A stretch of DNA of 64,000 nt. Source: a virus. Below, in pieces: positions 1 to 64,000 of the stretch. The notes under the pieces were generated by a model. The model saw only the letters and a program-made list of their open reading frames with translations, made no database searches and was not told where the DNA came from. The position numbers and the translations under genes were made by a program. The stretch is taken from positions 1 to 64,000 of the IMG/VR virus record IMGVR_UViG_3300044732_000452. One strand, given 5' to 3'. Numbering within the stretch: position 1 is the stretch's first letter; every line of letters begins with the position of its first letter.

Positions 1-86
1 ATACCCAGCAAGACATCCTCTGGACCAGCTGCCTGTGCAGTGCCCAAGGATGCGATCAGTGCGATTGAAGTAAGGATTCGTTTCAT
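1..86 (-). CDS. Secreted or periplasmic protein, N-terminus only (cut by window edge)
   Basis: The gene reads leftward out of the window and only 28 residues are visible. They form a typical Sec signal peptide: M-K-R start, a hydrophobic stretch (ILTSIALIASLG) and a small-residue cleavage site around A-Q-A-A, followed by GPEDVLLG. The mature part is not visible, so no function can be given. The ATG lies only 6 nt after the -10 box of its promoter, so the mRNA may be leaderless. Start chosen because it is the only ATG with a signal peptide immediately downstream. Confidence 0.7.
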   Translation of the reverse strand, partial: MKRILTSIALIASLGTAQAAGPEDVLLG

Positions 87-92
87 AGTTCT

Positions 93-121
93 ATTATACA
101 GTCAATTATTTATCAAGTCAA
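93..121 (-). promoter_or_regulatory. Sigma70-type early promoter for the gene at 86
   Basis: TTGACT (116-121) and TATAAT (93-98) on the minus strand with a 17-bp spacer. The ATG of the signal-peptide gene begins 6 nt after the -10 hexamer. Confidence 0.75.
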
Positions 122-322
122 CTCTTTAAATGTTCGCCCTTTGAGATCCAGCTTGAGCGGTGTACGGAACTTCTTTACCTGATCTGTGCCCGCAGGTATG
201 TAGGCAATAGCTGTGGCACTTCGACCTGTAACCCGCTCGTTGAAGATGTAGACATGGTTACCGGCGTTGCTGTCTGTCCACTGTGTGGTTTCCTGATAGA
301 CTTTAATCGATTTGGATGTCAT
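113..322 (-). CDS. Hypothetical early protein, 69 aa
   Basis: Not recognised. A 69-residue soluble basic protein with no membrane segment or clear motif. Last gene of a three-gene leftward unit with the genes starting at 488 and 684; its ATG lies inside the 3' end of the preceding gene (20-nt overlap), which suggests translational coupling. Its stop overlaps the promoter of the next unit, as is common throughout this compact region. Confidence 0.6.
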   Translation of the reverse strand: MTSKSIKVYQETTQWTDSNAGNHVYIFNERVTGRSATAIAYIPAGTDQVKKFRTPLKLDLKGRTFKELT

Positions 323-488
323 GTATCTTACCCTCGTTGAAGATGTAGTAAAGGTTCATAGAACCGTAGTAGACCCAGATGCAGTCATTGCCCGGAGTCA
401 TTGTGTAGTGTGTGATTCCCTTGCGGGCCATGTCCTCTTCGACTAGGATGACCTCTAGTGGGTTAAGGTCTGGATGTATCTTAAGCAC
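303..488 (-). CDS. Hypothetical early protein, 61 aa, GTG start
   Basis: Not recognised. Starts with GTG overlapping the stop of the gene at 684..481 by 8 nt, and overlaps the next gene by 20 nt. Residues are mixed with an aromatic-rich C-terminal half (IWVYYGSMNLYYIFNEG), compatible with a small beta-rich fold. The overlaps on both sides support a translationally coupled operon, but the GTG start and the lack of a family make this less certain than its neighbours. Confidence 0.5.
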   Translation of the reverse strand: MLKIHPDLNPLEVILVEEDMARKGITHYTMTPGNDCIWVYYGSMNLYYIFNEGKIHDIQID

Positions 489-684
489 GTTTCAGCACTC
501 CGAAGATCGAGTTCTGGAGTTCAGCGGCTTCCTCAGTCTCGAGGTAGAAGTCAGTCCGTGGATCCCAGTAGCGGCCTTCCTTAGGATCGTAGTAGGCAAC
601 ACGGCCATTGGGATAGTGGAAGGGTCCTTCAAGTCCTTTGCGTGGACCGTATTCCTTGTTGTGTTTGAAAACAATGTAGCTCAT
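481..684 (-). CDS. Hypothetical early protein, 67 aa
   Basis: Not recognised. First gene of the unit driven by the promoter at 711-739. The leader carries a good Shine-Dalgarno (AAGGAG) about 7-8 nt before the ATG. The product is rich in Tyr, Pro and charged residues (GRVAYYDPKEGRYWDPRTDF), with no membrane segment. The leader is the one shared by most early genes here, which marks it as a real expressed gene. Confidence 0.7.
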   Translation of the reverse strand: MSYIVFKHNKEYGPRKGLEGPFHYPNGRVAYYDPKEGRYWDPRTDFYLETEEAAELQNSIFGVLKRA

Positions 685-901
685 TGACTGCTCCTTGTTG
701 CGATGTATGTATTATAACACCGGGATAGTATTCTGTCAACCAATTCCTTGCGTCTTGTAGGGTCTTTAAGGGCTCTTCTCTATCGCTGAGAACACGATGG
801 TTTCCACAGGCTCGGACATGATAGCCTACTTGATCATTGCCTATGATACGAAAGCTTCGATCTCTGCGGAACCATTCTTCGTCGACATTGTTTAAGTTCA
901 T
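629..901 (-). CDS. Hypothetical early protein, about 90 aa, candidate leaderless gene
   Basis: Not recognised. The ATG follows the -10 box TATAAT by only 6 nt, leaving no room for a Shine-Dalgarno. The reading frame runs through the next promoter and overlaps the gene at 684 by 56 nt, so its last 25-30 codons are also promoter DNA; the convincing coding part is roughly the first 60 residues (NLNNVDEEWFRR ... LQDARNWLTEY). Longer starts upstream would translate through the promoter and were not used. It could also be a shorter protein or a non-coding leader. Confidence 0.45.
   Translation of the reverse strand: MNLNNVDEEWFRRDRSFRIIGNDQVGYHVRACGNHRVLSDREEPLKTLQDARNWLTEYYPGVIIHTSQQGAVNELHCFQTQQGIRSTQRT
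711..739 (-). promoter_or_regulatory. Sigma70-type early promoter
   Basis: TTGACA (734-739), 17-bp spacer, TATAAT (711-716), both consensus-perfect on the minus strand. Drives 684..481 and the coupled genes behind it. Confidence 0.85.
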
Positions 902-907
902 GTATGT

Positions 908-936
908 ATTATAGCAAGGTTTTACCACTCTGTCAA
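908..936 (-). promoter_or_regulatory. Sigma70-type early promoter
   Basis: TTGACA (931-936), 17 bp, TATAAT (908-913). Spacer contains the GGTAAAACC-type sequence shared by many of the array members. Confidence 0.8.
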
Positions 937-961
937 CCTCTTTTGGTGTTGTATTTTTGCC

Positions 962-1055
962 ACAAAAGGTGAGCCCCGCAACAGCTTCACAGCGTGGCAG
1001 GGCTCGGGGGTTTGCCTGGGACACTACCCCCAGGACTTCGGAGCGAACTCTCTAC
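962..1055 (-). other. GC-rich structured 3' region downstream of the HTH gene
   Basis: Read leftward from the stop at 1056. CCTGGG (1029-1034 complement) can pair with CCCAGG at 1015-1020, while an adjacent run of five G can instead pair with C5 at 1006-1010, giving mutually exclusive or pseudoknotted helices. A further helix joins 997-1004 with 972-979 (AGCCC.GC with GC.GGGCT). No long U-tract follows. It may be a terminator or a small structured RNA. Confidence 0.4.
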
Positions 1056-1325
1056 TTACGCAAGGCCGAGAGCCATAGCCTTGTAACCTGCGGCAATGAT
1101 CTTGCGGCTTGGTTGACCCATAACATACTCGGTCACTTCAACACCGTTACCGGCTTTGCGGTTGTTTGCATACACTGCGAAACCGCTTTGACGAATACGG
1201 CTGACTTCAGCTGTGACATTCTTGATACCGAAACGCTTTGCAGCCTGTGCAGGAGTCAATGCCTCGCCTGCTTTCAATGCTGTGAATAGTTTCCCGGCTT
1301 TGGTTTCTGGATTAATCGTTTTCAT
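1056..1325 (-). CDS. Small helix-turn-helix DNA-binding protein, 89 aa
   Basis: Residues about 14-50 (KLFTALKAGEALTPAQAAKRF followed by GIKNVTAEVSRIRQSGF) read as a winged-helix/HTH unit: helix, turn, recognition helix with S-R-I-R, then a beta wing. This resembles the short HTH_39-like proteins of phages. It probably binds DNA and could regulate early transcription or host genes; the target is unknown. Start chosen at MKTINPE because AAGGAAGAC lies just upstream and the longer ORF would cross the promoter. Own promoter at 1366-1394. Confidence 0.7.
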   Translation of the reverse strand: MKTINPETKAGKLFTALKAGEALTPAQAAKRFGIKNVTAEVSRIRQSGFAVYANNRKAGNGVEVTEYVMGQPSRKIIAAGYKAMALGLA

Positions 1326-1365
1326 TTTGTCTTCCTTGTTAGATACTGCTGTGCAGTTATTATCT

Positions 1366-1394
1366 ATTATAGAGAAGACTGACTGGTAAATCAA
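1366..1394 (-). promoter_or_regulatory. Sigma70-type early promoter
   Basis: TTGATT (1389-1394), 17-bp spacer, TATAAT (1366-1371) on the minus strand. It overlaps the stop codon of the gene 1609..1391. Confidence 0.7.
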
Positions 1395-1609
1395 GCACTA
1401 ATTTTGCCAAATTCACGATCGACATAATGTCCGATCAGTTTACGCTGGATAAGGGTAATCAAATCCCCGTGCTGATCCGAAACAATGAATCGAACAGGGC
1501 AACGACCCCAAGTACCGGACCTTTGGAACTCTGCAAACCATTTGCGGTGTTGCTTGTTCTCCGGATCGAATGCCGTCCAAGGACGACCAATATAATCTAA
1601 TCTACTCAT
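1391..1609 (-). CDS. Hypothetical early protein, 72 aa
   Basis: Not recognised. Starts at MSRLDYIGRPW; the longer ORF begins upstream without an initiation signal. Rich in aromatic and basic residues (TAFDPENKQHRKWFAEFQRS). An AGAGAG sequence precedes the ATG. No consensus promoter directly upstream, so it is probably read together with the gene ending at 1694. Confidence 0.6.
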   Translation of the reverse strand: MSRLDYIGRPWTAFDPENKQHRKWFAEFQRSGTWGRCPVRFIVSDQHGDLITLIQRKLIGHYVDREFGKISA

Positions 1610-1693
1610 AGTGTTCTCTCTGAATACCCCGTTATACATGTTATCGAAGAGGACTTATTGACATTGCCTCTACGCACACTGCAGGGGTTATTC

Positions 1694-2113
1694 TTAGTAA
1701 GGGGCGTCTTCCATGTCAGCCAGCTGGGCAATCACTTGGGCTTTAGTAGGAGTGGGTTTGGCTTCTGCCTTCTTAGCAGCCACCTTGGCTTCGATAGCCT
1801 TCATAGTAGGCTTGGCCTTTGCAGCTTTGGCAACCTTAGCCTCTTTAGCAGGCACTTCGCTACGCTTGTCGATCTCAGCAGCCAGTGCAGCCAACACATC
1901 AGCATTGGTCTTGCCGTTGGTAGTGGCAAAGTCGATCTCCATGAGATAAGCAACAGCGTCCTCTTTGGTCATAGCGTGTTTCAGCTCGATGATATCAATA
2001 TCGGTATGACCGTTCTTGATCAGCACCTTGGTACGCAGTGCGTCATTGGCAAAACGAACTTTGAATTGGCCATCTTGTTTAGAAACGCCAGCATGGGTAA
2101 AAGATTTAGACAT
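1694..2113 (-). CDS. Early protein with Ala/Lys-rich histone-like tail, 139 aa
   Basis: Two parts. Residues 1-75 form a globular region with alternating beta and helix (GQFKVRFANDALRTKVLIKNG, then a helical TKEDAVAYLMEIDF). Residues about 85-130 are an Ala/Lys/Pro-rich repeat-like tail (AKEAKVAKAAKAKPTMKAIE), similar in composition to histone H1 or AlgP tails, which suggests nucleic-acid binding. The function is not known. Start at MSKSFTHAG: AAGGAAAT lies just upstream, whereas the longer start lies on top of the transcription start. Confidence 0.65.
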   Translation of the reverse strand: MSKSFTHAGVSKQDGQFKVRFANDALRTKVLIKNGHTDIDIIELKHAMTKEDAVAYLMEIDFATTNGKTNADVLAALAAEIDKRSEVPAKEAKVAKAAKAKPTMKAIEAKVAAKKAEAKPTPTKAQVIAQLADMEDAPY

Positions 2114-2170
2114 AAAATTTCCTTTGTGTTTGTCTGTGTGTACGAACAGCACCGCGCTGTCCATGTATTA

Positions 2171-2199
2171 ATTATAACCTCTTTTGGAGGAACTGTCAA
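2171..2199 (-). promoter_or_regulatory. Sigma70-type early promoter
   Basis: TTGACA (2194-2199), 17 bp, TATAAT (2171-2176). The -35 box overlaps the stop codon of the upstream small HTH gene. Confidence 0.85.
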
Positions 2200-2375
2200 C
2201 CAAAATATGGCGAATAGACTTCCTCCTCTTGTGGCGTATCAGCAACACTGTTGCCTTCAATCCAACCGTAGACCATCTCCACGGGGCAATCCAATGTCAG
2301 TGCAATCATTCTGGCACTCATGCCATCGATGTACAGTTGCTCAATGTCGTATGCCAGTTCAGCGATCTTGCTCAT
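2196..2375 (-). CDS. Small HTH-like protein, 59 aa
   Basis: A short gene (59 codons plus stop). It starts MSKIAELAYDIEQLYIDG and continues MSARMIALTLDCPVEMVYGW; the second stretch has the helix-turn-helix pattern of short sigma-region-4-like domains (small residue, A-x-x-L-x-C-P, then a recognition-like helix), ending in an acidic QEEE tail. Similar mini-proteins are common in T4-like phages. Its ATG overlaps the TGA of the upstream gene (ATGA), so the two are translationally coupled. Possible transcription regulator; target unknown. Confidence 0.7.
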   Translation of the reverse strand: MSKIAELAYDIEQLYIDGMSARMIALTLDCPVEMVYGWIEGNSVADTPQEEEVYSPYFG

Positions 2376-2785
2376 TCCATTTCCTCCTCTTGCTTCTCTT
2401 GTTCAAATGCCAGTTCTAACGGAATCCAATTCTCTTGTGTGCCGTAGTGACGAACATACCACTGAGCCTTGCCTTTCCAGTTCATGCTGAGGATGTAGTC
2501 GTACTCCTCGCCGCTGACATTTTTGTAATAGTCCTCAATGTCTTTGTATTTCTCAATCGACAACTCTTCACCGCGTTGTGTGTAGGCACCCTGTTTAGTT
2601 TCCTCAACAGAGTCGCACAGGCTTGAGAAACCGCCCAAGTCAATCAAGTCACGCAGTTTGAACGGATCGCTGTAGTGCTTGAGCAAGAGCTGGCCGTTGT
2701 GTGCCAGGTAGCCGTCCCAGTGACAGTAGACTTGCTGTACTGTGCCATCTGCAAACTCAAGTGCGATAGTGCTTCGTGTACCCAT
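2372..2785 (-). CDS. Conserved phage hypothetical protein, 137 aa
   Basis: Begins MGTRSTIALEFADGTVQQVY followed by CHWDGYLAHNGQLL, a signature I recognise as a widespread uncharacterised phage early-gene family (beta-rich N-terminus, C-terminal WYVRHYG motif). No membrane segment or catalytic motif. First gene of a two-gene unit with the 59-aa HTH protein (ATGA overlap). Promoter at 2817-2845. Confidence 0.75.
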   Translation of the reverse strand: MGTRSTIALEFADGTVQQVYCHWDGYLAHNGQLLLKHYSDPFKLRDLIDLGGFSSLCDSVEETKQGAYTQRGEELSIEKYKDIEDYYKNVSGEEYDYILSMNWKGKAQWYVRHYGTQENWIPLELAFEQEKQEEEME

Positions 2786-2816
2786 TGTGTGCTCCAGTGT
2801 GTTTGTGTAAGTGTTA

Positions 2817-2845
2817 ATTATAGCAAGGTTTTACCAAACTGTCAA
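2817..2845 (-). promoter_or_regulatory. Sigma70-type early promoter
   Basis: TTGACA (2840-2845), 17 bp, TATAAT (2817-2822) on the minus strand; the leader ends in a CTGGAG Shine-Dalgarno. Confidence 0.85.
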
Positions 2846-2895
2846 CCCCTGCGAAGTACCCAGGCGTGTTGCAGGGTCTAATGGCAGGGGTTGAC
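2841..2895. repeat. 12-bp perfect inverted repeat overlapping a -35 box
   Basis: GTCAACCCCTGC (2841-2852) is matched exactly by its reverse complement at 2884-2895, with a 31-nt loop. The left arm contains most of the -35 box of the promoter at 2817-2845, and the right arm overlaps the 3' end of the upstream gene. It may terminate the upstream transcript or act as an operator. Confidence 0.55.
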
Positions 2896-2898
2896 ATT

Positions 2899-3141
2899 TC
2901 AGCAATCGGGATCAAAGTCTGCCCACTCTTGCGCTTCGTCGGGCTGTCCGTCAGCTTCCTCTTGCTCCAGGCGCTCTGCACAGTCCAGGAAGTTTTGGCA
3001 CAGCTCGCGCATATACTCATAAGCTGCTTTCTCAGTGCGGCTCAAGTCCAGCTCGCTCATAGAGTCCGCATTGTCCATTGCTTCCACGCAGTGACGCAGA
3101 TCATTCATTGTGTTCTCAAACATGCAGTAAGACATATTCAT
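2899..3141 (-). CDS. Hypothetical acidic early protein, 80 aa
   Basis: Not recognised. Acidic, mostly helical (FENTMNDLRHCVEAMDNADS, then TEKAAYEYMRELCQNFLDCA), with four Cys spread along the chain and an acidic tail. Start at MNMSYC, preceded by the common AAAGGAGCTGAT leader. Single gene between its promoter (3169-3197) and the next. Confidence 0.7.
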   Translation of the reverse strand: MNMSYCMFENTMNDLRHCVEAMDNADSMSELDLSRTEKAAYEYMRELCQNFLDCAERLEQEEADGQPDEAQEWADFDPDC

Positions 3142-3168
3142 ATCAGCTCCTTTGTTGTGTATGTGTGT

Positions 3169-3197
3169 ATTATAACACTGTTTGGCTACCCTGTCAA
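3169..3197 (-). promoter_or_regulatory. Sigma70-type early promoter
   Basis: TTGACA (3192-3197), 17 bp, TATAAT (3169-3174). Upstream flank GGGTCTTTGG recurs before other promoters of the array (8504, 4432). Confidence 0.85.
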
Positions 3198-3213
3198 CCA
3201 AAGACCCTACAGC

Positions 3214-3477
3214 TTACTCGGGCTTTACGCCCATAGCTTCAACAGCTTTCACGCCCTCTGCTGTAAGATAAAGTACACGATTGCGGGTAGCTGTAACAAC
3301 AAACACAGCGCCCTCTTGCCCATCGTTCCAGCTGTCGTAGCGCACAGCAGGGTTTTTAAGCAGAGCAGTTATAGCCATCTTACGAGCACGTTCGCCCTCG
3401 TTGTAAGTGCCATTGCATCCGCACATGCAGCCGGGCTTGCCAGTGTAAGAGCGGGTAGTTTGATTGACTGTAAGCAT
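3214..3477 (-). CDS. Hypothetical early protein with CxCxC motif, 87 aa
   Basis: Begins MLTVNQTTRSYTGKPGCMCG; the short cluster G-C-M-C-G-C-N-G near residue 18 could bind a metal, but no second Cys pair is present. The rest looks like a small winged-helix-type fold (ALLKNPAVRYDSW, then VVTATRNRVLYLTAEG). Function unknown. Start follows the shared AAGGAG leader; upstream extensions run through the promoter and were discarded. Confidence 0.7.
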   Translation of the reverse strand: MLTVNQTTRSYTGKPGCMCGCNGTYNEGERARKMAITALLKNPAVRYDSWNDGQEGAVFVVTATRNRVLYLTAEGVKAVEAMGVKPE

Positions 3478-3502
3478 GTCTACTCCTTGTTGCGATGTAT
3501 GT

Positions 3503-3531
3503 ATTATAACAAGATTTTGCCAACTTGTCAA
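3503..3531 (-). promoter_or_regulatory. Sigma70-type early promoter
   Basis: TTGACA (3526-3531), 17 bp, TATAAT (3503-3508); overlaps the stop codon of 3752..3528. Confidence 0.85.
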
Positions 3532-3752
3532 GCCAGCGTAGCAGAAACCTTATCCGCTGTAGGGTCATACTTGAGGAACAGTTTGCCCGCACCGTCATCA
3601 GTGTCTGTCACAAGGTAGCAGAACTCGTGCCCGTTGGTGATGCCCAGGAAGCGGGCTGTCTTGAGTTTGGGTCGGCCTTTGACGGGCAGTGCCTGCTCTA
3701 GCATAACTGCTGGCATGTTGGTGAGGAGTTTGAGTTTGTCCGCTGTAATCAT
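3528..3752 (-). CDS. Hypothetical early protein, 74 aa
   Basis: Not recognised. Helical N-terminus (MITADKLKLLTNMPAVMLEQ) followed by a beta-rich half (GHEFCYLVTDTDDGAGKLFL). Its ATG overlaps the TGA of the 51-aa upstream gene (ATGA), so both are read from the promoter at 3932-3960. Confidence 0.65.
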   Translation of the reverse strand: MITADKLKLLTNMPAVMLEQALPVKGRPKLKTARFLGITNGHEFCYLVTDTDDGAGKLFLKYDPTADKVSATLA

Positions 3753-3904
3753 TCCGCCTCCAACTCGCAGTCCTCTAACACAGCATCTGCGGTCTCAATA
3801 AAGCCCAACAGCTCATTGCCTGCACAGTTCTTGCCCTGTGCAAACAGGAAGTCCGCAAACTGTTCCATCTTTCCCAACAGCTCTTCAACATCTGTACGCT
3901 TCAT
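3749..3904 (-). CDS. Hypothetical acidic mini-protein, 51 aa
   Basis: Short gene. Helical and acidic (KRTDVEELLGKMEQFADFLF, then LLGFIETADAVLEDCELEAE) with two Cys. Preceded by CAGGAG at proper spacing and the promoter at 3932-3960, and coupled to the next gene by an ATGA overlap. Function unknown; the size and acidity would fit a small inhibitor of a host protein, which is speculation. Confidence 0.65.
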   Translation of the reverse strand: MKRTDVEELLGKMEQFADFLFAQGKNCAGNELLGFIETADAVLEDCELEAE

Positions 3905-3931
3905 GTCTGCTCCTGTTTAGTGTATGTGTGT

Positions 3932-3960
3932 ATTATAACGCAAAAGGGCACTGCTGTCAA
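3932..3960 (-). promoter_or_regulatory. Sigma70-type early promoter fused to a hairpin
   Basis: TTGACA (3955-3960), 17 bp, TATAAT (3932-3937). The -35 sits in the loop of an AAGGGCA/TGCCCTT inverted repeat (about 3945-3971) whose 3' arm is followed by T residues, so the same DNA may end the upstream transcript and start the next. Confidence 0.75.
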
Positions 3961-3986
3961 CAATGCCCTTCCACTTTACTGTACTA

Positions 3987-4373
3987 TTAAATGCCCTCGC
4001 ACTCCGCAATCACAGCGTTAACATGCTGGGGGTCCAAACGCATTAAGCCCGCAATAAACTTATCTCCTACATCGCACGACACGTAATTGTCGCCCTGCAT
4101 ACCCTGCTCGCTGTACTCCACGTCGTTTGCTTCTGCTTGCGTAAAGCCCAACGTAACCAAGTACTCACGCAGTTCTGCTTTAAACTGCTTGTCTGTGTAA
4201 ATTAGTCCCATTGTGTTAACGTCCCAGCTGTCTGCTGTAAAGTACACACACAGCTCGCCGAAGTCTCTCTCGTCGTTAATGAACTGCAAGTCTAGTTTCG
4301 TAACGTCTACAGCTTTAGCTGTGCGGCTCCAGTAGCCGAGTCCGTTTGTGTGCAGTGTAGTGTATGTTTGCAT
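3987..4373 (-). CDS. Hypothetical early protein, 128 aa
   Basis: Not recognised. Mixed alpha/beta and acidic, with the segment GELCVYFTADSWDVNTMG and a helical, Asp-containing C-terminal third (VGDKFIAGLMRLDPQHVNAV). Start at MQTYTTLH, preceded by AAAGGAAATTAAA; an alternative ATG further upstream sits directly on the transcription start. Promoter at 4404-4432. Confidence 0.65.
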   Translation of the reverse strand: MQTYTTLHTNGLGYWSRTAKAVDVTKLDLQFINDERDFGELCVYFTADSWDVNTMGLIYTDKQFKAELREYLVTLGFTQAEANDVEYSEQGMQGDNYVSCDVGDKFIAGLMRLDPQHVNAVIAECEGI

Positions 4374-4403
4374 TTTAATTTCCTTTTCGTTTAACATGTG
4401 TGT

Positions 4404-4432
4404 ATTATAACGCAAAAAGGTACACAGGGCAA
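4404..4432 (-). promoter_or_regulatory. Sigma70-type early promoter, weak -35
   Basis: TTGCCC (4427-4432), 17 bp, TATAAT (4404-4409). Preceded by a short ACCCTA/TAGGGT hairpin at the end of the upstream unit. Confidence 0.7.
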
Positions 4433-4456
4433 CCAAAGACCCTATGTGCTGTAGGG

Positions 4457-4633
4457 TTATAAAGTAAACACTGCTACAGTGTCTCCTGCTTGCTTAATGC
4501 TTTGTGTTGCATGTGCGAGCATAGTTTTATATTTGTACATGCTTGCTTTATTTTTTTGTGCTACTGCTAGCGGCACAAATTTTCCTGCAATTAGATAAGT
4601 GTTATTGCGTTGCAGTGTATACATTTTTAACAT
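4457..4633 (-). CDS. Hypothetical basic mini-protein, 58 aa
   Basis: Not recognised. Basic, starting MLKMYTLQRNNTYLIAG and ending DTVAVFTL; a central Lys/Tyr-rich helix (KNKASMYKYKTMLAHATQS). AGGAACC precedes the ATG. AT-rich codon choice (TTA, GCT, TTT) differs from its GC-richer neighbours and resembles the gene at 8598, hinting at a different origin. Confidence 0.6.
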   Translation of the reverse strand: MLKMYTLQRNNTYLIAGKFVPLAVAQKNKASMYKYKTMLAHATQSIKQAGDTVAVFTL

Positions 4634-4663
4634 TTTGGTTCCTGTTTGTTTTAACATGTGTGT

Positions 4664-4692
4664 ATTATAACACTGTTTTGTAAAACGAGCAA
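4664..4692 (-). promoter_or_regulatory. Sigma70-type early promoter, weak -35
   Basis: TTGCTC (4687-4692), 17 bp, TATAAT (4664-4669) on the minus strand. A GGGGCT hairpin marks the end of the upstream unit. Confidence 0.65.
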
Positions 4693-4716
4693 CCAAAGCC
4701 CCTGGGGGCTGTAGGG

Positions 4717-5265
4717 TTATTCTTGATCCTCTTGGTTCTCTTCTTCCCAGTCAGCCATACTCTCGCTGATGCAGAAGTAGTCGTCTAACTCCTCGCCGAT
4801 CATGTCACGCACCGTGTCAGCAGTTGCGCCACCGTACTCACAGCAGTCGTCACTACCGTTGTCCCACTTGCCCACAAACTGCATGCCAGGCTCGTAGTAG
4901 AAGGCCACTAGATCAAAGCCCAAGTCCATCAACTGCTCATATGCACGGATGGGTGGTGCCCAGGCACTGTCGAAGCCAGCTGTGACAGTGTTAGCATCCT
5001 CGATCTCTACATTGCTAGACTCTACATCCCACTTGGTGCCCCAGTTGGCCACATTGAAGTCATACCAGGAACTGTATCCGTACTTCTCTCGGTTAGCTTT
5101 TTCAGCATCGTTGGTGCCCATCTGAGCCACAGTGTCCAGCAGTTCGGCAGGGCAAGGAATGAACTCCTGCAGGAACTTGCCCTCTTGCAGAGCCTTGGCG
5201 GCCCGCTGGATCATTTGGGGGTCTGCGTGACGCAGTGTAATACCGTTTGAACACCAATTAGGCAT
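4717..5265 (-). CDS. Api92-like / DUF1281-type protein, 182 aa
   Basis: The N-terminus MPNWCSNGITLRH is the hallmark of the Api92/YubB ferredoxin-like family found in phages and plasmids. Further family-like features are a Trp-rich segment (ANWGTKWDVESS), FDSAWAPPIRAYEQL, and a C-terminal YYEPGMQFVGKWDNG block followed by an acidic tail. The family has no established biochemical role. Last gene of a three-gene unit starting at 5739; it overlaps the previous gene by 8 nt. The upstream in-frame extension lacks a ribosome site. Confidence 0.8.
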   Translation of the reverse strand: MPNWCSNGITLRHADPQMIQRAAKALQEGKFLQEFIPCPAELLDTVAQMGTNDAEKANREKYGYSSWYDFNVANWGTKWDVESSNVEIEDANTVTAGFDSAWAPPIRAYEQLMDLGFDLVAFYYEPGMQFVGKWDNGSDDCCEYGGATADTVRDMIGEELDDYFCISESMADWEEENQEDQE

Positions 5266-5470
5266 CGTAGCTCTCCTCGCCAAGTTCAGTAATCTCTTCT
5301 TCCACCACACTGATATCAACAATGCGGAACCGTTGTGTCATATCGCTAACACCACAGAACGCATCTGTGAAGCTTTGGTTCTCTGCCAGAAACTCCAGCA
5401 CACTTTGACGATCCGTGCCCTCGGGCACTTCAATCTCCTGACGGAGAACAGTTGTAACCATTGCTTTCAT
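5258..5470 (-). CDS. Hypothetical early protein, 70 aa
   Basis: Not recognised. Beta-strand N-terminus (MKAMVTTVLRQEIEVPEGTD) and acidic C-terminus (VVEEEITELGEESYDA). Starts one base inside the stop codon of the preceding gene (TAATG) and overlaps the Api92-like gene by 8 nt, so it lies in the middle of a coupled operon driven from 5766-5794. Confidence 0.65.
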   Translation of the reverse strand: MKAMVTTVLRQEIEVPEGTDRQSVLEFLAENQSFTDAFCGVSDMTQRFRIVDISVVEEEITELGEESYDA

Positions 5471-5739
5471 TAGATGATCTCCTCTTCCCACTCGTAAAAA
5501 GAAACAGCCGGGTCCAACTTCTTCAACTGCTTTGCCGCAGTCATCAGTTCCTTGTAGCGACGATTGACTTCTGTGCGGCTCAGTTCGCCATCACAGGTCA
5601 AGTTCTCCGGACTCAATGCGGCATCGATCATGTCTGCGATACGCTGGCGACCCTTGGCACTCTGGATCTCGTATTGCTCGCCTTTGAAGAAACTGTTCCA
5701 GTGATTCTTCTGCTCGATAAACTTCTCTAGTGCTTTCAT
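5470..5739 (-). CDS. Hypothetical early protein, 89 aa
   Basis: Predominantly helical and charged (MKALEKFIEQKNHWNSFFKG; GRQRIADMIDAALSPENL; RRYKELMTAAKQLKKLDP). No known motif recognised. First gene of the three-gene unit; its leader has TAAGGAG about 6 nt upstream of the ATG. Confidence 0.7.
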   Translation of the reverse strand: MKALEKFIEQKNHWNSFFKGEQYEIQSAKGRQRIADMIDAALSPENLTCDGELSRTEVNRRYKELMTAAKQLKKLDPAVSFYEWEEEII

Positions 5740-5765
5740 CTTTGCTCCTTAGTGTGTAAGTGTGT

Positions 5766-5794
5766 ATTATAGCAAGAAAACAGGGGATTGTCAA
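5766..5794 (-). promoter_or_regulatory. Sigma70-type early promoter
   Basis: TTGACA (5789-5794), 17 bp, TATAAT (5766-5771). Confidence 0.85.
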
Positions 5795-5799
5795 CTACC

Positions 5800-5975
5800 C
5801 GTTAGTCCGTCTCTAACGTTCGGTGTGCCAAACATTACGCCCTAGTTCCCCGTCAGCAACTCGTGTAAACTTTCGTTTACAACTGCCTTCATGCCCCACA
5901 GCAACCTGTCCCCGTCGGAACTCTTCGCTTGCTGTGGGCCCTAACGGACTAGGTAACCCTGTTTATTTCTTACTA
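5800..5975 (-). ncRNA. Candidate structured early non-coding RNA
   Basis: Downstream of a perfect promoter (5982-6010) there is no credible ORF but four strong helices: an 8-bp closing stem (5944-5951 with 5803-5810), a 10-bp stem (5929-5938 with 5895-5904), a 6-bp stem capped by a GAAA tetraloop (5875-5880 with 5865-5870), and a 10-bp stem with G-U pairs and a CACA loop (5828-5837 with 5814-5823). The nested order gives a three-way multiloop closed by the outer stem. I do not recognise it as tmRNA, 6S, RNase P or a tRNA. No long U-tract is visible. Confidence 0.6.
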
Positions 5976-5981
5976 TGCCTT

Positions 5982-6010
5982 ATTATAGCAAGGTTTTACC
6001 AACTTGTCAA
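5982..6010 (-). promoter_or_regulatory. Sigma70-type early promoter of the ncRNA candidate
   Basis: TTGACA (6005-6010), 17 bp, TATAAT (5982-5987). It overlaps the stop codon of the membrane-protein gene 6237..6007. Confidence 0.85.
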
Positions 6011-6237
6011 CCAAATGCTTTGTATAACCCTACAATGCCTATGGCTAATGATACAACGTTGACCACAGCCTGTGGCTTATTTGCCACACGGATAGCCCAT
6101 GCCAAGAACGCTACAGTGCCCACAGCGAACGCGATAATATTGTAAGGATAGACACTGGGACCTATTGCGTTGAGTACGTGCCCGGCAATGATCGCCACGG
6201 CACCCACCCACTGTAGTACTTCATTCTTATTAAACAT
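6007..6237 (-). CDS. Small membrane protein, 76 aa
   Basis: Three hydrophobic segments: LQWVGAVAIIAGHVLNAIG (about 8-26), YNIIAFAVGTVAFLAWAI (about 32-49) and VVNVVSLAIGIVGLYKAFG (about 58-76), with short polar loops (RVANKPQ). It resembles small phage inner-membrane proteins of unknown function that begin MFNKNEVLQW. Overlaps the upstream gene by 8 nt; third gene of the unit from 6850. Confidence 0.7.
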   Translation of the reverse strand: MFNKNEVLQWVGAVAIIAGHVLNAIGPSVYPYNIIAFAVGTVAFLAWAIRVANKPQAVVNVVSLAIGIVGLYKAFG

Positions 6238-6610
6238 CAACACCTTCACGATCAACCATGTCGCTCAACTCAGCGAATTTTTGTTTGTACTTGTAGACTT
6301 CGCGTTTGGCTTCGTGCAGTGCTTCGCCGATGCAGTCCTCTGCGGTGCCGTCTGTCAGTACTTCGCGAGCATCCTTGTACAGACATCCGCCCAGGTAGTG
6401 CGAACCCATCTCAAGGCTGTCAACCATTACACGCACTCGCAACATGAACCAATCCAAGTTGCCATTGTCGATGTCTTTACACATCTTGCTAACTTCTTCT
6501 TCACTATCAAAGTCAAAGCAATCACGTGGGTTCAGGTCTTCGTAGCTCTTGTCTACGATCACAGTAAAGCCATCGCGCTCGTAAGTTGCCAGTTCATCGT
6601 AGTATCGCAT
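6230..6610 (-). CDS. Hypothetical early protein, 126 aa
   Basis: Acidic protein starting MRYYDELATYERDGFTVIVD with an EDLNPRDCFDFDSEEEVSKM segment and a helical C-terminus (EDCIGEALHEAKREVYKYKQ). I recognise the type as a conserved phage hypothetical protein without assigned function. Middle gene between 6850..6620 and 6237..6007, with a 10-nt gap upstream and an 8-nt overlap downstream. A GAAAGGCAACT ribosome site precedes the ATG. Confidence 0.65.
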   Translation of the reverse strand: MRYYDELATYERDGFTVIVDKSYEDLNPRDCFDFDSEEEVSKMCKDIDNGNLDWFMLRVRVMVDSLEMGSHYLGGCLYKDAREVLTDGTAEDCIGEALHEAKREVYKYKQKFAELSDMVDREGVDV

Positions 6611-6619
6611 AGTTGCCTT

Positions 6620-6850
6620 TCAATAGTGGTGACGTGAGCCGGGATCGCAGAAGTCTGCATTGTCGGGAGTCCACTCCTCGTCTTCTTCAACAATGGTGTC
6701 CTCATCCTCTTCGTCCAGGATGTCGTTAGCACGGCACATGTCTTTAACATCGTCCTCGCTCATGTAGGCCAATGCCATCTCTGCCACAGCTTCTGCTGAG
6801 ATCAAACCCTCATCCATCATCTCTAACAGCTTCGTAGTGTACTTGCGCAT
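6620..6850 (-). CDS. Hypothetical acidic early protein, 76 aa
   Basis: Starts MRKYTTKLLEMMDEGLISAE; helical first half, then a very acidic run (EEDEDTIVEEDEEWTPDNAD). Strong negative charge suggests a DNA-mimic-like or protein-binding role, which is inference. AAGGAGCTGAT leader; promoter at 6876-6904. The extension upstream translates the promoter and was rejected. Confidence 0.65.
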   Translation of the reverse strand: MRKYTTKLLEMMDEGLISAEAVAEMALAYMSEDDVKDMCRANDILDEEDEDTIVEEDEEWTPDNADFCDPGSRHHY

Positions 6851-6875
6851 ATCAGCTCCTTGTTGCGATGTATGT

Positions 6876-6904
6876 ATTATAACAGGTTTTACCAACCCTG
6901 TCAA
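6876..6904 (-). promoter_or_regulatory. Sigma70-type early promoter
   Basis: TTGACA (6899-6904), 17 bp, TATAAT (6876-6881). An ACC-CTTC-GGT mini-hairpin separates it from the upstream stop. Confidence 0.85.
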
Positions 6905-6912
6905 CCGAAGGG

Positions 6913-7269
6913 TTATTCAACGCCCACAGACACATCGACCTCAATATCTGTAACGTCGCCAGCGAGATCGTACTTAATACCCGTCACAGCCGCGCCGTAG
7001 TTGACCTGCTTGAGACGCTCTCTGATCATGCTTTCGAGGTCGCCCATCATATCGCCAATGAAGTCAGTGGCGCTGTCTTTAACGCCACGCAGGGTTTCGT
7101 TGATCCCATTGCGCGACATGTCCTCTTGCCCGTCCATGATCATCTCAATGAAAGCTTCTGTCTGGCTGATCAGTACTTGCTCTACAACGGCATTGACCAG
7201 TTCGCGCTTGCCAAACAACAACTCAACGGCCTTAAAGGTCTGCTCACCTGCTTTATACACTACAGTCAT
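6913..7269 (-). CDS. Hypothetical early protein, 118 aa
   Basis: Not recognised. Long helical region (LFGKRELVNAVVEQVLISQT; TDFIGDMMGDLESMIRERLK) and a beta-rich end (GAAVTGIKYDLAGDVTDIEV). Single gene between two promoters. AGGAGAAGACG precedes the ATG. No membrane segment. Confidence 0.65.
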   Translation of the reverse strand: MTVVYKAGEQTFKAVELLFGKRELVNAVVEQVLISQTEAFIEMIMDGQEDMSRNGINETLRGVKDSATDFIGDMMGDLESMIRERLKQVNYGAAVTGIKYDLAGDVTDIEVDVSVGVE

Positions 7270-7295
7270 CGTCTTCTCCTGTTAAACAAGTATGT

Positions 7296-7324
7296 ATTAT
7301 AACACGGTTTTACCAAAGTGTCAA
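7296..7324 (-). promoter_or_regulatory. Sigma70-type early promoter
   Basis: TTGACA (7319-7324), 17 bp, TATAAT (7296-7301); overlaps the stop codon of 7593..7321. Confidence 0.85.
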
Positions 7325-7593
7325 GCGGTTTCTAACATATTTGCAGGCACCCTCCACAGGCCCTGGTTAGTACGAACTGTTACGTATTTGATCGCGATCT
7401 TGTCTACGACACCCTGCATAGTGATGCCTGTTTTAGTGCTAGTGAACTTCACAGCACTGCCCAGCGTGACAGAGCGTTTGGTCTTCTCTGCAAGGCGTGC
7501 TCGGGCAAATTTCACAGCGTCGATGATGCTGGTCAGTTGATCGTTAGTGAAGTTGCCTGCAAGAATCTCATTGTTGATAGATTGAACGGACAT
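7321..7593 (-). CDS. Hypothetical early protein with SH3/KOW-like C-terminus, 90 aa
   Basis: N-terminal helix pair (NEILAGNFTNDQLTSIIDAV; RARLAEKTKR) followed by a beta-barrel-like segment (LGSAVKFTSTKTGITMQGVV and YVTVRTNQGLWRVPANMLE) that reads like a KOW/SH3 small barrel, a fold often used for nucleic acid or ribosome contact. Family not established. Leader AAAGGAGCTGAT. Confidence 0.65.
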   Translation of the reverse strand: MSVQSINNEILAGNFTNDQLTSIIDAVKFARARLAEKTKRSVTLGSAVKFTSTKTGITMQGVVDKIAIKYVTVRTNQGLWRVPANMLETA

Positions 7594-7619
7594 ATCAGCT
7601 CCTTTGTGTGTAAGTGTAT

Positions 7620-7649
7620 ATTATACGGTAAAACCGATAACCTTGTCAA
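7620..7649 (-). promoter_or_regulatory. Sigma70-type early promoter, 18-bp spacer
   Basis: TTGACA (7644-7649), 18-bp spacer, TATAAT (7620-7625). The only member of the array with an 18-bp spacer. Confidence 0.8.
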
Positions 7650-7782
7650 CCATTGGGTTTTTGCGAGCCACAGCCCGCCATGCCCGATTGGCCTTGGTCC
7701 ATTGTTCGTGATTGGTGGTAAAGCCCGGGAATCGATCCTTGGCCCAGATCACAAAGTTCAAACGTTCAATTTCGTTCTTCAT
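7621..7782 (-). CDS. Hypothetical basic mini-protein, 53 aa
   Basis: Starts MKNEIERLNFVIWAKDRFPG; basic and Trp-rich (TKANRAWRAVARKNP). Translationally coupled to the upstream gene (TGATG overlap). The longer in-frame start at 7818 lies inside the upstream gene and has no ribosome site. Function unknown. Confidence 0.65.
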   Translation of the reverse strand: MKNEIERLNFVIWAKDRFPGFTTNHEQWTKANRAWRAVARKNPMVDKVIGFTV

Positions 7783-8057
7783 CACATGCTCCAGTAGAGT
7801 TCGCTTGACGGATCGCAACTGCGGGGAGTGTCGTGTGCGATCTCAACCATTGCCCCAGTCATCAAGTTCTTAACAGTCTTCATGCTGGGAGTCCAGTCGA
7901 AGCGGAAGCCGTCTTCTGGCCTGTACAAATGGAACAAGTCCGCTACAGTGCGGCGCATGGCATTGTCATCCGCTACGGGCCAAACTGTAGTAGAGAACAA
8001 GCGCTCTCCGGTCTTTGTACGACGATCTGCTTTGTAGATGTATAGTGTATAACTCAT
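7782..8057 (-). CDS. Hypothetical early protein, 91 aa
   Basis: Beta-rich N-terminus (SYTLYIYKADRRTKTGERLF; STTVWPVADDNAM), then FHLYRPEDGFRFDWTPSMKT. No known family recalled. Two adjacent ATGs exist; the second is better spaced from AAGGAG, so it was chosen. Ends with a Trp-rich tail (SSELYWSM). Confidence 0.65.
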   Translation of the reverse strand: MSYTLYIYKADRRTKTGERLFSTTVWPVADDNAMRRTVADLFHLYRPEDGFRFDWTPSMKTVKNLMTGAMVEIAHDTPRSCDPSSELYWSM

Positions 8058-8083
8058 CATTGCTCCTTAGTGTGTAAGTGTCA

Positions 8084-8112
8084 ATTATAACACGGTTTTA
8101 CCAACTTGTCAA
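8084..8112 (-). promoter_or_regulatory. Sigma70-type early promoter
   Basis: TTGACA (8107-8112), 17 bp, TATAAT (8084-8089). Confidence 0.85.
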
Positions 8113-8131
8113 GTGTTACTTGAAGTGACAC

Positions 8132-8470
8132 TTAGTCCCCACGAACGTCTGTATTTAAAACAGGCTTAACCATTCTGCGGATCTCTACTTCACGCTTGTG
8201 GGCTTCTGCCTTGCCTCGTATAACTTCATGCACGTATACTTCAATCTCGCTCTTGTCGCTCAGTGTGCGCAACTCAGCACAGAGCAGCCAGTTCTTAGTC
8301 TCAGTCTTGGCACGATAGAAGTGTTTAGCGGCACGACTCAAAACACTCTTGTTCACAGTGCTCTCTGTCTTAGCTGTGACGCCAATGTAGTTCTTGCCGT
8401 TGACCACAAGCTCATAGATGATATGATTGCGGTCTACACGCTTCTTACGGGTTACTGTTTGTGTCGTCAT
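8132..8470 (-). CDS. GIY-YIG-like nuclease domain protein, 112 aa
   Basis: Residues about 16-31 (HIIYELVVNGKNYIGVT) match the GIY-YIG signature (I-Y ... Y-I-G-x-T). Downstream features of the fold include an Arg/His helix (SRAAKHFYRAKTETKNW), a second strand pair (EIEVYVHEVIRGKAEAHKRE) with a Glu that could be catalytic, and a C-terminal PVLNTD motif typical of such phage proteins. It could be a small endonuclease against host or rival phage DNA. The ATG lies 5 nt after the -10 box, so translation would be leaderless. Confidence 0.6.
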   Translation of the reverse strand: MTTQTVTRKKRVDRNHIIYELVVNGKNYIGVTAKTESTVNKSVLSRAAKHFYRAKTETKNWLLCAELRTLSDKSEIEVYVHEVIRGKAEAHKREVEIRRMVKPVLNTDVRGD

Positions 8471-8475
8471 AGTGT

Positions 8476-8504
8476 ATTATAGCAAGGTTTTACCAATCAG
8501 TCAA
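8476..8504 (-). promoter_or_regulatory. Sigma70-type early promoter (rightmost of the array)
   Basis: TTGACT (8499-8504), 17 bp, TATAAT (8476-8481) with the conserved upstream GGGTCTTTGG. Confidence 0.85.
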
Positions 8505-8542
8505 CCAAAGACCCTCCAAATGATCTGTGTTCAAAATACAAC

Positions 8543-8571
8543 AAGACAGGCACTCCAAAAGATGCTATAAT
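8543..8571 (+). promoter_or_regulatory. Rightward sigma70-type promoter
   Basis: AAGACA (8543-8548), 17 bp, TATAAT (8566-8571), divergent from the leftward array; leader contains AAAGGAAG before the ATG at 8598. Confidence 0.7.
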
Positions 8572-8597
8572 ACATACTTAAACAACAAAGGAAGCAC

Positions 8598-8849
8598 ATG
8601 TCAAAAGTATACACTGCAAACACTGCAAAAGCTAAAATTGTATATAATAAAGAAAAAGAAGTATATACTATTATCTGCGCTTTTAATGTTACAGAACAAA
8701 CAGATAAAGGTGCTTGGAAGTTTCCCACTCGTGCTAAATGCGATTTTGTTAGCGGAGATTTTGTTTGGGAAACTATACAAAAAGATAAAGAGCGTATTAT
8801 CTCTACTGCAAAACAAACTATGCGTACAGATAATATTGAGTTTGTTTAA
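8598..8849 (+). CDS. Hypothetical protein, 83 aa, rightward
   Basis: Not recognised. Basic, starting MSKVYTANTAKAKIVYNKEK; beta-rich (EVYTIICAFNVTEQ; GDFVWETIQ) and ending in a charged helix (KDKERIISTAKQTMRTDN). AT-rich codon usage like the gene at 4633. The only rightward gene before 11 kb; GGAAG ribosome site 6-7 nt upstream. Confidence 0.65.
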   Translation: MSKVYTANTAKAKIVYNKEKEVYTIICAFNVTEQTDKGAWKFPTRAKCDFVSGDFVWETIQKDKERIISTAKQTMRTDNIEFV

Positions 8850-8964
8850 AAGATAATCCAGATAATCAGTTATTGATTATCTACATAATAGACTATACTG
8901 TATATAGTGAGATAATACTCCAATATACCAGTATAGTCATTATATATCCCGTATATACGCAAGT

Positions 8965-9160
8965 GTCATTATACGGGCCCGCAGACCTTGTTCCTGCTCA
9001 ATGAGCTAGACTTTGCCGCTTACCACATTCCGGCCGGTCTTTCACTGTATAGTACACAGGTCTAGGACTTCTGCTCATGTACTTGGTCCCCACTCCCATC
9101 CGGTAAGCGACTGTGGTTAAGCTCATACACTACCTATACAGTTACGGTTTTCTCTACTGT
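8965..9160 (-). ncRNA. Second candidate structured non-coding RNA
   Basis: Leftward from a TTGCCC-17-TATACT promoter (9169-9197). Helices visible: 9120-9126 with 9001-9007 (7 bp), 9102-9109 with 9017-9024 (8 bp, nested in the first), and 9134-9141 with 9045-9052 (8 bp), which crosses the first two and would make a pseudoknot or an alternative fold. The inverted repeat at 8948-8977 could mark the 3' end. No ORF. No known RNA family recognised. Confidence 0.45.
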
Positions 9161-9168
9161 ATGCGTAT

Positions 9169-9197
9169 AGTATAACATCATTAGCTAGTTTGGGCAA
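9169..9197 (-). promoter_or_regulatory. Sigma70-type promoter of the second RNA candidate
   Basis: TTGCCC (9192-9197), 17 bp, TATACT (9169-9174) on the minus strand. Same TTGCCC -35 as the promoter at 4404-4432. Confidence 0.6.
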
Positions 9198-9456
9198 CTG
9201 TGGGGCTGAAAAACCCTGCTAATAACCGGTGTATTTCCAGCATTTCTGTGGCGAAAATGCCACTTTTCCAGCATAAGATGCTGTGGTTTGGCTGTGGATT
9301 CACCGTGATTTCTAGGGTGCGGGCTGTGGTGGGGCCATGGTGAAGAGAGGTTATCGTAAAATGGTTTTCACCGTTCTTCCTCAGGTTCTCTCAGGTTCTC
9401 CCACCGCCAATCATTGTAGAAGTTTGAGTTCTCTTTACTGTGTGAGGGGCCTCTTA

Positions 9457-9590
9457 TAGCGGGGTATTTGACTATGTGTATATACGCTGTATGACTAATC
9501 CCCAATAGACCTACAGCGGGGTATTTGACTATGTGTATATATAAGAATCCCGCTATAACGTATTAGGCTGTAGCGGGGTATTTGGGTGTA
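9457..9590 (+). repeat. Three-copy iteron-like repeat, about 57-bp period
   Basis: AGCGGGGTATTTG occurs at about 9458, 9515 and 9572. The first two copies continue identically through ACTATGTGTATAT, the third diverges. An inverted partial copy (CCCGCTATA) lies at 9549. Even spacing and location in gene-free DNA suggest protein-binding iterons. Confidence 0.65.
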
Positions 9591-9618
9591 TACAGTGTAG
9601 TGTATATATACTGTGTGT

Positions 9619-10350
9619 TTAGAACTTAATCCATGTCCAGTCCATACCGTGTACAGGTGTTAGTCCCACATGACTTCTTGGTATAAAGTATTTGTCCGTT
9701 TTGATCTTTAATTGATCAACTAGATTACTATACACACTGTCGACCATTACTAGACTTTCTGCGCCTTCTATGATCTTTAGCCAGTCGAAGATGCTGTCAG
9801 TTTCCGCTTTGATATACACTGTTTGCCAGTCGCTGGGTATTATACTGGGATCGAAGTTGGCCGTGTGATCGCTGCCTTCTAGATGTACTACTGCGTATTT
9901 TTCATTGGTAATGATCTTGTCATATAGACGTTGTTCTCTTTGTGCATCACGCTGAATACACTCGCTAAGTTTCCACTTGTTTAAGAATGGTACGCCCGCT
10001 TTGATGTACTTGTATTGATCAAACTTGGTCTGTTGAAAGTACAGTTCTTCGTGGAATTTATGGCCCGTCAGTGCTTGATACAGGGGGATGATCTCGTCAC
10101 AATGAAAGTTCTTCAGGGCCTTCATGGGTTGGTCGTAGAAGAAACTGCCCGGGTCTGTCTGCACTGGAATCCATTTGATCCAGGGTACTGTGTGTTCAAA
10201 GTGCGAGATGAATTCTGTACATATGGGCCACAGAATATCCCAGCCTTGATCGTGATAAAATTTAGCTATGGGCAGAGCTATCACTATGTCGCCTAGACCT
10301 CTTGATTGTACTATGCCCAGTTTGGGTCTACGTGGAGATTTTGCTGTCAT
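9619..10350 (-). CDS. GT-B-type glycosyltransferase-like protein, 243 aa
   Basis: N-terminus after MTAKSPRRPKLGIVQSRG is a Rossmann-type strand-loop (LGDIVIALPIAKFYHDQGWD), the pattern of family 9 (heptosyltransferase-like) enzymes. The second half has VVHLEGSDHTANFDP, DWLKIIEGAESLVMVDSVYS and PRSHVGLTPVHG, matching the nucleotide-sugar side of a GT-B fold. It probably transfers a sugar to phage or host glycan; donor and acceptor unknown. Shorter than usual GT9 enzymes (about 320-350 aa). Start chosen at MTAKS because the longer ORF overlaps the upstream gene. Follows 11117..10359 closely. Confidence 0.55.
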   Translation of the reverse strand: MTAKSPRRPKLGIVQSRGLGDIVIALPIAKFYHDQGWDILWPICTEFISHFEHTVPWIKWIPVQTDPGSFFYDQPMKALKNFHCDEIIPLYQALTGHKFHEELYFQQTKFDQYKYIKAGVPFLNKWKLSECIQRDAQREQRLYDKIITNEKYAVVHLEGSDHTANFDPSIIPSDWQTVYIKAETDSIFDWLKIIEGAESLVMVDSVYSNLVDQLKIKTDKYFIPRSHVGLTPVHGMDWTWIKF

Positions 10351-10358
10351 ATTGTTGA

Positions 10359-11117
10359 TTAAAAGTATTCGCCGCGGGGATGATCCGGGAACCAGCATTC
10401 ATTGCGTTCCTGTGGTAGATCTCTGCGTAGTTCACAGGCCCAGTCCGCTCCCAGTCCTATGGCCAGACTCAAACCTAGGCTTTGATTGCCCACGAACTGA
10501 TCCGCACCCGCAATGACTTCAGCCAACTCCAGTAGGGTCTCTGTGGGATGATAGGGTATGGCCCAGTTGGCAAACTTACAGAACTCTTGATGCTCTTCGG
10601 GTAGACCCACAAACACAGCTCGATCTTCTGCTTGATCACGAATGGCTGTCCAACCTGTTAGACTGTCGGGACTGTTCCAACGAGCGGACCTGTTGACCAC
10701 TATTTCCGCAATGGGCGTGGGCTTGGGCACGGTGAGCCAGGGTTGATTGCGTAAAATTGTGCGCAGACCCGGCTCTCGGATCTTGAATGCTTCTGCGTAG
10801 CAGTCCACATAGTTGCCCGGGTGACCCACGAACAAGGGTCTGAATAGATCCAAATTGTGCGTGATTTCCTCTTTGGGATCCAGTGCATCACAGCGTGTGA
10901 TGTAGTCCTGGGCCAGGAAAAAGCTCTGCATGAAGTCTAGATCTTTTGGGGTCATGCGACCCTGATGGAATGGGTTTGGGGGGCTACCGTAGTAGTGTTG
11001 ACCTATCCAGTCAACTTGATTGAGGTGTAGATAAAATTCTCCACCGCCAAAGTGACGCATTATGGGCAGAGCATATATGATGTCGCCCATGGTACCTGAA
11101 TGTTTGTATCGTTTCAT
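10359..11117 (-). CDS. GT-B-type glycosyltransferase-like protein, 252 aa
   Basis: Starts MKRYKHSGTMGDIIYALPIM, again the GT9-like N-terminal strand with G-D-I-I-x-A-L-P. C-terminal half carries AVFVGLPEEHQEFCKFA, TLLELAEVIAGADQFVGNQS and LGLSLAIGLG, similar to the GADQFVGNQS region of ADP-heptose-type transferases. Part of a leftward pair with the following gene (8-nt gap). A late promoter (TTAAATA at 11126-11132) sits 8 nt upstream of the chosen ATG; the longer ORF start would precede the promoter. Confidence 0.55.
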   Translation of the reverse strand: MKRYKHSGTMGDIIYALPIMRHFGGGEFYLHLNQVDWIGQHYYGSPPNPFHQGRMTPKDLDFMQSFFLAQDYITRCDALDPKEEITHNLDLFRPLFVGHPGNYVDCYAEAFKIREPGLRTILRNQPWLTVPKPTPIAEIVVNRSARWNSPDSLTGWTAIRDQAEDRAVFVGLPEEHQEFCKFANWAIPYHPTETLLELAEVIAGADQFVGNQSLGLSLAIGLGADWACELRRDLPQERNECWFPDHPRGEYF

Positions 11118-11125
11118 AATGTTAG

Positions 11126-11131
11126 TATTTA
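11126..11131 (-). promoter_or_regulatory. T4-type late promoter motif, leftward
   Basis: TAAATA on the minus strand, 8 nt before the ATG at 11117. Divergent from the motif at 11166-11171. Confidence 0.55.
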
Positions 11132-11165
11132 ATCTAAGCTGATTTGTCAATGTCGAGATCAAGGA

Positions 11166-11171
11166 TAAATA
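11166..11171 (+). promoter_or_regulatory. T4-type late promoter motif, rightward
   Basis: GATAAATA context, TAAATA at 11166-11171, 21 nt before the ATG at 11193. No Shine-Dalgarno in the leader. Confidence 0.55.
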
Positions 11172-11192
11172 TCACACTATTGTAACATCATT

Positions 11193-12020
11193 ATGACCTA
11201 TCCACTATATTCCAGTCCATTGACTCTAATCCAGATCGACGACTACAACACCATCTACAACAATGTGGAAGAAATTCTGGGCACGGGCATAGATGGCTAT
11301 GGGTTGACCTGGCTGAACAGTGTGCCCGTGACCAATCGCAACAGGGTCACAGCCCAGGGTTGGCATAACTTGATTGCTGACATTAATCAAATACATCTTC
11401 ACGTACTAAACGTCACTACATCAACAGTGGGCCCCACAACAGGCACTACCCTGGTCTCCACAGCCACACATAATGATCTACACTACAGAGCTCTTTGGCT
11501 CTTGGACGATGTGCGTCGGTACACTTGCCATCCTAGCCAGTACTTCTCAGATGGTGGTAATACTATAGATCGCACAGGCGCTGTGACCACAAGCCCTTAT
11601 AGAGGGGGTGTTAGTACCAGTACAACTACATCATGGGTTGGGGAAATCAGCCATGTGGTCACGGCCAGTTGGACTACTAGCCTGCTAGGTCACTATTTCT
11701 TTAACACTGGGGGTGAGTTTGTTTGGAGCAGTTTCTACGATGACACCACGGGGGTCAACGATCTAGATCAGGAGTGGGCTGCATTTATACTCTATATACA
11801 GGATACCCAGAACTGGAAATATACCAGAACACAGTGGCGCGACACAGCCTGGCCCACTACCAGTACCTACTGGACCAGTGGTACCCTGCAGATCAGCATG
11901 GTAGCACAAAAGGACGTTAACACCGGCAAGGGTGTGGAATTTACCATAACCTATACAGATACCACGGCTCCTGGCTTTATCATCACGCCCAAGACCCATT
12001 TTGAGAACATCGTACTATAA
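11193..12020 (+). CDS. Phage structural protein, 275 aa
   Basis: N-terminus has the pattern YNTIYNNVEEILGTGIDGYG followed by VTAQGWHNLIADINQIHLH, which I recognise from structural proteins of aquatic T4-like phages. The rest is Thr/Ser/Trp-rich and beta-strand dominated (TSWVGEISHVVTASWTTSLL; FNTGGEFVWSSFYDDTTGV), ending GFIITPKTHFENIVL. Likely a tail or baseplate/fibre component. First gene of a rightward late set with 12036 and 12864. Confidence 0.6.
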   Translation: MTYPLYSSPLTLIQIDDYNTIYNNVEEILGTGIDGYGLTWLNSVPVTNRNRVTAQGWHNLIADINQIHLHVLNVTTSTVGPTTGTTLVSTATHNDLHYRALWLLDDVRRYTCHPSQYFSDGGNTIDRTGAVTTSPYRGGVSTSTTTSWVGEISHVVTASWTTSLLGHYFFNTGGEFVWSSFYDDTTGVNDLDQEWAAFILYIQDTQNWKYTRTQWRDTAWPTTSTYWTSGTLQISMVAQKDVNTGKGVEFTITYTDTTAPGFIITPKTHFENIVL

Positions 12021-12035
12021 AAGAGAACAACATAT

Positions 12036-12860
12036 ATGGCAGCGGGAAACTTTAAACTATACAACAACAGTGCAAACACCATCACTGTTACCACATTCTC
12101 TTTTACAATTGACAACACTAAGATACTGCAACACGCGAATCTCACAGTATTTGGAGAGGGCAGTGACATTACCACAACGCCCATTACCCTGGCTAGTCCG
12201 TTGGTGTTGCCCCCACGTACATACAGTTCTGAATTTACCACATTCCATACTTCGGCCACACTGGTCACAGGTGACTATCTCAGTGTTTTAACAGTGTCTG
12301 GTCAGTACCCGGACGCTAGTTCAACTACTACATCAGAGACCACAACAGTGCGTATTTCTGGAACATCGCAGCCAGACCCAGAAGTTCCTTACACACCTAC
12401 AGGTGACGGCGGTGGTGGCGGTGGTGTTTCTTGTGCTGACAGCAACAGTAGTAGTTGCTCGGCCAGCGGCAGCGGCAGCGGCAGCGCCGGTGCTTGCGTA
12501 GTAGCAACAGCGTTGACTACCGCTGGCACTTGGTCTTTATCTGAAAAAATGGAATTAGTAAAGTGGTGCGAAAATGCTTTACATGATACAATGTTAGGTG
12601 AAACATTTCGACGCGGTTATCAGGTTATTGGATCAAAAATCATTCTTCCTTTATTGTTTAAAAACGGAACAAGGTGGACATCTAAATATGTAGAATGGTC
12701 ATTTACTAATGCTACAAATATGTTACGCGGTAACAGATTTAATAAATTATCTATACCAAATAGTGTTGTTTGGTTAGCGGCAATGACTGTAACTGGTGCT
12801 GTTGTAAGTAAAAGATATGCAAGAAAATCGTGGATATCCTTATATAGGAAAAACAAATAA
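12036..12860 (+). CDS. Mosaic structural protein with C-terminal Cys domain, 274 aa
   Basis: Residues 1-125 are a Thr/Ser-rich beta domain (GNFKLYNNSANTITVTTFSF). A Gly linker (GDGGGGGGVSC) and a short (SG)n run follow. Residues about 150-274 form a different domain: ACVVATALTTAGTWSLSEKM, then LHDTMLGETFRRGYQVIGSK and a membrane-like PNSVVWLAAMTVTGAVV, loosely like CFI-box-type C-terminal domains (C-x-x-A-T-A ... LG ... GY). GC content and codon choice drop sharply at about 12530, inside the gene, which points to a recombination junction. Function unknown. Confidence 0.55.
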   Translation: MAAGNFKLYNNSANTITVTTFSFTIDNTKILQHANLTVFGEGSDITTTPITLASPLVLPPRTYSSEFTTFHTSATLVTGDYLSVLTVSGQYPDASSTTTSETTTVRISGTSQPDPEVPYTPTGDGGGGGGVSCADSNSSSCSASGSGSGSAGACVVATALTTAGTWSLSEKMELVKWCENALHDTMLGETFRRGYQVIGSKIILPLLFKNGTRWTSKYVEWSFTNATNMLRGNRFNKLSIPNSVVWLAAMTVTGAVVSKRYARKSWISLYRKNK

Positions 12861-12863
12861 GTC

Positions 12864-14393
12864 ATGGCAAATAATTTTGATACTAATCTAAGAATTACCA
12901 GTTCACTCGGATTTAGAATATCTGGTGGCGCTGTTAAAGGCCCAGTTCCAACATTAGAGACACTGAAATATCTATGGGAACCAGTTAAGAGGGCACCTAC
13001 GGCTGTTACTCAAACAAAGATATTACGAGTAACACCTAATCCCGTTCCTACCTTTGTATTTCCACCAGCTTCGACCAGTACCACAGATCTTGTTTTGCAA
13101 AATCCAACTAACTGGGCAGATTTGTTAAAATGGTACAGTACTGCTACACGACAGACTCTTACCCTACATAATGACGGAAATACTCCTTTGACCGTAGGAG
13201 ACACTGATGGTAATGGTATTAAACGATCTTTTCCTAACGGAGTCTTTCCAATATTTCATACTACCAGTTCCTTTGTTATCCCTCCGGGCGGCAGTCAAAA
13301 CTTTATTATCTCTTATTATGGAACTGAAGTAGGTCAATATTCTAATTTCTTAAATATTGTTTCTGATTTTGATGCTGTAAACTATAAGATACCTACATTT
13401 CAAAATGTAGAACGTACCTTTAGTATGCGTGTAAGTCCCATCACTGCAACTACCACGGCAACACAGCTAGGAGAACAAGTACGTCAAAGTTTTGAAATTA
13501 TGCCCGTATATGATCTAATTGATCAGCCAGATGTACTATTAGATTTTACTACATCGTTTGGAAACAACAACCCAGGATGGAGCATCGTTGATAAAGCCAA
13601 CAATACCTTTACTGTAAGATTGCGTGTGCTAGAGCTAAACAACACACCCGGAACCTATACTAACAATGTAACTATTGCATCTGAAGGCGGTGTTGGAATT
13701 AACTCTGTAGTCACAGTCACTAACATAGTTAATGTAGCTATTGACCTTTCGAGATTTGAATCCTTGGGTTATTGGGTAAGTCCTGCTGCACCGTATAACA
13801 GTGTTATAGGAATGAGTTACGACAAGATTGATCAAGTTAAAGTTCTTACCATAGGTGTAGGTACAGGTGGAGATGGCACAGATTTATATGGTGCTGGTGG
13901 TCAAGTCTTTACAGCAACCAGCACATTGGGCTATCTTGCCACAGCTACAGACTATCCGTATAGTGGATGGGCCACTGTATATAGATTCCCGTTATCGTCT
14001 ACTGGACCTGTACAGCATCTCAGTAGCGCCACAAATAGTGACGGCCTGCCACTGTATAAGGTAAAGAGTACACCAGGATTGGACTACGAAACATCTTTTG
14101 GTTTAGAATCTTCTGTAGGATCTATGTTCATTGTCAATGACGACGGCAACGGAAACGTTAATGTTTCATTAAATCAGTTGAGGGACATATCGGATCTTAA
14201 CAGTGATTTTGATACAACACTAAAAAATCTAACTAGAGCATTCCATTATTATTCGAATGTTGATACTCCGCCTAGGTATTACCAGTTAGACTCCGGCGCT
14301 ATACTTGATGGAACAGTGACACGTAAATTTATAGGATTTGACAATTCGGGTACAGTACTGACCAGCATTGTGTCGCTGCCTAAGAGTTTCTAA
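12864..14393 (+). CDS. Large beta-rich structural protein, 509 aa
   Basis: Starts MANNFDTNLRITSSLGFRIS. Contains a repeated Ig-like arrangement: QTLTLHNDGNTPLTVGDTDG with SFVIPPGGSQNFIISYYGTE (about 95-155), and a second with TFTVRLRVLELNNTPGTYTN (about 250-275), followed by a long beta-rich tail ending SIVSLPKSF. The pattern 'x-L-x-N-x-G-N-x-P-L ... I-P-P-G-x-S' is typical of immunoglobulin-like beta-sandwich modules. Likely virion surface or fibre component. It follows 12036 by 3 nt and shares the AT-rich composition of the genes to its right. Confidence 0.5.
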   Translation: MANNFDTNLRITSSLGFRISGGAVKGPVPTLETLKYLWEPVKRAPTAVTQTKILRVTPNPVPTFVFPPASTSTTDLVLQNPTNWADLLKWYSTATRQTLTLHNDGNTPLTVGDTDGNGIKRSFPNGVFPIFHTTSSFVIPPGGSQNFIISYYGTEVGQYSNFLNIVSDFDAVNYKIPTFQNVERTFSMRVSPITATTTATQLGEQVRQSFEIMPVYDLIDQPDVLLDFTTSFGNNNPGWSIVDKANNTFTVRLRVLELNNTPGTYTNNVTIASEGGVGINSVVTVTNIVNVAIDLSRFESLGYWVSPAAPYNSVIGMSYDKIDQVKVLTIGVGTGGDGTDLYGAGGQVFTATSTLGYLATATDYPYSGWATVYRFPLSSTGPVQHLSSATNSDGLPLYKVKSTPGLDYETSFGLESSVGSMFIVNDDGNGNVNVSLNQLRDISDLNSDFDTTLKNLTRAFHYYSNVDTPPRYYQLDSGAILDGTVTRKFIGFDNSGTVLTSIVSLPKSF

Positions 14394-14401
14394 AAGATTC
14401 G

Positions 14402-14439
14402 GAAGCATTCTCTACTAAGATAATTAGTAGTAATGCTTC
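14402..14439 (+). promoter_or_regulatory. Hairpin that contains the start codon of the 981-aa gene
   Basis: GAAGCATT (14402-14409) pairs with AATGCTTC (14432-14439) and CTACTAA with TTAGTAG inside it, giving a 15-bp nearly continuous helix. The ATG (14433-14435) lies in the 3' arm, so start-site access should depend on melting of this stem. No U-run follows, so it is not a simple terminator. Confidence 0.6.
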
Positions 14440-17378
14440 TAGATCAATACCCCAAAATCAATACAGACCTAATCAAAGAAATCCCCTGGGGAGGGGATGA
14501 GTTTTATTATGACCAACAATTATACAACTTAGGTGAAGGCGATACTGAATTCTTAGTGATAAATCCTTATGCAAGACATTCTAGTGTCTTGAACTTTGTA
14601 AATGATGTGCCTAAAACAAGAAAATGTCTAGTTTGGACATACAAAGGTGAGTGGGTAGCCAAACTGTTTAAAGATGGGTGGCACCCATATGCTGGATATG
14701 AAACACATGAAATAGAAGTACCAAAGAATCACATGTGGGCAAAAACGCCTATCTGGAAAAAGAATTCTGCAATAGCAAGTTCTATTACATTTGAATTTAA
14801 TCCTATAGAAAGTTATGTATATAATCAAGACGATGCTGACTATACGTTAGTTTGGTACATTGATCCTAGAGTCAATCCTTTAGAAGATAAAATATGGGCA
14901 TTTACTTGTGAGGTGCCTGGCGCCAACGTTAAAGGCGAGAAAGACATGGGATACGTTATGCCTGAAATGCGAGTTACATGGAATCCTGATCTTCCTAAAC
15001 TACTCATCGATGTCAACGAATGTTATCCGCCATTTTGGTTTCTGGATTACGTTACTGCACTTGAGCTGGATCCTAACTACAGTCCAAAACCAGGTACTTG
15101 GTTGATTAAGTTTGAACCTAAACGTAAAAAAACTTCTAAATGGGAATGGTTAGGCACAGTTAGTCCTGAGTTTAAAATTGAACAAAATCCTAGCCTACCA
15201 GAAATGCGTTTTGATTTAGATTACGACATTCCTTGGCACGATCTAGCCTATGAACATATATGGTATCTAGACAAAGAAATAAACGGGGAGAAGATTTGGG
15301 CTTTGAAAATTACTCCCAGTGCAGAGATTGTGGGTGTTAAAGAAATAGGAACAGTTACTCCTCTGATTGCCGAAACACTGGATGTAATCTTTATTAGTTA
15401 CCATGAATCTAATGCAGAAGAGAATTGGCAGCGTGTTTTAGAAAAAGCACCACATGCCAAACGTGTGGATGGTGTTACTGGTATCTTTGAGGCACATAAG
15501 GCAGCGGCTAAGTTATCCAAGACTGACATGTTCTATGTAGTCGACGGTGATGCTTACTTAGTCGATGACTGGCAGTTCGACTACCAACCAGAGATATTTG
15601 ATAGAGACTGTACATACGTCTGGCACAGTAAGAATCCTGTTAATGATTTAGAATATGGTTACGGTGGCGTTAAATTATTCCCTAAGCGGGCATTTGGCAA
15701 AATCAAAGTTTGGAAAACATTAGACCTACTGACGACTATTGTTCCTAAATTAAAAGTCTTCGATAAAGTCAGTAACATTACAACATTTAACACAGACGAG
15801 TTTGCCACATGGCGAAGTGCATTTAGGGAAACAATTAAGTTATGCAATACCATTGCACAAGATCCCGATAATGCTGAAGCTATTGATAGATTGGCAGCAT
15901 GGGAGACTCTGGGAGTAGATAGGCCGTTCGGTAATTATGCATTATCTGCTGTACATTCTGCTAAAGAGTTCTTTGATGCAAATAAAAATACACCAACATT
16001 ACAACAAATAAATAACAGGTCCTGGTTACTCACAATGTTCAACTCAAAAAAAATAACTGCCTTCGATTACAAACCTATTAAAATTGTCAAAAAAGAAGAT
16101 GTAGTTGCAGTTGCAACAAATACAACCACAATATGTGCAGTGCCCTGGATGCATCTTGCATTTGAACCTAGTGGAAAAGTAATTCCGTGTTGCCTAACCT
16201 CTGTACATAATTATTTTGCTGGTGATCTAACACATCAGAGCATTGAAGAAATTTGGAACAGCGGCAATATGAAATCTTTAAGAAAAGATATGATAGGGGG
16301 CAAAGAGCCCGAAATATGCCGTAAATGTTTTGATAGAGAACGGGTCACTGGTGAAAGTGGTCGTTTCTATCACAATAGAGACTTTCCAGAGGTAGTAAAA
16401 AAAATTCCAGAAATTACACTAGCAGACGGAACATGCACTACTATGGAGTTGAAGTATTGGGATTTCCGTTTTAGTAATCTTTGCAATTTTAAATGTCGTA
16501 GTTGCGGACCACGTTACAGTTCAGCATGGGTGCCGGATGCTAAAAAATTAGGCCTCACTGATCAAGAAAAAATATGGAGCATCGAATCAGTAGATGATAA
16601 GAATAACTTTGATTTTCTAAAAGATCAAATTAACCATGTGGAAAGAATTTACTTTGCTGGAGGCGAACCTCTACTCATGCCTGAACACTGGCAAATTTTA
16701 GAAATGTTGGTAGAAAAACAACGATTTGATGTTAAACTATCATATAACACAAATGCATCAGTGTTATCTTATAATAAGAAAAATGTTATTGACTACTGGC
16801 GGCGATGGAACTTTGGCAAATTAGAAATATGGCCCAGTATCGATGAAGTTGGAGAACGTGCAGAACTCATTCGAGCCGGCACTGTATGGTCTAAGGTTGA
16901 GTCAAATCTAAAAGAATTGATGACATTAGATAATGCTATCATACGCCCGGGTATTACTGTAGGTGCTTGGAATGTTGGCAGATTTCCTGAAATTATTAAA
17001 CATTTGATTTCAATAGGAGTTATACGTCAACATCCTAAAACCAAATTTATTAATTACAATAATTTCTTCATCAATTTGTTAGAACATCCTTCACATTATC
17101 ATGTTAGTATTCTACCCGATGATTATCGTGCAGAGACTGTAATTAAATTAGAAACTTTTGTCAAAGAGCACAACGAAACATATAATACAAGCATAGATCA
17201 TCTTTTAACACATATCATACATGAATTAAAAAAACCATTTGATTTAACATCAGCAAAGAAATTTGTAACAGTGACGGAACAATTGGATAAGTTAAGAGGT
17301 GAGAATACTTATGAAATCATACCAGAAATGAAATTAGTGTTAGAAGCAACAAGGAATAATGAATATGGACAAGATTGA
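14433..17378 (+). CDS. Multidomain radical SAM fusion protein, 981 aa
   Basis: Three regions are visible. Residues 1-310: beta-rich units repeating the theme WYIDPRVNPLEDKIWAFTCE ... MGYVMPEM and again WYLDKEINGEKIWALKI ... IGTVTPL. Residues about 315-440: a GT-A-like domain, DVIFISYHESNAEENWQ with DxD-like VVDGDAYLVDDW and WHSKNPVNDLEYGYGGVKLF. Residues about 565-900: radical SAM, with an N-terminal auxiliary Cys set (CAVPWMHL, PCCL, CRKC) and the [4Fe-4S] motif LCNFKCRSC (CX3CX2C, about 684-691) and FAGGEPLL. Substrate unknown. Overlaps the next gene by 20 nt, indicating coupling. AT-rich relative to genes left of 12.5 kb. Confidence 0.75.
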   Translation: MLLDQYPKINTDLIKEIPWGGDEFYYDQQLYNLGEGDTEFLVINPYARHSSVLNFVNDVPKTRKCLVWTYKGEWVAKLFKDGWHPYAGYETHEIEVPKNHMWAKTPIWKKNSAIASSITFEFNPIESYVYNQDDADYTLVWYIDPRVNPLEDKIWAFTCEVPGANVKGEKDMGYVMPEMRVTWNPDLPKLLIDVNECYPPFWFLDYVTALELDPNYSPKPGTWLIKFEPKRKKTSKWEWLGTVSPEFKIEQNPSLPEMRFDLDYDIPWHDLAYEHIWYLDKEINGEKIWALKITPSAEIVGVKEIGTVTPLIAETLDVIFISYHESNAEENWQRVLEKAPHAKRVDGVTGIFEAHKAAAKLSKTDMFYVVDGDAYLVDDWQFDYQPEIFDRDCTYVWHSKNPVNDLEYGYGGVKLFPKRAFGKIKVWKTLDLLTTIVPKLKVFDKVSNITTFNTDEFATWRSAFRETIKLCNTIAQDPDNAEAIDRLAAWETLGVDRPFGNYALSAVHSAKEFFDANKNTPTLQQINNRSWLLTMFNSKKITAFDYKPIKIVKKEDVVAVATNTTTICAVPWMHLAFEPSGKVIPCCLTSVHNYFAGDLTHQSIEEIWNSGNMKSLRKDMIGGKEPEICRKCFDRERVTGESGRFYHNRDFPEVVKKIPEITLADGTCTTMELKYWDFRFSNLCNFKCRSCGPRYSSAWVPDAKKLGLTDQEKIWSIESVDDKNNFDFLKDQINHVERIYFAGGEPLLMPEHWQILEMLVEKQRFDVKLSYNTNASVLSYNKKNVIDYWRRWNFGKLEIWPSIDEVGERAELIRAGTVWSKVESNLKELMTLDNAIIRPGITVGAWNVGRFPEIIKHLISIGVIRQHPKTKFINYNNFFINLLEHPSHYHVSILPDDYRAETVIKLETFVKEHNETYNTSIDHLLTHIIHELKKPFDLTSAKKFVTVTEQLDKLRGENTYEIIPEMKLVLEATRNNEYGQD

Positions 17379-18708
17379 TCAATTAAGAACAGAAATTATT
17401 GAAAGTGAGACATTTTGTTTTTATCCTTTTACACAACTAAGTTCTAATCCCGCTGGCCACCTTAAACCGTGTTGTAATTATGTAGGAACAATGACACACC
17501 CGAACGGAGATATCATTAGCATTTTATCCGGGGATAATTTTAGTGATGCGTGGAACAGCGAACACCTTGTTGATTTAAGAAAAAAATTACATACAGGAGA
17601 TACTCCTGATGCTTGCAGGCGTTGCATTCGAGACGGCGACGTTAGTATGCGTACACGGTCAATTGAAGATTATAAAAATAATCGAAAAACATTAGAGATA
17701 GTTGCCAACAGCATAAACAACAGTTACGAAGTGTTACACCAACCAACATATTTAGAATTAAAGCCTAGTAATTTGTGCAACCTTAAATGTGTCATGTGCA
17801 ACAGTTACGACAGTAGTCAGATTGCTAAAGAGTTAGGTGAACTTAATAATAAATTTGGTGGCATCAAAGTATTAGATGGAAGATTTATTGAAATTTCCAG
17901 TGTGTTTGGAATCACTGAACATAATAAAACATGGAAAGATGTCGAACATCCCGATTGGTCTGATAATGAAGAAATATGGGAAAGTTTTACAAAATTAGCA
18001 CCTGGACTAGAAGTATTAAGTTTTGCCGGTGGTGAACCTACAATTATGCCATTTGTGTTAAAGGCACTGCAATATGTTGTAGACAATGATCATGCTAAAA
18101 ATATTACTGTATTTTTGTCCAGTAACTTTACAAACCTAAATAAAAACTTTTTAGAGTTAATGCCTAAGTTTAAAAAGTTTGAACTCATTGCCAGTATTGA
18201 CGGGTTTGATAAAGTCAACGATTATGCTAGATATCCTAGTAAATGGCGCCAGGTATCAAAGAATTACATTGAAGCAAAGAGTTATATGAAACACAGCAAT
18301 GTTAAGATATTGAATAATATCACCGTTAGCTCATTGAACATTGTTAACTTAGATAGCCTATTATATTTTATAGAAGAACAGGCCAAAGTGCATCCATACT
18401 TTAAAGAGTGGCCATATAACATCAACTTAATTATGTTTCCGATGGAACAACAAATATCAATGTTACCACAGTCTCTGAAAGATTTAGCTACACAGAGATT
18501 AACAGCATATCTAGAAAATAGTCAAGTCATTAAAGATTTTCCCGGACTAGATGGAAAGATACACTTGTTATTAAATGAATTAACCAAGCCTGACAATCCG
18601 AAACTGTTTAAGGTATTCAAACATAGAATTAAAATACTTGATGACCATAGAGGAATTTCAATCGGCGATTATATTCCAGACTTGAAAGATGCTTTTAAAC
18701 ATGACTAA
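17359..18708 (+). CDS. Twitch/SPASM-type radical SAM protein, 449 aa
   Basis: N-terminal auxiliary cluster motifs CFYPFTQLSSNPAGHLKPCC and CRRC precede the radical SAM motif LCNLKCVMC (CX3CX2C, about residues 139-146); SFAGGEPTIMP supplies the SAM-binding GGE motif. The arrangement, with Cys motifs before the core, is the one seen in phage 'twitch-domain' radical SAM proteins. Probable redox enzyme using [4Fe-4S] and S-adenosylmethionine to modify an unknown peptide or other substrate. Two in-frame ATGs (17359, 17365) both lie in the preceding gene. Overlaps the next gene. Confidence 0.8.
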   Translation: MNMDKIDQLRTEIIESETFCFYPFTQLSSNPAGHLKPCCNYVGTMTHPNGDIISILSGDNFSDAWNSEHLVDLRKKLHTGDTPDACRRCIRDGDVSMRTRSIEDYKNNRKTLEIVANSINNSYEVLHQPTYLELKPSNLCNLKCVMCNSYDSSQIAKELGELNNKFGGIKVLDGRFIEISSVFGITEHNKTWKDVEHPDWSDNEEIWESFTKLAPGLEVLSFAGGEPTIMPFVLKALQYVVDNDHAKNITVFLSSNFTNLNKNFLELMPKFKKFELIASIDGFDKVNDYARYPSKWRQVSKNYIEAKSYMKHSNVKILNNITVSSLNIVNLDSLLYFIEEQAKVHPYFKEWPYNINLIMFPMEQQISMLPQSLKDLATQRLTAYLENSQVIKDFPGLDGKIHLLLNELTKPDNPKLFKVFKHRIKILDDHRGISIGDYIPDLKDAFKHD

Positions 18709-19936
18709 GACATATTGCCCGTTAGCATGGAATCATTTTTCTACACACACTGATGGCAATATGCGTCTTTGTTGTAATTCTACTAATGCAGGAAGATTAA
18801 AGAAAGATGGCAAGTTTGTAAAAATAAATGAGATAACAAGTTTGATTGAATTTTACAATATTGATCAATTAAAAAATATAAGAAAGAAAATGATAGACGG
18901 CGAGCGGGTGGCCGAGTGCCAGCATTGTTATAATGTTGAGGACAATGGGGGTGAAAGTGTTAGAAATTGGTTTGTAAAGAGATGGCCGATTGAAGATATT
19001 ATAACAAACACTGAAATGCATACGGGCAAGTTAGAATCTGTTGATGTAAATTACTTAGATTTAAGTTGGTCGAATAAGTGTAATCTACAATGCAAGATGT
19101 GTACCCCGGGAGCTAGCGATCAACTAATAAAAGAATTTAAATTCCTCAACATTAAACCATGGGGTGAAAAAGAAAGTGATTATAAAGCTCAATGGAACTA
19201 TGATCAAATTAAACATATCCTTGACCTAGTAAAGACTGACGGATTAGTGCAGATATTAGTAACCGGTGGTGAACCATTAATCAACAACGATTTTTATACA
19301 TTTTGTAAAGAACTAATTAGTTCAGGTTTATCTAAACAGGTTGACTTATCTATACATACAAATTTAACTGTGACACCGTCAAAATGGTTTGACATCTGGA
19401 GCCATTTTAAGACTATGACTATTAAAGTAAGTATTGATGCTGTTGCTGATATGTACGAATATATTAGATATCCTGGAAAATGGAACATTGTTAAAGATAA
19501 TATTGATAGCATAGTTCAATATTCGAATGAAAACGAAAATATTGGTATCGAGTTTCACACTGTGTTTTCTATTTTTAATACACATAAATTTACAGAATTG
19601 TTAGATTATATTGTGAGGTTGGAAGGAAAGAATATTTTAAACTTTCCTCACATAAATTATATCTACGATCCAAGCTATGCATCCCCGAGTAATTTACCAA
19701 CAGCTTATAAAAATACAGTGTATCAAGAAATTGCAACCTGGTTTGAAAACAATAGAGAACTACTTGAAAAAGATGCAGTTAAAGAAAAGGCTAACATATT
19801 GAGTGCAATGATTACATTTTTAATCGGAACACCTGAGTCAGATATAAATTTTAAAAACAGTGTTTCGATAATAAAAAAGATGGATGCTTATCGAAATCAC
19901 AATACAGAAAAATATTTGCCGTGGTGGAAAAATTAA
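18701..19936 (+). CDS. Twitch/SPASM-type radical SAM protein, 411 aa
   Basis: Third radical SAM gene in a row. N-terminus MTKTYCPLAWNHFSTHTDGN and LCCN, then CQHC, supply auxiliary Cys residues; the core motif KCNLQCKMC lies at about residues 126-133 and VTGGEPLINN gives the GGE motif. Start taken at MTKTYC, which overlaps the previous stop by 8 nt; the slightly longer MLLN start has no signal. Divergent paralogue of its two neighbours, so the trio may act on the same or successive substrates. Converges with the leftward methyltransferase gene at 19940. Confidence 0.8.
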   Translation: MTKTYCPLAWNHFSTHTDGNMRLCCNSTNAGRLKKDGKFVKINEITSLIEFYNIDQLKNIRKKMIDGERVAECQHCYNVEDNGGESVRNWFVKRWPIEDIITNTEMHTGKLESVDVNYLDLSWSNKCNLQCKMCTPGASDQLIKEFKFLNIKPWGEKESDYKAQWNYDQIKHILDLVKTDGLVQILVTGGEPLINNDFYTFCKELISSGLSKQVDLSIHTNLTVTPSKWFDIWSHFKTMTIKVSIDAVADMYEYIRYPGKWNIVKDNIDSIVQYSNENENIGIEFHTVFSIFNTHKFTELLDYIVRLEGKNILNFPHINYIYDPSYASPSNLPTAYKNTVYQEIATWFENNRELLEKDAVKEKANILSAMITFLIGTPESDINFKNSVSIIKKMDAYRNHNTEKYLPWWKN

Positions 19937-19939
19937 CTG

Positions 19940-20722
19940 TTAGGTATATTTTATAAAATTAGTTCTATCCCAGTCCGGACCACGAAACTCCATTCTGTCA
20001 TCAGTCCATCCTATGGGTTGATACCCGTAACAATCAAAATCCTGAGGATAAGTTGTTTTAGTTATAGTTACAGGATATTTTCGGTCTTTCATATCTTTAG
20101 ATAATACATCTATGCAAAACGTTTTATAAAAATCAAATGCTGGCGGTCTGCATAGATATGCTTTATTACATTGACCAACTAAAAACATTTTTAAATTTAA
20201 TGGATGTTTTTCTAAATATGAAAAAGTGCTAGCTGTAACCTGAGGAAACATGGTTGAAAAGAAATCATCAACAATAACAACTCCATAGTCAGACAAAAAA
20301 TGATCAGCTAAAATTAAATCTTTATAGCATTGTGCATAACTATGATCGCCATCAATATGAAACCATGAATAATCGCGAGAATGTTCTTGAAAAATAGAAT
20401 AATGAAAATGCACCAAACTGTTAGAATAATCATTTATTAATCTTAGATTTAATCCCTCAATCTTTGATAGTAAATTTGAATAAGTTGTGTCCATCCATTC
20501 ACCGGGATCTACAATCACCTGCTGTGTGTTGTTGGCCTGTGCATATAGCCCACTTAGCATTGCAGACTTTCCATGTAATACACCTATTTCTAAAAAATTA
20601 CGCACAACTTTATTTTCGGTTTGATAACCTAATAACGAGTCCCATACTAATGCACTGGGAAATTGTAAGGACCCTGGTATATCTTCAGATATAACATTAT
20701 ATTGATTTAAAAAACTTTTCAT
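19940..20722 (-). CDS. Class I SAM-dependent methyltransferase (Methyltransf_24-like), 260 aa
   Basis: SAM-binding motif I is FLEIGVLHGKSAMLSG (about residues 43-58), an acidic strand VIVDPGEW follows, and WFHIDGDHSYAQCYKDLILA with VVIVDDFFS gives the later motifs. This arrangement fits small-molecule or sugar methyltransferases of the Methyltransf_24 type. The C-terminus has Pro/Tyr-rich segments. Starts within the stop of the B12-type radical SAM gene (ATGA overlap), so both form one leftward operon. Acceptor unknown. Confidence 0.7.
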   Translation of the reverse strand: MKSFLNQYNVISEDIPGSLQFPSALVWDSLLGYQTENKVVRNFLEIGVLHGKSAMLSGLYAQANNTQQVIVDPGEWMDTTYSNLLSKIEGLNLRLINDYSNSLVHFHYSIFQEHSRDYSWFHIDGDHSYAQCYKDLILADHFLSDYGVVIVDDFFSTMFPQVTASTFSYLEKHPLNLKMFLVGQCNKAYLCRPPAFDFYKTFCIDVLSKDMKDRKYPVTITKTTYPQDFDCYGYQPIGWTDDRMEFRGPDWDRTNFIKYT

Positions 20723-22683
20723 TTTTTAAAATCTATTTCTGTGTAATTAACTATCTTAATAGGGATAACTTTGCTAGGCTCCTCTAAAACAGTTATTAGT
20801 TTTGGCCAACCAACTTGATCTCCATCTAAATGAGTGCCGTCGAGGTGTATTACAATACAATCATTTTCAAAATTATCTTCAACTCTAATTATTTTTCTTG
20901 TTTGAAGATCTGAAAACTGTACAATTTTACCAACTGTTAATTCTTCTAAAATGTAAGGAACATGTGAAAATAATATTGCAGGCCCCCAATTTCTAGCAAC
21001 ACCATTTAACCAATTCTCATCCGAATGCCGGCTAATTGCATAAACATTTGAACTTGGGGTACTTTTTAAGAAACCTGAATATTCGAATAAAAACTTTTTA
21101 GCTATTTGATCTTCGGGATGATCTTTAACCCATTCTGTGTAATAGTATATTGCTTTTTCTGGTTGACCTATTGCAATATAATATTGGGCAATGACTTGAT
21201 TTCTATTGAGAAGATATGTCGACGGATAAGTGGTTTTTATACCTAAGTCGGAAACTAATCGACAAAAATCTTCAAATCTTTTTAATCGAACTAGGAATGT
21301 GTTATTACCATCTACACTTTTCCAAAAAGTTCCGCCGAGTGTTTTGTCAATACCGAATTTTTCTGCGTTCTCCCATCCAGGAGTTCCGTTAGCAAATCCG
21401 CAAAATGCTGCACTGGGATTTACATATAATTTATTTTTTGAATTACGTCTTAAAAACTCTAAGACCATTAATGAATCTTCTTCAGTTTCTCCCGGTAACC
21501 CAAACATGACATTGTAAACTGCATTAAGTCCGGTCCTTGCATGAGATTCAGCAATTTTATCAATATCGGCACCTTTTGATAATAACTTTCCTACACTCCT
21601 CATAAGTGTAGGGTTTGGAGTTTCTAATCCGTAGGCCATGACCACACATCCGGACTGTTTTAATTTTATCATCAGTTCTTCGGTCATTTCTTTTCTAATA
21701 ACTGCCTGTCCGGCCCATTGTATTTTAATTTTATTTTCAATGAGGTATTCGGCAAACTTTTCAATTGCGCTTATCTTCCCGTTACATAAACTATCTTGAA
21801 AGTCAATAAAGTCAATTTCAGGATATAATTTTAATTGGTACTTAACTTCTTCAATCATGCTTTCTGCAGACCGAAATCGATATGATTCCCAATAAGGTTG
21901 CTCATTACAGAATATACATTTATTAGGACACCCTCGACTAGACGCCATTGGTAATCGTGTTGGGGATAGGTAAGGAGCTAATGAAAAATCACTGTAGTGG
22001 GGTATCGGAAGAGTGTCGATTTTTGGAATCATTGGCCTTGTTGGAGTAGCATGTACTGCTCCGTCTTTAAACACTAACAATCCAGGGCAATCGAGCAATG
22101 ATTGATTTTTTCGAACACGCTCAATTATGTCTACTAATGTTTCTTCTCCCTCAGCCTGGGCGACTGCATCTATTAACGGATTTTTTGCCAAAACATTACC
22201 AGCTAGATATCGGTGGGCATGAGGACCACCGACAATAATCTTTAGCTCAGGCTTACGTGCTTTGAGCAGTTTGATAAGATGCATCGAAGTATGCATTGAA
22301 GTGTTGTATAAACTAAATCCAACTAATGGTGTATTAGTCGACACCACTAACTCGACAAAGTCATCAATTTCTTTTTTGTATTCGGTTAACAGGTCATTAA
22401 CGCAGTCTTTAGATTCCCAAAACCACTGAGATTGATCTATGTCCCACATTATGGAAAATTTCTCAGGTCTAATAGCAAAAAATTCAACATTTAAATCTAA
22501 TGGTAAAATCTTGTATCCTTTCTGCCGAACATAGGCTGAAAGTGATGCTAAAGAAAGCGGAGCTGTTTGCACTCCCCATCCAGGTGCCTGGACTAGTATT
22601 ATATCGGGATTGTTCAAATTACCATGATTTGTAGTTGAATTTGGAAAAACATCAGTTAGTAATTGTATAGATCTATCAGGCAT
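20719..22683 (-). CDS. B12-binding-domain radical SAM protein, 654 aa
   Basis: N-terminal cobalamin-binding-like domain (ILVQAPGWGVQTAPLSLASL; KIIVGGPHAHRYL, about 30-200), then the radical SAM motif SRGCPNKCIFC (CX3CX2C at about 251-258), MFGLPGETEEDS, and a C-terminal extension with a TPR-like pair (YYIAIGQPEKAIYYYTEWVK). This order is typical of B12-dependent radical SAM methylases and related enzymes. The C-terminal 100 residues are beta-rich and unusual. Late promoter motif TAAATA 5 nt before the ATG. Coupled to the methyltransferase downstream. Confidence 0.8.
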   Translation of the reverse strand: MPDRSIQLLTDVFPNSTTNHGNLNNPDIILVQAPGWGVQTAPLSLASLSAYVRQKGYKILPLDLNVEFFAIRPEKFSIMWDIDQSQWFWESKDCVNDLLTEYKKEIDDFVELVVSTNTPLVGFSLYNTSMHTSMHLIKLLKARKPELKIIVGGPHAHRYLAGNVLAKNPLIDAVAQAEGEETLVDIIERVRKNQSLLDCPGLLVFKDGAVHATPTRPMIPKIDTLPIPHYSDFSLAPYLSPTRLPMASSRGCPNKCIFCNEQPYWESYRFRSAESMIEEVKYQLKLYPEIDFIDFQDSLCNGKISAIEKFAEYLIENKIKIQWAGQAVIRKEMTEELMIKLKQSGCVVMAYGLETPNPTLMRSVGKLLSKGADIDKIAESHARTGLNAVYNVMFGLPGETEEDSLMVLEFLRRNSKNKLYVNPSAAFCGFANGTPGWENAEKFGIDKTLGGTFWKSVDGNNTFLVRLKRFEDFCRLVSDLGIKTTYPSTYLLNRNQVIAQYYIAIGQPEKAIYYYTEWVKDHPEDQIAKKFLFEYSGFLKSTPSSNVYAISRHSDENWLNGVARNWGPAILFSHVPYILEELTVGKIVQFSDLQTRKIIRVEDNFENDCIVIHLDGTHLDGDQVGWPKLITVLEEPSKVIPIKIVNYTEIDFKK

Positions 22684-22688
22684 AGCGG

Positions 22689-22694
22689 TATTTA
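22689..22694 (-). promoter_or_regulatory. T4-type late promoter motif, leftward
   Basis: TAAATA on the minus strand with 5 nt to the ATG at 22683, so no space for a Shine-Dalgarno. Confidence 0.55.
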
Positions 22695-22736
22695 TTAAAT
22701 AAAATACTGTTATATTAACAACATTTGATCTCTCAG

Positions 22737-22742
22737 TAAATA
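22737..22742 (+). promoter_or_regulatory. T4-type late promoter motif, rightward
   Basis: TAAATA about 50 nt before the ATG at 22793, divergent from the motif at 22689-22694. Confidence 0.4.
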
Positions 22743-22792
22743 GATGCTATATTTAGGGTTCCTAGTCTTGAAAAAAATATTGAAATTAAAGT

Positions 22793-23344
22793 ATGATAGT
22801 GAATAAGGATGCATTTAGTAGCGGTCAAATAGGAAGTAAGATTTGGCTCTGCGAAGAATTAGAAAAACTTTTTGATTCTGTCGATAGTATTTGGATCTAC
22901 GGCGGATGGTATGGAGTAACAGCGTTCCTATTAAACAGTCGAGGCAATATACAGATTGGAAAGATACGCAGTTACGACGTTGATCCAAAATGCGAAGCTG
23001 TGGCGGACATGATCAACGAGAATTGGGTTATAGATAACTGGAAGTTTAAAGCTAAAACCCAGGACTGTAATCTACTTGATCTGGACTGGCACGGCCCAGA
23101 TTTGGTTATAAATACAAGCACCGAACACTTCGAAAGTTTGGATTGGTGGAACAGTATCCCAAAAGGAACCACTGTAGTACTTCAAGGCAACAATATGCCG
23201 CACGAAGACCACCACATACACAGCAGTAGTTTAGACGAGTTCATCGGGACTTATCCAGTTAGTAACCTACTGTACCGCGGCCAAAAAGACTTTGAGTACC
23301 CCACTTGGAAGTTCTCAAGATTTATGCTTATTGGCATTAAGTAA
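22793..23344 (+). CDS. SAM-methyltransferase-like protein, 183 aa
   Basis: Rossmann-type core: SIWIYGGWYGVTAFLL (motif I-like, about 33-48), IRSYDVDPKCEAVADM with an acidic D after the second strand, and DLVINTSTEHFESLDWW near the active site, followed by TTVVLQGNNMPHEDHH. Small phage proteins of this type are usually annotated as class I methyltransferases. Methyl acceptor unknown. Isolated gene between the divergent operon and the lysis pair. Confidence 0.6.
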   Translation: MIVNKDAFSSGQIGSKIWLCEELEKLFDSVDSIWIYGGWYGVTAFLLNSRGNIQIGKIRSYDVDPKCEAVADMINENWVIDNWKFKAKTQDCNLLDLDWHGPDLVINTSTEHFESLDWWNSIPKGTTVVLQGNNMPHEDHHIHSSSLDEFIGTYPVSNLLYRGQKDFEYPTWKFSRFMLIGIK

Positions 23345-23366
23345 TCCTAGATTTTACCAAAACCGG

Positions 23367-23412
23367 TTGCTTTTTACCAACTTTGACTGTATAATAGTCA
23401 TTGTTGTATAAT
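23367..23412 (+). promoter_or_regulatory. Tandem sigma70-type promoters upstream of the lysis pair
   Basis: TTGCTT (23367-23372)-17-TATAAT (23390-23395), and TTGACT (23383-23388)-18-TATAAT (23407-23412). The two share the same DNA, the second -35 lying inside the first spacer. Confidence 0.65.
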
Positions 23413-23443
23413 TATTTTACCACTAACGAAAAAGGAGGTCTAT

Positions 23444-24025
23444 ATGACTGAGTTAACGCTAGATAGGGATCAAGATACACAGGTGCAAGTTTCTTCGACT
23501 TTGTTGAAGATCATCACATTATTGTTGATGATTGTAGCTGCTTATGGATCTGTATCTCTATTACAATGGGCCATTGCTAACAAGCAATCTAATTATCAAG
23601 TAACAGATAGTTCCCAAATTACAACAGAAGTTCGCGAAAGACAATTAGCTTGTCTCGCCAAGAACATCTATTATGAAGCAGGCAATCAGCCGTTTGAGGG
23701 CAAGGTTGCAGTTGCACAAGTTACAATAAACAGAACTGAAAGCGGGCAGTATCCAAGCGATATCTGCAAGACAATCTATCAAAAGAACATTGTCTATGAA
23801 AAGGTCCTATGCCAATTTAGTTGGGTCTGTGACAGGACTGTTCCAACTAGGGCAGTGAACAAGGCTTCTTTTAAAGAAAGCGAAGAAGTCGCTAAGAAAG
23901 TTCTACTAGAAGGATTTCGCCTTCCTAGCCTAAAAGAGGCCATGTACTTCCACGGTGATTATATCAATCCAGGCTGGAAGAGAGAACGTATCACTAAAAT
24001 CGGCAATCACATTTTTTACAAGTAA
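23444..24025 (+). CDS. SleB-type cell-wall hydrolase with N-terminal anchor, 193 aa (endolysin candidate)
   Basis: Residues about 22-45 form one transmembrane segment (IITLLLMIVAAYGSVSLLQW), giving a signal-anchor type endolysin. The catalytic Hydrolase_2 domain starts at about 66: CLAKNIYYEAGNQPFEGKVA, VAQVTINRTESG, and CQFSWVCDRT, with the conserved Glu in YYEAGNQ as the likely catalytic residue. It should cleave peptidoglycan during lysis. Strong AAAGGAGG ribosome site. The next gene, 8 nt downstream, is a holin candidate. Confidence 0.85.
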   Translation: MTELTLDRDQDTQVQVSSTLLKIITLLLMIVAAYGSVSLLQWAIANKQSNYQVTDSSQITTEVRERQLACLAKNIYYEAGNQPFEGKVAVAQVTINRTESGQYPSDICKTIYQKNIVYEKVLCQFSWVCDRTVPTRAVNKASFKESEEVAKKVLLEGFRLPSLKEAMYFHGDYINPGWKRERITKIGNHIFYK

Positions 24026-24033
24026 GGACAAGT

Positions 24034-24354
24034 ATGTTTATCATTGATCAAATTAAAGACGCAGTATTATTTCTTGTTAAATTTGCTAAAGATCACCTTG
24101 GGCATGTAAGTGCCCATACATTAGGTTGGGTTACAATTATCCTACTGCATCTGTCTAGTATTCCTACTCTTGTAGCAGTATTGATGGCGCAGAGCGATAA
24201 GCTGCCTCCTGTAGATTTAATGGTATTTGTTTGGAGTGCATTGATCACGCTGTTTTTTAAAGCTCTTATTGAACGTAACTTCTTGTACATTGCTACTATC
24301 TGTTTGGGCTTTGCGGCACAGACAGTAATTATGAGTTTGATCCTATTCAAATAA
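24034..24354 (+). CDS. Small membrane protein, holin candidate, 106 aa
   Basis: Three hydrophobic segments: HTLGWVTIILLHLSSIPTLV (about 28-52), VDLMVFVWSALITLFFKALI (about 62-82) and FLYIATICLGFAAQTVIMSL (about 86-105), with a charged amphipathic N-terminus. Size, topology and position 8 nt behind the SleB-type lysozyme fit a class I holin. GGACAAGT ribosome site inside the hydrolase stop region. Holins share no sequence signature, so the call rests on topology and context. Confidence 0.65.
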   Translation: MFIIDQIKDAVLFLVKFAKDHLGHVSAHTLGWVTIILLHLSSIPTLVAVLMAQSDKLPPVDLMVFVWSALITLFFKALIERNFLYIATICLGFAAQTVIMSLILFK

Positions 24355-24357
24355 ATA
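24352..24357 (+). promoter_or_regulatory. T4-type late promoter motif
   Basis: TAAATA overlapping the stop codon of the holin candidate; 5 nt to the ATG at 24363. Confidence 0.5.
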
Positions 24358-24362
24358 AATCT

Positions 24363-24614
24363 ATGCGAATCACAGAACTACTTGCCGAAAAGAAAATAGC
24401 CGCACCTACTGCTAGCCAATGCTCTATTGGGCGTTCTAGATTGAGTAATGTGCGCTATTCACAATGCGTGAGCCGCGGCATGCTTAAACATGATAGCAAT
24501 CATACTGACGGTACGGGTACACAGGGCAAGGCAGGCAGCGGTGTAAGACTCAAAGGCAAAAAGTCTAAGAGTGAATTACACGGCGGCCCTGTTAAAGACT
24601 ACGACAGTAAATGA
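24363..24614 (+). CDS. Small basic phage protein of the MRITELL type, 83 aa
   Basis: Begins MRITELLAEKKIAAPTASQC and continues with SRLSNVRYSQCVSRGMLKHD, then a Gly/Lys-rich tail (KGKKSKSELHGGPVKD). Short proteins with an MR[IA]xEL start recur in this window (30982, 33879, 57588, 60815) and in aquatic T4-like phages; no function known. Likely leaderless transcript from the late motif at 24352-24357. Confidence 0.55.
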   Translation: MRITELLAEKKIAAPTASQCSIGRSRLSNVRYSQCVSRGMLKHDSNHTDGTGTQGKAGSGVRLKGKKSKSELHGGPVKDYDSK

Positions 24615-24968
24615 TTACCACTCGTCATTCTGATTGAGTTTCAGCACGGCCGTTTCTAACAACTCGTGATGATCTAACTCGGCGAAACACTTGTCGAGTT
24701 CATATATTTTTTCTTCGTTATTAAAATTAGTTTCCCATTCCGAAACGCCTAACATTTCCATTAGTTCTGTAAACGTTATAGTCTCTCCCCGAACCTGGCT
24801 AACCCAAATACAGGTTAAGAAACTGCACATAAAAATCACACGTTGATTTTCTATACCGTATTCTTCGCACCATTCTAAAGTTTTATTCAAATAGTAGTCG
24901 ATGTCGTCAATACGATGCTCTAACTGTATGATCCATTCTTTAGTATCATCTCTAGACCAGTATGCCAT
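24615..24968 (-). CDS. Hypothetical protein, 117 aa
   Basis: Not recognised. Helical, with Trp and acidic residues (WSRDDTKEWIIQLEHRIDDI; YYLNKTLEWCEEYG). Its stop is next to the end of 24363..24614 (convergent). Its ATG overlaps the stop of the upstream Cys-rich gene by one base, so the two are co-translated from the leftward late promoter at 25151-25158. Confidence 0.6.
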   Translation of the reverse strand: MAYWSRDDTKEWIIQLEHRIDDIDYYLNKTLEWCEEYGIENQRVIFMCSFLTCIWVSQVRGETITFTELMEMLGVSEWETNFNNEEKIYELDKCFAELDHHELLETAVLKLNQNDEW

Positions 24969-25132
24969 TAATTGTACCCTCTGCTATTATCTAATTCTAT
25001 GCACTCTGGACATTCGCAGTCCGGGCAGTATTCGCATTCAGTACAACTATGATTGCAGTGTGCAGGACATCCGCATTTGCATTTAGCTGTAAATCGTTTG
25101 TAGTTTTGAAAGTCATCCATGTATTGTTCCAT
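24968..25132 (-). CDS. Cys-rich mini-protein, 54 aa (metal-binding candidate)
   Basis: Not listed by length-limited gene finders. Ten Cys in 27 residues: [13 protein letters not shown] followed by [14 protein letters not shown], with one His pair flanking. Such a density is typical of metallothionein-like or zinc/iron-binding peptides. AGGAGAAAAAC ribosome site, and a perfect TATAAATA late motif upstream. Translated with the following gene (TAATG). It lies back to back with an Fe-S carrier gene, so a metal-related role is plausible but unproven. Confidence 0.7.
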
Positions 25133-25150
25133 GTTTTTCTCCTGCTTGGA

Positions 25151-25158
25151 TATTTATA
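25151..25158 (-). promoter_or_regulatory. T4-type late promoter, leftward, perfect consensus
   Basis: TATAAATA on the minus strand, 18 nt before the ATG of the Cys-rich gene; back to back with a rightward motif 3 bp away. Confidence 0.65.
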
Positions 25159-25161
25159 GTG

Positions 25162-25167
25162 TAAATA
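25162..25167 (+). promoter_or_regulatory. T4-type late promoter motif, rightward
   Basis: TAAATA, 5 nt before the ATG at 25173. Confidence 0.5.
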
Positions 25168-25172
25168 GTAGT

Positions 25173-25496
25173 ATGATCAACATAACATCAAATGCTAAGA
25201 CAAAGATTACAGACCTCCTAATGGAGGAAAATAATCCAAAACTTGCCTTAAGAACCTTTGTACAAGGTGGCGGCTGTTCTGGATTTAGTTACGGATTTAC
25301 CTTTGATGAAGAATTTAACGAAGATGATTTCCAATTTCCAATTGGTGAATTTAAAGTCGTAGTAGATGCTATGAGTATGCAGTATCTACAAGGTGCCGAA
25401 ATTGATTACAAAGAAGATCTTTCCGGATCTAGCTTTTCAATAAAAAATCCAAACGCTCAATCCACTTGCGGCTGCGGCAGTAGCTTCTCCATTTAA
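25173..25496 (+). CDS. IscA/ErpA-type iron-sulfur carrier protein, 107 aa
   Basis: The A-type carrier signature is complete: C35 in [13 protein letters not shown] and C99/C101 in STCGCGSSF, the three ligands that hold a transient [2Fe-2S] or [4Fe-4S] cluster for delivery to client proteins; the SGFSYGF and CGCG blocks match the family, and 107 aa is the normal length. Start set at MINITSNAK because the family begins there; the longer ORF overlaps the divergent promoter. Likely clients are the four phage radical SAM enzymes at 14.4-22.7 kb. Confidence 0.85.
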
Positions 25497-25514
25497 ATTT
25501 TGGTAAAATGTCCA

Positions 25515-25543
25515 TTGACACTGTTCCAAAAATGTTGTATAAT
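25515..25543 (+). promoter_or_regulatory. Sigma70-type early promoter of the ligase operon
   Basis: TTGACA (25515-25520), 17 bp, TATAAT (25538-25543), both consensus. The leader of about 25 nt has no strong Shine-Dalgarno. Confidence 0.85.
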
Positions 25544-25574
25544 TGTCTTATCGTAACACACTAATGAAACACAC

Positions 25575-26867
25575 ATGACAACTCCTTGCGATGCAGTAAT
25601 CCGCAGTCTGGAAGAACACTCCAGCCGACTAAACAAAGAAGCAATCCTAGAAGCAGAAATCGACAACGTAGAGTTGTTTGAAGGCTTTCAACTGGCTCTA
25701 AGTCCATTTATTACATTTGGTGTAAAGAAAGTACCTACCAGCACAGGTGGTAGCGGACAGGGTCTGCCTTGGGTTGCATTTAAAGAACTGTGCGAACTTC
25801 TACGCACTCGACAACTAACAGGCGATGCCGCACGTGATGCAATCGAATTGGCATTGAGTGCAAGCACACAGAAGCAATGGAATGATTGGTATCGTCGTAT
25901 CCTAATCAAGGATCTCCGTTGCGGTGTTAGTGAAAAGACTATCAATAAGATTAAGAAAGACGCTGTACCATTGTTCGAGTGCATGTTGGCTCACGACGGC
26001 GCCAACCACGAAAGCAAAGTCGCAGGTAAGAAACTGCTTGAGCCTAAACTGGACGGTGTTCGTGCTGTGTTGATTGTTGATGCCGATGCTAAGACTGCAA
26101 CTGTCTACAGCCGCAATGGCAAAATTTTAGAAAACTTTGGACACATTACCAAAGGCATTGAAGATAACATCGAACTGTTTGATCGCAGTATTGTCATTGA
26201 CGGTGAAGTGGTTAGCTCTAGCTTCCAAGCACTAATGAAACAGGTACATCGTAAAAGCGATGCAGATGCCAGCGATGCACGACTGATGGCCTTTGATGTT
26301 CTTCCACTTAGTGAATTCCGAAAAGGTAAAAGCATTCTGGGACAACGCCGTCGTAGTAATCTCCTACGCAGTATGCAGTCTGTACTGGATAAGATTGGGA
26401 ACATTGATATTATTCCTCAACTTGAAGTGGATCTAGACACAGCAGTTGGTGAAATGCAATTTAAACAATATAACAAAGATGCCATTGATGCAGGGTTTGA
26501 AGGCATTATGATCAAAGACATTGATGCACCTTATGTCTGTAAGCGTCATGTGGCGTGGCTCAAACAAAAGCCATTTATCGAAGTAAGTTTAACCATTGTG
26601 GGCATCGAGCCAGGAACAGGTAAAAATGAAGGCAAAATGGGCGCAGTTATCTGCGAAGGCGAAGAGGATGGCAAGTTCATCCGTGTTAATGTTGGCTCTG
26701 GCTGGACAGATGATCAGAGAGCCGAAGTTGACGATGAGGTTATTGGTCAAGTCTTGGAAGTGCGAGCAGATGCAATTACTCGGAGCCAAGATAGTGAAGA
26801 CGTATACAGCCTCCGATTTCCACGGGCTCTTCGATTCCGAGGTTTTAAAGCAGGTGAGAAACTATAA
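25575..26867 (+). CDS. ATP-dependent DNA ligase, 430 aa
   Basis: Catalytic motif I is EPKLDGVRA (active Lys at about residue 157, which would be adenylated). Further nucleotidyltransferase motifs are VYSRNGK, VIDGEVVSSSFQALMKQVHR (motif III), GFEGIMIKD (motif IV) and VAWLKQKP (motif V), followed by an OB-fold C-terminus ending LRFPRALRFRGFKAGEKL. Seals nicks in phage DNA during replication and repair, like T4 gp30. N-terminal domain present (about 1-150). First gene of an early operon with 26869 and the IF-1 gene. Confidence 0.95.
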   Translation: MTTPCDAVIRSLEEHSSRLNKEAILEAEIDNVELFEGFQLALSPFITFGVKKVPTSTGGSGQGLPWVAFKELCELLRTRQLTGDAARDAIELALSASTQKQWNDWYRRILIKDLRCGVSEKTINKIKKDAVPLFECMLAHDGANHESKVAGKKLLEPKLDGVRAVLIVDADAKTATVYSRNGKILENFGHITKGIEDNIELFDRSIVIDGEVVSSSFQALMKQVHRKSDADASDARLMAFDVLPLSEFRKGKSILGQRRRSNLLRSMQSVLDKIGNIDIIPQLEVDLDTAVGEMQFKQYNKDAIDAGFEGIMIKDIDAPYVCKRHVAWLKQKPFIEVSLTIVGIEPGTGKNEGKMGAVICEGEEDGKFIRVNVGSGWTDDQRAEVDDEVIGQVLEVRADAITRSQDSEDVYSLRFPRALRFRGFKAGEKL

Positions 26868-26868
26868 T

Positions 26869-27111
26869 ATGGATAAAGAAGCTGTTAAAAATTTAATGTT
26901 CGGAGGCTTCTGCGAGTTGGCCAGGGACGATCGATTCTACCACCGCAGTGCCGTAGGTCCAGAATACTGTTATTTTACTGATCGGGGCAAGATTGCCATA
27001 ACGGACTTTATGATTCAAATGGCAGTAAATATACACAAAGCTGAAGTAGCTGATTTAGATAGGAGAGCTAAAGAAATGGTCATTAAAGGACTTAAAGGAG
27101 AAAGTGTTTAA
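26869..27111 (+). CDS. Hypothetical protein, 80 aa
   Basis: Not recognised. Begins [20 protein letters not shown] one base after the ligase stop, without an obvious Shine-Dalgarno, so coupled to it. Contains an Arg/Tyr-rich segment ([20 protein letters not shown]) and a long helix ([20 protein letters not shown]) ending in a basic tail. Sits between ligase and IF-1 in the operon; may support DNA or RNA metabolism but nothing shows it. Confidence 0.65.
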
Positions 27112-27113
27112 TC

Positions 27114-27332
27114 GTGGCTAAAGAAGATATGATCAGCCTTGAGGGCAGGATCGAAGAAGTACTACCCAACGCAATGTTTCGGGTAAGGTTGGAACAAGGT
27201 TCCGCAGTTCTGGGATTCATCTCGGGCAAGATGCGACAGAACAGAATTCAAATACTGTTAGGGGATAGAGTTAGGGTAGAAATGAGCCCATACGACTTAA
27301 CTAAATGTCGTATAGTATATCGTTCAAAATAA
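27114..27332 (+). CDS. infA: Phage translation initiation factor IF-1, 72 aa
   Basis: Full-length match to bacterial IF-1: starts [18 protein letters not shown], then [20 protein letters not shown], and ends [20 protein letters not shown] plus R-S-K. Conserved OB-fold positions (MFRV, SGKMR, GD-V-VE-SPYDL-K-RI-YR) are present, and the length equals the cellular factor. GTG start after a clear AAAGGAGAAAG. It would bind the ribosomal A site with IF-3 and help start selection. Its presence in a phage operon with ligase suggests control of host translation or support of leaderless mRNAs. Confidence 0.9.
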
Positions 27333-27345
27333 AATTTGGGTCATA

Positions 27346-27375
27346 AAAAAAGCACCTTACGGTGCTTTTCTTTTA
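27346..27375 (+). terminator. Rho-independent terminator, probably bidirectional
   Basis: AAAAAGCACC-TTAC-GGTGCTTTT stem-loop (about 27347-27369) followed by T-rich sequence; A-run on the other side, so it can serve both the IF-1 operon and the opposing HNH gene. Confidence 0.85.
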
Positions 27376-27885
27376 TCCTAAGTAGTTGGCCCACGATGGG
27401 TGTGGTATATCCCACTTTTGCTGTCTACGCTTGTCTACTAATTGATAGTAGGTGGGCTTAACTGGCTTGTGCTTTGGCACAATCTTCTTGTCGTTACCCT
27501 TGTTTGCATTACAGCTCGCGCAGGCGCAGACAGTGTTTTCAAAGGTAGTCTTACCACCGTGACTAACTGGCAGCACGTGGTCTAACGTGGCTGTTTTACG
27601 GCTTACATCATCCCCACAGTACTGGCATGTATAGCCATCACGAAGGAACACATTATGTTTGGAATAACGAATTGCAGTCTTGCGCTTTTCGTACTCGCGA
27701 AGAATCATAACGGCAGGAACCTGTGTTTCCCAGTTTGCACTATGCACGACCCAATTATCGTAGACATCTAACACAGTGGCTTTTTCAAGCACTATGAACT
27801 TAATAGATTCTTCCCAGGAAATTGTGCTCAACGGTAGCCAAGAAATCGGGGCTCCGTCTGCATTTAACAATAATGTCGAACTCAT
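27373..27885 (-). CDS. HNH endonuclease, 170 aa
   Basis: Zinc-ribbon HNH core: YTCQYCGDD (first CxxC), TLDHVLPVSHGGKTTFENTV with the catalytic D-H and the N of the HNH fold, and CASCNANKGN (second CxxC). N-terminal 80 residues include STISWEESIKFIVLEKATVL, the usual N-domain of this phage HNH type. Probably a free-standing homing or packaging-related nuclease. Overlapping TATAATAAATA upstream may give both early and late expression. Confidence 0.9.
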   Translation of the reverse strand: MSSTLLLNADGAPISWLPLSTISWEESIKFIVLEKATVLDVYDNWVVHSANWETQVPAVMILREYEKRKTAIRYSKHNVFLRDGYTCQYCGDDVSRKTATLDHVLPVSHGGKTTFENTVCACASCNANKGNDKKIVPKHKPVKPTYYQLVDKRRQQKWDIPHPSWANYLG

Positions 27886-27915
27886 TTACTACTTTCAAAG
27901 GTTGTTGTGACCCAG

Positions 27916-27949
27916 TATTTATTATACAGTCATTTACCATAAAGAGCAA
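27916..27949 (-). promoter_or_regulatory. Overlapping early/late promoter of the HNH gene
   Basis: TTGCTC (27944-27949), 17 bp, TATAAT (27921-27926), with late motif TAAATA at 27916-27921 sharing a base with the -10 (TATAATAAATA). Confidence 0.6.
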
Positions 27950-27950
27950 C

Positions 27951-27956
27951 TAAATA
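27951..27956 (+). promoter_or_regulatory. T4-type late promoter motif
   Basis: TAAATA, 5 nt before the ATG at 27962; divergent from the HNH promoter. Confidence 0.5.
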
Positions 27957-27961
27957 GTCAT

Positions 27962-28249
27962 ATGAGTCACTCAACTTTTATACATTCCGGCATTGTAAAC
28001 CCTGCCAAACCAAATATTACAGTAAAGGAGTCCGCAGATGCTGTTGATACAGTAACATTGGATATTCCATTACTTACTCGAATTTTAGAACTAGCCCGCG
28101 AGGACGTAAAATCGGATGCAGACCTGCACTTTGTTATCACTAACATTTTGGCTATTAAGAACAAGGGTGTACTCACTATGCAAGATTATGACAAGATTCT
28201 AGAGAAACCGGATCAGTTAGAGTCAATTAGAAAACTAGCAGGATTATAA
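27962..28249 (+). CDS. Hypothetical late protein, 95 aa
   Basis: Begins [20 protein letters not shown]; the middle part is helical ([35 protein letters not shown]) and the end [13 protein letters not shown]. The type recurs in aquatic T4-like phages without assigned role. It is directly followed (2 nt) by a fibre gene, so could assist fibre assembly; inference only. Confidence 0.6.
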
Positions 28250-28251
28250 AA

Positions 28252-30951
28252 ATGACCATTCAAGTTATCAATACAGGTTCTAATGCAAACTCAGGCGACG
28301 GTGACAGCATACGATCTGCATTTATCAAAGTAAATCAAAATTTTACAGAAATTGCCACACTGCTAGGAACAACTGGTACTGATTTTACAGAAGCAGTAGC
28401 AGACGCTGGTGCTACGCTATTAGTTCATAGTAGTCATAGTGGCATGACTGCTGTATATAATGATGCATTAAATATTGTTCAATTTACTGTAGCTGCCGGT
28501 CCTACCGGCCCTGCTGGGCCACAAGGTGAGACTGGCCCAACTGGCCCTGCCGGTACCGGGGGCGGATTTTCAACCACGTCGTCTCTGGTTAACGGATCTT
28601 TTGTTACTAGTCTAAATAGCTTTGGAAACTTAGTAACTTCCGGTAATGTATTACCCAATGCTAGTAACCAATTTAACTTAGGATCTGACCTACGTAGATG
28701 GAATACCGTCTATGTTAACACACTTACCATTCGTCAAGCTATTGTTGTTGGAGGTTATGATAGTGACAATTATAGTAGAATACGTCACTTAGAATCAACT
28801 CCATTTACCGGAGGTGAATATCGAGCATACGGATTCGCCTCGGCATACGAGCAATCAACAGTTTTAGTAAATGAAGATGCAAACATAAATCAAGTTTTAT
28901 TTCTAGGGGATACGGGACCGGGTGATTCACAGACATTATTCGGTATCGGTGTTGCTGACAATTCATTTGAAACCTATACAGTCCCTACCACCGGACAGGA
29001 AACTACCTGGGTTAAAAAGTTAGAACTAACTGGACAAGGCAATCTATACCTAAACAGTGGAACGATACATGTAGCATCTACATCCATGTACTTTGACAAT
29101 TACCAAGTATCTGTAGATCCAACAACCGGAATTAGTATAGATGGTATTAGACAAGGAAGAGTAAATCCTGGTCAATTTGGAAGATTTGCACTCTACGGAA
29201 CAACTAATAATACAGAAATTTCTCCTAGTTTAGCAATGTCTTACAATTTCGATAGTCAGGTAATTTTTATTGGTGGTGCTACCTCTAATACTGGTACAAG
29301 TGTTGCTTGGTCTAGAGAACTTTTTATACCAGGTGCCGCAGGTTGGTCATTTTCACAACACTTTGATCAACCAGATGCATTAGATTTTAGATGGGTTAGA
29401 ACTAGAGGAACAGCAACTGCACCAACACCTTTGTTAGAAAATGATAATATTGCAGAGCTTGTGTTTTCAACTCGAACTCCAACACAATTCATGGCTCCCG
29501 CAAGAATACACGTTCGAGTTGAAAACACAGGGACTTTCCCCACTGCCAAGTTTATGTTTTTTACTAACTCCGGAACTACTACTACTAGCATAGTTTCATC
29601 GGAGCTTTCATCAACAGGAACATTTAAGTTTACAAAGATAGGGTCACTGGCAACAGGTACAGACTTACAAGTGCAAAACAGTTTAATTCCAACAGATGAT
29701 ATAAGATTTGATTTAGGTAGTGCTGATAAACAATGGCGTAGTTTGTATGTTGGGACTAGCACCGTATATTTTGGCGGTATTCCTTTGCAAGTTACACTCG
29801 AAGGTGATATAAGTGTAAATGGTATTGTAGTTGCAAGTACCGGATCACAAGGACTAACTGGCCCACAAGGACCTGCTGGTGGTCAAGGAGCTGTAGGTCC
29901 AACTGGTCCTGCTGGTCCACAAGGCGTTCAAGGAGACGTGGGTCCAACTGGCCCTGCCGGTGGTCAAGGATCGGTAGGTGCAACTGGCCCTGCTGGTCCA
30001 CAAGGCGTTCAAGGAGACGTGGGTCCAACTGGCCCATCCGGTGGCCCGCAAGGTCCACAAGGCGTTCAAGGAGACGTAGGTCCACAGGGGCCTACTGGTG
30101 CAACTGGCCCTGCTGGTCCACAAGGCGTTCAAGGAGACGTGGGTCCAACTGGCCCATCCGGTGGCCCGCAAGGTCCACAAGGCGTTCAAGGAGACGTGGG
30201 TCCAACTGGCCCACAGGGTGTTCAAGGAGCTGTAGGTCCAACTGGTCCAACTGGACCATCAGGTGCTCAAGGAATTCCAGGCGATACAGGACCTACAGGT
30301 GCAGGCCCAACTGGTCCACAAGGACCATCTGGTGATACAGGACCTACTGGCCCATCAGGCGCCACTGGACCAGCAGGACCGGCAAGCGCAGTAGCAGGAC
30401 CTTCGGGTCCTACTGGGCCATCGGGACCCACAGGAGTCGACGGGGCCACAGGACCCACCGGGCCAACCGGGCCATCAGGACCTAGTGGAGCAAACGGCAT
30501 AGGATTTATTGGACCATCAGGGCCAACTGGGCCAAGTGGTTCACAAGGCGTTCAAGGAAACGTAGGTCCAACTGGTCCACAAGGAGTAACTGGACCACAA
30601 GGACCACAAGGCGATACAGGGCCAACTGGCCCTAGTGCTTCTATTACGTGGTCAGTATCATCTACTGGAACTAGTGATTACGTATTCAGCGGACCCGGTG
30701 TAGTTGCAGGCAACACTAATGATCCTGTGCTATATCTATACAGAGGATTTACCTATACTTTTATCAACACTACGGGTGGCAGTCATCCCTTTGCTATTAG
30801 AGTAAGTGACGGCGGCGCAGCTTATACTGACGGCGTTTCAGGCAGTCAAGCAGGCACACAGACATTTACTGTGCCAATGAATGCACCATCTACACTGTAT
30901 TATCAATGCACTATCCATGGCGTAATGGGTAATGTTATCAACATAGTCTAA
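28252..30951 (+). CDS. Collagen-like tail fibre with C-terminal cupredoxin-like domain, 899 aa
   Basis: N-terminus [20 protein letters not shown] is the usual start of structural proteins in T4-like aquatic phages. Residues about 80-100 and 530-800 are Gly-X-Y repeats (units like [15 protein letters not shown]), between them beta-rich segments. The last about 100 residues match a type-1 copper fold: H844 in GGSHPF, then [12 protein letters not shown] with C886, H889 and M892, the four ligands of a plastocyanin-like site. Whether it binds copper or only kept the fold for adhesion is open. Likely a virion fibre. Confidence 0.75.
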
Positions 30952-30969
30952 TCAGTGTTAACTTACGAG

Positions 30970-30975
30970 TAAATA
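30970..30975 (+). promoter_or_regulatory. T4-type late promoter motif
   Basis: TAAATA, 6 nt before the ATG at 30982. Confidence 0.55.
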
Positions 30976-30981
30976 CACATT

Positions 30982-31284
30982 ATGAGAGCAACTGAAATTA
31001 TTCGTGGCGTACTGGATCTTATTGATCAAGTTGAGTGCGCCCAACAATCTACACAGCAAGATCCGATCGGTGGTGCCTTTGCACAACTGTTTGCACAATT
31101 ATCAGCAGAACCTGTAGAAGTTAAATCTGCTGGCATGTATGACAACAGTCCAGACGTGCATGTACAAGGCATTGACAGCGTGACCACAGCCGCAGGGCTA
31201 GGCGGACTAAACGGTCCTAAAAACCCTAGTGACATTAGATCAGACAGCGTAAGCATGTATCCAAACTTTCAAACCAAGGAATAA
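30982..31284 (+). CDS. Small late protein of the MRATEI type, 100 aa
   Basis: MRATEIIRGVLDLIDQVECA is helical; the rest is Ala/Gln-rich then Ser/Asp/Gly-rich (GIDSVTTAAGLGGLNGPKNP). Similar small proteins with MRxxE starts occur at 24363, 33879 and 57588, in front of or between structural genes. No function known. Translation starts 6 nt after a late motif. Confidence 0.55.
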   Translation: MRATEIIRGVLDLIDQVECAQQSTQQDPIGGAFAQLFAQLSAEPVEVKSAGMYDNSPDVHVQGIDSVTTAAGLGGLNGPKNPSDIRSDSVSMYPNFQTKE

Positions 31285-31286
31285 CA

Positions 31287-31577
31287 ATGAGTAGATATCA
31301 CACCCTTTATGCTAGCAATAGCGCCACTCCAAAATTCACCACACTGCAAACAGGTGCAGCCAGTGTTAATACAGCAATTACCGCAAGACGTATTACTGTA
31401 GTAACCAACGGTACTAGCCAGTTCATGTCATTCGGTACAGGAACTGTTGCTGCAACGACTGCCAGCTGTGTAGTTCCTGCAAACTCTATGATGGATTTTA
31501 ATGTTACTACAGGAACGCACGTTGCGTTTATCAGTCCAACGGGTTTAGGTTACGTTACACTTATCGACGCTGATTAA
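31287..31577 (+). CDS. Small beta-rich structural protein, 96 aa
   Basis: Starts MSRYHTLYASNSATPKFTTL; beta-rich with the core ITARRITVVTNGTSQFMSFG and VAFISPTGLGYVTLIDAD, similar to small virion trimers of phage tails (bacterial-Ig-like or knob proteins). Two codons after the stop of the previous gene. Possible head or fibre decoration; low certainty. Confidence 0.5.
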   Translation: MSRYHTLYASNSATPKFTTLQTGAASVNTAITARRITVVTNGTSQFMSFGTGTVAATTASCVVPANSMMDFNVTTGTHVAFISPTGLGYVTLIDAD

Positions 31578-31579
31578 TT

Positions 31580-33292
31580 ATGGCGGTTGATCGCTATCAG
31601 AACAGCACAGCCTATGAACATCCACAGGAGAGCAATCTTCTAAATATTCATAAGACTATGCAGTACAACAGCCAGGGGCAACCCGTGGCTCGTGTACATG
31701 TTGATGGTATCAATCTTGAAGGTGATGTTATTGTTGACACTGTAAGTTTAAGTACATCAACACTGGCTGCATTAGAAAGCATTAGTGTTCGTCAAGAAGG
31801 CACCTGGACAGTTAGCATAGGAACCAACGGACAAGTTGTAGTCAGCAATTTTACATCAACTGTAAATATTTCTTCTCTACCTGCTATCACAGGAACAGTC
31901 ACAGTAAGTAATTTTACTTCAACTGTATTTGTAAGCAATACACTGACAATCAGCAACACCAGTTTTGCTGTAACTAACTTTCCAACCACCTCCACAGTAT
32001 ACCAAGGTACAATACCGTGGACTATAACTGGCACAGTTGCTATCTCAAGCCTTCCGGAAGTAGAGATTAAAAACGATTCAGGTAATCCTATACCCGTCAG
32101 TGGTACGGTAACTGCCACACTAACTGGCACTAACACATTTACATTGGGCACAGGATCTACTGATGCGTTTGGTAGACTGCGAGTCAGTGAGCCTTATACA
32201 CTGTTTGACAGTAGAGCAAGATATTACGACCACAATGATTTTAGCAGTAGCACCAGCACTGGCGGCACAGTGGTCTACGAAACAGACAGTTCTACATTTA
32301 GACTGGCAGTGAGCACAAGTAATGGATCCAGTGTCATACGAGAAACCAAAAGAGTTTTTCCTTATCAGCCAGGCAAGAGTCTGCTGGTGTTGGCCACTTT
32401 TGCCATGAACACTCCCAAGGCCAACCTGCGTCAGCGTGTGGGATATTTTACCACCAACAACGGAGTCTATTTTGAAAATGATGGCGCATATAACTATTTG
32501 GTAATAAGAAGTTATAGTACAGGTGCGTTGGTTGAAGATAGGATAAGACAAGACGCTTGGGACAATCCATTCGCCGCATTAAATGTAGACAGGACACAGA
32601 TATTTTGGACAGACATTGAGTGGTTGGGCGTGGGAAGTGTTCGCTGTGGATTTGTTGTCAACGGTGCTTATGTGCTTTGCCACACATTCCATCATGCCAA
32701 TGTTGTGAATAATACCACCACTTATATGACCACGGCTGTACTGCCAGTGCGTTATGAAATAACCAATACTGGAGCCACTGCTTCATCCAGTATGATGAGA
32801 CAGATATGCTCCACTGTAATCAGCGAAGGTGGCTACAACGCATTTACCTACAGCGAATCAGCAGGACGTGGCACCAGTGTGTTGAGATTGGTCAATGCCG
32901 GAACATACTATCCGTTGGTCAGCATTAGATTGGCCAGCACAAGATTAGATGCTATTGTGTTGCCCAGACAAGTGGATGTGCTGAGTCCCACAGTGAATTA
33001 CTATCGTTGGAGATTGGTGCTAAACCCTACCCTAACTGGTGCTACTTGGGCAGGAACCAGTACTTCAGGAACTGTTGAATATGACACGGCCGCCACAGGA
33101 GTTTCGGGCGGTATAGAACTACAAACTGGTTATGTCAGCAGTAGAGAACTATCGGAACTAGGAGCAGATGCGTTTGCGTTTCAGTTAGGCAGAACATTGG
33201 CAGGAGTCAGCGATATTGTGACACTAACTATGGCAGCAACATCAAACAACGCAGACGTGCTGGCACAAATTGGCTGGCAAGAAATTACTTAA
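31580..33292 (+). CDS. Phage structural protein, baseplate or fibre-related, 570 aa
   Basis: Starts MAVDRYQNSTAYEHPQESNL, then repeated Val/Ser/Thr strands of the type SNFTSTVNISSLPAITGTVT (about 85-150), and a large beta domain from about 185 (ITLGTGSTDAFGRLRVSEPY-like region with LFDSRARYYDHNDF). The theme DAFGRLRVSEP and W-x-WLGVGSVRCGFV is common in phage proteins annotated as tail or capsid fibre. Follows 31577 by 2 nt. Confidence 0.6.
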   Translation: MAVDRYQNSTAYEHPQESNLLNIHKTMQYNSQGQPVARVHVDGINLEGDVIVDTVSLSTSTLAALESISVRQEGTWTVSIGTNGQVVVSNFTSTVNISSLPAITGTVTVSNFTSTVFVSNTLTISNTSFAVTNFPTTSTVYQGTIPWTITGTVAISSLPEVEIKNDSGNPIPVSGTVTATLTGTNTFTLGTGSTDAFGRLRVSEPYTLFDSRARYYDHNDFSSSTSTGGTVVYETDSSTFRLAVSTSNGSSVIRETKRVFPYQPGKSLLVLATFAMNTPKANLRQRVGYFTTNNGVYFENDGAYNYLVIRSYSTGALVEDRIRQDAWDNPFAALNVDRTQIFWTDIEWLGVGSVRCGFVVNGAYVLCHTFHHANVVNNTTTYMTTAVLPVRYEITNTGATASSSMMRQICSTVISEGGYNAFTYSESAGRGTSVLRLVNAGTYYPLVSIRLASTRLDAIVLPRQVDVLSPTVNYYRWRLVLNPTLTGATWAGTSTSGTVEYDTAATGVSGGIELQTGYVSSRELSELGADAFAFQLGRTLAGVSDIVTLTMAATSNNADVLAQIGWQEIT

Positions 33293-33295
33293 ATA
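33290..33295 (+). promoter_or_regulatory. T4-type late promoter motif
   Basis: TAAATA overlapping the stop of the previous gene, 4 nt before the ATG at 33300. Confidence 0.5.
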
Positions 33296-33299
33296 CATT

Positions 33300-33740
33300 A
33301 TGAAAAAACTATTATTAACCCTATTATTAGCAGTGGCGGCAGTTCCTGCTCTAGCACAAAAGACACCTAAAGGTGCAACTTATGACGCACAGATTATACG
33401 TGTAAGCGACGGTGACACTATTGTGATTGCAGCACCATTCCTTCCTGCTCCACTAAAGCCAGAACTAGCAGTTCGTATATTTGGTGTTGATACTCCGGAA
33501 AAAGGACACAGAGCACAGTGCCCGCAAGAAAACGAGAGAGCATTAGTGGCCAGCAAATTTACCACACATGCGATTCAATCCCACCCTAAACATCAAGTTA
33601 TCATCTACGGTTGGGACAAGTTTGGCGGTCGCATTCTAGGAGACATCTTAGTCAATGGACAGAGCATTCGTCAAGGATTAATTGCCAACGGTCTAGCACG
33701 CGAATATTACGGCGATGCTAAACAAAGTTGGTGTAACTAA
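33300..33740 (+). CDS. Secreted staphylococcal-nuclease-type nuclease, 146 aa
   Basis: Residues 1-20 are a Sec signal peptide (MKKLLLTLLLAVAAVPALA). The SNase fold follows: RVSDGDTIVIAA, then VRIFGVDTPEKG (catalytic Arg and Glu), CPQENERALVASKF, and VIIYGWDKFGGRILGDILVN with the second Arg. The enzyme should be exported and cleave DNA or RNA in the periplasm or outside. Start at MKKLL; the longer ORF lacks the signal peptide and overlaps the previous gene. Located among late fibre genes. Confidence 0.85.
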   Translation: MKKLLLTLLLAVAAVPALAQKTPKGATYDAQIIRVSDGDTIVIAAPFLPAPLKPELAVRIFGVDTPEKGHRAQCPQENERALVASKFTTHAIQSHPKHQVIIYGWDKFGGRILGDILVNGQSIRQGLIANGLAREYYGDAKQSWCN

Positions 33741-33868
33741 ACCACCTTAGGTCCGTTGTCGTAACGGTTAGCCCACCGGGCAGGCGTCCGTCTAGCAAAC
33801 GTAAATTGCCGGCGTAATTACACTGCTGAGCCATAAAAAATTCGGCGCCGGATTAAGTAACCGGCAAC
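33741..33868 (+). other. Structured intergenic region
   Basis: No ORF. Hairpins: CCGTT-GTCGT-AACGG (33752-33766), GCCC-ACC-GGGC just after it, and TTGCCGG pairing with CCGGCAA (about 33806 to 33867). An alternative pairing CCGGCG with CGCCGG exists inside the last stem, so two folds compete. Possible terminator/attenuator or small RNA between the nuclease and the late promoter at 33869. Not a tRNA: no T-arm consensus. Confidence 0.4.
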
Positions 33869-33874
33869 TAAATA
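33869..33874 (+). promoter_or_regulatory. T4-type late promoter motif
   Basis: TAAATA, 4 nt before the ATG at 33879. Confidence 0.55.
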
Positions 33875-33878
33875 CATC

Positions 33879-34169
33879 ATGAGAGCAAAAGAATTCACCA
33901 TTAATGTACCTATTACCATTACAATTAATGGTGATGAAGATCCTGTGGTTAATGCTGCTGGTCAAAACCCACCCGAGGAAGCCGATACAGAATTGCAGCA
34001 AAATCCTGTGATGATCAGCCCACAGCAGCAAGAACTAGAACTTGCTAAAGCCGCAGCAGGCAAAGACAGCCCTGTTATAGACAAACTAACAGGTCAGGAA
34101 ACAGTGGGCGAAGAGCCCCCTGAGCAGAACGACATTATTCAACAACTAAAAGCATTAATGTCAAGATAA
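33879..34169 (+). CDS. Small late protein of the MRAKEF type, 96 aa
   Basis: N-terminal 25 residues form two strands (FTINVPITITINGDEDPVV), the remainder is Gln/Glu/Pro-rich and disordered (QQQELELAKAAAGKDSPVID) with a terminal helix (NDIIQQLKALMSR). No function known; one of several MR-start small proteins. Precedes the collagen-like fibre gene. Confidence 0.55.
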   Translation: MRAKEFTINVPITITINGDEDPVVNAAGQNPPEEADTELQQNPVMISPQQQELELAKAAAGKDSPVIDKLTGQETVGEEPPEQNDIIQQLKALMSR

Positions 34170-34179
34170 CAGCATACGA

Positions 34180-34185
34180 TAAATA
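34180..34185 (+). promoter_or_regulatory. T4-type late promoter motif
   Basis: GATAAATA context with TAAATA at 34180-34185, 5 nt before the ATG at 34191; not part of a stop codon. Confidence 0.6.
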
Positions 34186-34190
34186 TCGTT

Positions 34191-35882
34191 ATGCCAATCT
34201 ATAAAATACAAGCCGGTAGAATAATAACTGTCAATTCTTACGACTGGGTAGGGGACAAGGGCACAATTTGGTATGATGAGACATTAGGGGACCTACGCAT
34301 AGGTGACGGCGTTACCCCTGGCGGCAGATTACTGCAATTTAATGGTTCGGGTAGTGGCGTTACTATTACAGGCAGCGTATCTAATAGTACTCAATTGGAA
34401 ACTAGTTACGCAGGCGATTCCGGTGATGGATTTATTGAAGAAGCCACTGGAAATTTATGGGTATGGGACGGGACAGTTTGGGTTGATGTAGGAAAAATAC
34501 AAGGCCCTACAGGCTATACAGGTTCGCAGGGTAATATTGGCTATACAGGCTCGCGTGGAGATACCGGGTACACTGGATCTCAGGGAAATCTCGGATATAC
34601 GGGCTACACAGGCAGTCAAGGTTTTACAGGTAGTCAAGGGAATGTAGGTTATACTGGATCAGTTGGTGATACTGGATTTACTGGTAGTCAAGGCAATACT
34701 GGATTTACTGGAAGTGCCGGTGTTGATGGATCAGTTGGTGATACTGGATTTACTGGTAGTCAAGGCAATACTGGATTTACTGGAAGTGCCGGTGTTGATG
34801 GATCAGTTGGTGATACTGGATTTACTGGTAGTCAAGGCGATATAGGATTTACTGGAAGTGCCGGTGTTGATGGATCAGTTGGTGATACTGGATTTACTGG
34901 TAGTCAAGGCGATATAGGATTTACTGGAAGTCGTGGATATACTGGATCACAAGGTTTTACCGGATCACAAGGTGAATTAGGATTTACAGGTAGTCAAGGT
35001 GATCTAGGTTTTACTGGAAGCATTGGATACTCGGGTTCACAAGGAGAATTAGGATTTACAGGTAGTCAGGGAAATGTGGGCTATGTGGGTAGTCGAGGTA
35101 CTGACGGTACTAGTGTACAGATTTTAGGTAGTACTTCTACCTACGCAACTCTCCCCGGGTCCTATCTAGGAAATATCGGTGATGGATACATTACATCTGA
35201 TAATGGCCACTTAAACATTTGGGTCGGTGATGATTGGTTAGATGTTGGAAATATTGTAGGACCGCAGGGAGAGTTAGGGTATACTGGAAGTATTGGTTTT
35301 ACTGGTAGCCAAGGCATAGATGGATATACTGGTTCACAAGGCGATGTGGGCTATGTAGGTTCGAGAGGCAACGTAGGTTATGTAGGTTCGCAGGGAGAAA
35401 AAGGCGATGTGGGCTATGTAGGTTCACAAGGCGATGTGGGCTATGTAGGTTCGAGAGGCAACGTAGGTTATGTAGGTTCGCAAGGAGAAAAAGGTGATGT
35501 AGGCAGCGCCGGTGATCTAGGTTATACAGGTAGTATTGGATTCACAGGTAGTGCAGGTGTTGACGGTGTAATAGGACGTGATGGTTATACAGGTAGTCAA
35601 GGGGACATTGGCTATACAGGTAGTGCCGTAGAAGGTCTTGTTTCAGACGGTATCGGTTCTATTACTATACAATCGGGTTACACCCTAGTATTTCCAGATG
35701 GCTCGGGACAACTGTCAGCTGCACCTAGAATGTATACCAATGCAGATGCTGCAAACGGATTAAGCCTAAGCGATCTTAAACCCGGTGACTATTACTATGA
35801 TGATGTCAATGCTGCTATATTCATTTGTTACGATACTGGATTAGGATATTTTGACATATTAGACTTGACAGTGAGAGCATAA
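34191..35882 (+). CDS. Collagen-like fibre protein with Mtd-type N-terminus, 563 aa
   Basis: N-terminus ([20 protein letters not shown] followed by DGVTPGG) is the N-domain seen in major-tropism-determinant and related fibre proteins. Residues about 105-300 and 360-485 are hexapeptide repeats of the form GFTGSQ/GYTGSQ (Gly every third position). In between lies the block [20 protein letters not shown], repeated in the fibre at 43136. C-terminal region: a small globular domain ([20 protein letters not shown]). Likely a long flexible virion fibre. Confidence 0.75.
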
Positions 35883-35892
35883 TAAAATAGGG

Positions 35893-35898
35893 TAAATA
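35893..35898 (+). promoter_or_regulatory. T4-type late promoter motif
   Basis: TAAATA, 7 nt before the GTG at 35906. Confidence 0.55.
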
Positions 35899-35905
35899 TA
35901 ATACT

Positions 35906-38900
35906 GTGACCATTTATTACTTTCCCTATCCAACAGCTCAACCTGCACCCGCTACTGTAGCAGGTGACAATTACTTCGGTGCTCAAGACGCTTATATCAA
36001 CCAAAACGGCGCTGCCAGAACGGGCGTATTAGGTACTGGGTTGTCTGCTGGTAAGATTACACTGGGCAACTACGATTTAACAAAACCTTACCTGGGCGTA
36101 ACAGGTTCTAGATTTCCCGGTCTAGCTTCACCTCCTACTCCGCCTAATATTGTAGCAACGACCTTAGTTCCTACATTGAATTTTACACAAGGCACACTGG
36201 CCACCTTTAATCCGGTAAGTGTGTACGGCGGAAGTGCGATACCAACTGAAATTTTAAATGTTAGTATCAATCCTGCACTGCCTGCTGGACTTGCTATTAA
36301 AAAAACTAGAGTTGATCTAAATGTCTCTGGCACTGCTCCTACTATATCAGGATCTGGAACTTCGTGGTCTGTAACATATCAATATACTTCTAACGGACAA
36401 ACTCCTGTTGCTGGAAGTTTTTACGCAGTAAGAGGACAAACTAAAACCAGCTACAACGGAATATGGGAATGTACTGCTGTTACAGTATCCACAATCACGC
36501 TTAGATATAATGCTAATCCTAGTCTAAGCGGAGGAACATCACCGATAGGACAGGTTGCGTGGAATACAGGTGCAACTGTTAGTATCACTGATGCTACTGT
36601 TAAATCGATAACAGCAGCGGACACAGTTAATTACTGGTACAACTATCTTGATATTGTTATCGCCGGAACTCCTACAGTAGCATCGCCATCTACTTCATAT
36701 GTAATGACTTTTACAGATGCTAGCGGTCAAACAGGCAGTGCAACATTTACATTAGCTGTTGCCGCAGGAGCAACCCAATTGGGTTCTACACTAGACACGG
36801 CAAGTAGAACACTTACACAAAATTTATCTATTACCGCATTTAAACCAGTTAATGGTACAGGCGGAATTGGAACTTTAACATATTCTATCAATCCTGCATT
36901 ACCTGCAGGACTAACATTTAATACTGCAACAGGATTTATTTCAGGAACACCATCTGTATCTTTTGCACAGAATAATTTTGTTATTACTGTTAGCGACAGT
37001 TCTGGTGCTACTAGCAGTAAGACTTTTAGTTTAGAAATACTTCCTCCGGCGCTAATTACTGTACAAAATGTTTCTAGTAGAACTCTAATTAGAACTATTG
37101 CGTTCACAGCATTTACTCCAGTAACTGCTAGCGGTGGTATAACGCCTTTAGCATTTTCAATTAGTCCAGCATTGCCTGCTGGGTTAAGTTTTAACACATC
37201 AACTGGGGTAGTATCGGGCACGGCCACTGAAGCCATTGCAGCTTCGACTTACACTGTATCAGTTACTGACTCTAGTAGTCCTTCACAAGTTAGCAGCAAA
37301 ACTTTTAGTTTAACAGTTGAAGCATTACCTGCTCTTAATTCAACACTACTAGTTGCAACTAGTACATTCATTAAAAATACTACCATTACGGCATTTACTC
37401 CAGTATCTGCTAGCGGTGGGTATTTAACTTTATCTTATGCAATTAGTCCGGCACTACCTGCTGGATTAACATTCAGTACTACAACTGGTCAAATATCTGG
37501 TCGTCCTACTGTTACTTCTACTCAGACGCAGTATACAGTTACCATAACGGATCAAGCAACACAAACTACATCAAAACAGTTTACTATTCTAGTTGGCCCA
37601 CCTGTATTATCAACGACACTGGCGATTTCTTCTAGAACATTGATTCAGAATTCGCAAGTTAGTGCTCCCTTTACACCGGTAACTGCAAGTGGTGGCGAAG
37701 GTACACTGACATTTGCAATTAGTCCTAGCTTGCCCTCAGGATTGTCATTTAATACTGCGACTGGACAAATAACAGGATCTTCTACAGTTGTAAGTGCTAA
37801 CACCAACAACACTGTTACAGTAACTGACAGTAATAGTACCCCACAGACTAGCAGCAAAACATTTAGTCTTAAAGTAGACCCTGCACCTATATTGATAATT
37901 TCCAGTATTGGTACTAAGACACTGGTTCAAAATCTAGCAGACACTCCTTTTATTCCAATAACTGCAACTGGCGGATTTGGTACACTGACATTTGCAATTA
38001 ATCCAGCACTCCCTACAGGTTTAAATTTTAACGCAGCAACTGGACAGGTATCAGGCACCGCTACTATTTTCCGTACTGCTACCAATCATACTGTAACAGT
38101 CTCAGATCAGGCTACACAGTCTGCTAGCGAGAGTTTTAGTTTAACAGTTGAAACGCCTCCATTACAAGCACAACAATCTGTTGCAGGTTCGACACTGATT
38201 AGAACTGTACCAATTTCAGCATTTACACCAGTGACTGCTACAGGCGGGTCTTTAATTTATTCTTACGGCGTAGCACCAAATTTGTCTGCAGGGCTAGCAT
38301 TTAGCACTTCAACTGGACAGATCACTGGAACCCCTACAGTTGTATCAACAGAAACAACTTATACAGTTACTGTTACAGACAGTTTAAGTCAAACAGCCAG
38401 CAACACATTTAAAATAACAGTAAATGAGCCGCCACCATTAACTACCACTTTGGTTATATCGTCTGCTACATTTAACAGAGTAACCGACACAATCAGCATA
38501 GTCCCGGTAAGCGCATCCGGCGGCTTTGGTTCAATAAGTTTTGCTATTAGCCCAAGTTTGCCCGCAGGATTAAGTTTTAACAGTGGCAACGGTAGAATCA
38601 GCGGTGTTGCCACAGTATTAGTTAACCAAACTTATACTATTACGGCAAATGATTCTATTGCACAAGTCAGTAGTAAACAATTTAATTTAACGTTGAACAA
38701 TCCACCTGTTACTGCAACAACGGTGATTGCTTCAACTACTGCAACAAGAACAAAAGAAACAACAGCATTTAAACCAGTGAACGGCGCTGGAGGTATTGCT
38801 CCTTTGGTTTACAGCATAAGCCCTTCATTACCTGCAACAATGACATTAAATGTCAACACTGGACTCGTTGGCGGTAAACCTAATTCTTTGTTGACAGCTA

Positions 38901-40528
38901 CATCTTTTACTGTTATTGTGTCTGACAGTGTAGGGTCTTCAAATTCTTCCACATTCTTGTTAACTGTAATAGATCCTCCGCCAGTTAACACTGTGTTGAG
39001 TACTGCGTCAGTTGAGCTAGTTATAAGTCAAACGATCACACCCGTTATTCCAGTTACTGCCACAGGCGGCGATGGTACACTAGTATTTTCTATCAGCCCG
39101 AGTTTGCCAACTGGTTTACAATTTGCCAGCAGCACAGGAAGAATAACAGGAACACCTGTTGCACTATTAACTTCTACTAATTTTACTGTTACAGTAACTG
39201 ATAGTTTATCGCAAACCAGCAGTAACACTTTTAGTCTATCTGTAATCGCACAACCGTTAGTTGCCGTAGTTAATAATCCAACTATTGTATTGACAGAGTA
39301 TGTTCAAATTACAGCAGTCAGCCCTGTCACTGCTACAGGCGGCACTGGATCTAAAACATATAGCATTAGTCCTTCGCTTCCTATCGGATTGACATTTAAC
39401 ACCGCCAGCGGACAAATTACAGGAACCCCTACTACTGAATCCTCAGCAACTTATACAGTAACTGCATTGGACAGTGTGGGCATAACTGCGTCGGCTAACT
39501 TTAACTTAGTAGTAAATGATGCTGTTCCTCCGTCGTTAGTTGCTGCACCGCAAAACAGCGATGTTGCTTTAGAATTAAACGCTGAAACAGAATTTCAGCC
39601 AGTGATCGTGTCCGGGGGCTTTGGTGCAGTTACTTATTCTATCAGTCCTAATCTTCCTGCAGGTCTAAGTTTCAACACTGCTACAGGATTTATCACTGGT
39701 ATTCCTACTGTACTGACGAATTCTGCTGCTTTTACTGTGACAGTGCAAGACACAGTTCCACAAACAGCATCAGCAACGTTTAATTTAATTGTTGTGTTTA
39801 CACCTGTTGCCGGCGGCAAGGGCTTTACGGGTAGTAAAGGTTATACAGGCAGTATTGGATTTACAGGTAGTCAAGGCATTACAGGTTTCACTGGTAGTCA
39901 GGGTATTGCCGGCGATTTAGGTTACACAGGTAGTCAAGGAGTTGGATTTACAGGTAGTCGAGGCGAATCTGGATTTGTGGGATCAGTTGGATACACTGGC
40001 AGTATTGGATTTACTGGTAGCCAAGGAGCTGGATTTACAGGTAGTCAAGGTGAAACTGGATTTGTGGGATCAGTTGGATACACCGGCAGTCAAGGAACCG
40101 GATTCACAGGTAGTCAAGGTGAAACTGGATTTGTGGGATCAGTTGGATTTATTGGCAGTATTGGATACACCGGCAGTCAAGGATCTGGATTTACCGGTAG
40201 TCAAGGTGAAACTGGATTTACCGGAAGTAAGGGCGATCTAGGATACACTGGTAGCCAAGGTATCCCGGGTGAATATGCTGCTGTTGGTTACACTGGTAGC
40301 GCCGGATCAGGATCTTCTATTAAAATTGTCGATCAAACAACTACTATAACTAACACCGTTACAAGTATCACATTCTTAGGGGACGGAGTGTCTGCTGTGT
40401 CAAGTGGCACAGGAGCCGTCGTAGTTACTATATCGGGTGGCAGCGGCGCATCCGGTAATTACGATGGCGGGACTCCGGACTCAAATCATGTGGGCATTAC
40501 TGCCTTAGATGCAGGCTACATTGTTTAG
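35906..40528 (+). CDS. Giant adhesin with putative Ig (He_PIG) repeats and collagen-like tail, 1540 aa
   Basis: GTG start. Residues about 90-1290 hold 11 typical plus one atypical Ig-like repeat of about 85-95 aa, each with the signature ISPALPAGLTFNTATGQISG and a following TYTVTVTDS strand. Residues about 1300-1460 are GFTGSQ-type collagen-like repeats, and the end is a small domain finishing ALDAGYIV. He_PIG repeats are known from bacterial and phage surface proteins. Likely host-binding fibre. The repeats differ enough in DNA sequence to suggest old duplications. Confidence 0.8.
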   Translation: MTIYYFPYPTAQPAPATVAGDNYFGAQDAYINQNGAARTGVLGTGLSAGKITLGNYDLTKPYLGVTGSRFPGLASPPTPPNIVATTLVPTLNFTQGTLATFNPVSVYGGSAIPTEILNVSINPALPAGLAIKKTRVDLNVSGTAPTISGSGTSWSVTYQYTSNGQTPVAGSFYAVRGQTKTSYNGIWECTAVTVSTITLRYNANPSLSGGTSPIGQVAWNTGATVSITDATVKSITAADTVNYWYNYLDIVIAGTPTVASPSTSYVMTFTDASGQTGSATFTLAVAAGATQLGSTLDTASRTLTQNLSITAFKPVNGTGGIGTLTYSINPALPAGLTFNTATGFISGTPSVSFAQNNFVITVSDSSGATSSKTFSLEILPPALITVQNVSSRTLIRTIAFTAFTPVTASGGITPLAFSISPALPAGLSFNTSTGVVSGTATEAIAASTYTVSVTDSSSPSQVSSKTFSLTVEALPALNSTLLVATSTFIKNTTITAFTPVSASGGYLTLSYAISPALPAGLTFSTTTGQISGRPTVTSTQTQYTVTITDQATQTTSKQFTILVGPPVLSTTLAISSRTLIQNSQVSAPFTPVTASGGEGTLTFAISPSLPSGLSFNTATGQITGSSTVVSANTNNTVTVTDSNSTPQTSSKTFSLKVDPAPILIISSIGTKTLVQNLADTPFIPITATGGFGTLTFAINPALPTGLNFNAATGQVSGTATIFRTATNHTVTVSDQATQSASESFSLTVETPPLQAQQSVAGSTLIRTVPISAFTPVTATGGSLIYSYGVAPNLSAGLAFSTSTGQITGTPTVVSTETTYTVTVTDSLSQTASNTFKITVNEPPPLTTTLVISSATFNRVTDTISIVPVSASGGFGSISFAISPSLPAGLSFNSGNGRISGVATVLVNQTYTITANDSIAQVSSKQFNLTLNNPPVTATTVIASTTATRTKETTAFKPVNGAGGIAPLVYSISPSLPATMTLNVNTGLVGGKPNSLLTATSFTVIVSDSVGSSNSSTFLLTVIDPPPVNTVLSTASVELVISQTITPVIPVTATGGDGTLVFSISPSLPTGLQFASSTGRITGTPVALLTSTNFTVTVTDSLSQTSSNTFSLSVIAQPLVAVVNNPTIVLTEYVQITAVSPVTATGGTGSKTYSISPSLPIGLTFNTASGQITGTPTTESSATYTVTALDSVGITASANFNLVVNDAVPPSLVAAPQNSDVALELNAETEFQPVIVSGGFGAVTYSISPNLPAGLSFNTATGFITGIPTVLTNSAAFTVTVQDTVPQTASATFNLIVVFTPVAGGKGFTGSKGYTGSIGFTGSQGITGFTGSQGIAGDLGYTGSQGVGFTGSRGESGFVGSVGYTGSIGFTGSQGAGFTGSQGETGFVGSVGYTGSQGTGFTGSQGETGFVGSVGFIGSIGYTGSQGSGFTGSQGETGFTGSKGDLGYTGSQGIPGEYAAVGYTGSAGSGSSIKIVDQTTTITNTVTSITFLGDGVSAVSSGTGAVVVTISGGSGASGNYDGGTPDSNHVGITALDAGYIV

Positions 40529-40530
40529 AA

Positions 40531-40536
40531 TAAATA
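40531..40536 (+). promoter_or_regulatory. T4-type late promoter motif
   Basis: ATAAATA context just after the previous stop; 24-nt leader to the ATG at 40561 without a clear Shine-Dalgarno. Confidence 0.5.
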
Positions 40537-40560
40537 TCCTGTCAACTGGAATATATAAAA

Positions 40561-42804
40561 ATGGCAATACAGATTCAATTTAAAAGGGGGACAGCAGCGG
40601 AATGGGCTAGCGTTAACCCTGCCCTAGCTGTAGCCGAAATGGGTATAGAAACAGATACTGATCTGTTTAAAATAGGTAACGGCCAGGACAACTGGCTAGA
40701 TTTAGACTACGGCGGGATTCGCGGCTATACAGGTAGTGTAGGTTATGCAGGTAGCGTGGGCAACATTGCAGTCGATAATGTTCTGTATGTTAGTGAAAGC
40801 GGCAACGATGCAAATTCTGGAACTGCACTAAATTTAAGCAAAAGAACTATCAAAGCAGCGTTAGCTATTGCTACTCGCGGTACTACAGTTTTTGTCAAGA
40901 GCGGGGACTACACTGAAGCAAATCCTATCACAGTACCAGATTTTGTATCTGTAATTGGTGATAATTTAAGATCTGTTACAGTTCGTCCACAAACTCCCAC
41001 TAACGACTTATTCTACGTAAACAATGGATCTTACCTAGCACACATGACATTTAAGGATCATGTAAGCCCCTCCGCAGCAGTGGCATTTGATCCGGACGGT
41101 AGTGCAGGTGTTATATCTACTAGTCCATATGTGCAAAACTGCACCAGTATGACCAGCAGCGGTACTGGTATGCGTGTTGACGGGGATCATGCACTGGGTA
41201 CAAAGAGTATGATGGTTGATGCGTTCACGCAGTATAACCAGGGCGGCATCGGCATACATATGTTAAACAGTGGATATGCATCTTTAGTGTCAGTGTTTAC
41301 CATTTGCTGCGATGTGGGATTTTTGTGTGAAACAGGCGGATTCTGTTCTATTACCAACAGTAACAGCAGTTTCGGTAACTATGCATTAAAAGCAGTAGGA
41401 GTAAGTCCCGCAAAATACACAGGCAAGGTAGTCAGCACATCTAGTGGTAGAACAATTACTATTGATAATTTAAGTATTAAACCATCCGTGGGAGATGCTA
41501 TCAGTTTCGGTACTAGTACATACTATACCATTGTCAGTGCAACTGCATTTAAAACGGGCAACACAGACATTGTCTATCCTATATTAACAGCAGAAGATGC
41601 AGGTTTAAGAAATTCTAGACAAGTTATACTCAACGAAAAGCCAAAATTACAGGTGATGACTATTAATCATGTTCTTGAAACATTTCCAGGATTTGATTTT
41701 AATCAATTCAAGTGCAGTAGAGACGTAGGTGACATTTTAAATGCTGTGGCATACGACATGGTGTTAAACACTAACTATCAAACTGTGAAAGCAGGCACGA
41801 GTTATTATAGAGCAGCAAGTTTAGTAGTCGTAGAAGATCAATTAACTGAAACATTAAGTGCTATCAGTTTCTTAAAAACCAAGACACTGGCTTTATTAAC
41901 TCCGGCAACTACTGCCTATACACGCACATCTAATCTGTTTGATATATTATTAAACATATTAGAGAATGGCGAATCGGCAGCGCCTGCACTGGCTTATAAT
42001 ACACCAACAGGTGCAAGTACTTCTACTGTTAATGCAGTTACTTTACTTCAGTCTAATAGAGCATTCATTGCAGAAGAAACTATAGCCTATATTGCTGATG
42101 AATATCCTTCTCTTGTCTACAATACAGGCACCTGCAAGAGAGATGTAGGATATATTATAGATGCAGTAAGTTACGATGTATTATACGGGGGCAATAGTCA
42201 GACTGCCGATGCTGCCGATTCCTACTACGACGGAGCAGTGTTTAGAATACCATTAGAAGAAAAACCTGCTACTATTGCAGCATATGATTTTATCAGTACA
42301 ATTGTAGATGATTGTATATTAGCAACAGCCGTTACTCCATTGCAGTCTAGTGTAGTGCAGAATACTAGTACCACAGCAGGAACATCTACTGAATCAGCAA
42401 GAGCACAGGCATTAGTAGCAATCGTATCTAACATATTAGAAAACGCTTACTCGAGCACAGTTACCTTACAGTCGTCAGTTAGTCCGGCTGTTGCGGACAA
42501 CACTGTGGTATCATTCCATCAATACAGTCAAATACAGAGTTCGGCACACAACTTTGAATGGATTGGTGCAGGTATAAACATCAATTCGGCCTTGCCCTAT
42601 CTAGGCGGTGAACCCAACAGTGATAATCAAGCAGTGGCATTAGATGGGGGGAAAGTCTACTATACCGGTACAGACCAGCAGGGAGATTTCCGTATTGGTA
42701 ATGACCTGGTTATAAATAACAGCATAGGAACAATATCTGGTAGAACATTTACCAAGAGTCTGTTCGCAGTAATGACGCCATATATACTGGCAATAGGATC
42801 CTAA
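40561..42804 (+). CDS. Beta-helix tail fibre/spike protein, 747 aa
   Basis: N-terminus MAIQIQFKRGTAAEWASVNP plus EMGIETDTDLFKIGNGQDNW is the Mtd-like N-domain that attaches fibres; a short GYTGSVGYAGSV run follows. From about 75 on, VLYVSESGNDANSGTALNLS and KSGDYTEANPITVPDFVSVI are the start of a right-handed parallel beta-helix, continuing with the series YVQNCTSMTSSGTGMRVDGD. The C-terminal half is helical with repeated CKRDVGYIIDAVSYDV/CSRDVGDILNAVAYDM units, as in T4-like cyanophage fibres. Likely receptor-binding spike; no lyase residues could be assigned. Confidence 0.75.
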   Translation: MAIQIQFKRGTAAEWASVNPALAVAEMGIETDTDLFKIGNGQDNWLDLDYGGIRGYTGSVGYAGSVGNIAVDNVLYVSESGNDANSGTALNLSKRTIKAALAIATRGTTVFVKSGDYTEANPITVPDFVSVIGDNLRSVTVRPQTPTNDLFYVNNGSYLAHMTFKDHVSPSAAVAFDPDGSAGVISTSPYVQNCTSMTSSGTGMRVDGDHALGTKSMMVDAFTQYNQGGIGIHMLNSGYASLVSVFTICCDVGFLCETGGFCSITNSNSSFGNYALKAVGVSPAKYTGKVVSTSSGRTITIDNLSIKPSVGDAISFGTSTYYTIVSATAFKTGNTDIVYPILTAEDAGLRNSRQVILNEKPKLQVMTINHVLETFPGFDFNQFKCSRDVGDILNAVAYDMVLNTNYQTVKAGTSYYRAASLVVVEDQLTETLSAISFLKTKTLALLTPATTAYTRTSNLFDILLNILENGESAAPALAYNTPTGASTSTVNAVTLLQSNRAFIAEETIAYIADEYPSLVYNTGTCKRDVGYIIDAVSYDVLYGGNSQTADAADSYYDGAVFRIPLEEKPATIAAYDFISTIVDDCILATAVTPLQSSVVQNTSTTAGTSTESARAQALVAIVSNILENAYSSTVTLQSSVSPAVADNTVVSFHQYSQIQSSAHNFEWIGAGININSALPYLGGEPNSDNQAVALDGGKVYYTGTDQQGDFRIGNDLVINNSIGTISGRTFTKSLFAVMTPYILAIGS

Positions 42805-42807
42805 AAA

Positions 42808-43143
42808 ATGGCAACGCTACCCTTAAATTCGTTTAAAACTATGGCATTCGAGTTAACAACATCGACGCAGACAATATATGAAACGCCGGCTGATATTACT
42901 ACCATCGTACTAGGCGCTCAGGCAAACAACATAGGTAATGACCCAGTTACTGTTAGATTTACCTTGATTAAAAATGATACAAATTTTGTCATGTTAAAAG
43001 ATTTTGAAATCCCTGTTAATGATGCGGCTGAAGTAACTACAGGTAAATTGGTAATCGAAACAGGTTCATCTGTTACTGCCAGCGCCGGTGCCAATAACAG
43101 TGTAAATTTAATTCTAAGTATTCTAGAAACAAGCAATGAGTAA
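42808..43143 (+). CDS. Small beta-rich structural protein, 111 aa
   Basis: Starts MATLPLNSFKTMAFELTTST; one beta domain (TTIVLGAQANNIGNDPVTVR; VMLKDFEIPVNDAAEVTTGK). It resembles the two proteins at 45186 and 46961 in size, length pattern and fold-like strand order, so these three may be paralogous connector or tip proteins. Overlaps the next gene by 8 nt. Confidence 0.6.
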   Translation: MATLPLNSFKTMAFELTTSTQTIYETPADITTIVLGAQANNIGNDPVTVRFTLIKNDTNFVMLKDFEIPVNDAAEVTTGKLVIETGSSVTASAGANNSVNLILSILETSNE

Positions 43144-45184
43144 GAGCAGACTCTTCAGCGGTAAGATAAAAAAGTTAAGCGGAGGGCAACTCTCCGTTGA
43201 TCGCTACGAATATTTAGATGTAAGTCAAGCGGAACCTGACTTGGGTCTACCCAACGATGACAATTCTGTATTATTAGGTAGTATCGATGGTTTAAGATAT
43301 TGGTCACAAACATTAACTAATCTAACTTTAGATTTTGTTACAATAACTACAGGAACTGTAAGCGGTATCCTATCAATAGTCAATGACACAGAATCTACTA
43401 GCACTACAACGGGTGCATTGGTTATTTCTGGCGGCCTAGGAGTCGGTGGCAATATATACTTTGGCGGTGACCTATATCAGAATGGAACGTTATTCACTAG
43501 TGGAATAAATGCCAATTCTACTATAACTGCTGCCAGCATAGTGTTGACAACTGCAACACAGTCAACATCAACTGTTACGGGCTCATTAGTAGTAGCAGGC
43601 GGAGTGGGCATCGGCGGAAACCTATATGTAGGTGGTGAGATTGTTGCTGAAAAGTTAACAATACAGCTGACTACAATTACTACAACATCTATTGTCACTG
43701 ATGATGTATTCACAGTGGACAATGATACTAACTCCGTATCAACAGAAACTGGTGCGTTAGTAGTTGCCGGTGGCGCGGGCATTGGTAAGGATCTACAAAT
43801 TGCCGGAGAGATATTCAGAAATGGAATCAGTGTAGGCTACGGATATACTGGATCTAGAGGCTATGACGGATCACAAGGGTATACTGGTAGTCAAGGCGAT
43901 ACGGGATATACAGGTAGCCAAGGAGACCCGGGTACAGACGGTACTAATGGCTCAGATGGCGCTGATGGTTATACTGGCAGTCAGGGAGATATTGGCTATA
44001 CTGGTAGTCAGGGATTTACTGGTAGTCAGGGATTTACTGGTAGTCAGGGGTTCACTGGTAGTCAAGGTTATACAGGTAGTCAAGGAGATATTGGCTATAC
44101 CGGAAGTCAAGGATTTACTGGTAGTCAAGGTTATACAGGTAGTCAAGGAGATATTGGCTATACCGGAAGTCAAGGATTTACTGGCAGTGTTGGATTTGTG
44201 GGTAGTCAAGGAGATATTGGCTATACCGGGAGTCAAGGATTTACTGGCAGTGTTGGATTTGTGGGTAGTCAAGGAGATATTGGCTATACCGGAAGTCAAG
44301 GATTTACTGGCAGTCAAGGTTATACAGGTAGTCAAGGAGATATTGGCTATACTGGATCACAAGGAGTCGGATTCACTGGTTCGGCAAGCACTGTTATTGG
44401 ATATACTGGTAGTCAAGGATATACTGGTAGTCAAGGAAATGACGGAACTTCTGTGGCTATCGTTGGGTCTACTTCTACTTACACTGCGTTACCTGATCCT
44501 TATTCAGGCAATATAGGCGACGGATACATTACAACAGACAATGGATATCTTAATGTTTGGACTGGTTCAACATGGAATGCAGTTGGCAGCATTGTTGGGC
44601 CGCAGGGGGATATTGGCTATACCGGTAGTCAGGGATTTACTGGCAGTGTTGGATTTGTGGGAAGTCAAGGATTCACTGGTAGTCAGGGAGTTGGATTCAC
44701 TGGTAGTCAAGGTATTAATGGATATGACGGAAGTCAAGGATTCACTGGTAGTCAGGGAGTTGGATTCACTGGTAGTCAAGGTATTAATGGATATGACGGA
44801 AGTCAAGGATTCACTGGTAGTCAGGGAGTTGGATTCACTGGTAGTCAAGGTATTAATGGATTTGTGGGTAGTCAAGGATTCACTGGTAGTCAGGGAGTTG
44901 GATTCACTGGTAGTCAAGGAGTCGGATTCACTGGTAGTCGAGGAGCAGTAGTAGCAACAATATCTGCGACGCCACCAGTCACACCATCATTAGGTGATGT
45001 TTGGATTGATACTGACACGGGCATACAATATTTTTATATAGATGACGGCAATTCTACTCAGTGGGTAGAGTTCAGTAATCCAGGTACTCTTGGATTTACT
45101 GGAAGTGTAGGGACAGGCAGCGGGGGCGGCTTAACCGCTTCACAAGTTTATGGACTAGGCACAGTGTTTAGTTTTGGAGGATAA
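43136..45184 (+). CDS. Collagen-like fibre protein, 682 aa
   Basis: Residues 1-230: structural domain with repeated STSTTTGALVISGGLGVGGN-like units (three copies, a known motif of phage fibre proteins with IYFGGDL/LYVGGEI). Residues about 240-430 and 480-610: hexapeptide GFTGSQ repeats. The block SVAIVGSTSTYTALPDPYSG is shared with 34191..35882. The last codons encode FGG and at the same time the GGAGG ribosome site of the next gene. Likely long virion fibre. Confidence 0.75.
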   Translation: MSKSRLFSGKIKKLSGGQLSVDRYEYLDVSQAEPDLGLPNDDNSVLLGSIDGLRYWSQTLTNLTLDFVTITTGTVSGILSIVNDTESTSTTTGALVISGGLGVGGNIYFGGDLYQNGTLFTSGINANSTITAASIVLTTATQSTSTVTGSLVVAGGVGIGGNLYVGGEIVAEKLTIQLTTITTTSIVTDDVFTVDNDTNSVSTETGALVVAGGAGIGKDLQIAGEIFRNGISVGYGYTGSRGYDGSQGYTGSQGDTGYTGSQGDPGTDGTNGSDGADGYTGSQGDIGYTGSQGFTGSQGFTGSQGFTGSQGYTGSQGDIGYTGSQGFTGSQGYTGSQGDIGYTGSQGFTGSVGFVGSQGDIGYTGSQGFTGSVGFVGSQGDIGYTGSQGFTGSQGYTGSQGDIGYTGSQGVGFTGSASTVIGYTGSQGYTGSQGNDGTSVAIVGSTSTYTALPDPYSGNIGDGYITTDNGYLNVWTGSTWNAVGSIVGPQGDIGYTGSQGFTGSVGFVGSQGFTGSQGVGFTGSQGINGYDGSQGFTGSQGVGFTGSQGINGYDGSQGFTGSQGVGFTGSQGINGFVGSQGFTGSQGVGFTGSQGVGFTGSRGAVVATISATPPVTPSLGDVWIDTDTGIQYFYIDDGNSTQWVEFSNPGTLGFTGSVGTGSGGGLTASQVYGLGTVFSFGG

Positions 45185-45185
45185 C

Positions 45186-45539
45186 ATGGCAACACCAAAT
45201 TTATTAAGTTTAACAACAATTACACCAAAAACCGCAGTTCAATCAATAACAACTGCCGCAACTGCTATTGTTACCAACAGCACTGCCAGCAACACTGTGT
45301 TGAAAATCAGCGCATTATACATTAGTAATGTGGATGGTACAAATAATGAATCCGTCACTGTAGATGTGTTTAGAAGCAGTGTTGCATATCACATTGCCAA
45401 AACTGTAGTTGTACCTGCTGATGCAACACTAGATGTAATTAATAAATCAATTTATCTAGAAGAAGGTGATACATTGAGATTGACTGCTGGGGTCAATTCT
45501 CGTCTACAGGCAGTGTGCTCATATGAGGAAATTCAGTAA
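45186..45539 (+). CDS. Small beta-rich structural protein, 117 aa
   Basis: Starts MATPNLLSLTTITPKTAVQS; beta-sandwich-like, ends LQAVCSYEEIQ. Clear paralogue of 46961..47332, which starts MTAPNLIGATTITGKTTGTS and ends IVTCSYEDIS. The start is set at MATPN because GGAGG lies 7 nt upstream. Second gene of a three-gene fibre module; its last base overlaps the start of the Gly-rich gene. Confidence 0.65.
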   Translation: MATPNLLSLTTITPKTAVQSITTAATAIVTNSTASNTVLKISALYISNVDGTNNESVTVDVFRSSVAYHIAKTVVVPADATLDVINKSIYLEEGDTLRLTAGVNSRLQAVCSYEEIQ

Positions 45540-46453
45540 TGGGCAGGAATAATGGCGGCCTTATAGGTTCGTTGAATACACCAGATCCTCTGCTAGGATC
45601 TTCAGGTATATGGTCTATTAGTGAACAACAGCAAAACTTTAATAGATGGCCACCGGGGTTTATCGTATCTGAAGTTGAATATCTAGTTGTTGCTGGCGGC
45701 GGCGGCGGCAGCAATTATGGTGGTGGTGGCGCAGGAGGATTTAGAACCGGAACTTTAAGTATTGCAAGTCAAGTAAGTTATACAATAACAGTAGGTGCAG
45801 GAGGTAGTGGCGGCACTACTGCTGCAAGCGGAGTGAACTCTGTGTTTTCTTCTATAACTTCTACCGGTGGAGGTAGAGGTGGTGTTAGCAATGCCGGAGC
45901 AGGTGCTGCGGGTGGTTCAGGAGGAGGTGGCTCCTATACTAGTGGAGCTGCCGGCGACGGTAATACCCCGTCTACAACTCCGTCTCAAGGTAGTAATGGT
46001 GGACAAGGAGGTCCCGGTAGCCCACAGTTTTCAGCTGGTGGTGGTGGTGGAGCAGGTGGTACTGGATTTGCCGGCAATACTACTGGCGGCGGCGCTGGCG
46101 GCGCAGGAACATCATCGGCTATTTCAGGAAATGCCGTAACCTATGCAGGCGGCGGAGGCGGCGGACATTTTGCTGGAACGGCTGGCTTTTTTCCTGCAGG
46201 AGGCGCTGGCGGTGGTGGCCAAGGTGGTAGAGCTAGCGGCGGGTTTGCCCCGGGAACTTCTAATACAGGTGGTGGCGGCGGTGGCGCCGGCAACACTACC
46301 AGTGCTGGCGGTGGTGGTGGATCTGGCATTGTCATCATTCGCTATCCAGACAGATTCAATGCAGCATCAGCCACAACAGGAAGCCCTACAATTACCACAG
46401 TTGGTGGATTTAGAATCTATACCTTCACCGGGTCCGGTAGCATAACATTCTAA
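45539..46453 (+). CDS. Glycine-rich adhesin, 304 aa
   Basis: Residues 1-55: attachment part with QQQNFNRWPPGFIVSEVEYL. Residues about 55-265: Gly-rich region (VVAGGGGGSNYGGGGAGGFR, GGGGGGHFAGTAG and others), ending IVIIRYPD and GFRIYTFTGSGSITF. This matches the phage glycine-rich domain family and recalls the T4-like gp38 adhesins, whose Gly-rich loops contact receptors. Paralogue of 47334..48272. Likely host-binding tip protein. Confidence 0.75.
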   Translation: MGRNNGGLIGSLNTPDPLLGSSGIWSISEQQQNFNRWPPGFIVSEVEYLVVAGGGGGSNYGGGGAGGFRTGTLSIASQVSYTITVGAGGSGGTTAASGVNSVFSSITSTGGGRGGVSNAGAGAAGGSGGGGSYTSGAAGDGNTPSTTPSQGSNGGQGGPGSPQFSAGGGGGAGGTGFAGNTTGGGAGGAGTSSAISGNAVTYAGGGGGGHFAGTAGFFPAGGAGGGGQGGRASGGFAPGTSNTGGGGGGAGNTTSAGGGGGSGIVIIRYPDRFNAASATTGSPTITTVGGFRIYTFTGSGSITF

Positions 46454-46497
46454 AAAGTAACAATCAGTTATCAAACAACAGATAAGTATACAATATT

Positions 46498-46959
46498 ATG
46501 TCATTAAATTTTCCATCATCACCGGCCCTCGACGCTCTCTATACTCTAGGAACTAGAACATGGAAGTTTAATGGCGAGGGCTGGGAAGTTGTTCCACCCC
46601 AGGGAGAATTGGGATATACTGGTTCAAAGGGTGATATTGGATATACAGGTAGTCAAGGCAGCAGCGCATCAATAAATTTTGTAACTAGAAATTACACAGG
46701 TAATGGTAGTAATACAACCTTTACCATTACGAACGGATTGACTGTAAACAGTGTGTTTGTATTTGAAAACGGTATTATGCAGTTTCCCACAACTGATTAT
46801 ACTGTTAGTGGCACAAACTTAATATTTGTCACAGCACCTACAACAAATATGGCCATACAGATAAGAGAAATAATCATTAGTGGCTCTGGTGGCTCTGGTG
46901 GATCCGGCGGAACTAGCAACGCAGCAATAGCAGGATACAATTTAGTCTTTGGAGGATAA
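46498..46959 (+). CDS. Short fibre protein with collagen-like segment, 153 aa
   Basis: N-terminus MSLNFPSSPALDALYTLGTR plus WKFNGEGWEVV is the small domain found at the start of many phage fibres. [19 protein letters not shown] follows, then a beta domain (TFTITNGLTVNSVFVFENGI). Ends in LVFGG, with TTTGGAGGATAA supplying the next gene's Shine-Dalgarno, the same design as 43136..45184. First gene of the second fibre module. Confidence 0.65.
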   Translation: MSLNFPSSPALDALYTLGTRTWKFNGEGWEVVPPQGELGYTGSKGDIGYTGSQGSSASINFVTRNYTGNGSNTTFTITNGLTVNSVFVFENGIMQFPTTDYTVSGTNLIFVTAPTTNMAIQIREIIISGSGGSGGSGGTSNAAIAGYNLVFGG

Positions 46960-46960
46960 T

Positions 46961-47332
46961 ATGACAGCACCAAACTTAATCGGCGCAACAACAATTACAG
47001 GTAAGACCACCGGAACTAGTCTTACCACAACATCAACTACTACAGTGTTGAATAATCCATCAGATAGTGGAAAATGTTTGAAAGTCAACACATTGAACGT
47101 GGCAAATTATGGAGCCACAGCAACCAATGTAACTGTAAGTTGGTATAATACTGCAAGCATAGGAGGTGCTGCGTTTGCAATTATAAGTAATGCAGCGGTG
47201 CCGGCGGGAGCAACATTGAACGTTATTGACAAAACTAGTCAGTACTATTTAGAAGAAAACAATAGTCTAGGCGCTGCGGCGGCGACAGGAAATTCATTGA
47301 TAGTTACTTGTAGTTATGAGGATATAAGTTAA
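46961..47332 (+). CDS. Small beta-rich structural protein, 123 aa
   Basis: Paralogue of 45186..45539 with the same start and end motifs (TTITGKTTG; VTCSYEDIS) and an internal VPAGATLNVIDKTSQYYLEE that parallels VPADATLDVINKSIYLEEGD. Start at MTAPN, 7 nt from GGAGG. Central gene of the second fibre module. Confidence 0.65.
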   Translation: MTAPNLIGATTITGKTTGTSLTTTSTTTVLNNPSDSGKCLKVNTLNVANYGATATNVTVSWYNTASIGGAAFAIISNAAVPAGATLNVIDKTSQYYLEENNSLGAAAATGNSLIVTCSYEDIS

Positions 47333-47333
47333 C

Positions 47334-48272
47334 ATGGTAAAACGGTACCTTGGCGGAATAATATCGGCTACACCCCCAACTATTAGCGCAGTAGCGGCGA
47401 TAAATGGAGTTTTTAATGTTACTCAGCAAATGCAGGCTAGACAAACTAATACCTGGCCGCCGCTGTTTCGTATACCTGTTGATGATATACTTATAGTCGG
47501 AGGGGGTGGAGCGGGCGGTGCCGGAGCAAATAATGCACGTGGCGGCGGAGGTGGCGGCGGCGGCGCATACTTAACATTGTCTTCTCAGAATTTTGAGATT
47601 GGCCAAACCTATATCATCACAGTAGGCGGCGGCGGCACAATTGGAGGCGTGGCCAGTAGAACTCAAACCAACGGAGGTAATAGCAGTATTACAACAGCAG
47701 GAGCAGTTGCGTATTCTGTCACAGCCAATGGAGGAGGTTTTGGTGGAACTGCCGGTGGTACTGGCTCTAGTTATGCTGCAACTCGTGCCGGAAATAGTTC
47801 CGGAAATGGGTCTGGAGGCGGTGGCGCCAACTCCAGTGGCGCTGCTGGTGCAGGCGGAGTTTACGGTAGAAACGGTGGATCTACAGCAGAAACTGGCACC
47901 AGCGGCGGCGGCGGCGCAGGTGGTGGTGGAGCTGGCGGCGTGGGCGCAAACGGTGCTGGTATAGTGCTGGCCGCCGGAGGTGCAGGGTTATCTAATGGTA
48001 TTAGGGGCTCTGCTGTAACTTATTCACCAGGTGGCCAAGGCGCTCCAACCGCCGCAGGTAATAGACCAGTTGCTGGCGATGCAAACACGGGTGGTGGCGG
48101 TGGTGGTGGTGGCACAGGTTCGACAGGTACCGCCGGTTCGTCCGGAGTTGTGGTACTTAGATACTCAAGTGCGTACCCGGCGGCCACATCTACTACTGGT
48201 GGTCCAACTATTACATTATTGAACGGTTTTAGAATCTACTCCTTCATTGGCTCAGGCTCTATTACATTTTAA
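47334..48272 (+). CDS. Glycine-rich adhesin, 312 aa
   Basis: Second Gly-rich adhesin: N-terminal QQMQARQTNTWPPLFRIPVD, then Gly-rich loops (GGGGGGGGAYLTLSSQNFEI; TGGGGGGGGTGSTGTAGSSG), and the same C-terminal pattern GFRIYSFIGSGSITF as the protein at 45539. Probably alternative or additional receptor-binding tip. Ends the second module. Confidence 0.75.
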   Translation: MVKRYLGGIISATPPTISAVAAINGVFNVTQQMQARQTNTWPPLFRIPVDDILIVGGGGAGGAGANNARGGGGGGGGAYLTLSSQNFEIGQTYIITVGGGGTIGGVASRTQTNGGNSSITTAGAVAYSVTANGGGFGGTAGGTGSSYAATRAGNSSGNGSGGGGANSSGAAGAGGVYGRNGGSTAETGTSGGGGAGGGGAGGVGANGAGIVLAAGGAGLSNGIRGSAVTYSPGGQGAPTAAGNRPVAGDANTGGGGGGGGTGSTGTAGSSGVVVLRYSSAYPAATSTTGGPTITLLNGFRIYSFIGSGSITF

Positions 48273-48289
48273 ATATTAAAGGAAAAGAT

Positions 48290-48655
48290 ATGGCACATTT
48301 TGCCCAACTAGATGAAAATAATTCAGTAATTCAAGTAATCGTAGTAAACAACGATGTTTTATTGGATGCTAACGGTAATGAAAGTGAACAATTGGGTCAA
48401 GAATTTTGTACACAGTTATTGGGTGGAAATTGGGTTCAAACCAGTTACAATGCTAATTTTAGAAAAAATTATGCGGGCACGGGCCATACATATGATCTAG
48501 AATTAGACGCATTTATACCTCCCAGTCCCTATCCAAGTTGGGTTCTTGACACAGATACCAGCCAATGGACTGCTCCAGTACCGTATCCAACTGACGGTGA
48601 AACATATACATGGGACGAAGATACACAATCTTGGATTCTACTCACGCTGTCTTGA
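48290..48655 (+). CDS. Conserved phage protein, 121 aa
   Basis: Starts MAHFAQLDENNSVIQVIVVN; has a QEFCTQLLGGNWVQTSYNAN segment and a YDLELDAFIPPSPYPSWVLD with Trp/Pro-rich end. Often found beside tail-fibre genes in aquatic phages, possibly fibre assembly or tip-associated; role not established. AAAGGAAAAGAT ribosome site. Confidence 0.6.
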   Translation: MAHFAQLDENNSVIQVIVVNNDVLLDANGNESEQLGQEFCTQLLGGNWVQTSYNANFRKNYAGTGHTYDLELDAFIPPSPYPSWVLDTDTSQWTAPVPYPTDGETYTWDEDTQSWILLTLS

Positions 48656-48682
48656 AACGTTATTTGATCAAAATTTAAATAA

Positions 48683-49030
48683 ATGACTACTCAAATATCA
48701 TCGAACAATATTCAGCCCAGTACATTGGATATTATATATATATCTGGCCCTAAAATTACCAGCGTGCAGGTTGCTAATGGTTCTTATATTGCAACAGGCG
48801 GAACCACAATAGGCACAACAGGTGGGTTTGCAATCATCAACGGATCTAATTTTTCAAGTAACATCAATGTTGTGATAGGTACAGCACTGGCCAGCACAGT
48901 TACATTTGTAAGCTCTGTTAGAATAAATATTCAAGTACCTGCACTAGCTGTGGGAAATTACATTGTTTATGTCACAACCACTGACAATGGAAAAGTTGCA
49001 GTAAAACCGAATGGAATAACAATAGTATAA
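48683..49030 (+). CDS. Single IPT/TIG-like domain protein, 115 aa
   Basis: N-terminal peptide MTTQISSNNIQPSTLD is shared with the next gene (MPTQISQDNIQPATLA). One Ig-like TIG domain follows: PKITSVQVANGSYIATGG, FAIINGSNFSSNINVVIGTA, ending VYVTTTDNGKVAVKPNGITI. Short paralogue of the N-terminus of the giant protein at 49033, probably a fibre subunit sharing its attachment site. Confidence 0.65.
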   Translation: MTTQISSNNIQPSTLDIIYISGPKITSVQVANGSYIATGGTTIGTTGGFAIINGSNFSSNINVVIGTALASTVTFVSSVRINIQVPALAVGNYIVYVTTTDNGKVAVKPNGITIV

Positions 49031-49032
49031 CT

Positions 49033-52000
49033 ATGCCTACTCAAATTAGTCAAGACAACATACAACCTGCAACATTAGCCGCGTTGGGCGGCCCTACGTT
49101 AACCAACGTACAAATAACAGATGCCAGTTATGCTATTATTGATGATACCGCTGTATTACTATCCGGTGGTTACATAAAACTCACAGGAACTAAGTTTGTT
49201 TCAGGATGTCAAGTTATTTTAGGCAGTGCAAACGCAACATCAGTTACATTTGTAAATAGTACTACCCTAAATGTACAGGTTCCTGCACAGGTTGCGGGTA
49301 CATATGTAGTGTATGTAGTCAATCCCGATGGTGGAGTCGCAATACGAGTTAATGGGTTAACCTATAGTGGAAACCCTACTTGGGTAACAGGTAGTACATT
49401 GCCCGATCAACCGGCAAATACTGCCATCTCTATACAACTAGAAACAACCGGAGATTCACCACTAACATATGCGGTTCAAGCCGGTAGTAGTTTACCGAGC
49501 GGTGTTTCATTGTCCAGCAGTGGATTAATTACTGGATTAGTTGCAGTGGGTGTTGAAACACTTTATAATTTTACTATAGAAGCAATTGATGTGGAATTAC
49601 AAGAAAGCCCCAGAGCCTTTACTGTTACTATAACGATCGCTGACCCTTTCTTTAAAAATGTCACTACATTGATTAGTGCAAATTCCCCTGCAACTAGTGT
49701 ATTTGTCGACGATGCAAGTACAAACAACTTCCCAGTATCTATATTTGGCGATACTAGACCAAATAACTTCGGTCCATATACACCTGGATATTACAGTAAT
49801 TTCTTTGATGGTACTGGTGATTTTATATCTAATCCGGGAAATGTAGCATTTAACCTAAGCTCCGGGTCGTGGACTGTTGAATGTTGGTTTTATCAAACAA
49901 GCTCAAAACAAGTTCAATTAATTTCATCAGGCGCCGCAAGATGGCGACTTGATGTAAACACATCTCAACAAGTGACTTGGTTATTTAATACTGGCAGTAG
50001 TCAACTATCAAACAATACTGCTCCTTTGAACCAGTGGAATCATGTTGCCATGTGTTACGACGGAACAACAAATATACTGTACTTAAACGGTGTAGCGCAA
50101 ACAGCTACTGGCGCACTTGTCCCGGGCTCCGATAATGCAAGTACATTTTACATTGGTAGAAATCCAGATGCAGGCAGTGGATGGGACTTCAACGGATATA
50201 TTTCTAATGTAAGAATAGTCAAAGGTTCTGCTGTTTATACAGCTAACTTTACACCGCCTACGGTACCACTAACTGCTATTGCAGGTACTACTTTATTAAC
50301 TTGTCAGAGCAATAGATTTATTGATAACAGTACAAACAATTTTGCACTAACAGTAAATGGAAATTTGGCTATATCAGGGTTTGATCCGTTTGTACCCAAT
50401 ACTAGTTATAGTGGATACGGCAGTACTTACTTTGATGGTACTGGGGACTTTTTAACGGCACAATCAATGACGCTCGGAACTAGTGCCTTTACTATAGAGT
50501 TTTGGGCTTATCCTACATCAATACCAACAAACGCTATTATATTTGGTACCACTACAAACGGAGGTATACAATTACAAACAGATAGCGGTGGAAATTTAAA
50601 TATTGGTACATACGGCGTAGGCAATACTATAGCAACATCGGGAAGTCCGTTTGTTACAAATAGATGGTTACATATTGTGGCTGTAAGAAGTGGAACAGGT
50701 GCAAACCAAACAAGTATATTTTTTAACGGTGTTCGTAATGTCAATGGTACAGTCAGCACAAATTATGTAGCAGGACCAGCAACTATAGGCGGTGCAGCTT
50801 CACAGATGTTTTTTGGTTATATTAGTAATTTTAGAGTTGTTATAGGTACAGCAGTTTACGATCCGACACAAACTACATTAACTGTACCTACTGAACCACT
50901 AACTGCTATCGCAGGTACAAGTTTATTGACTTGCCAAACCAATCAACCAGTCAACAACAATGTGTTCATTGACAACAGCACTAACAATTTCTTGATAACA
51001 AGAAATGGTAATACTACACAAGGAACATTCAGTCCCTACGGTGGTGGATGGAGCAACTACTTTGATGGTACTGGCGATTATTTAAGTATTCCGGACAACG
51101 CTGCGTTCACATTGGGCACTAATGACTTTACTTTTGAATGCTGGGTGTATCCAACTTCTATTACTTCAGGAAATAATAATATATTGGCACAATGGGGTAC
51201 CGGTAATGCATGGATCTTTAGATATGTTGCTGCTGGTCGACTACAATTTTCAGGGGCTGCTACCAATGTAACAGGAACTACCACTGCGGTAGTCATCAAC
51301 CAATGGAATCACGTTGCAATTACACGATCCAGCAGTACTGTTAGATTGTTTGTGAACGGAGTATTAGATGCAACTACCGGCACAATAGGAGCACTAACCG
51401 ACGGTGCAAGCCAAGTGACTGTTGGAGCATATTCAGACGGAACATCTGAATATGTTACCGGTTATATTAGTAATTTAAGGTTAGTCAAAGGCACCGCACT
51501 TTATACCGCTAACTTTACACCAAGCACCGCCCCACTGCAACCCATAGCTGGAACAAGTTTGTTGACCTGTGCTCGCAATCGACTCGTCGATGCCAGCCCC
51601 AACAACTTTGCCGTCACCAAGGCGGGTGATGTCAGTGTGCAAAAGTTCAGTCCTTTTACAGAAACCTCATTACCTACACCTTATTATAGCAACTACTTTG
51701 ATGGTACTGGGGATTATTTAACTGTACCATCAAATGCTGCATTTAATATCACTTCGGGTAGCACAGATTCTTTTAGTTGCGAGCTTTGGGTAAACTTTGC
51801 TACTGTTAGTGCCAACCGAACTATCATTGACAACGGCGGATTAGATACTGTCTCTTTTTCAAACTGGGCAATATATTTAAATGCATCTAGTCAAATTGCT
51901 ATAAATTGGGGAGCTTCTGGTGCACCTGGCAGCTCGGGGATCGGCGTTCTTCCTTCTAGTACCGTTCCTGTTGCAGGTCAGTGGTATCACTTGGCATTGG

Positions 52001-53613
52001 TCAAAACAAATGCAGACTGGGCTTTGTTCATCAATGGCACTAGGGCAACATCTTTCAACGGATTGAACACTGCTGCAAAAACCAGTGCCAGTGCTTTATA
52101 TATTGGTTTTGGCATCATTGCTGGGGGCGGAGGCCATGTGGGGTATATTAGTAACGTTAGGATTTATAATGGTGCTACTGGTTCTGCTCCCTACGCTGCT
52201 ACATCTACTACGATAACAGTACCTACTGAACCACTAACTGCTATCGCAGGTACAAGTTTATTGACTTGCCAATCTAATACTTTCATAGATAACAGTACAA
52301 ACAATTTTGCAATAACTGCGGTTGGTAACACGATACCATCCCAATTCGCACCATTCAACGTCGCTTACACTACTAGACAACGTTATACACCACAAGTGTT
52401 TGGCGGTAGTTCACGCTTTGATGGTACCAATGATTGGATTGGTTCTGCTCAGACCAATACCACATCCGTAATGAATTTTGCTTCCGGTCAAGACTTCACT
52501 ATGGAGTTATGGGTTTACTCAACTAGCGGTTTGGCAGATTACACAATAGCAAACTACGGCACTTACAAAGAAGCATATAACAGTGAGCGGGTTATTTGGA
52601 TTACTAACAAAAGCGCAAGTATCTTTATCAGCGGCGGCAGTAATACGAGCTCTGTACAATATACCGCGCTATTTCCGTCGTCGGCTACTTTATCAACTAA
52701 TAGCTGGAACCACATTGCGCTAGTTCGTTCGAGTAATTTTATTAAAGTGTATGTAAATGGAGTAGGAGGAACAGCGGTCAGCGCACCTGGTGCAGCACAA
52801 CCATTGAGTAGTCGATATGATTTAGCTGGACCTAACGGATTATGGTTAGGCGTTAATTCAACCAATTGGACTGCTTTTAACCCAGTAGGTGTTACTGGTT
52901 ACATCAGCGATTTTAGATATGTCAAAGGTACCGCACTCTACACCTCAAATTTCGTACCACAAAACACACCATTAACAGCAGTTAGAAACACTGTATTATT
53001 GATCAACGGAACCGGTGCTGGTGTCTATGACAGTTCGGGAATGAACAATTATGAAACTGTGGGTGATGCTAAAATTGACACCACAGTAGTTAAATTCACC
53101 GGCACAGAAAGCGTGAAGTTTGACGGTAATGGGGATAGTTTGACTTATATAGGCGGTGCCTCTATAAATTTTGGTACAGGCGACTTTACTATAGAACTTT
53201 GGGTAAACATGGCAAACACTAGTACATTTTCTTCGTTTTTACGACCTGACGATGGAGGATCGGTAGTGTCATTTGGTTACGATTGGAGCACCACCCAACT
53301 GAAGCTTGACGCAAGAAACGCGGTTATATTAAATGTGACGACCACAGCAGTAGTAGCAAATACTTGGACTCATATAGCAGCTACCAGATCAGGCACATCA
53401 CTGAGATTATTTGTTAACGGAACACAAGTTGGCTCCACTACTTCTAATTCAACTAATTTTGCATCTGCTACCGGTCTTATATATATAGGTGGCAGTAGCT
53501 TTAGTGCTGCTCATAGTGTCAATGGTTATATTAGTGACTTTAGAATCACCCTAGGTATTGCCCGTTACACTGCTAACTTTACACCACCTACAGGTGTTTC
53601 CCTGACTCAGTAA
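49033..53613 (+). CDS. Giant LamG-domain adhesin, 1526 aa
   Basis: Order: attachment peptide, TIG domain (about 20-115), He_PIG-like domain (about 115-205), then six LamG/concanavalin-like domains of about 200 aa. Each starts with a motif like YFDGTGDYLSIPDNAAFTLG and contains W-x-HVA...R, LFVNGVLD and GYISNLRLVKGTALYTANFT. Between them the linkers LTAIAGTSLLTCQSNTFIDN recur. LamG domains usually bind carbohydrates or protein ligands, so this is a likely receptor-binding fibre. High inter-repeat similarity favours recombination. Confidence 0.8.
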   Translation: MPTQISQDNIQPATLAALGGPTLTNVQITDASYAIIDDTAVLLSGGYIKLTGTKFVSGCQVILGSANATSVTFVNSTTLNVQVPAQVAGTYVVYVVNPDGGVAIRVNGLTYSGNPTWVTGSTLPDQPANTAISIQLETTGDSPLTYAVQAGSSLPSGVSLSSSGLITGLVAVGVETLYNFTIEAIDVELQESPRAFTVTITIADPFFKNVTTLISANSPATSVFVDDASTNNFPVSIFGDTRPNNFGPYTPGYYSNFFDGTGDFISNPGNVAFNLSSGSWTVECWFYQTSSKQVQLISSGAARWRLDVNTSQQVTWLFNTGSSQLSNNTAPLNQWNHVAMCYDGTTNILYLNGVAQTATGALVPGSDNASTFYIGRNPDAGSGWDFNGYISNVRIVKGSAVYTANFTPPTVPLTAIAGTTLLTCQSNRFIDNSTNNFALTVNGNLAISGFDPFVPNTSYSGYGSTYFDGTGDFLTAQSMTLGTSAFTIEFWAYPTSIPTNAIIFGTTTNGGIQLQTDSGGNLNIGTYGVGNTIATSGSPFVTNRWLHIVAVRSGTGANQTSIFFNGVRNVNGTVSTNYVAGPATIGGAASQMFFGYISNFRVVIGTAVYDPTQTTLTVPTEPLTAIAGTSLLTCQTNQPVNNNVFIDNSTNNFLITRNGNTTQGTFSPYGGGWSNYFDGTGDYLSIPDNAAFTLGTNDFTFECWVYPTSITSGNNNILAQWGTGNAWIFRYVAAGRLQFSGAATNVTGTTTAVVINQWNHVAITRSSSTVRLFVNGVLDATTGTIGALTDGASQVTVGAYSDGTSEYVTGYISNLRLVKGTALYTANFTPSTAPLQPIAGTSLLTCARNRLVDASPNNFAVTKAGDVSVQKFSPFTETSLPTPYYSNYFDGTGDYLTVPSNAAFNITSGSTDSFSCELWVNFATVSANRTIIDNGGLDTVSFSNWAIYLNASSQIAINWGASGAPGSSGIGVLPSSTVPVAGQWYHLALVKTNADWALFINGTRATSFNGLNTAAKTSASALYIGFGIIAGGGGHVGYISNVRIYNGATGSAPYAATSTTITVPTEPLTAIAGTSLLTCQSNTFIDNSTNNFAITAVGNTIPSQFAPFNVAYTTRQRYTPQVFGGSSRFDGTNDWIGSAQTNTTSVMNFASGQDFTMELWVYSTSGLADYTIANYGTYKEAYNSERVIWITNKSASIFISGGSNTSSVQYTALFPSSATLSTNSWNHIALVRSSNFIKVYVNGVGGTAVSAPGAAQPLSSRYDLAGPNGLWLGVNSTNWTAFNPVGVTGYISDFRYVKGTALYTSNFVPQNTPLTAVRNTVLLINGTGAGVYDSSGMNNYETVGDAKIDTTVVKFTGTESVKFDGNGDSLTYIGGASINFGTGDFTIELWVNMANTSTFSSFLRPDDGGSVVSFGYDWSTTQLKLDARNAVILNVTTTAVVANTWTHIAATRSGTSLRLFVNGTQVGSTTSNSTNFASATGLIYIGGSSFSAAHSVNGYISDFRITLGIARYTANFTPPTGVSLTQ

Positions 53614-53629
53614 CAGCGAAATACTATAG

Positions 53630-53653
53630 AAAAAGGACCTTCGGGTCCTTTTT
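53630..53653 (+). terminator. Rho-independent terminator with TTCG tetraloop
   Basis: AAAAAGGACC-TTCG-GGTCCTTTTT, perfect 10-bp stem, T-run downstream and A-run upstream (bidirectional). Closely similar to the terminator at 57991. Confidence 0.9.
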
Positions 53654-53705
53654 CATTACTTACTATATTATGTTTGGGCTATGCCCTAATATTATTATTA
53701 TAAAA

Positions 53706-53966
53706 TTATTTCTTAGCACCAGCATTGACAAAACTATACATTTTTTCCGCTGTCTCAAGAACTTTTTCAAGTCCTGGAAACTCTGGCATACCAACTTTGG
53801 TAACGATCTGACCAGTCTTCTCGTCACGAGTAGCAGTCATTTCCCAACCTTGAAATTTGGAATGAAATTCTTCGCTTACTAGTCCCTTTGCCATATCTAG
53901 GATATCTGTACGGATTTCGTATCCGTTTTTGTTGAATTTAACTTCTGGCAATTTTGGGGTTTCAAA
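53706..53966 (-). pseudogene. 5'-truncated copy of the 89-aa gene at 58335
   Basis: Encodes the same protein as 58335..58066 from [20 protein letters not shown] to VNAGAKK with about 80% similarity, but the first three codons including ATG are replaced. A TTG at 53951 could act as a start, giving 81 aa without its own promoter or Shine-Dalgarno. I judge it a decayed or silenced duplicate, though a fully open frame shows that it is recent or still selected. Confidence 0.6.
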
Positions 53967-53972
53967 ACTTTG

Positions 53973-54088
53973 GAGGCCAGGCTGGTGATTATTTGAACGG
54001 ATACATTAGTGACTTCAGAATTACCAATGGTGTAGCACGTTACACTGCTAACTTCACGGCACCTGCAGGTCCTTTCCAAACTTCTTAA
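53973..54088 (+). pseudogene. C-terminal remnant of a second LamG gene
   Basis: Open frame reading [20 protein letters not shown] then [17 protein letters not shown] and a stop. It parallels the end of the LamG protein at 49033 ([20 protein letters not shown] ... SLTQ). No start or promoter. It shows that another LamG gene end once stood here and was cut by the segment containing the direct repeat. Confidence 0.75.
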
Positions 54089-54175
54089 CTTTACAGCACT
54101 GACAGAGTCTTACCTAGATTATTAAAAGATTAATTTCACGAGCATTATCCGATCAATGAGTAAAAATCAATATCA

Positions 54176-54203
54176 TTGACCCTACTAAGATATACTGTAT
54201 AAT
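54176..54203 (+). promoter_or_regulatory. Sigma70-type promoter of the transferase gene
   Basis: TTGACC (54176-54181), 16 bp, TATAAT (54198-54203), 7 nt before the ATG at 54211. Confidence 0.7.
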
Positions 54204-54210
54204 TAATAGC

Positions 54211-57200
54211 ATGAAGCTAGCTATTATAGATATTATCGGCATCCCATACGACGGAACTACGGTATTCAAACAAGGACTAGGAGGCAGCGAAAGTGCTGTT
54301 ATCCTAATGAGTAGGGAACTCGCACAAATTGGATTTGATGTTACAGTGTTCAATAACTGTAACATTGATCATGCAGTACCTGGCAAGTACGACACAGTAA
54401 CTTATAGGCCACTTACAGATCTAGCTAACAATCACGAGTTTGATATTGTTATAAGCAGTCGCACAATTATTCCATTCACTGATCCGAAAGATTATCCGAG
54501 ATTAAACGATAATCGCAGTGTACCATTCATGTCTATGAATCTATACGACAGGATTATCAGTAAAGCTAAAATGCGAGTATTGTGGATGCACGACACATTC
54601 TGTCTAGGCGATAACTTGATCGAAGAGCTTGCTGTTGCAGATAGAATTACAGACATCTTTACACTAAGCGATTTCCACCTAACCTATGTTACTAACTGTC
54701 ATCATGGCCGCAGACGAAACTTCGAAGTACTAAAGCGTAAGATGTTCATCACACGTAACGGTGTACGCATCTATAATCGCGAAGTGGATATCAAAGCCAA
54801 AGATAAGAATTTGTTTGTTTATAATGCATCAGTGACCAAAGGAATGATTCCGCTGGTTAAAATGATCTGGCCACATGTCAAGCGACATATACCTGAAGCT
54901 AAACTAAAAGTCATAGGCGGCTACTATAGATTTAGCACAAATGCAGAACCTGATCAACAAGAAAAAGATTGGCGCGAGATGGCTGCTGATCCGCAGCTAG
55001 CAGCACAAGGTATAGAATTTACAGGTGTTATACCGCAGAAAGAAATTGCCGATATACTAACTACTGCTAACTTCATGCTGTATCCGGCAGCGTTTCCGGA
55101 AACCTACGGCATTTCATCAATGGAGAGTTTATGCTACAACACTCCTATCATAACTTGCCGCTTTGGTGCATTAGAAGAAATTGCAGTGGCAGGTGCTTGT
55201 TACTTAATTGACTATGCTATTGAACCCAATGGACTGTTTCCGGATATCAGTGTACCAACACAGGTTGAACAGTTTGTCAAGACCACGGTAGAAGCATATC
55301 GTAATCCGTATCTACATCAACAGAAACAATACTATTGCAACATTGTTAAAGACATTGCGGGTTGGGACAGTGTAGCACTGCAATGGAAGCAGCATTTTTA
55401 TAAAAAGACAGGACATTATCTAAGCAGCAGTGACTATCGTGCTGTTAGCAAAATCAACCACAGACTGCACAAGATTTACAATCGCAAGTTTCATAATACA
55501 GTTGAATTAGAAGATTACAAGCCGGGAACAGAGCAACCTATTGTGGTTGTTAGCACATTCTACAATTGCAAAAATTATATTGCACGTTGCATCAACAGTA
55601 TTGCTACACAAGACTACGACAACTATCGATGTATTTTGGTAGACGATGCAAGTACTGATAATACACTGGAAGCATTGTACACTGCACTGTCAGCCTATCC
55701 TGCACACATTCGAGCCAAGTTTGAAGTTATTGAAAATCAAAATAACGTAGGCGCAGTAAAAAATCAAATAGATACATTTAGAAGTCTACAAGATCCCAAT
55801 GCTATTGTAATGATACTCGACGGTGACGACAGTCTAGTTAATGACAACACTGTGTTCAGCTACTATAACAATGTGTATGACGGCACAACAGAATTTACCT
55901 ACGGTAGTTGCTGGTCAATGGTTGATAATATTCCATTGATTAGTCAGCCTTATCCCGAGCACGTAAAGAACAGCAAAGAATACAGGAATCATCACTTTAA
56001 TTGGATCTTACCTTACACACACCTACGCACATTTAAACAACAGTTAATTGACGGTCTAGACGATAGCCTATTCCAAGATGACACAGGTGCATGGTATAAG
56101 GCAGGCGGTGACGGCAGTATTTTCTATGCACTAATCGAAAATGCTGATCCTAGTAAAGTTAAATGTCTACAAGATATTGTATATAATTACAATGATGTTA
56201 ATCCACTCAACGATTACAAAGTAAATGCTATTGAACAAAACGTAGCAGCTAAATCTATTATTAAAAAAATGAATCCATCTAAAAAAAAGATTCTCATAGC
56301 AATTCCAACAGCTCGTAATATTGAACCGGAAACTTTTAAAAGTATCTATGACTTAATCATCCCCGAGGGCTACGAAGCAACGTTCCAATATTTTTACGGA
56401 TACAATATTGATCAGGTACGCAACTTGATTGCCGACTGGGTAGTAAAAGGATTTGATTATCTATTCAGTGTAGATAGTGATATTAGCTTCCCTCCTAACA
56501 CACTGTCAAAGTTGCTATCGCACGATAAGGATGTTGTCAGCGGTTTATACATACAACGTAAACCTGGATTACATATTTTAGAAATATATGAACACAATCA
56601 GAATGGCGGAGTAAGCAATATGCCGTATGAAAAGCTAAAGGGTAGACCTTTAGTTGAAATTGCCGGCTGTGGATTTGGTTGTGCTCTAGTCAAAGCAGAA
56701 GTTATGTGTGAAATAGGTTATCCACAATTTAAGTATTATAGTGCTATCGATCATAGGAACACTGTTTCAGAAGATGTAGATTTCTGTCGCAAGGCCCGGG
56801 ACAAAGGATTTAAAATTTGGGCAGATCCCAGTGTGTTATGCAGCCATACTGGCAGCTTTACTTTTAATGTAGATAATGCCATTACTGCTGCCCCAGATGT
56901 AACACCGTTTAACATACAGGATCGTTTACGGGAGTTAGGAAGTCAACGACTGATTCCTCGTAACCATGTAGATTATCTTGCCAAACTCAAGAATGAAGGG
57001 TTTGAACCAAAGGTTATATACGATATCGGTGCATGTGTTCTGCACTGGACTAACGAAGCACAACGTATTTGGGATCGAGCAAAGTATGTTGTATTTGAAG
57101 CAATGGACAGTAGCGAGTTCCTATATAAAGAACGTAATTTGCAATATCATATGGGTGTGCTAAGTGACCAGAGTGGCAAAGAAGTTGACTTCTATCAAAA

Positions 57201-57579
57201 TGATGTACATCCGGGTGGCAACAGTTATTACAAAGAAAACGAAGAAGTAAATCCCGAAACAGTCAACTACTTTAACGAAACACATCGTCGTAGGCTAAAG
57301 ACAGTGACCCTAGATGCTGTACGCCGCCTTAAAAACTTTCCTCCCCCAGATATGATTAAAATGGATGTACAAGGTGCAGAGTTAGATGTGCTAAAGGGTG
57401 CTGTAGAAACATTATCCACAGTGAAACATGTTATTCTAGAACTACAGGTTGTAGAATACAATAAAGGTGCCCCGTTAAAAGATGATGTAATAGCATATAT
57501 GGACACACAAGGGTTCGACTGTTTGGGTATCTTTAGCAACAACGGACCCGACGGTGATTATCATTTTGTTCGGCGCTAA
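54211..57579 (+). CDS. Multi-domain glycosyltransferase / FkbM-type methyltransferase, 1122 aa
   Basis: Four units. 1: GT4-like GT-B domain, about 1-400 (GGSESAVILMSRELAQIGFD; FPETYGISSMESLCYNTPII). 2: GT2-like GT-A domain, about 440-690 (PIVVVSTFYNCKNYIARCIN; VDDAST; ILDGDDS). 3: second GT-A-like domain, about 695-900 (KKKILIAIPTARN; FSVDSDISFPPNT; CGFGCALVKAEVM). 4: FkbM methyltransferase, about 925-1122 (VIYDIGACVLHW; MIKMDVQGAELDVLKGAVET). It could build and methylate a glycan on phage fibres or host surface. Candidate leaderless mRNA. Confidence 0.85.
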   Translation: MKLAIIDIIGIPYDGTTVFKQGLGGSESAVILMSRELAQIGFDVTVFNNCNIDHAVPGKYDTVTYRPLTDLANNHEFDIVISSRTIIPFTDPKDYPRLNDNRSVPFMSMNLYDRIISKAKMRVLWMHDTFCLGDNLIEELAVADRITDIFTLSDFHLTYVTNCHHGRRRNFEVLKRKMFITRNGVRIYNREVDIKAKDKNLFVYNASVTKGMIPLVKMIWPHVKRHIPEAKLKVIGGYYRFSTNAEPDQQEKDWREMAADPQLAAQGIEFTGVIPQKEIADILTTANFMLYPAAFPETYGISSMESLCYNTPIITCRFGALEEIAVAGACYLIDYAIEPNGLFPDISVPTQVEQFVKTTVEAYRNPYLHQQKQYYCNIVKDIAGWDSVALQWKQHFYKKTGHYLSSSDYRAVSKINHRLHKIYNRKFHNTVELEDYKPGTEQPIVVVSTFYNCKNYIARCINSIATQDYDNYRCILVDDASTDNTLEALYTALSAYPAHIRAKFEVIENQNNVGAVKNQIDTFRSLQDPNAIVMILDGDDSLVNDNTVFSYYNNVYDGTTEFTYGSCWSMVDNIPLISQPYPEHVKNSKEYRNHHFNWILPYTHLRTFKQQLIDGLDDSLFQDDTGAWYKAGGDGSIFYALIENADPSKVKCLQDIVYNYNDVNPLNDYKVNAIEQNVAAKSIIKKMNPSKKKILIAIPTARNIEPETFKSIYDLIIPEGYEATFQYFYGYNIDQVRNLIADWVVKGFDYLFSVDSDISFPPNTLSKLLSHDKDVVSGLYIQRKPGLHILEIYEHNQNGGVSNMPYEKLKGRPLVEIAGCGFGCALVKAEVMCEIGYPQFKYYSAIDHRNTVSEDVDFCRKARDKGFKIWADPSVLCSHTGSFTFNVDNAITAAPDVTPFNIQDRLRELGSQRLIPRNHVDYLAKLKNEGFEPKVIYDIGACVLHWTNEAQRIWDRAKYVVFEAMDSSEFLYKERNLQYHMGVLSDQSGKEVDFYQNDVHPGGNSYYKENEEVNPETVNYFNETHRRRLKTVTLDAVRRLKNFPPPDMIKMDVQGAELDVLKGAVETLSTVKHVILELQVVEYNKGAPLKDDVIAYMDTQGFDCLGIFSNNGPDGDYHFVRR

Positions 57580-57582
57580 ATA
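57577..57582 (+). promoter_or_regulatory. T4-type late promoter motif
   Basis: TAAATA overlapping the stop of the transferase, 5 nt before the ATG at 57588. Confidence 0.5.
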
Positions 57583-57587
57583 CTGCT

Positions 57588-57992
57588 ATGAGAGCACGTC
57601 AGTTTATTGTTGAAGGCGCAGAGGAAAATGCCAACGTTGTGGAAATGTTTCAAAAGTTTCTACCTCTAGCTATGGAGATCCTTGAAATAGATCAGTTGCC
57701 TAAGATGCAGTTTGCCCCGGATCTAAATACAGGCGAGCAGCCCAGCTTTGGTGCATACGTGCCGAGTGAGAATATGCTGTTAGTTGCCTTAAAGAACCGT
57801 CACCCTGTTGACATACTGAGAACAGTGGCACACGAGCTGGTTCATTACAAACAAGATCAGCAAGGTGAGCTAACGGATACTAGTGGTGAAACAGGTAGTC
57901 CGCATGAAAATCAAGCACATGAGATAGCAGGAGTTATTATGCGTAACTTCAATAAACGATATCCTAACTATCTAAGAAGCAAGCCACTATAA
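57588..57992 (+). CDS. Small zinc metallopeptidase-like protein, 134 aa
   Basis: Contains the zincin motif HELVH (H82, E83, H86) within DILRTVAHELVHYKQDQQGE, followed by HENQAHEIAG where E107, H111 or E112 could be the third ligand. N-terminus MRARQFIVEGAEENANVVEM is of the MR-start type. Small one-domain phage peptidases of this form are known, with unknown targets; it may process a virion or host protein. Ends directly at a terminator. Confidence 0.7.
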   Translation: MRARQFIVEGAEENANVVEMFQKFLPLAMEILEIDQLPKMQFAPDLNTGEQPSFGAYVPSENMLLVALKNRHPVDILRTVAHELVHYKQDQQGELTDTSGETGSPHENQAHEIAGVIMRNFNKRYPNYLRSKPL

Positions 57993-58017
57993 AAAAAGGA
58001 CCCGAAGGTCCTTTTTT
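57991..58017 (+). terminator. Rho-independent terminator
   Basis: Twelve-nt A-rich stem with GGACC-CGAA-GGTCC core and T-run; part of the right copy of the direct repeat (57991-58325). Confidence 0.9.
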
Positions 58018-58065
58018 ATTTTCTAGTATATTATTTTATGGGCTATGCCCTAATATTATTATAAA

Positions 58066-58335
58066 TTATTTCTTGGCGCCAGCGTTGACAAATGCGTACA
58101 TTTTTTCTGCTGTTTCAAGAACTTTGTCTAGTCCTGGAAAAGTCGGCATTGCAACAGTACTGACGATCTGACCAGTCTTCTCGTCACGAGTAGCAGTCAT
58201 TTCCCAGCCTTGAAATTTAGCATGGAAATCTTCTTGTACTAGGCTTTTTGCCATGCCTAGAATGTCTGTACGGATTTCGTAGCCGTTCTTATTAAATTTA
58301 ACTTCTGGTAGCTTTGGTGTATTAAAGTCTGTCAT
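58066..58335 (-). CDS. Conserved phage protein, 89 aa (intact copy of the duplicated gene)
   Basis: Starts [20 protein letters not shown], then IRTDILGMAKSLVQEDFHAK, FQGWEMTATRDEKTGQ and ends EKMYAFVNAGAKK. Function unknown. AGGAAAAAAAT Shine-Dalgarno upstream. Its neighbour is a phasin-like gene and the C-terminal helix has phasin-like composition, so both may coat or bind a host structure; speculative. A truncated twin is at 53706-53966. Confidence 0.7.
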   Translation of the reverse strand: MTDFNTPKLPEVKFNKNGYEIRTDILGMAKSLVQEDFHAKFQGWEMTATRDEKTGQIVSTVAMPTFPGLDKVLETAEKMYAFVNAGAKK

Positions 58336-58357
58336 ATTTTTTTCCTGTATGTGTGTA

Positions 58358-58612
58358 TTAAGCCTTAGTAGTGGCTTTTTCTTTAGTCTGTGGAAATGCC
58401 TTGTTGGCAAAAGAATCCACGGAATACTTGGCAAGATCAGCGAAGTTCTTAGACAACATCTTGGCAAATGTAGTCTGAGCATCGATGTATTGGTGTGCCG
58501 CTTTGTTCAATGTAGGATCAGTGATGATCTTATCTGTTAAACCACGCTTGGTAGTTTGAAACGCATCGATCTGTGCCTCGAGCGTAAAGTATGGTGCAAA
58601 TGCTGAAAACAT
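58358..58612 (-). CDS. Phasin-like helical protein, 84 aa
   Basis: Long amphipathic helix (TLEAQIDAFQTTKRGLTDKI; YIDAQTTFAKMLSKNFADLA) starting MFSAFAPYF and ending in a Lys/Thr tail. Segments such as FAKMLSKNFADLAKYSVDSF resemble phasins, the surface proteins of polyhydroxyalkanoate granules, which are common in Betaproteobacteria. Similarity is weak and the length short (phasins are usually 110-190 aa). AAGGAGAAAAAT ribosome site; own hybrid promoter at 58664-58697. Confidence 0.45.
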   Translation of the reverse strand: MFSAFAPYFTLEAQIDAFQTTKRGLTDKIITDPTLNKAAHQYIDAQTTFAKMLSKNFADLAKYSVDSFANKAFPQTKEKATTKA

Positions 58613-58663
58613 ATTTTTCTCCTTGTGTGTATGTTTGTATAAGCAGTATCATTACTGCCTAAG

Positions 58664-58697
58664 TATTTATTATATAGATCTTGTTACGCTGTGTAAA
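58664..58697 (-). promoter_or_regulatory. Overlapping early/late promoter
   Basis: TTTACA (58692-58697), 17 bp, TATAAT (58669-58674), overlapping a late TAAATA (58664-58669); same TATAATAAATA arrangement as at 27916-27926. Confidence 0.6.
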
Positions 58698-58718
58698 GCG
58701 ATCTGACAAAATACGATA

Positions 58719-58841
58719 TTACTTGCCAGCCAGTAATGTCTGTGCTTCTTTGTGCATGCCTGCACGAACCATAGCAGAAGCAGCACGAGCTTGACCAATG
58801 CTTAGGCCAATTTCGTATAGAATGTTTAGTAATTTTTTCAT
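58719..58841 (-). CDS. Hypothetical mini-protein, 40 aa
   Basis: Encodes MKKLLNILYEIGLSIGQARA then ASAMVRAGMHKEAQTLLAGK. Helical, ends in a typical amphipathic stretch. AAAGGAAAAC Shine-Dalgarno. Its ATG overlaps the TGA of the DUF3563-like gene (ATGA), so the two are translated together. Type reminiscent of small host (Burkholderiales) proteins; unproven. Confidence 0.6.
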   Translation of the reverse strand: MKKLLNILYEIGLSIGQARAASAMVRAGMHKEAQTLLAGK

Positions 58842-59014
58842 AGATAGTTTTCCTTTTGAGAATTAAATTGTCGGACGTAAGTTTCCAACTGTGCGGCATC
58901 GGTAATGCCTTTGGTGCTTAGATATGCGTCTAAGCGGCTTTGATAACTAGATCCCGGAAACATCTCACTTAAACGTTCCATTAGTCCTAGCATAAATTCT
59001 GATATAATTTTCAT
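58838..59014 (-). CDS. DUF3563-like protein, 58 aa
   Basis: Sequence includes FPGSSYQSRLDAYLSTKG and ITDAAQLETYVRQFNSQKEN, which resembles the small DUF3563 family (R-x-A-Y-L ... DxxxLE-x-x-x-R) known mainly from Betaproteobacteria. No biochemical function is known. Preceded by AGAGGAAAAAAT and by a perfect late promoter at 59064. Suggests acquisition from a betaproteobacterial host. Confidence 0.55.
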   Translation of the reverse strand: MKIISEFMLGLMERLSEMFPGSSYQSRLDAYLSTKGITDAAQLETYVRQFNSQKENYL

Positions 59015-59063
59015 ATTTTTTCCTCTGTAAGTGTGGGTAGACTCATGGTTTCTACTGACTCTG

Positions 59064-59071
59064 TATTTATA
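59064..59071 (-). promoter_or_regulatory. T4-type late promoter, perfect consensus, leftward
   Basis: TATAAATA on the minus strand, 49 nt before the ATG at 59014. Confidence 0.65.
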
Positions 59072-59164
59072 TATTAGTGTTTCTACTGAGTTAAAACAAG
59101 ATAGTATTTTACCAAAATATCTATTATACTTTATTTGAAACTAAATATTGCAAAGGATACTAAC

Positions 59165-59464
59165 TTGAAAAGAGCCACAAAAAGCCTATTAGAAGAACTA
59201 AATTCAATTACGCTTAAGAAAGACGGCGAAGCTATTGTAGAAAGTAGAGCTGCTCATGTCATTAATAGCGCAATTAATCTTTTAGCAATCATTAAGGAAA
59301 ATTTCCCACCTGAGCAGGCGTATGAGTTAGAGCGGCGCCTCTTAAACAGCATCAAAGCAGGTGATCCTACTAAATTTACTAGGGGTATACGTAAGTTACG
59401 TGATAGTAAAGAAACTGCTAAAGGGTTAAAAGTTATCGAGGGTGACCTAAAAGATGACGATTAA
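59165..59464 (+). CDS. Hypothetical late protein, 99 aa, TTG start
   Basis: Helical and basic (LKRATKSLLEELNSITLKKD; VINSAINLLAIIKENFPPEQ; YELERRLLNSIKAGDPTKFT), acidic tail DLKDDD. TTG at 59165 chosen because AAAGGA stands at good distance; the in-frame TTG at 59135 lies upstream of the late motif CTAAATA. Role unknown. Confidence 0.6.
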   Translation: MKRATKSLLEELNSITLKKDGEAIVESRAAHVINSAINLLAIIKENFPPEQAYELERRLLNSIKAGDPTKFTRGIRKLRDSKETAKGLKVIEGDLKDDD

Positions 59465-59497
59465 TCAGTCATTTGAGTAAATTTTTTTCAAAGAGAC

Positions 59498-59503
59498 TAA
59501 ATA
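59498..59503 (+). promoter_or_regulatory. T4-type late promoter motif
   Basis: TAAATA; 54-nt leader with a GAGCTCC/GGGGAGTT hairpin and a strong TAAGGAGA Shine-Dalgarno before the ATG at 59558. Confidence 0.55.
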
Positions 59504-59557
59504 AAAACATAACGAGCTCCATAGGGGAGTTCAAAAACGATTAAGGAGACCATTAAA

Positions 59558-59962
59558 ATGGCAACATTAACAAACAAAAACGAAAAGGTAGTAGCACCTT
59601 TTTACAAGAACGGCGTAACACTACAGTTCTTCCAAATTGACTTCGGCGCAGACGTATCTGCAATGTTCGATTCTGACCCAGTTGGATTCCCAAATGCTCC
59701 ACGCAGCCCAGTTGCTGTTGCTCTAGAAGCAATTGCACAAGTTGCTAGCATCGAAATTATCGGTGCAGGTGATGCAACTGGCGGTGCTGGTAATGGCCTA
59801 CGTATTGCTGTTGCAGCAATCGGCGGTGCATACGGTGCTGACACATATGACGGTACAAACAGCGAAGCTTTCGCTGTTCACCTAGAAGACCTAGTTATTG
59901 CCGCTGGTACACACCAGGGTGTTAACCTTGCAAATGCTACCGTAGTTGCTTACGCACTATAA
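59558..59962 (+). CDS. Probable abundant virion protein, 134 aa
   Basis: Ala/Gly/Val-rich single domain: MATLTNKNEKVVAPFYKNGV, then RSPVAVALEAIAQVASIEII and IAAGTHQGVNLANATVVAY. Lacks Cys and has optimal-looking codons, a strong Shine-Dalgarno and its own late promoter and terminator, all typical of a highly expressed structural protein such as a head decoration or tail component. Family not recognised. Confidence 0.6.
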   Translation: MATLTNKNEKVVAPFYKNGVTLQFFQIDFGADVSAMFDSDPVGFPNAPRSPVAVALEAIAQVASIEIIGAGDATGGAGNGLRIAVAAIGGAYGADTYDGTNSEAFAVHLEDLVIAAGTHQGVNLANATVVAYAL

Positions 59963-59982
59963 TCTAATTACTTAGATAAGAG

Positions 59983-60011
59983 AAGGACGTTTTTTAGCGT
60001 CCTTTTTCTTT
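59983..60011 (+). terminator. Rho-independent terminator
   Basis: AAGGACG (59983-59989), loop, CGTCCTT (59998-60004), followed by a T-rich tract. Confidence 0.85.
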
Positions 60012-60015
60012 GACA

Positions 60016-60035
60016 TAAATATCTGTAATTAAATA
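60016..60035 (+). promoter_or_regulatory. Pair of T4-type late promoter motifs
   Basis: ATAAATA ending at 60021 and TTAAATA ending at 60035, the second 8 nt before the ATG at 60044. Confidence 0.5.
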
Positions 60036-60043
60036 GGTACTTT

Positions 60044-60469
60044 ATGCAAACCATCGAAATTCAAACACTTGTAGACATTACAGACACTAAAGTCGCTAGA
60101 CCCAATCAAGGATCTGTTCTAGCACACGATCAATATCGAAACTTTACAACACTGAGACAATGTGTTGAGATTAGATCTATTATCAGCTATGACGCTAGTC
60201 CAACTGTGGAAACAGTCGACATCAAGGATCTAGGATTTGGATCACAATACAAGGGCAAACACAGGGTATGGACATTCCGATTCTATCCAGATCGTAGTGG
60301 GGCTTACATAGAAGGAAACAACGAAGTTGGCGCACTACTCGACGATGTCAACGGAGTCCCCGTTATCCAAAAATTGACAGAAACTATAAATATGGATACG
60401 GCCATGTTTGAGTTAAAAAACGCCGCCACTAAAAATACCATCATCAAGGCAATCCAAGGCAATAACTAA
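60044..60469 (+). CDS. Conserved phage protein, 141 aa
   Basis: Starts MQTIEIQTLVDITDTKVARP; beta-rich centre (VETVDIKDLGFGSQYKGKHR; VWTFRFYPDRSGAYIEGNNE) and helical end. Similar proteins occur near head genes in aquatic T4-like phages. Function unknown. Confidence 0.6.
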   Translation: MQTIEIQTLVDITDTKVARPNQGSVLAHDQYRNFTTLRQCVEIRSIISYDASPTVETVDIKDLGFGSQYKGKHRVWTFRFYPDRSGAYIEGNNEVGALLDDVNGVPVIQKLTETINMDTAMFELKNAATKNTIIKAIQGNN

Positions 60470-60507
60470 GTAGTAAGTTTCAGTTTTAAAAATTAAGGAG
60501 AGCCTCA

Positions 60508-60813
60508 ATGGCAACAACAGTAGAGCGACTTGGTATAGTAGAGACCAAGGTCACTAACTTAGATGAAAAATTAGACAATCTTAAAGTCGATGTAAAAGAA
60601 ATGCACGATTGTCTAGATAAAACTCGTGATGAACTAGGAGTTAAACTTGATACTATGTATCAGGCCAGTTGCCAGCAGCACGAGGAACTGGCTAAAAAAA
60701 TATCTGCCATGGAAAGATTAAAAGACAGGTGGATGTATACGTTTGCCGGCGGAATGATAGTATTAGGTTGGGCAACAGCACATGCTGACACTATCTTAAA
60801 ATTTATAAAATAA
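60508..60813 (+). CDS. Coiled-coil protein with C-terminal membrane anchor, 101 aa
   Basis: Residues about 5-75 are a heptad-type coiled coil (LGIVETKVTNLDEKLDNLKV; LAKKISAMERLKDRWM) and about 76-96 a single membrane span (YTFAGGMIVLGWATAHADTI). The layout matches XhlA-type hemolysin or spanin/holin-accessory proteins of phages. Strong AAGGAGAG ribosome site. A second lysis or membrane-sensing factor is possible, but so is a structural role. Confidence 0.6.
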   Translation: MATTVERLGIVETKVTNLDEKLDNLKVDVKEMHDCLDKTRDELGVKLDTMYQASCQQHEELAKKISAMERLKDRWMYTFAGGMIVLGWATAHADTILKFIK

Positions 60814-60814
60814 C

Positions 60815-61231
60815 ATGCGTATATTCGAACTTCTAGAGCAGATTCAACCAATTGGCAGTGTGGGCTCAACTGCAGGCACTCCTGGTCAGGTTCCTCAAGT
60901 TAGTCAATCATCTGCACCGACCAATACTGATAATAAGGCAACCACAAATCCCGATCAAGAAAAGATGGCCAAGTTGTTGATGCCACAGGGTATTACAAAC
61001 CCGGAAGATCTAAACAATGCCACATCCGCTCTGCAAGTTGCCATGCAGAATCCTAAACAATTAAGGCCTGATCAGCAAGAGCTGTTAGGTAAACTAGTTA
61101 ATCCTATGATGAAGAATCAAGGATTTGCAACTGCTCTAAAACAATTATCTGCACAAAAGCCAGGTCAGCCAATGGGACAAAAGCCTGCTACCCTGCCAGG
61201 CCAAACAACTCCTGCACAGGGAACAATGTAA
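60815..61231 (+). CDS. Pro/Gln-rich protein, possibly scaffold-like, 138 aa
   Basis: MR-start (MRIFELLEQIQPIGSVGSTA), low-complexity Pro/Gln/Thr flanks and a helical centre (DLNNATSALQVAMQNPKQLR; QELLGKLVNPMMKNQGFATA). No known family. Upstream of 61233 in a tight cluster. Confidence 0.55.
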   Translation: MRIFELLEQIQPIGSVGSTAGTPGQVPQVSQSSAPTNTDNKATTNPDQEKMAKLLMPQGITNPEDLNNATSALQVAMQNPKQLRPDQQELLGKLVNPMMKNQGFATALKQLSAQKPGQPMGQKPATLPGQTTPAQGTM

Positions 61232-61232
61232 T

Positions 61233-61442
61233 ATGAAAATTGCACAACTTTTAGACGGTGTTTCAATTGCACTTACAAATGAAGAACAAAAATTTGTAAA
61301 GCGTTTCCCTGAAGCCACTATCAACGCACTAGACGAGCGAGATAAATGGATTGCTCAGAACCTTGTACGCAAGGGCATCTATGAACTAAGTAATGACAGC
61401 CGATCAATTATAAAGAAATTAGATGAAAATAACTTCAGATGA
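61233..61442 (+). CDS. Hypothetical protein, 69 aa
   Basis: Starts MKIAQLLDGVSIALTNEEQK, helical with REALDERDKW-like charged segments (ATINALDERDKWIAQNLVRK). Its N-terminal LLDGVSIALTNEE and C-terminal half are typical of small phage proteins. Overlaps the next gene by 20 nt. Confidence 0.6.
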   Translation: MKIAQLLDGVSIALTNEEQKFVKRFPEATINALDERDKWIAQNLVRKGIYELSNDSRSIIKKLDENNFR

Positions 61443-61893
61443 AATTTATTTAAAGATTCAACAAATCAGCACTGATGTTAAGGAAACACTTAAACGTCAG
61501 GGCATTGTTGTTCCTGTAAAGAAACGTGATGGATCTATTCAAATAGGTTCGTACAGCATCAAAAAAGAAGGGTCTGGATTTTACTCCATACTGGATTTTA
61601 AAAATGAAGTTATACTTAATCGTATAAACTTACCGCAAACCGCAGCAATACAGGCCAACAGGTTAGCACTGGGCAAGTATATAGATGACAATATAATGCA
61701 GGCAGATACAAAATATGGCCATGCACATTTCGATGAAGAATTGCATACTCATTTAGCTGAGCGCAGCCTAGGTAAAAAAGACCTAGACAAAGCCGAAATG
61801 ATGTACACAAAGTCAATTATTGCAAGACACAAAAAGAATCAGCACATGTTTGAAGTTAAGAAAGTCTTCGAGAAACTAATGCGGTTTAGATAA
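61423..61893 (+). CDS. Hypothetical late protein, 156 aa
   Basis: Starts MKITSDEIYLKIQQISTDVK; contains a small beta region (RDGSIQIGSYSIKKEGSGFY; SILDFKNEVILNRINLPQTA) and a helical C-terminus rich in His/Lys (EELHTHLAERSLGKKDLDKA; RHKKNQHMFEVKKVFEKLMR). No recognised family. Confidence 0.6.
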   Translation: MKITSDEIYLKIQQISTDVKETLKRQGIVVPVKKRDGSIQIGSYSIKKEGSGFYSILDFKNEVILNRINLPQTAAIQANRLALGKYIDDNIMQADTKYGHAHFDEELHTHLAERSLGKKDLDKAEMMYTKSIIARHKKNQHMFEVKKVFEKLMRFR

Positions 61894-61923
61894 ATAAATT
61901 TAACCAATTCTTTCGGAACCACT

Positions 61924-63237
61924 ATGAAGACAACAGATTTTTCAGCTACAATTACTAGTTTTAAACTAAAGGAAAACATGAATAAAATGTTTGGCCTTAA
62001 CGTTCATCTTGACAAATATGACAGAGAGCAGCTAGAAGATATGCGTAACAAACTACGCACAAGGGTGTTCCAACAAGAAGGACGTGCAGGTATTAACGAT
62101 CTGCTAACTAACGAAACATACCAAAAAGACAAGGCCATGTTGGACTTGCTCAACACAAGGATTAAAGAAATGCTAGGTGAAGACATCAAAAAACTACGTG
62201 ACAAAATGACAGAGCTAAGTGAAGCTAAAAAGGGCGTCAAAGCACCTAAGTACAAGATTCACTCACAGGGTACCTCTGCTAAAGACTACGACGGCGATGG
62301 CAAGAAAGAAAGCCCTAAGGACGAAGTCTGGGGTAGTCGTGCTAAAGCTGCTGCCAAGTCAGGCAAGCCATTTGAAGAAGGTAAAGGATCTAAGCCAGAC
62401 TTCCTCGACATGGACAAAGACGGTAATAAAAAAGAACCGATGAAGAAAGCCGTTAAAGACAAAAAAGTCAAAGAAGGTTTCCCAACTGTTGACGATGCTA
62501 AGAAAGCAGCCGCTGGTACAGCCAGTATGAAAGCAGGCGAGAAGAAGAAGTCAAGCACAGGTGGCGAGATTACTAAAACTGCTACAGGTCTAAAGCACAC
62601 AGCAGGCAAGAACTACGGTGGTAAGGATGCTCCTAAAGCACCAGACAGCGATAAGAAAGCTAAGAAGGCTATGAAAGAAAGCCAATTTAACCACAACGTT
62701 CACTTTGTAAATGAGAGCCTACAGTTCTTATTGCAAGAAGACGAAGAAGGCAAGGCCAAGGCTATCACAGCCGCAGGCGACATGGTCAATGACTTTACAA
62801 GTTGGATGCAACGTGTTGGTCAATATCAGACAAAGACAATGATTGAATTGGCTGATGCTATCAAGGCAGACTTTGGAGCACAAGAAGCAGAAGCATTCAA
62901 GGCATCCGTAGGCCCGGCACTGAGCGCAACACTAGAAGTATTGACACAACAGCGTGAAGCAGTAAGCGGCGCAGTTGCAGTGTTGGCAGGCGAAGCTACT
63001 CCAGACATGGGCAATATGGGAATGGAGCCAGGCATGGACGCAGGTATGCCAACAGATGATCCAAGCATGGATATTGCGGCACCAGACGATATGAATGCAC
63101 CTGCACCGGCCGGTGACGAGTTTGGTGCTAGTGATGCAGCAGCAGGCATGGGCACAACAGGTCGAGAAATGCGTGAAAGCCGTTTTGCCCGCAAGTTGGC
63201 CGAGTCTCACAGCATTATGTCTAAATTGGCAAAATGA
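61924..63237 (+). CDS. Charged virion or assembly protein with EF-hand-like motifs, 437 aa
   Basis: Residues 1-100 helical. About 115-175 carry DYDGDGKKESPKDEVWGSRA and FLDMDKDGNKKEPMKKAVKD, two calcium-loop-like D-x-D-x-D/N-G motifs surrounded by Lys-rich sequence, a pattern I recognise from aquatic T4-like phages. About 175-250 is Lys/Ala/Gly-rich, 255-345 helical (TSWMQRVGQYQTKTMIELAD), and 350-415 Met/Asp/Pro/Ala-rich (MGMEPGMDAGMPTDDPSMDI). Possible prohead core or internal head protein. A TAAATT motif is 30 nt upstream. Confidence 0.6.
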   Translation: MKTTDFSATITSFKLKENMNKMFGLNVHLDKYDREQLEDMRNKLRTRVFQQEGRAGINDLLTNETYQKDKAMLDLLNTRIKEMLGEDIKKLRDKMTELSEAKKGVKAPKYKIHSQGTSAKDYDGDGKKESPKDEVWGSRAKAAAKSGKPFEEGKGSKPDFLDMDKDGNKKEPMKKAVKDKKVKEGFPTVDDAKKAAAGTASMKAGEKKKSSTGGEITKTATGLKHTAGKNYGGKDAPKAPDSDKKAKKAMKESQFNHNVHFVNESLQFLLQEDEEGKAKAITAAGDMVNDFTSWMQRVGQYQTKTMIELADAIKADFGAQEAEAFKASVGPALSATLEVLTQQREAVSGAVAVLAGEATPDMGNMGMEPGMDAGMPTDDPSMDIAAPDDMNAPAPAGDEFGASDAAAGMGTTGREMRESRFARKLAESHSIMSKLAK

Positions 63238-63572
63238 GATTATTTGAAGTAGACTTAGGAAGTGCTAGGGATGTCTTAGCAGTTCTTCAAGGACAGGCAA
63301 ATAGAGCAGGGCAAAGTTCAACTTTGCCTTTTGCTGTTGTCATAAAACTAATTAGACCATTTGGTTTGGGAATTAGTACTCCAGACGGGTTAATTGCTCT
63401 TAAAAATGAAGTAGATCCAGCAGGAGATGTTATTCAAGACATTGATGATCAAGGAAATGTTATCCTTAATACAGGCGAAGCAAATCCAAATCAACCACAA
63501 GAACCCACAGGTTCCCCGGCAGTAGATGCAATGGCATCTAGCAACGCCAAACAATTATCGCCAAATATTTGA
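63234..63572 (+). CDS. Hypothetical late protein, 112 aa
   Basis: Starts MRLFEVDLGSARDVLAVLQG, coupled to the gene above (ATGA overlap). Helical N-terminus, central TPDGLIALKNEVDPAGDVIQ and a disordered Asn/Pro/Gln-rich tail (NPNQPQEPTGSPAVDA). MR-start small protein. Unknown function. Confidence 0.6.
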   Translation: MRLFEVDLGSARDVLAVLQGQANRAGQSSTLPFAVVIKLIRPFGLGISTPDGLIALKNEVDPAGDVIQDIDDQGNVILNTGEANPNQPQEPTGSPAVDAMASSNAKQLSPNI

Positions 63573-63597
63573 CCTTATAAACTTGCGATGCTATAAT
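63569..63597 (+). promoter_or_regulatory. Sigma70-type promoter of the nuclease gene
   Basis: TTGACC (63569-63574), 17 bp, TATAAT (63592-63597), 7 nt before the ATG. Confidence 0.75.
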
Positions 63598-63604
63598 TAT
63601 AGTA

Positions 63605-64000
63605 ATGCAAGTTTATACTCCTCCCCCGTTCATTGAACGATTCCAATACAAAAATTGTCAGCAGATAAATGATCCCGTAACACGGAAACGAGTTTATCAA
63701 ACACCTGACGGTGAAAAGCTACCCAGCGTAACTACTATCCTCAGTGCCACCAAAGATCAGACGCACTTGATTGAATGGCGTAAACGAGTAGGTGCTGAGA
63801 AAGCGCAACAGATCACCACAGAGGCAGCAGGCGTAGGTACAGCCATGCACGCCAATTTAGAACGATTCCTAATTGGTGAACAGCGACAGCCCGGTAATAA
63901 CCCAGTGCATGTGCAGGCTAATAAAATGGCTGATATCATCATTGAAAACGGACTGAGTAAAATGAACGAAGTATGGGCCATGGAACAGAGCCTGTATTTC
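63605..64000 (+). CDS. PD-(D/E)XK-like exonuclease, N-terminal part (cut by window edge)
   Basis: 132 residues visible. FIERFQYKNCQQINDP, then LPSVTTILSATKDQTHLIEW and AGVGTAMHANLERFL belong to the N-terminal region of phage exonucleases of the Cas4/RecB-like (PD-(D/E)XK) superfamily: H in AMHANLE is the usual first conserved residue, and the E of WAMEQSLYF is near the start of the catalytic core. The D-E-x-K core lies outside the window. Would process DNA ends in phage recombination. Promoter directly upstream suggests leaderless early expression. Confidence 0.65.
   Translation, partial: MQVYTPPPFIERFQYKNCQQINDPVTRKRVYQTPDGEKLPSVTTILSATKDQTHLIEWRKRVGAEKAQQITTEAAGVGTAMHANLERFLIGEQRQPGNNPVHVQANKMADIIIENGLSKMNEVWAMEQSLYF

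Follow-up and report, generated by a model that had tools for sequence, protein, structure and literature searches.

A candidate glycan-tailoring cassette joining a GT-A-fold domain to radical SAM enzymes behind tail-tip-type genes of an uncultured large phage

The window, a stretch of 64,000 nucleotides covering positions 1-64,000 of IMG/VR record IMGVR_UViG_3300044732_000452 from an uncultured large phage, carries a gene set in which a domain modelled as a GT-A fold is fused to a radical SAM enzyme and followed by two enzymes of the same radical SAM family (Table 1). These face a B12-binding radical SAM enzyme and a methyltransferase. The gene set probably tailors glycans of some kind. Our tentative explanation is that it is a phage-encoded, soluble cassette for glycan attachment and radical tailoring, with the tail-tip proteins of the phage itself as its most likely targets. 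The GT-A domain would transfer a sugar to an acceptor in the cytoplasm from a nucleotide sugar supplied in part by the NDP-sugar enzymes of the phage. The fused and adjacent N_Twi_rSAM enzymes would then perform C-H radical chemistry (oxidation, epimerisation, deoxygenation or cross-linking) on the sugar or the sugar-bearing residue, while the B12 radical SAM and Methyltransf_24-type enzymes would add methyl groups. The acceptor would most likely be found among the tail-tip proteins directly upstream (the VIR4 family here, VIR4 or FIB3 in relatives), and adhesins would be decorated before assembly. The same phage is also represented by a 207,813-bp contig (G001), which matches the window in two blocks with 99.98-99.99% identity; the two differ in length by 69 bases at a repeat region near 44.8 kb.

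Table 1. Features of the gene set and its surroundings, in window coordinates
Feature	Position	Strand	Basis
Conserved flanking gene c39	9619..10398	-	Common to loci L115, L116 and L117
Conserved flanking gene c53	10359..11162	-	Common to loci L115 and L116
VIR4-family protein, probable tail-tip/virion component	11193..12020	+	VIR4 HMM, E 7.5e-55 (G001 copy of the gene)
Protein of unknown function between two VIR4 genes	12036..12860	+	Position only; no Pfam match
Second VIR4-family protein, 509 aa, directly upstream of fused enzyme	12864..14393	+	VIR4 HMM, E 4.3e-72
Fused enzyme, 981 aa	14433..17378	+	NF033640, 352.6 bits; models with pLDDT 91.2 and 92.7; GT-A and radical SAM fold matches
GT-A domain with DxD (D371, D373)	15369..16052	+	Motif conservation, model, Foldseek
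First N_Twi_rSAM domain (rSAM1), in fused enzyme	16125..17333	+	Profile and fold matches, model
Second N_Twi_rSAM enzyme, 449 aa	17359..18708	+	305.7 bits; cysteines intact
Third N_Twi_rSAM enzyme, 415 aa	18689..19936	+	324.2 bits; cysteines intact
Methyltransf_24-type SAM methyltransferase, 260 aa	19940..20722	-	Pfam, 46.8 bits against a cut-off of 26.3
B12-binding radical SAM enzyme, 654 aa	20719..22683	-	Pfam; CxxxCxxC at 252
MTc5-family protein, methyltransferase-like by eye only	22793..23344	+	Recurring cassette companion; no family or PDB match
Fe-S_biosyn protein	25119..25496	+	PF01521, E 2.4e-18

Enzymes of the gene set

The original prediction placed the genes of 14433-22683 and called them correctly. 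The three consecutive coupled twitch/SPASM-type enzymes that it described are all N_Twi_rSAM proteins (NF033640) with scores far above the curated cut-off of 170 bits. By their coordinates, the genes of this rightward trio overlap by 20 nt, and those of the leftward pair by 4 nt. CxxxCxxC, GGEP and five N-terminal auxiliary cysteines occur in each of the three genes, two of which also score above the cut-off for Pfam SPASM. Across the 58 rows of alignment A9, neither the three radical SAM cysteines nor GGE varies. Profile residues 10-102, in the N-terminal domain, match residues 163-257 of BtrN in a PDB profile search (E 7.9e-7), a segment that we take to be the twitch domain of BtrN. Of 158 N_Twi_rSAM rows, 127 entered the alignment of the family, spans of 250 aa or less being left out. 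Judged by sequence, the trio has an N-terminal twitch/SPASM auxiliary-cluster domain, and it is predicted to bind Fe-S clusters and to cleave SAM.

The fused enzyme consists of a repeat region (residues 1-310), the GT-A domain (about 313-540) and the N_Twi_rSAM domain (565-967). The GT-A-like domain proposed from the sequence is borne out by the model, which adopts a GT-A fold from about residue 313 to 453 (pLDDT 91.2), and by the DxD motif, kept in at least 90% of 41 alignment rows. The N-terminal half of the enzyme is thus, by model, a GT-A glycosyltransferase, for which sugar transfer is predicted. The domain has no match of its own in Pfam, NCBIfam or PHROGs. Its best Foldseek matches are the peptide S-glycosyltransferases SunS and ThuS (E 6e-5), although its profile matches no PDB sequence at E up to 1 and other GT-A enzymes score alike. 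In the fold comparison, B4GALNT1, WrtF and ThuS reach Z 10.5-11.1 (rmsd 2.9-3.3 over 136-141 residues) and tie with nucleotidyltransferases of the same fold (IspD, MobA-type).

The structural neighbours of rSAM1 are a mixture of nucleotide or sugar enzymes and peptide modifiers. Its first fold match is BlsE, a cytosylglucuronate decarboxylase, and DesII is among the matches; anSME, SkfB and SuiB are among the others that it resembles. BtrN, BlsE and DesII are radical SAM enzymes that act on cyclitol or sugar substrates. The window enzymes share with them the BtrN profile match and the BlsE and DesII fold matches, but carry the auxiliary domain at the N-terminus. With fold identities of 18-22% to BlsE and 13-18% to DesII, the substrate cannot be inferred from these matches.

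The leftward pair was likewise predicted correctly, the Pfam scores of both members being above their cut-offs. The larger protein scores 54.1 bits for B12-binding (cut-off 32.1) and 49.5 for Radical_SAM (29.5), has sequence matches to TokK and CysS, and is possibly a C-methyltransferase. The Methyltransf_24-type protein had no match in a PDB sequence search.

Peptide-directed matches recur in the set, and could point to a RiPP-like modification in which a phage peptide or fibre has its side chains cross-linked, epimerised or methylated by the radical SAM enzymes and the glycosyltransferase performs a second tailoring step, as in glycocins. SunS and ThuS, together with the resemblance of rSAM1 to anSME, SkfB and SuiB, are compatible with this, as are the best NCBIfam matches of the B12 enzyme, which belong to RiPP families and lie far below their curated cut-offs (ApyD, 113.7 bits against 750; rSAM_ocin_1, 112.9 against 281.85). 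We consider it improbable. The original prediction recognised no precursor peptide and none was seen here among ORFs of at least 60 aa, the gene set is by its coordinates preceded by a gap of 39 nt, interrupted by one of 3 nt and followed by one of 109 nt, and the first fold match of rSAM1 is BlsE. The small companion protein sm6 of related loci (105-126 aa) was rejected as a precursor: it is conserved along its whole length and absent from the window phage.

Three neighbouring genes had been assigned more specific identities than the searches support. The gene at 22793-23344, described as SAM-methyltransferase-like, had no significant match in Pfam, NCBIfam or PDB profiles; its single PHROG hit, at E 0.062, is a family of unknown function. 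Its family (MTc5) has 27 members in 25 loci, lying near GT-A or N_Twi_rSAM genes in many maps. For c39 and c53, the two flanking genes called GT-B-like, no support was found in Pfam, NCBIfam, PHROGs or PDB profiles, the best PDB profile matches being unrelated proteins (E 0.37 and 0.23, respectively). The Fe-S_biosyn protein is presumably an A-type carrier, and it is possible that it supplies clusters to the radical SAM enzymes. Positions 1-24000 of the window had no Rfam match.

Conservation of the GT-A/N_Twi_rSAM neighbourhood

The neighbourhood of GT-A and N_Twi_rSAM genes is conserved in relatives and not scattered. Together with the CxxxCxxC residues in the sequences and the radical SAM fold in the model of the first enzyme, this agrees with the unknown modification system originally proposed, which scattered neighbourhoods or missing SAM-binding residues would have contradicted. 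The two families are fused in the window phage and in locus L100, and a gene of L272 is labelled with both. The 65 representative loci contain 69 separate GT-A genes, 57 of them with N_Twi_rSAM in the same locus and 32 with it as direct neighbour. Same-strand pairs overlap in 19 of 26 cases, and two more lie within 2 nt.

Sixteen long contigs (80 kb or more, from two scans, window-phage duplicates left out) were compared. Counting radical SAM matches above the curated cut-off, 14 contain both families, while the N_Twi_rSAM cut-off is reached in none of 14 control genomes. Distances were evaluated with the same cut-off in the contigs with both families (that is, without G009 and G021), weak or repeat-region GT-A matches being excluded. 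GT-A lies within 5 kb of N_Twi_rSAM in 10 of the 14, against 2.0 expected. With one contig per lineage (G014, G016 and G018 dropped as repeats, judged by reading), the count is 7/11 against 1.56 expected (P 2e-4), and 6/10 against 1.44 (P 9e-4) when the window phage is also removed. Each scan on its own gives 3/5 (0.63 expected, P 0.016, and 0.81 expected, P 0.030). G019 falls 155 bases beyond the 5-kb threshold, and the two families are 53-88 kb apart in G008, G012 and G022. G021 (210 kb) has GT-A without N_Twi_rSAM, and G009 has N_Twi_rSAM without GT-A.

The pairing is not obligatory in the individual scans either. No GT-A gene occurs in the locus taken for 22 of the 44 clusters of the rSAM1 scan, and 8 of the 21 clusters of the GT-A scan lack N_Twi_rSAM; the window-phage cluster is the only one common to both. 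Among 42 rSAM1-subfamily genes, 24 are not behind a GT-A gene, and 17 of those are behind a c8 gene. A first contig scan with A2 found nothing. Bacterial N_Twi_rSAM contexts are mixed, and glycosyltransferase enrichment is weak: GT2 occurs in 4 of 95 near genes and is not among the 25 families listed for 91 distant genes. Ten of 78 loci were left out of this sample (four phage-like, six redundant). With gene size limited to 150-650 aa and no more than two genes drawn per locus, the scan covered 95 near genes (196 eligible) and 91 far genes (211 eligible). Bacterial neighbourhoods were rejected as a weak guide to function.

Tail-tip-type genes and candidate acceptors

Two genes just upstream of the fused enzyme belong to the VIR4 family, whose members are probably tail-tip or virion components, to judge from the annotation of distant relatives. 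A relative from L100 matches, with 33% identity over 65%, a gene of PA5oct-like Pseudomonas phages that adjoins 'baseplate wedge subunit and tail pin' genes; the window copy at 11193-12020 itself has no match there. In the VIR4 scan, sm6, c2 and GT-A lie downstream of VIR4 in 50/50 clusters with at least 4 kb covered on that side, and N_Twi_rSAM in 36/50. Upstream (4 kb covered), FIB3 is present in 39/39. The GT-A gene stands behind a tail-tip-type gene in 50/50 testable clusters, a figure that describes gene order and not an unbiased rate, because the seeding loci already bore the cassette and, out of 556 relatives, the 80 best were taken. Relatives of sm6, c2 and FIB3 are absent from the window phage. 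The companion family c2 weakly matches glycogenin (GT8; E 0.0015).

This arrangement makes the tail-tip proteins plausible, if tentative, acceptors. Fibre proteins with Gly-X-Y repeats, suggested earlier as a possible target, were rejected as a general one, since, in the loci examined (up to about 10 kb on either side), strict stretches of at least 12 triplets were confined to the window and L117. By a simple hydropathy test, TM-like windows are absent from the window genes of at least 100 aa between 9619 and 23344 and from all 375 genes behind VIR4; they occur in 2/293 cassette genes against 33/704 outside. The polytopic membrane flippase or glycosyltransferase of a seroconversion (gtrABC-like) system is accordingly missing from both gene samples.

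The main rival is a remodelling of host surface glycans, in which the lipopolysaccharide or capsule of the infected cell would be altered, perhaps to keep out competing phages. Such a role has been proposed for the glycosyltransferases that pelagimyophages carry in a genomic region of this type (PMC7029224). The NDP-sugar enzymes, GT1 and GT2 of the phage would suit such a role, and so would the position of the cassette beside tail genes. Its lack of a polytopic membrane protein argues in the other direction, although the hydropathy test would miss any peripheral glycosyltransferase that works on a lipid carrier. On balance, this alternative is fairly unlikely.

It is possible, with considerable reserve, that virion glycosylation here involves one fused polypeptide and its neighbours performing both glycosyl transfer and radical C-H chemistry, giving adhesins sugars or sugar-bearing residues with bonds beyond those made by ordinary sugar enzymes. 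The tail-tip module would then include the cassette as a constant component throughout a large environmental phage group for which no cultured member with these genes is known. One representative each of the GT-A, c2, sm6 and 22793-23344 families was compared with PHROGs and 50,697 cultured phage records and had no match. Should the acceptor prove to be an adhesin, phages would possess a novel means of varying their receptor binding or of shielding the tail, and the cassette would be a new source of carbohydrate-active radical enzymes.

Comparison with other phages and further sugar genes

Radical SAM clusters in phages are already known, and the gene set is unusual in a phage genome only in part, as radical SAM-rich phages have been published (PMC2853527, PMC5332604, PMC7029224). 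Phages with about a dozen such genes have been reported since 2010, (PMC2853527); the papers cited here assign them no tested function. Linking them to one glycosyltransferase family, including a fusion, provides a specific, testable substrate class and place of action. Campylobacter phages CP220 and CPt10 resemble the window phage in having many radical SAM proteins (11 and 12 genes), but five of theirs form an exchangeable module beside a putative glycine amidinotransferase (PMC2853527), and their enzymes are absent from the phage matches of rSAM1 and rSAM3. In the marine T4-like genome TARA_ERS488813_N000010, 12 radical SAM genes are accompanied by an ATC gene for an Fe-S carrier (PMC5332604); the window phage, too, has many radical SAM genes and an Fe-S carrier. 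The host recognition cluster of the T4-like pelagimyophages brings together, in one variable region, genes for tail fibres, several glycosyltransferases and cassettes of radical SAM genes; the description of that cluster mentions the last of these only as added cassettes, with no fusion or N_Twi_rSAM–GT-A pairing (PMC7029224). A match to the Gp23 major capsid protein (PF07068) occurs in 8 of the 16 long contigs and not in G001, records that may be fragments. Coupling of a glycosyltransferase to radical SAM enzymes was not found in the open-access literature, a search that excludes subscription papers and preprints.

The Campylobacter module has been read as an interchangeable metabolic module (PMC2853527), a precedent for an accessory role in host metabolism, in the synthesis of cofactors or small molecules, with no bearing on surface or virion. 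G001 has more genes that would fit such a role at 64-98 kb: radical SAM, HUP-domain and, by eye, oxygenase-like genes. The fixed place of the cassette behind tail-tip-type genes in one phage group and its repeated pairing with glycosyltransferases make this quite improbable. Hypermodification of phage DNA or nucleotides, with glycosylated or radical-modified bases, is highly improbable: DNA is a known target of phage glycosyltransferases (PMC12619734) and a protein elsewhere in the phage has weak HUP-domain matches (QueC and AsnB, below cut-off), but in the maps the cassette is found alongside tail genes.

Three observations favour a glycan context: the GT-A fusion, the other glycosyltransferases beside N_Twi_rSAM genes and the nucleotide-sugar enzymes of the phage. 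The window phage encodes an NDP-sugar epimerase/dehydratase overlapping a cytidylyltransferase, as well as GT2 and GT1, and a second site combines a methyltransferase, GT34, N_Twi_rSAM, further genes and Asp_Arg_Hydrox. Vibrio jumbo phages K566 and K567 similarly interleave N_Twi_rSAM-type genes with GT8 genes and a GT4-like gene (in K566, two GT8 genes above and the GT4-like gene below cut-off). The K566 stretch differs in that two of its six N_Twi_rSAM matches exceed the curated cut-off and the GT-A family of the window is absent from it.

Gene set of the window phage and its fused enzyme

The window lies within a 67,667-bp IMG/VR virus record, and its phage is also represented by a 207,813-bp contig (G001) that matches it in two blocks at 99.98–99.99% identity and differs in length by 69 bases, in a repeat region. 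The three rightward genes of the cassette overlap by 20 nt each, and all their products carry the NCBIfam name N_Twi_rSAM (NF033640), scoring 352.6, 305.7, and 324.2 bits (cut-off 170). The leftward pair, overlapping by 4 nt, consists of a Methyltransf_24 gene and a gene for a B12-binding radical SAM enzyme. Radical SAM cysteines are present in the radical SAM enzymes, and each of the three N_Twi enzymes has a GGEP motif and five auxiliary cysteines. By sequence, the B12 enzyme is closest to the C-methyltransferases TokK and CysS. A nearby Fe-S_biosyn protein could serve the radical SAM enzymes.

Table. Coordinates of features in the window, the longer contig (G001) and related loci (L numbers)
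Feature	Sequence	Position	Orientation
Three N_Twi_rSAM genes	window	14433-19936	rightward
Fused enzyme (first of the three)	window	14433-17378	rightward
Leftward pair	window	22683-19940	leftward
Companion gene (22793 family)	window	22793-23344	+
Fe-S_biosyn protein	window	25119-25496	
HNH endonuclease	window	27373-27885	-
Collagen-like protein	window	28252-30951	
Collagen-like protein	window	34191-35882	
Collagen-like protein	window	35906-40528	
Collagen-like protein	window	43136-45184	
Second biosynthetic-looking island	G001	64000-82000	
39-tRNA-gene array	L032 (G001)	3070-12415 (83070-92415)	
Long GT-A protein	L100	8336-11230	
Long GT-A protein	L164	2-3022	
SGNH-hydrolase-like protein	L008	11152-12735	
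SGNH-hydrolase-like protein (cluster c14)	L052	18380-19189	

In the fused enzyme, the radical SAM part (rSAM1) occupies residues 565–967, and the remainder has no family match; a search of PDB sequences with a profile of the GT-A half gave nothing with an E of 1 or below. A model of residues 1–560 (41 rows; mean pLDDT 91.2) has the S-glycosyltransferases SunS and ThuS as top Foldseek PDB matches (E 6e-5), followed by polypeptide GalNAc-transferase 2, PcManGT, TarP, and others. VIA-align gave Z of about 10–11 for residues 313–453 against GT-A enzymes, and the same against nucleotidyltransferases of that fold. The model and these matches support a GT-A fold for the predicted glycosyltransferase domain (residues ~313–453), in which the DxD pair D371 and D373 is conserved in at least 90% of rows. 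The N-terminal 310 residues form a repeat region found also in eight stand-alone GT-A proteins. GT-A proteins range from about 220 to 1222 aa; in long ones, including those from L100 and L164, the N-terminal repeats resemble incomplete, degenerate versions of the GT-A core, and the L100 protein has three extra GT-A HMM matches.

Positions 10–102 of an rSAM1 profile (62 relatives) match BtrN residues 163–257, and the profile core matches MoaA, viperin, SkfB, and cytosylglucuronate decarboxylase. The closest folds to the rSAM1 model (58 rows; pLDDT 92.7) include BlsE, viperin, anSME, SuiB, and SkfB. Since these enzymes act on nucleotides, sugars, or peptides, the substrate may belong to any of the three classes.

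Association of glycosyltransferase and radical SAM genes in relatives

Phage radical SAM gene sets are already known: 11 and 12 such genes in Campylobacter phages CP220 and CPt10 (PMC2853527), further sets in Campylobacter phages CC_R7 and IBB_35 (PMC12398825, PMC3322345), 12 alongside an ATC gene in a marine T4-like genome (PMC5332604), cassettes in pelagimyophages (PMC7029224), and enrichment together with glycosyltransferase genes in Tasman Sea phage samples (PMC7150976). No report of coupling or fusion of a glycosyltransferase with N_Twi_rSAM was found in the open-access literature searched.

Scans of viral contigs yielded 74 loci via rSAM1 and 64 via the GT-A domain, and 137 loci (L039-L172, L008, L010, L017 of Vibrio phage K566) were grouped into 65 clusters. 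A GT-A gene occurs within the fetched locus in 22 of 44 radical-SAM-scan clusters, and an N_Twi_rSAM gene in 13/21 GT-A-scan clusters (49 of 63 raw loci, L110-L172); only the window-phage cluster is common to both scans. Among 16 contigs of at least 80 kb, 15 contain GT-A, 15 contain N_Twi_rSAM over cut-off, and 14 contain both; one 281,658-bp contig (G017, with L134) has 18 N_Twi_rSAM matches, nine over cut-off. The same radical SAM search of control genomes gave sub-cut-off matches in 14/14 and matches over cut-off in 0/14. The two genes lie within 5 kb of each other in 10 of 14 contigs versus 2.0 expected. With one contig per lineage the figure is 7/11 versus 1.56 expected (P 2e-4), and with the window phage left out 6/10 versus 1.44 (P 9e-4); in three contigs the distance is 53–88 kb.

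Fusion was found in the window phage and L100, and one gene in L272 is labelled with both domains. Within the rSAM1 subfamily (at least 60% identity), 18 of 42 separate genes lie directly behind a GT-A gene; of the other 24, 17 are within three genes of a member of the c8 family, a second context without GT-A. K566 has six N_Twi_rSAM matches, two over cut-off; interspersed among such genes are two of the GT8 family and one GT4-like gene that scores under its cut-off. SGNH-hydrolase-like proteins (by eye) recur next to radical SAM genes, and the two tested had no Pfam match. A tblastn search of 50,697 cultured phage records gave no match for one representative each of the companion families c2, sm6, and 22793, for two of GT-A, or for the window VIR4; the fused protein matched two Vibrio phages only, through its radical SAM half only.

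In a scan of genome contigs, Bdellovibrionota, Bacteroidota, Elusimicrobia, and other groups yielded 104 N_Twi_rSAM relatives; the 78 loci retained contain 192 family genes by an HMM built in this analysis, with at most nine per locus. GT-A relatives were strong in four phage-contig-like loci and weak in one. Neighbouring genes were mixed (GT2 in 4/95 sampled near genes, ChaN-type haem-binding in 5/95), and GT2 was absent from the 25 families shown for 91 sampled distant genes. N_Twi_rSAM alone therefore does not imply glycans; the pointer to glycans is the phage neighbourhood.

Probable tail-tip genes and the proposed modification

VIR4, a tail-tip-type family with two copies in the window, lies upstream of the cassette. 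Both VIR4 (from L100) and FIB3, a second such family, have relatives in PA5oct-like Pseudomonas phages; these are adjacent, and beside them lies a gene whose annotation is T4-like gp10 'baseplate wedge subunit and tail pin'. A VIR4 scan matched at least 600 stretches, 556 of them confirmed relatives, and the best 80 of the 556 loci formed 58 clusters. Among these best 80, sm6, c2, and GT-A occur in all 50 clusters whose sequence downstream of VIR4 spans 4 kb or more, and an N_Twi_rSAM gene in 36/50, with flanks of only 7 kb. FIB3 is present in 39/39 clusters with 4 kb upstream, where the seven other families in the count were all absent. Since the scan was seeded from cassette-bearing loci and the counts cover its 80 closest loci, they show that gene order is fixed within one phage group and give no general rate. 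The c2 family weakly matches glycogenin (GT8; E 0.0015), its DxD being invariant in seven rows. By hydropathy window, 0/375 genes behind VIR4 are membrane-like; in the first set, the figures are 2/293 cassette genes versus 33/704 outside.

Enzyme classes, motifs, fusion, and gene order are evident in the sequence, and the folds in the predicted models. The best-supported reading is a soluble system combining sugar attachment with radical and methyl reworking, and tail-tip proteins would be its likeliest acceptor. A sugar would be put on the acceptor, radical chemistry would then reshape the attached sugar or its anchor residue, and methylation may form a further part of the reworking. The main rival is that the cassette changes host surface glycans, as published for glycosyltransferases of pelagimyophage host-recognition clusters (PMC7029224). 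Virion glycosylation is described for mycobacteriophages, as cited in PMC12619734 and PMC11256854.

Four window proteins contain collagen-like Gly-X-Y stretches (three strong matches and one weak to tail-fibre PHROGs), and the HNH endonuclease gene lies just ahead of a collagen-like fibre gene. Elsewhere, G001 encodes an NDP-sugar epimerase/dehydratase overlapped by a cytidylyltransferase, a GT2, a GT1, and two more proteins matching the B12 radical SAM HMM. A second site combines a methyltransferase, a GT34, and an N_Twi_rSAM gene with an Asp_Arg_Hydrox protein and two products that match nothing in Pfam. The second biosynthetic-looking island includes a run of short proteins resembling 2-oxoglutarate oxygenases (by eye), HUP-domain and desaturase-like proteins, and a radical SAM gene that the B12 HMM also matches. 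The window has no tRNA genes; the array lies elsewhere in G001. In window 1–9600, the longest stop-free run is 272 codons (tables 11 and 4), growing to 327 with TAG read and 855 with TAA and TAG read; the ORFs listed there are short and often lie on the minus strand, and G+C is 0.42–0.49 versus 0.35 in the cassette.
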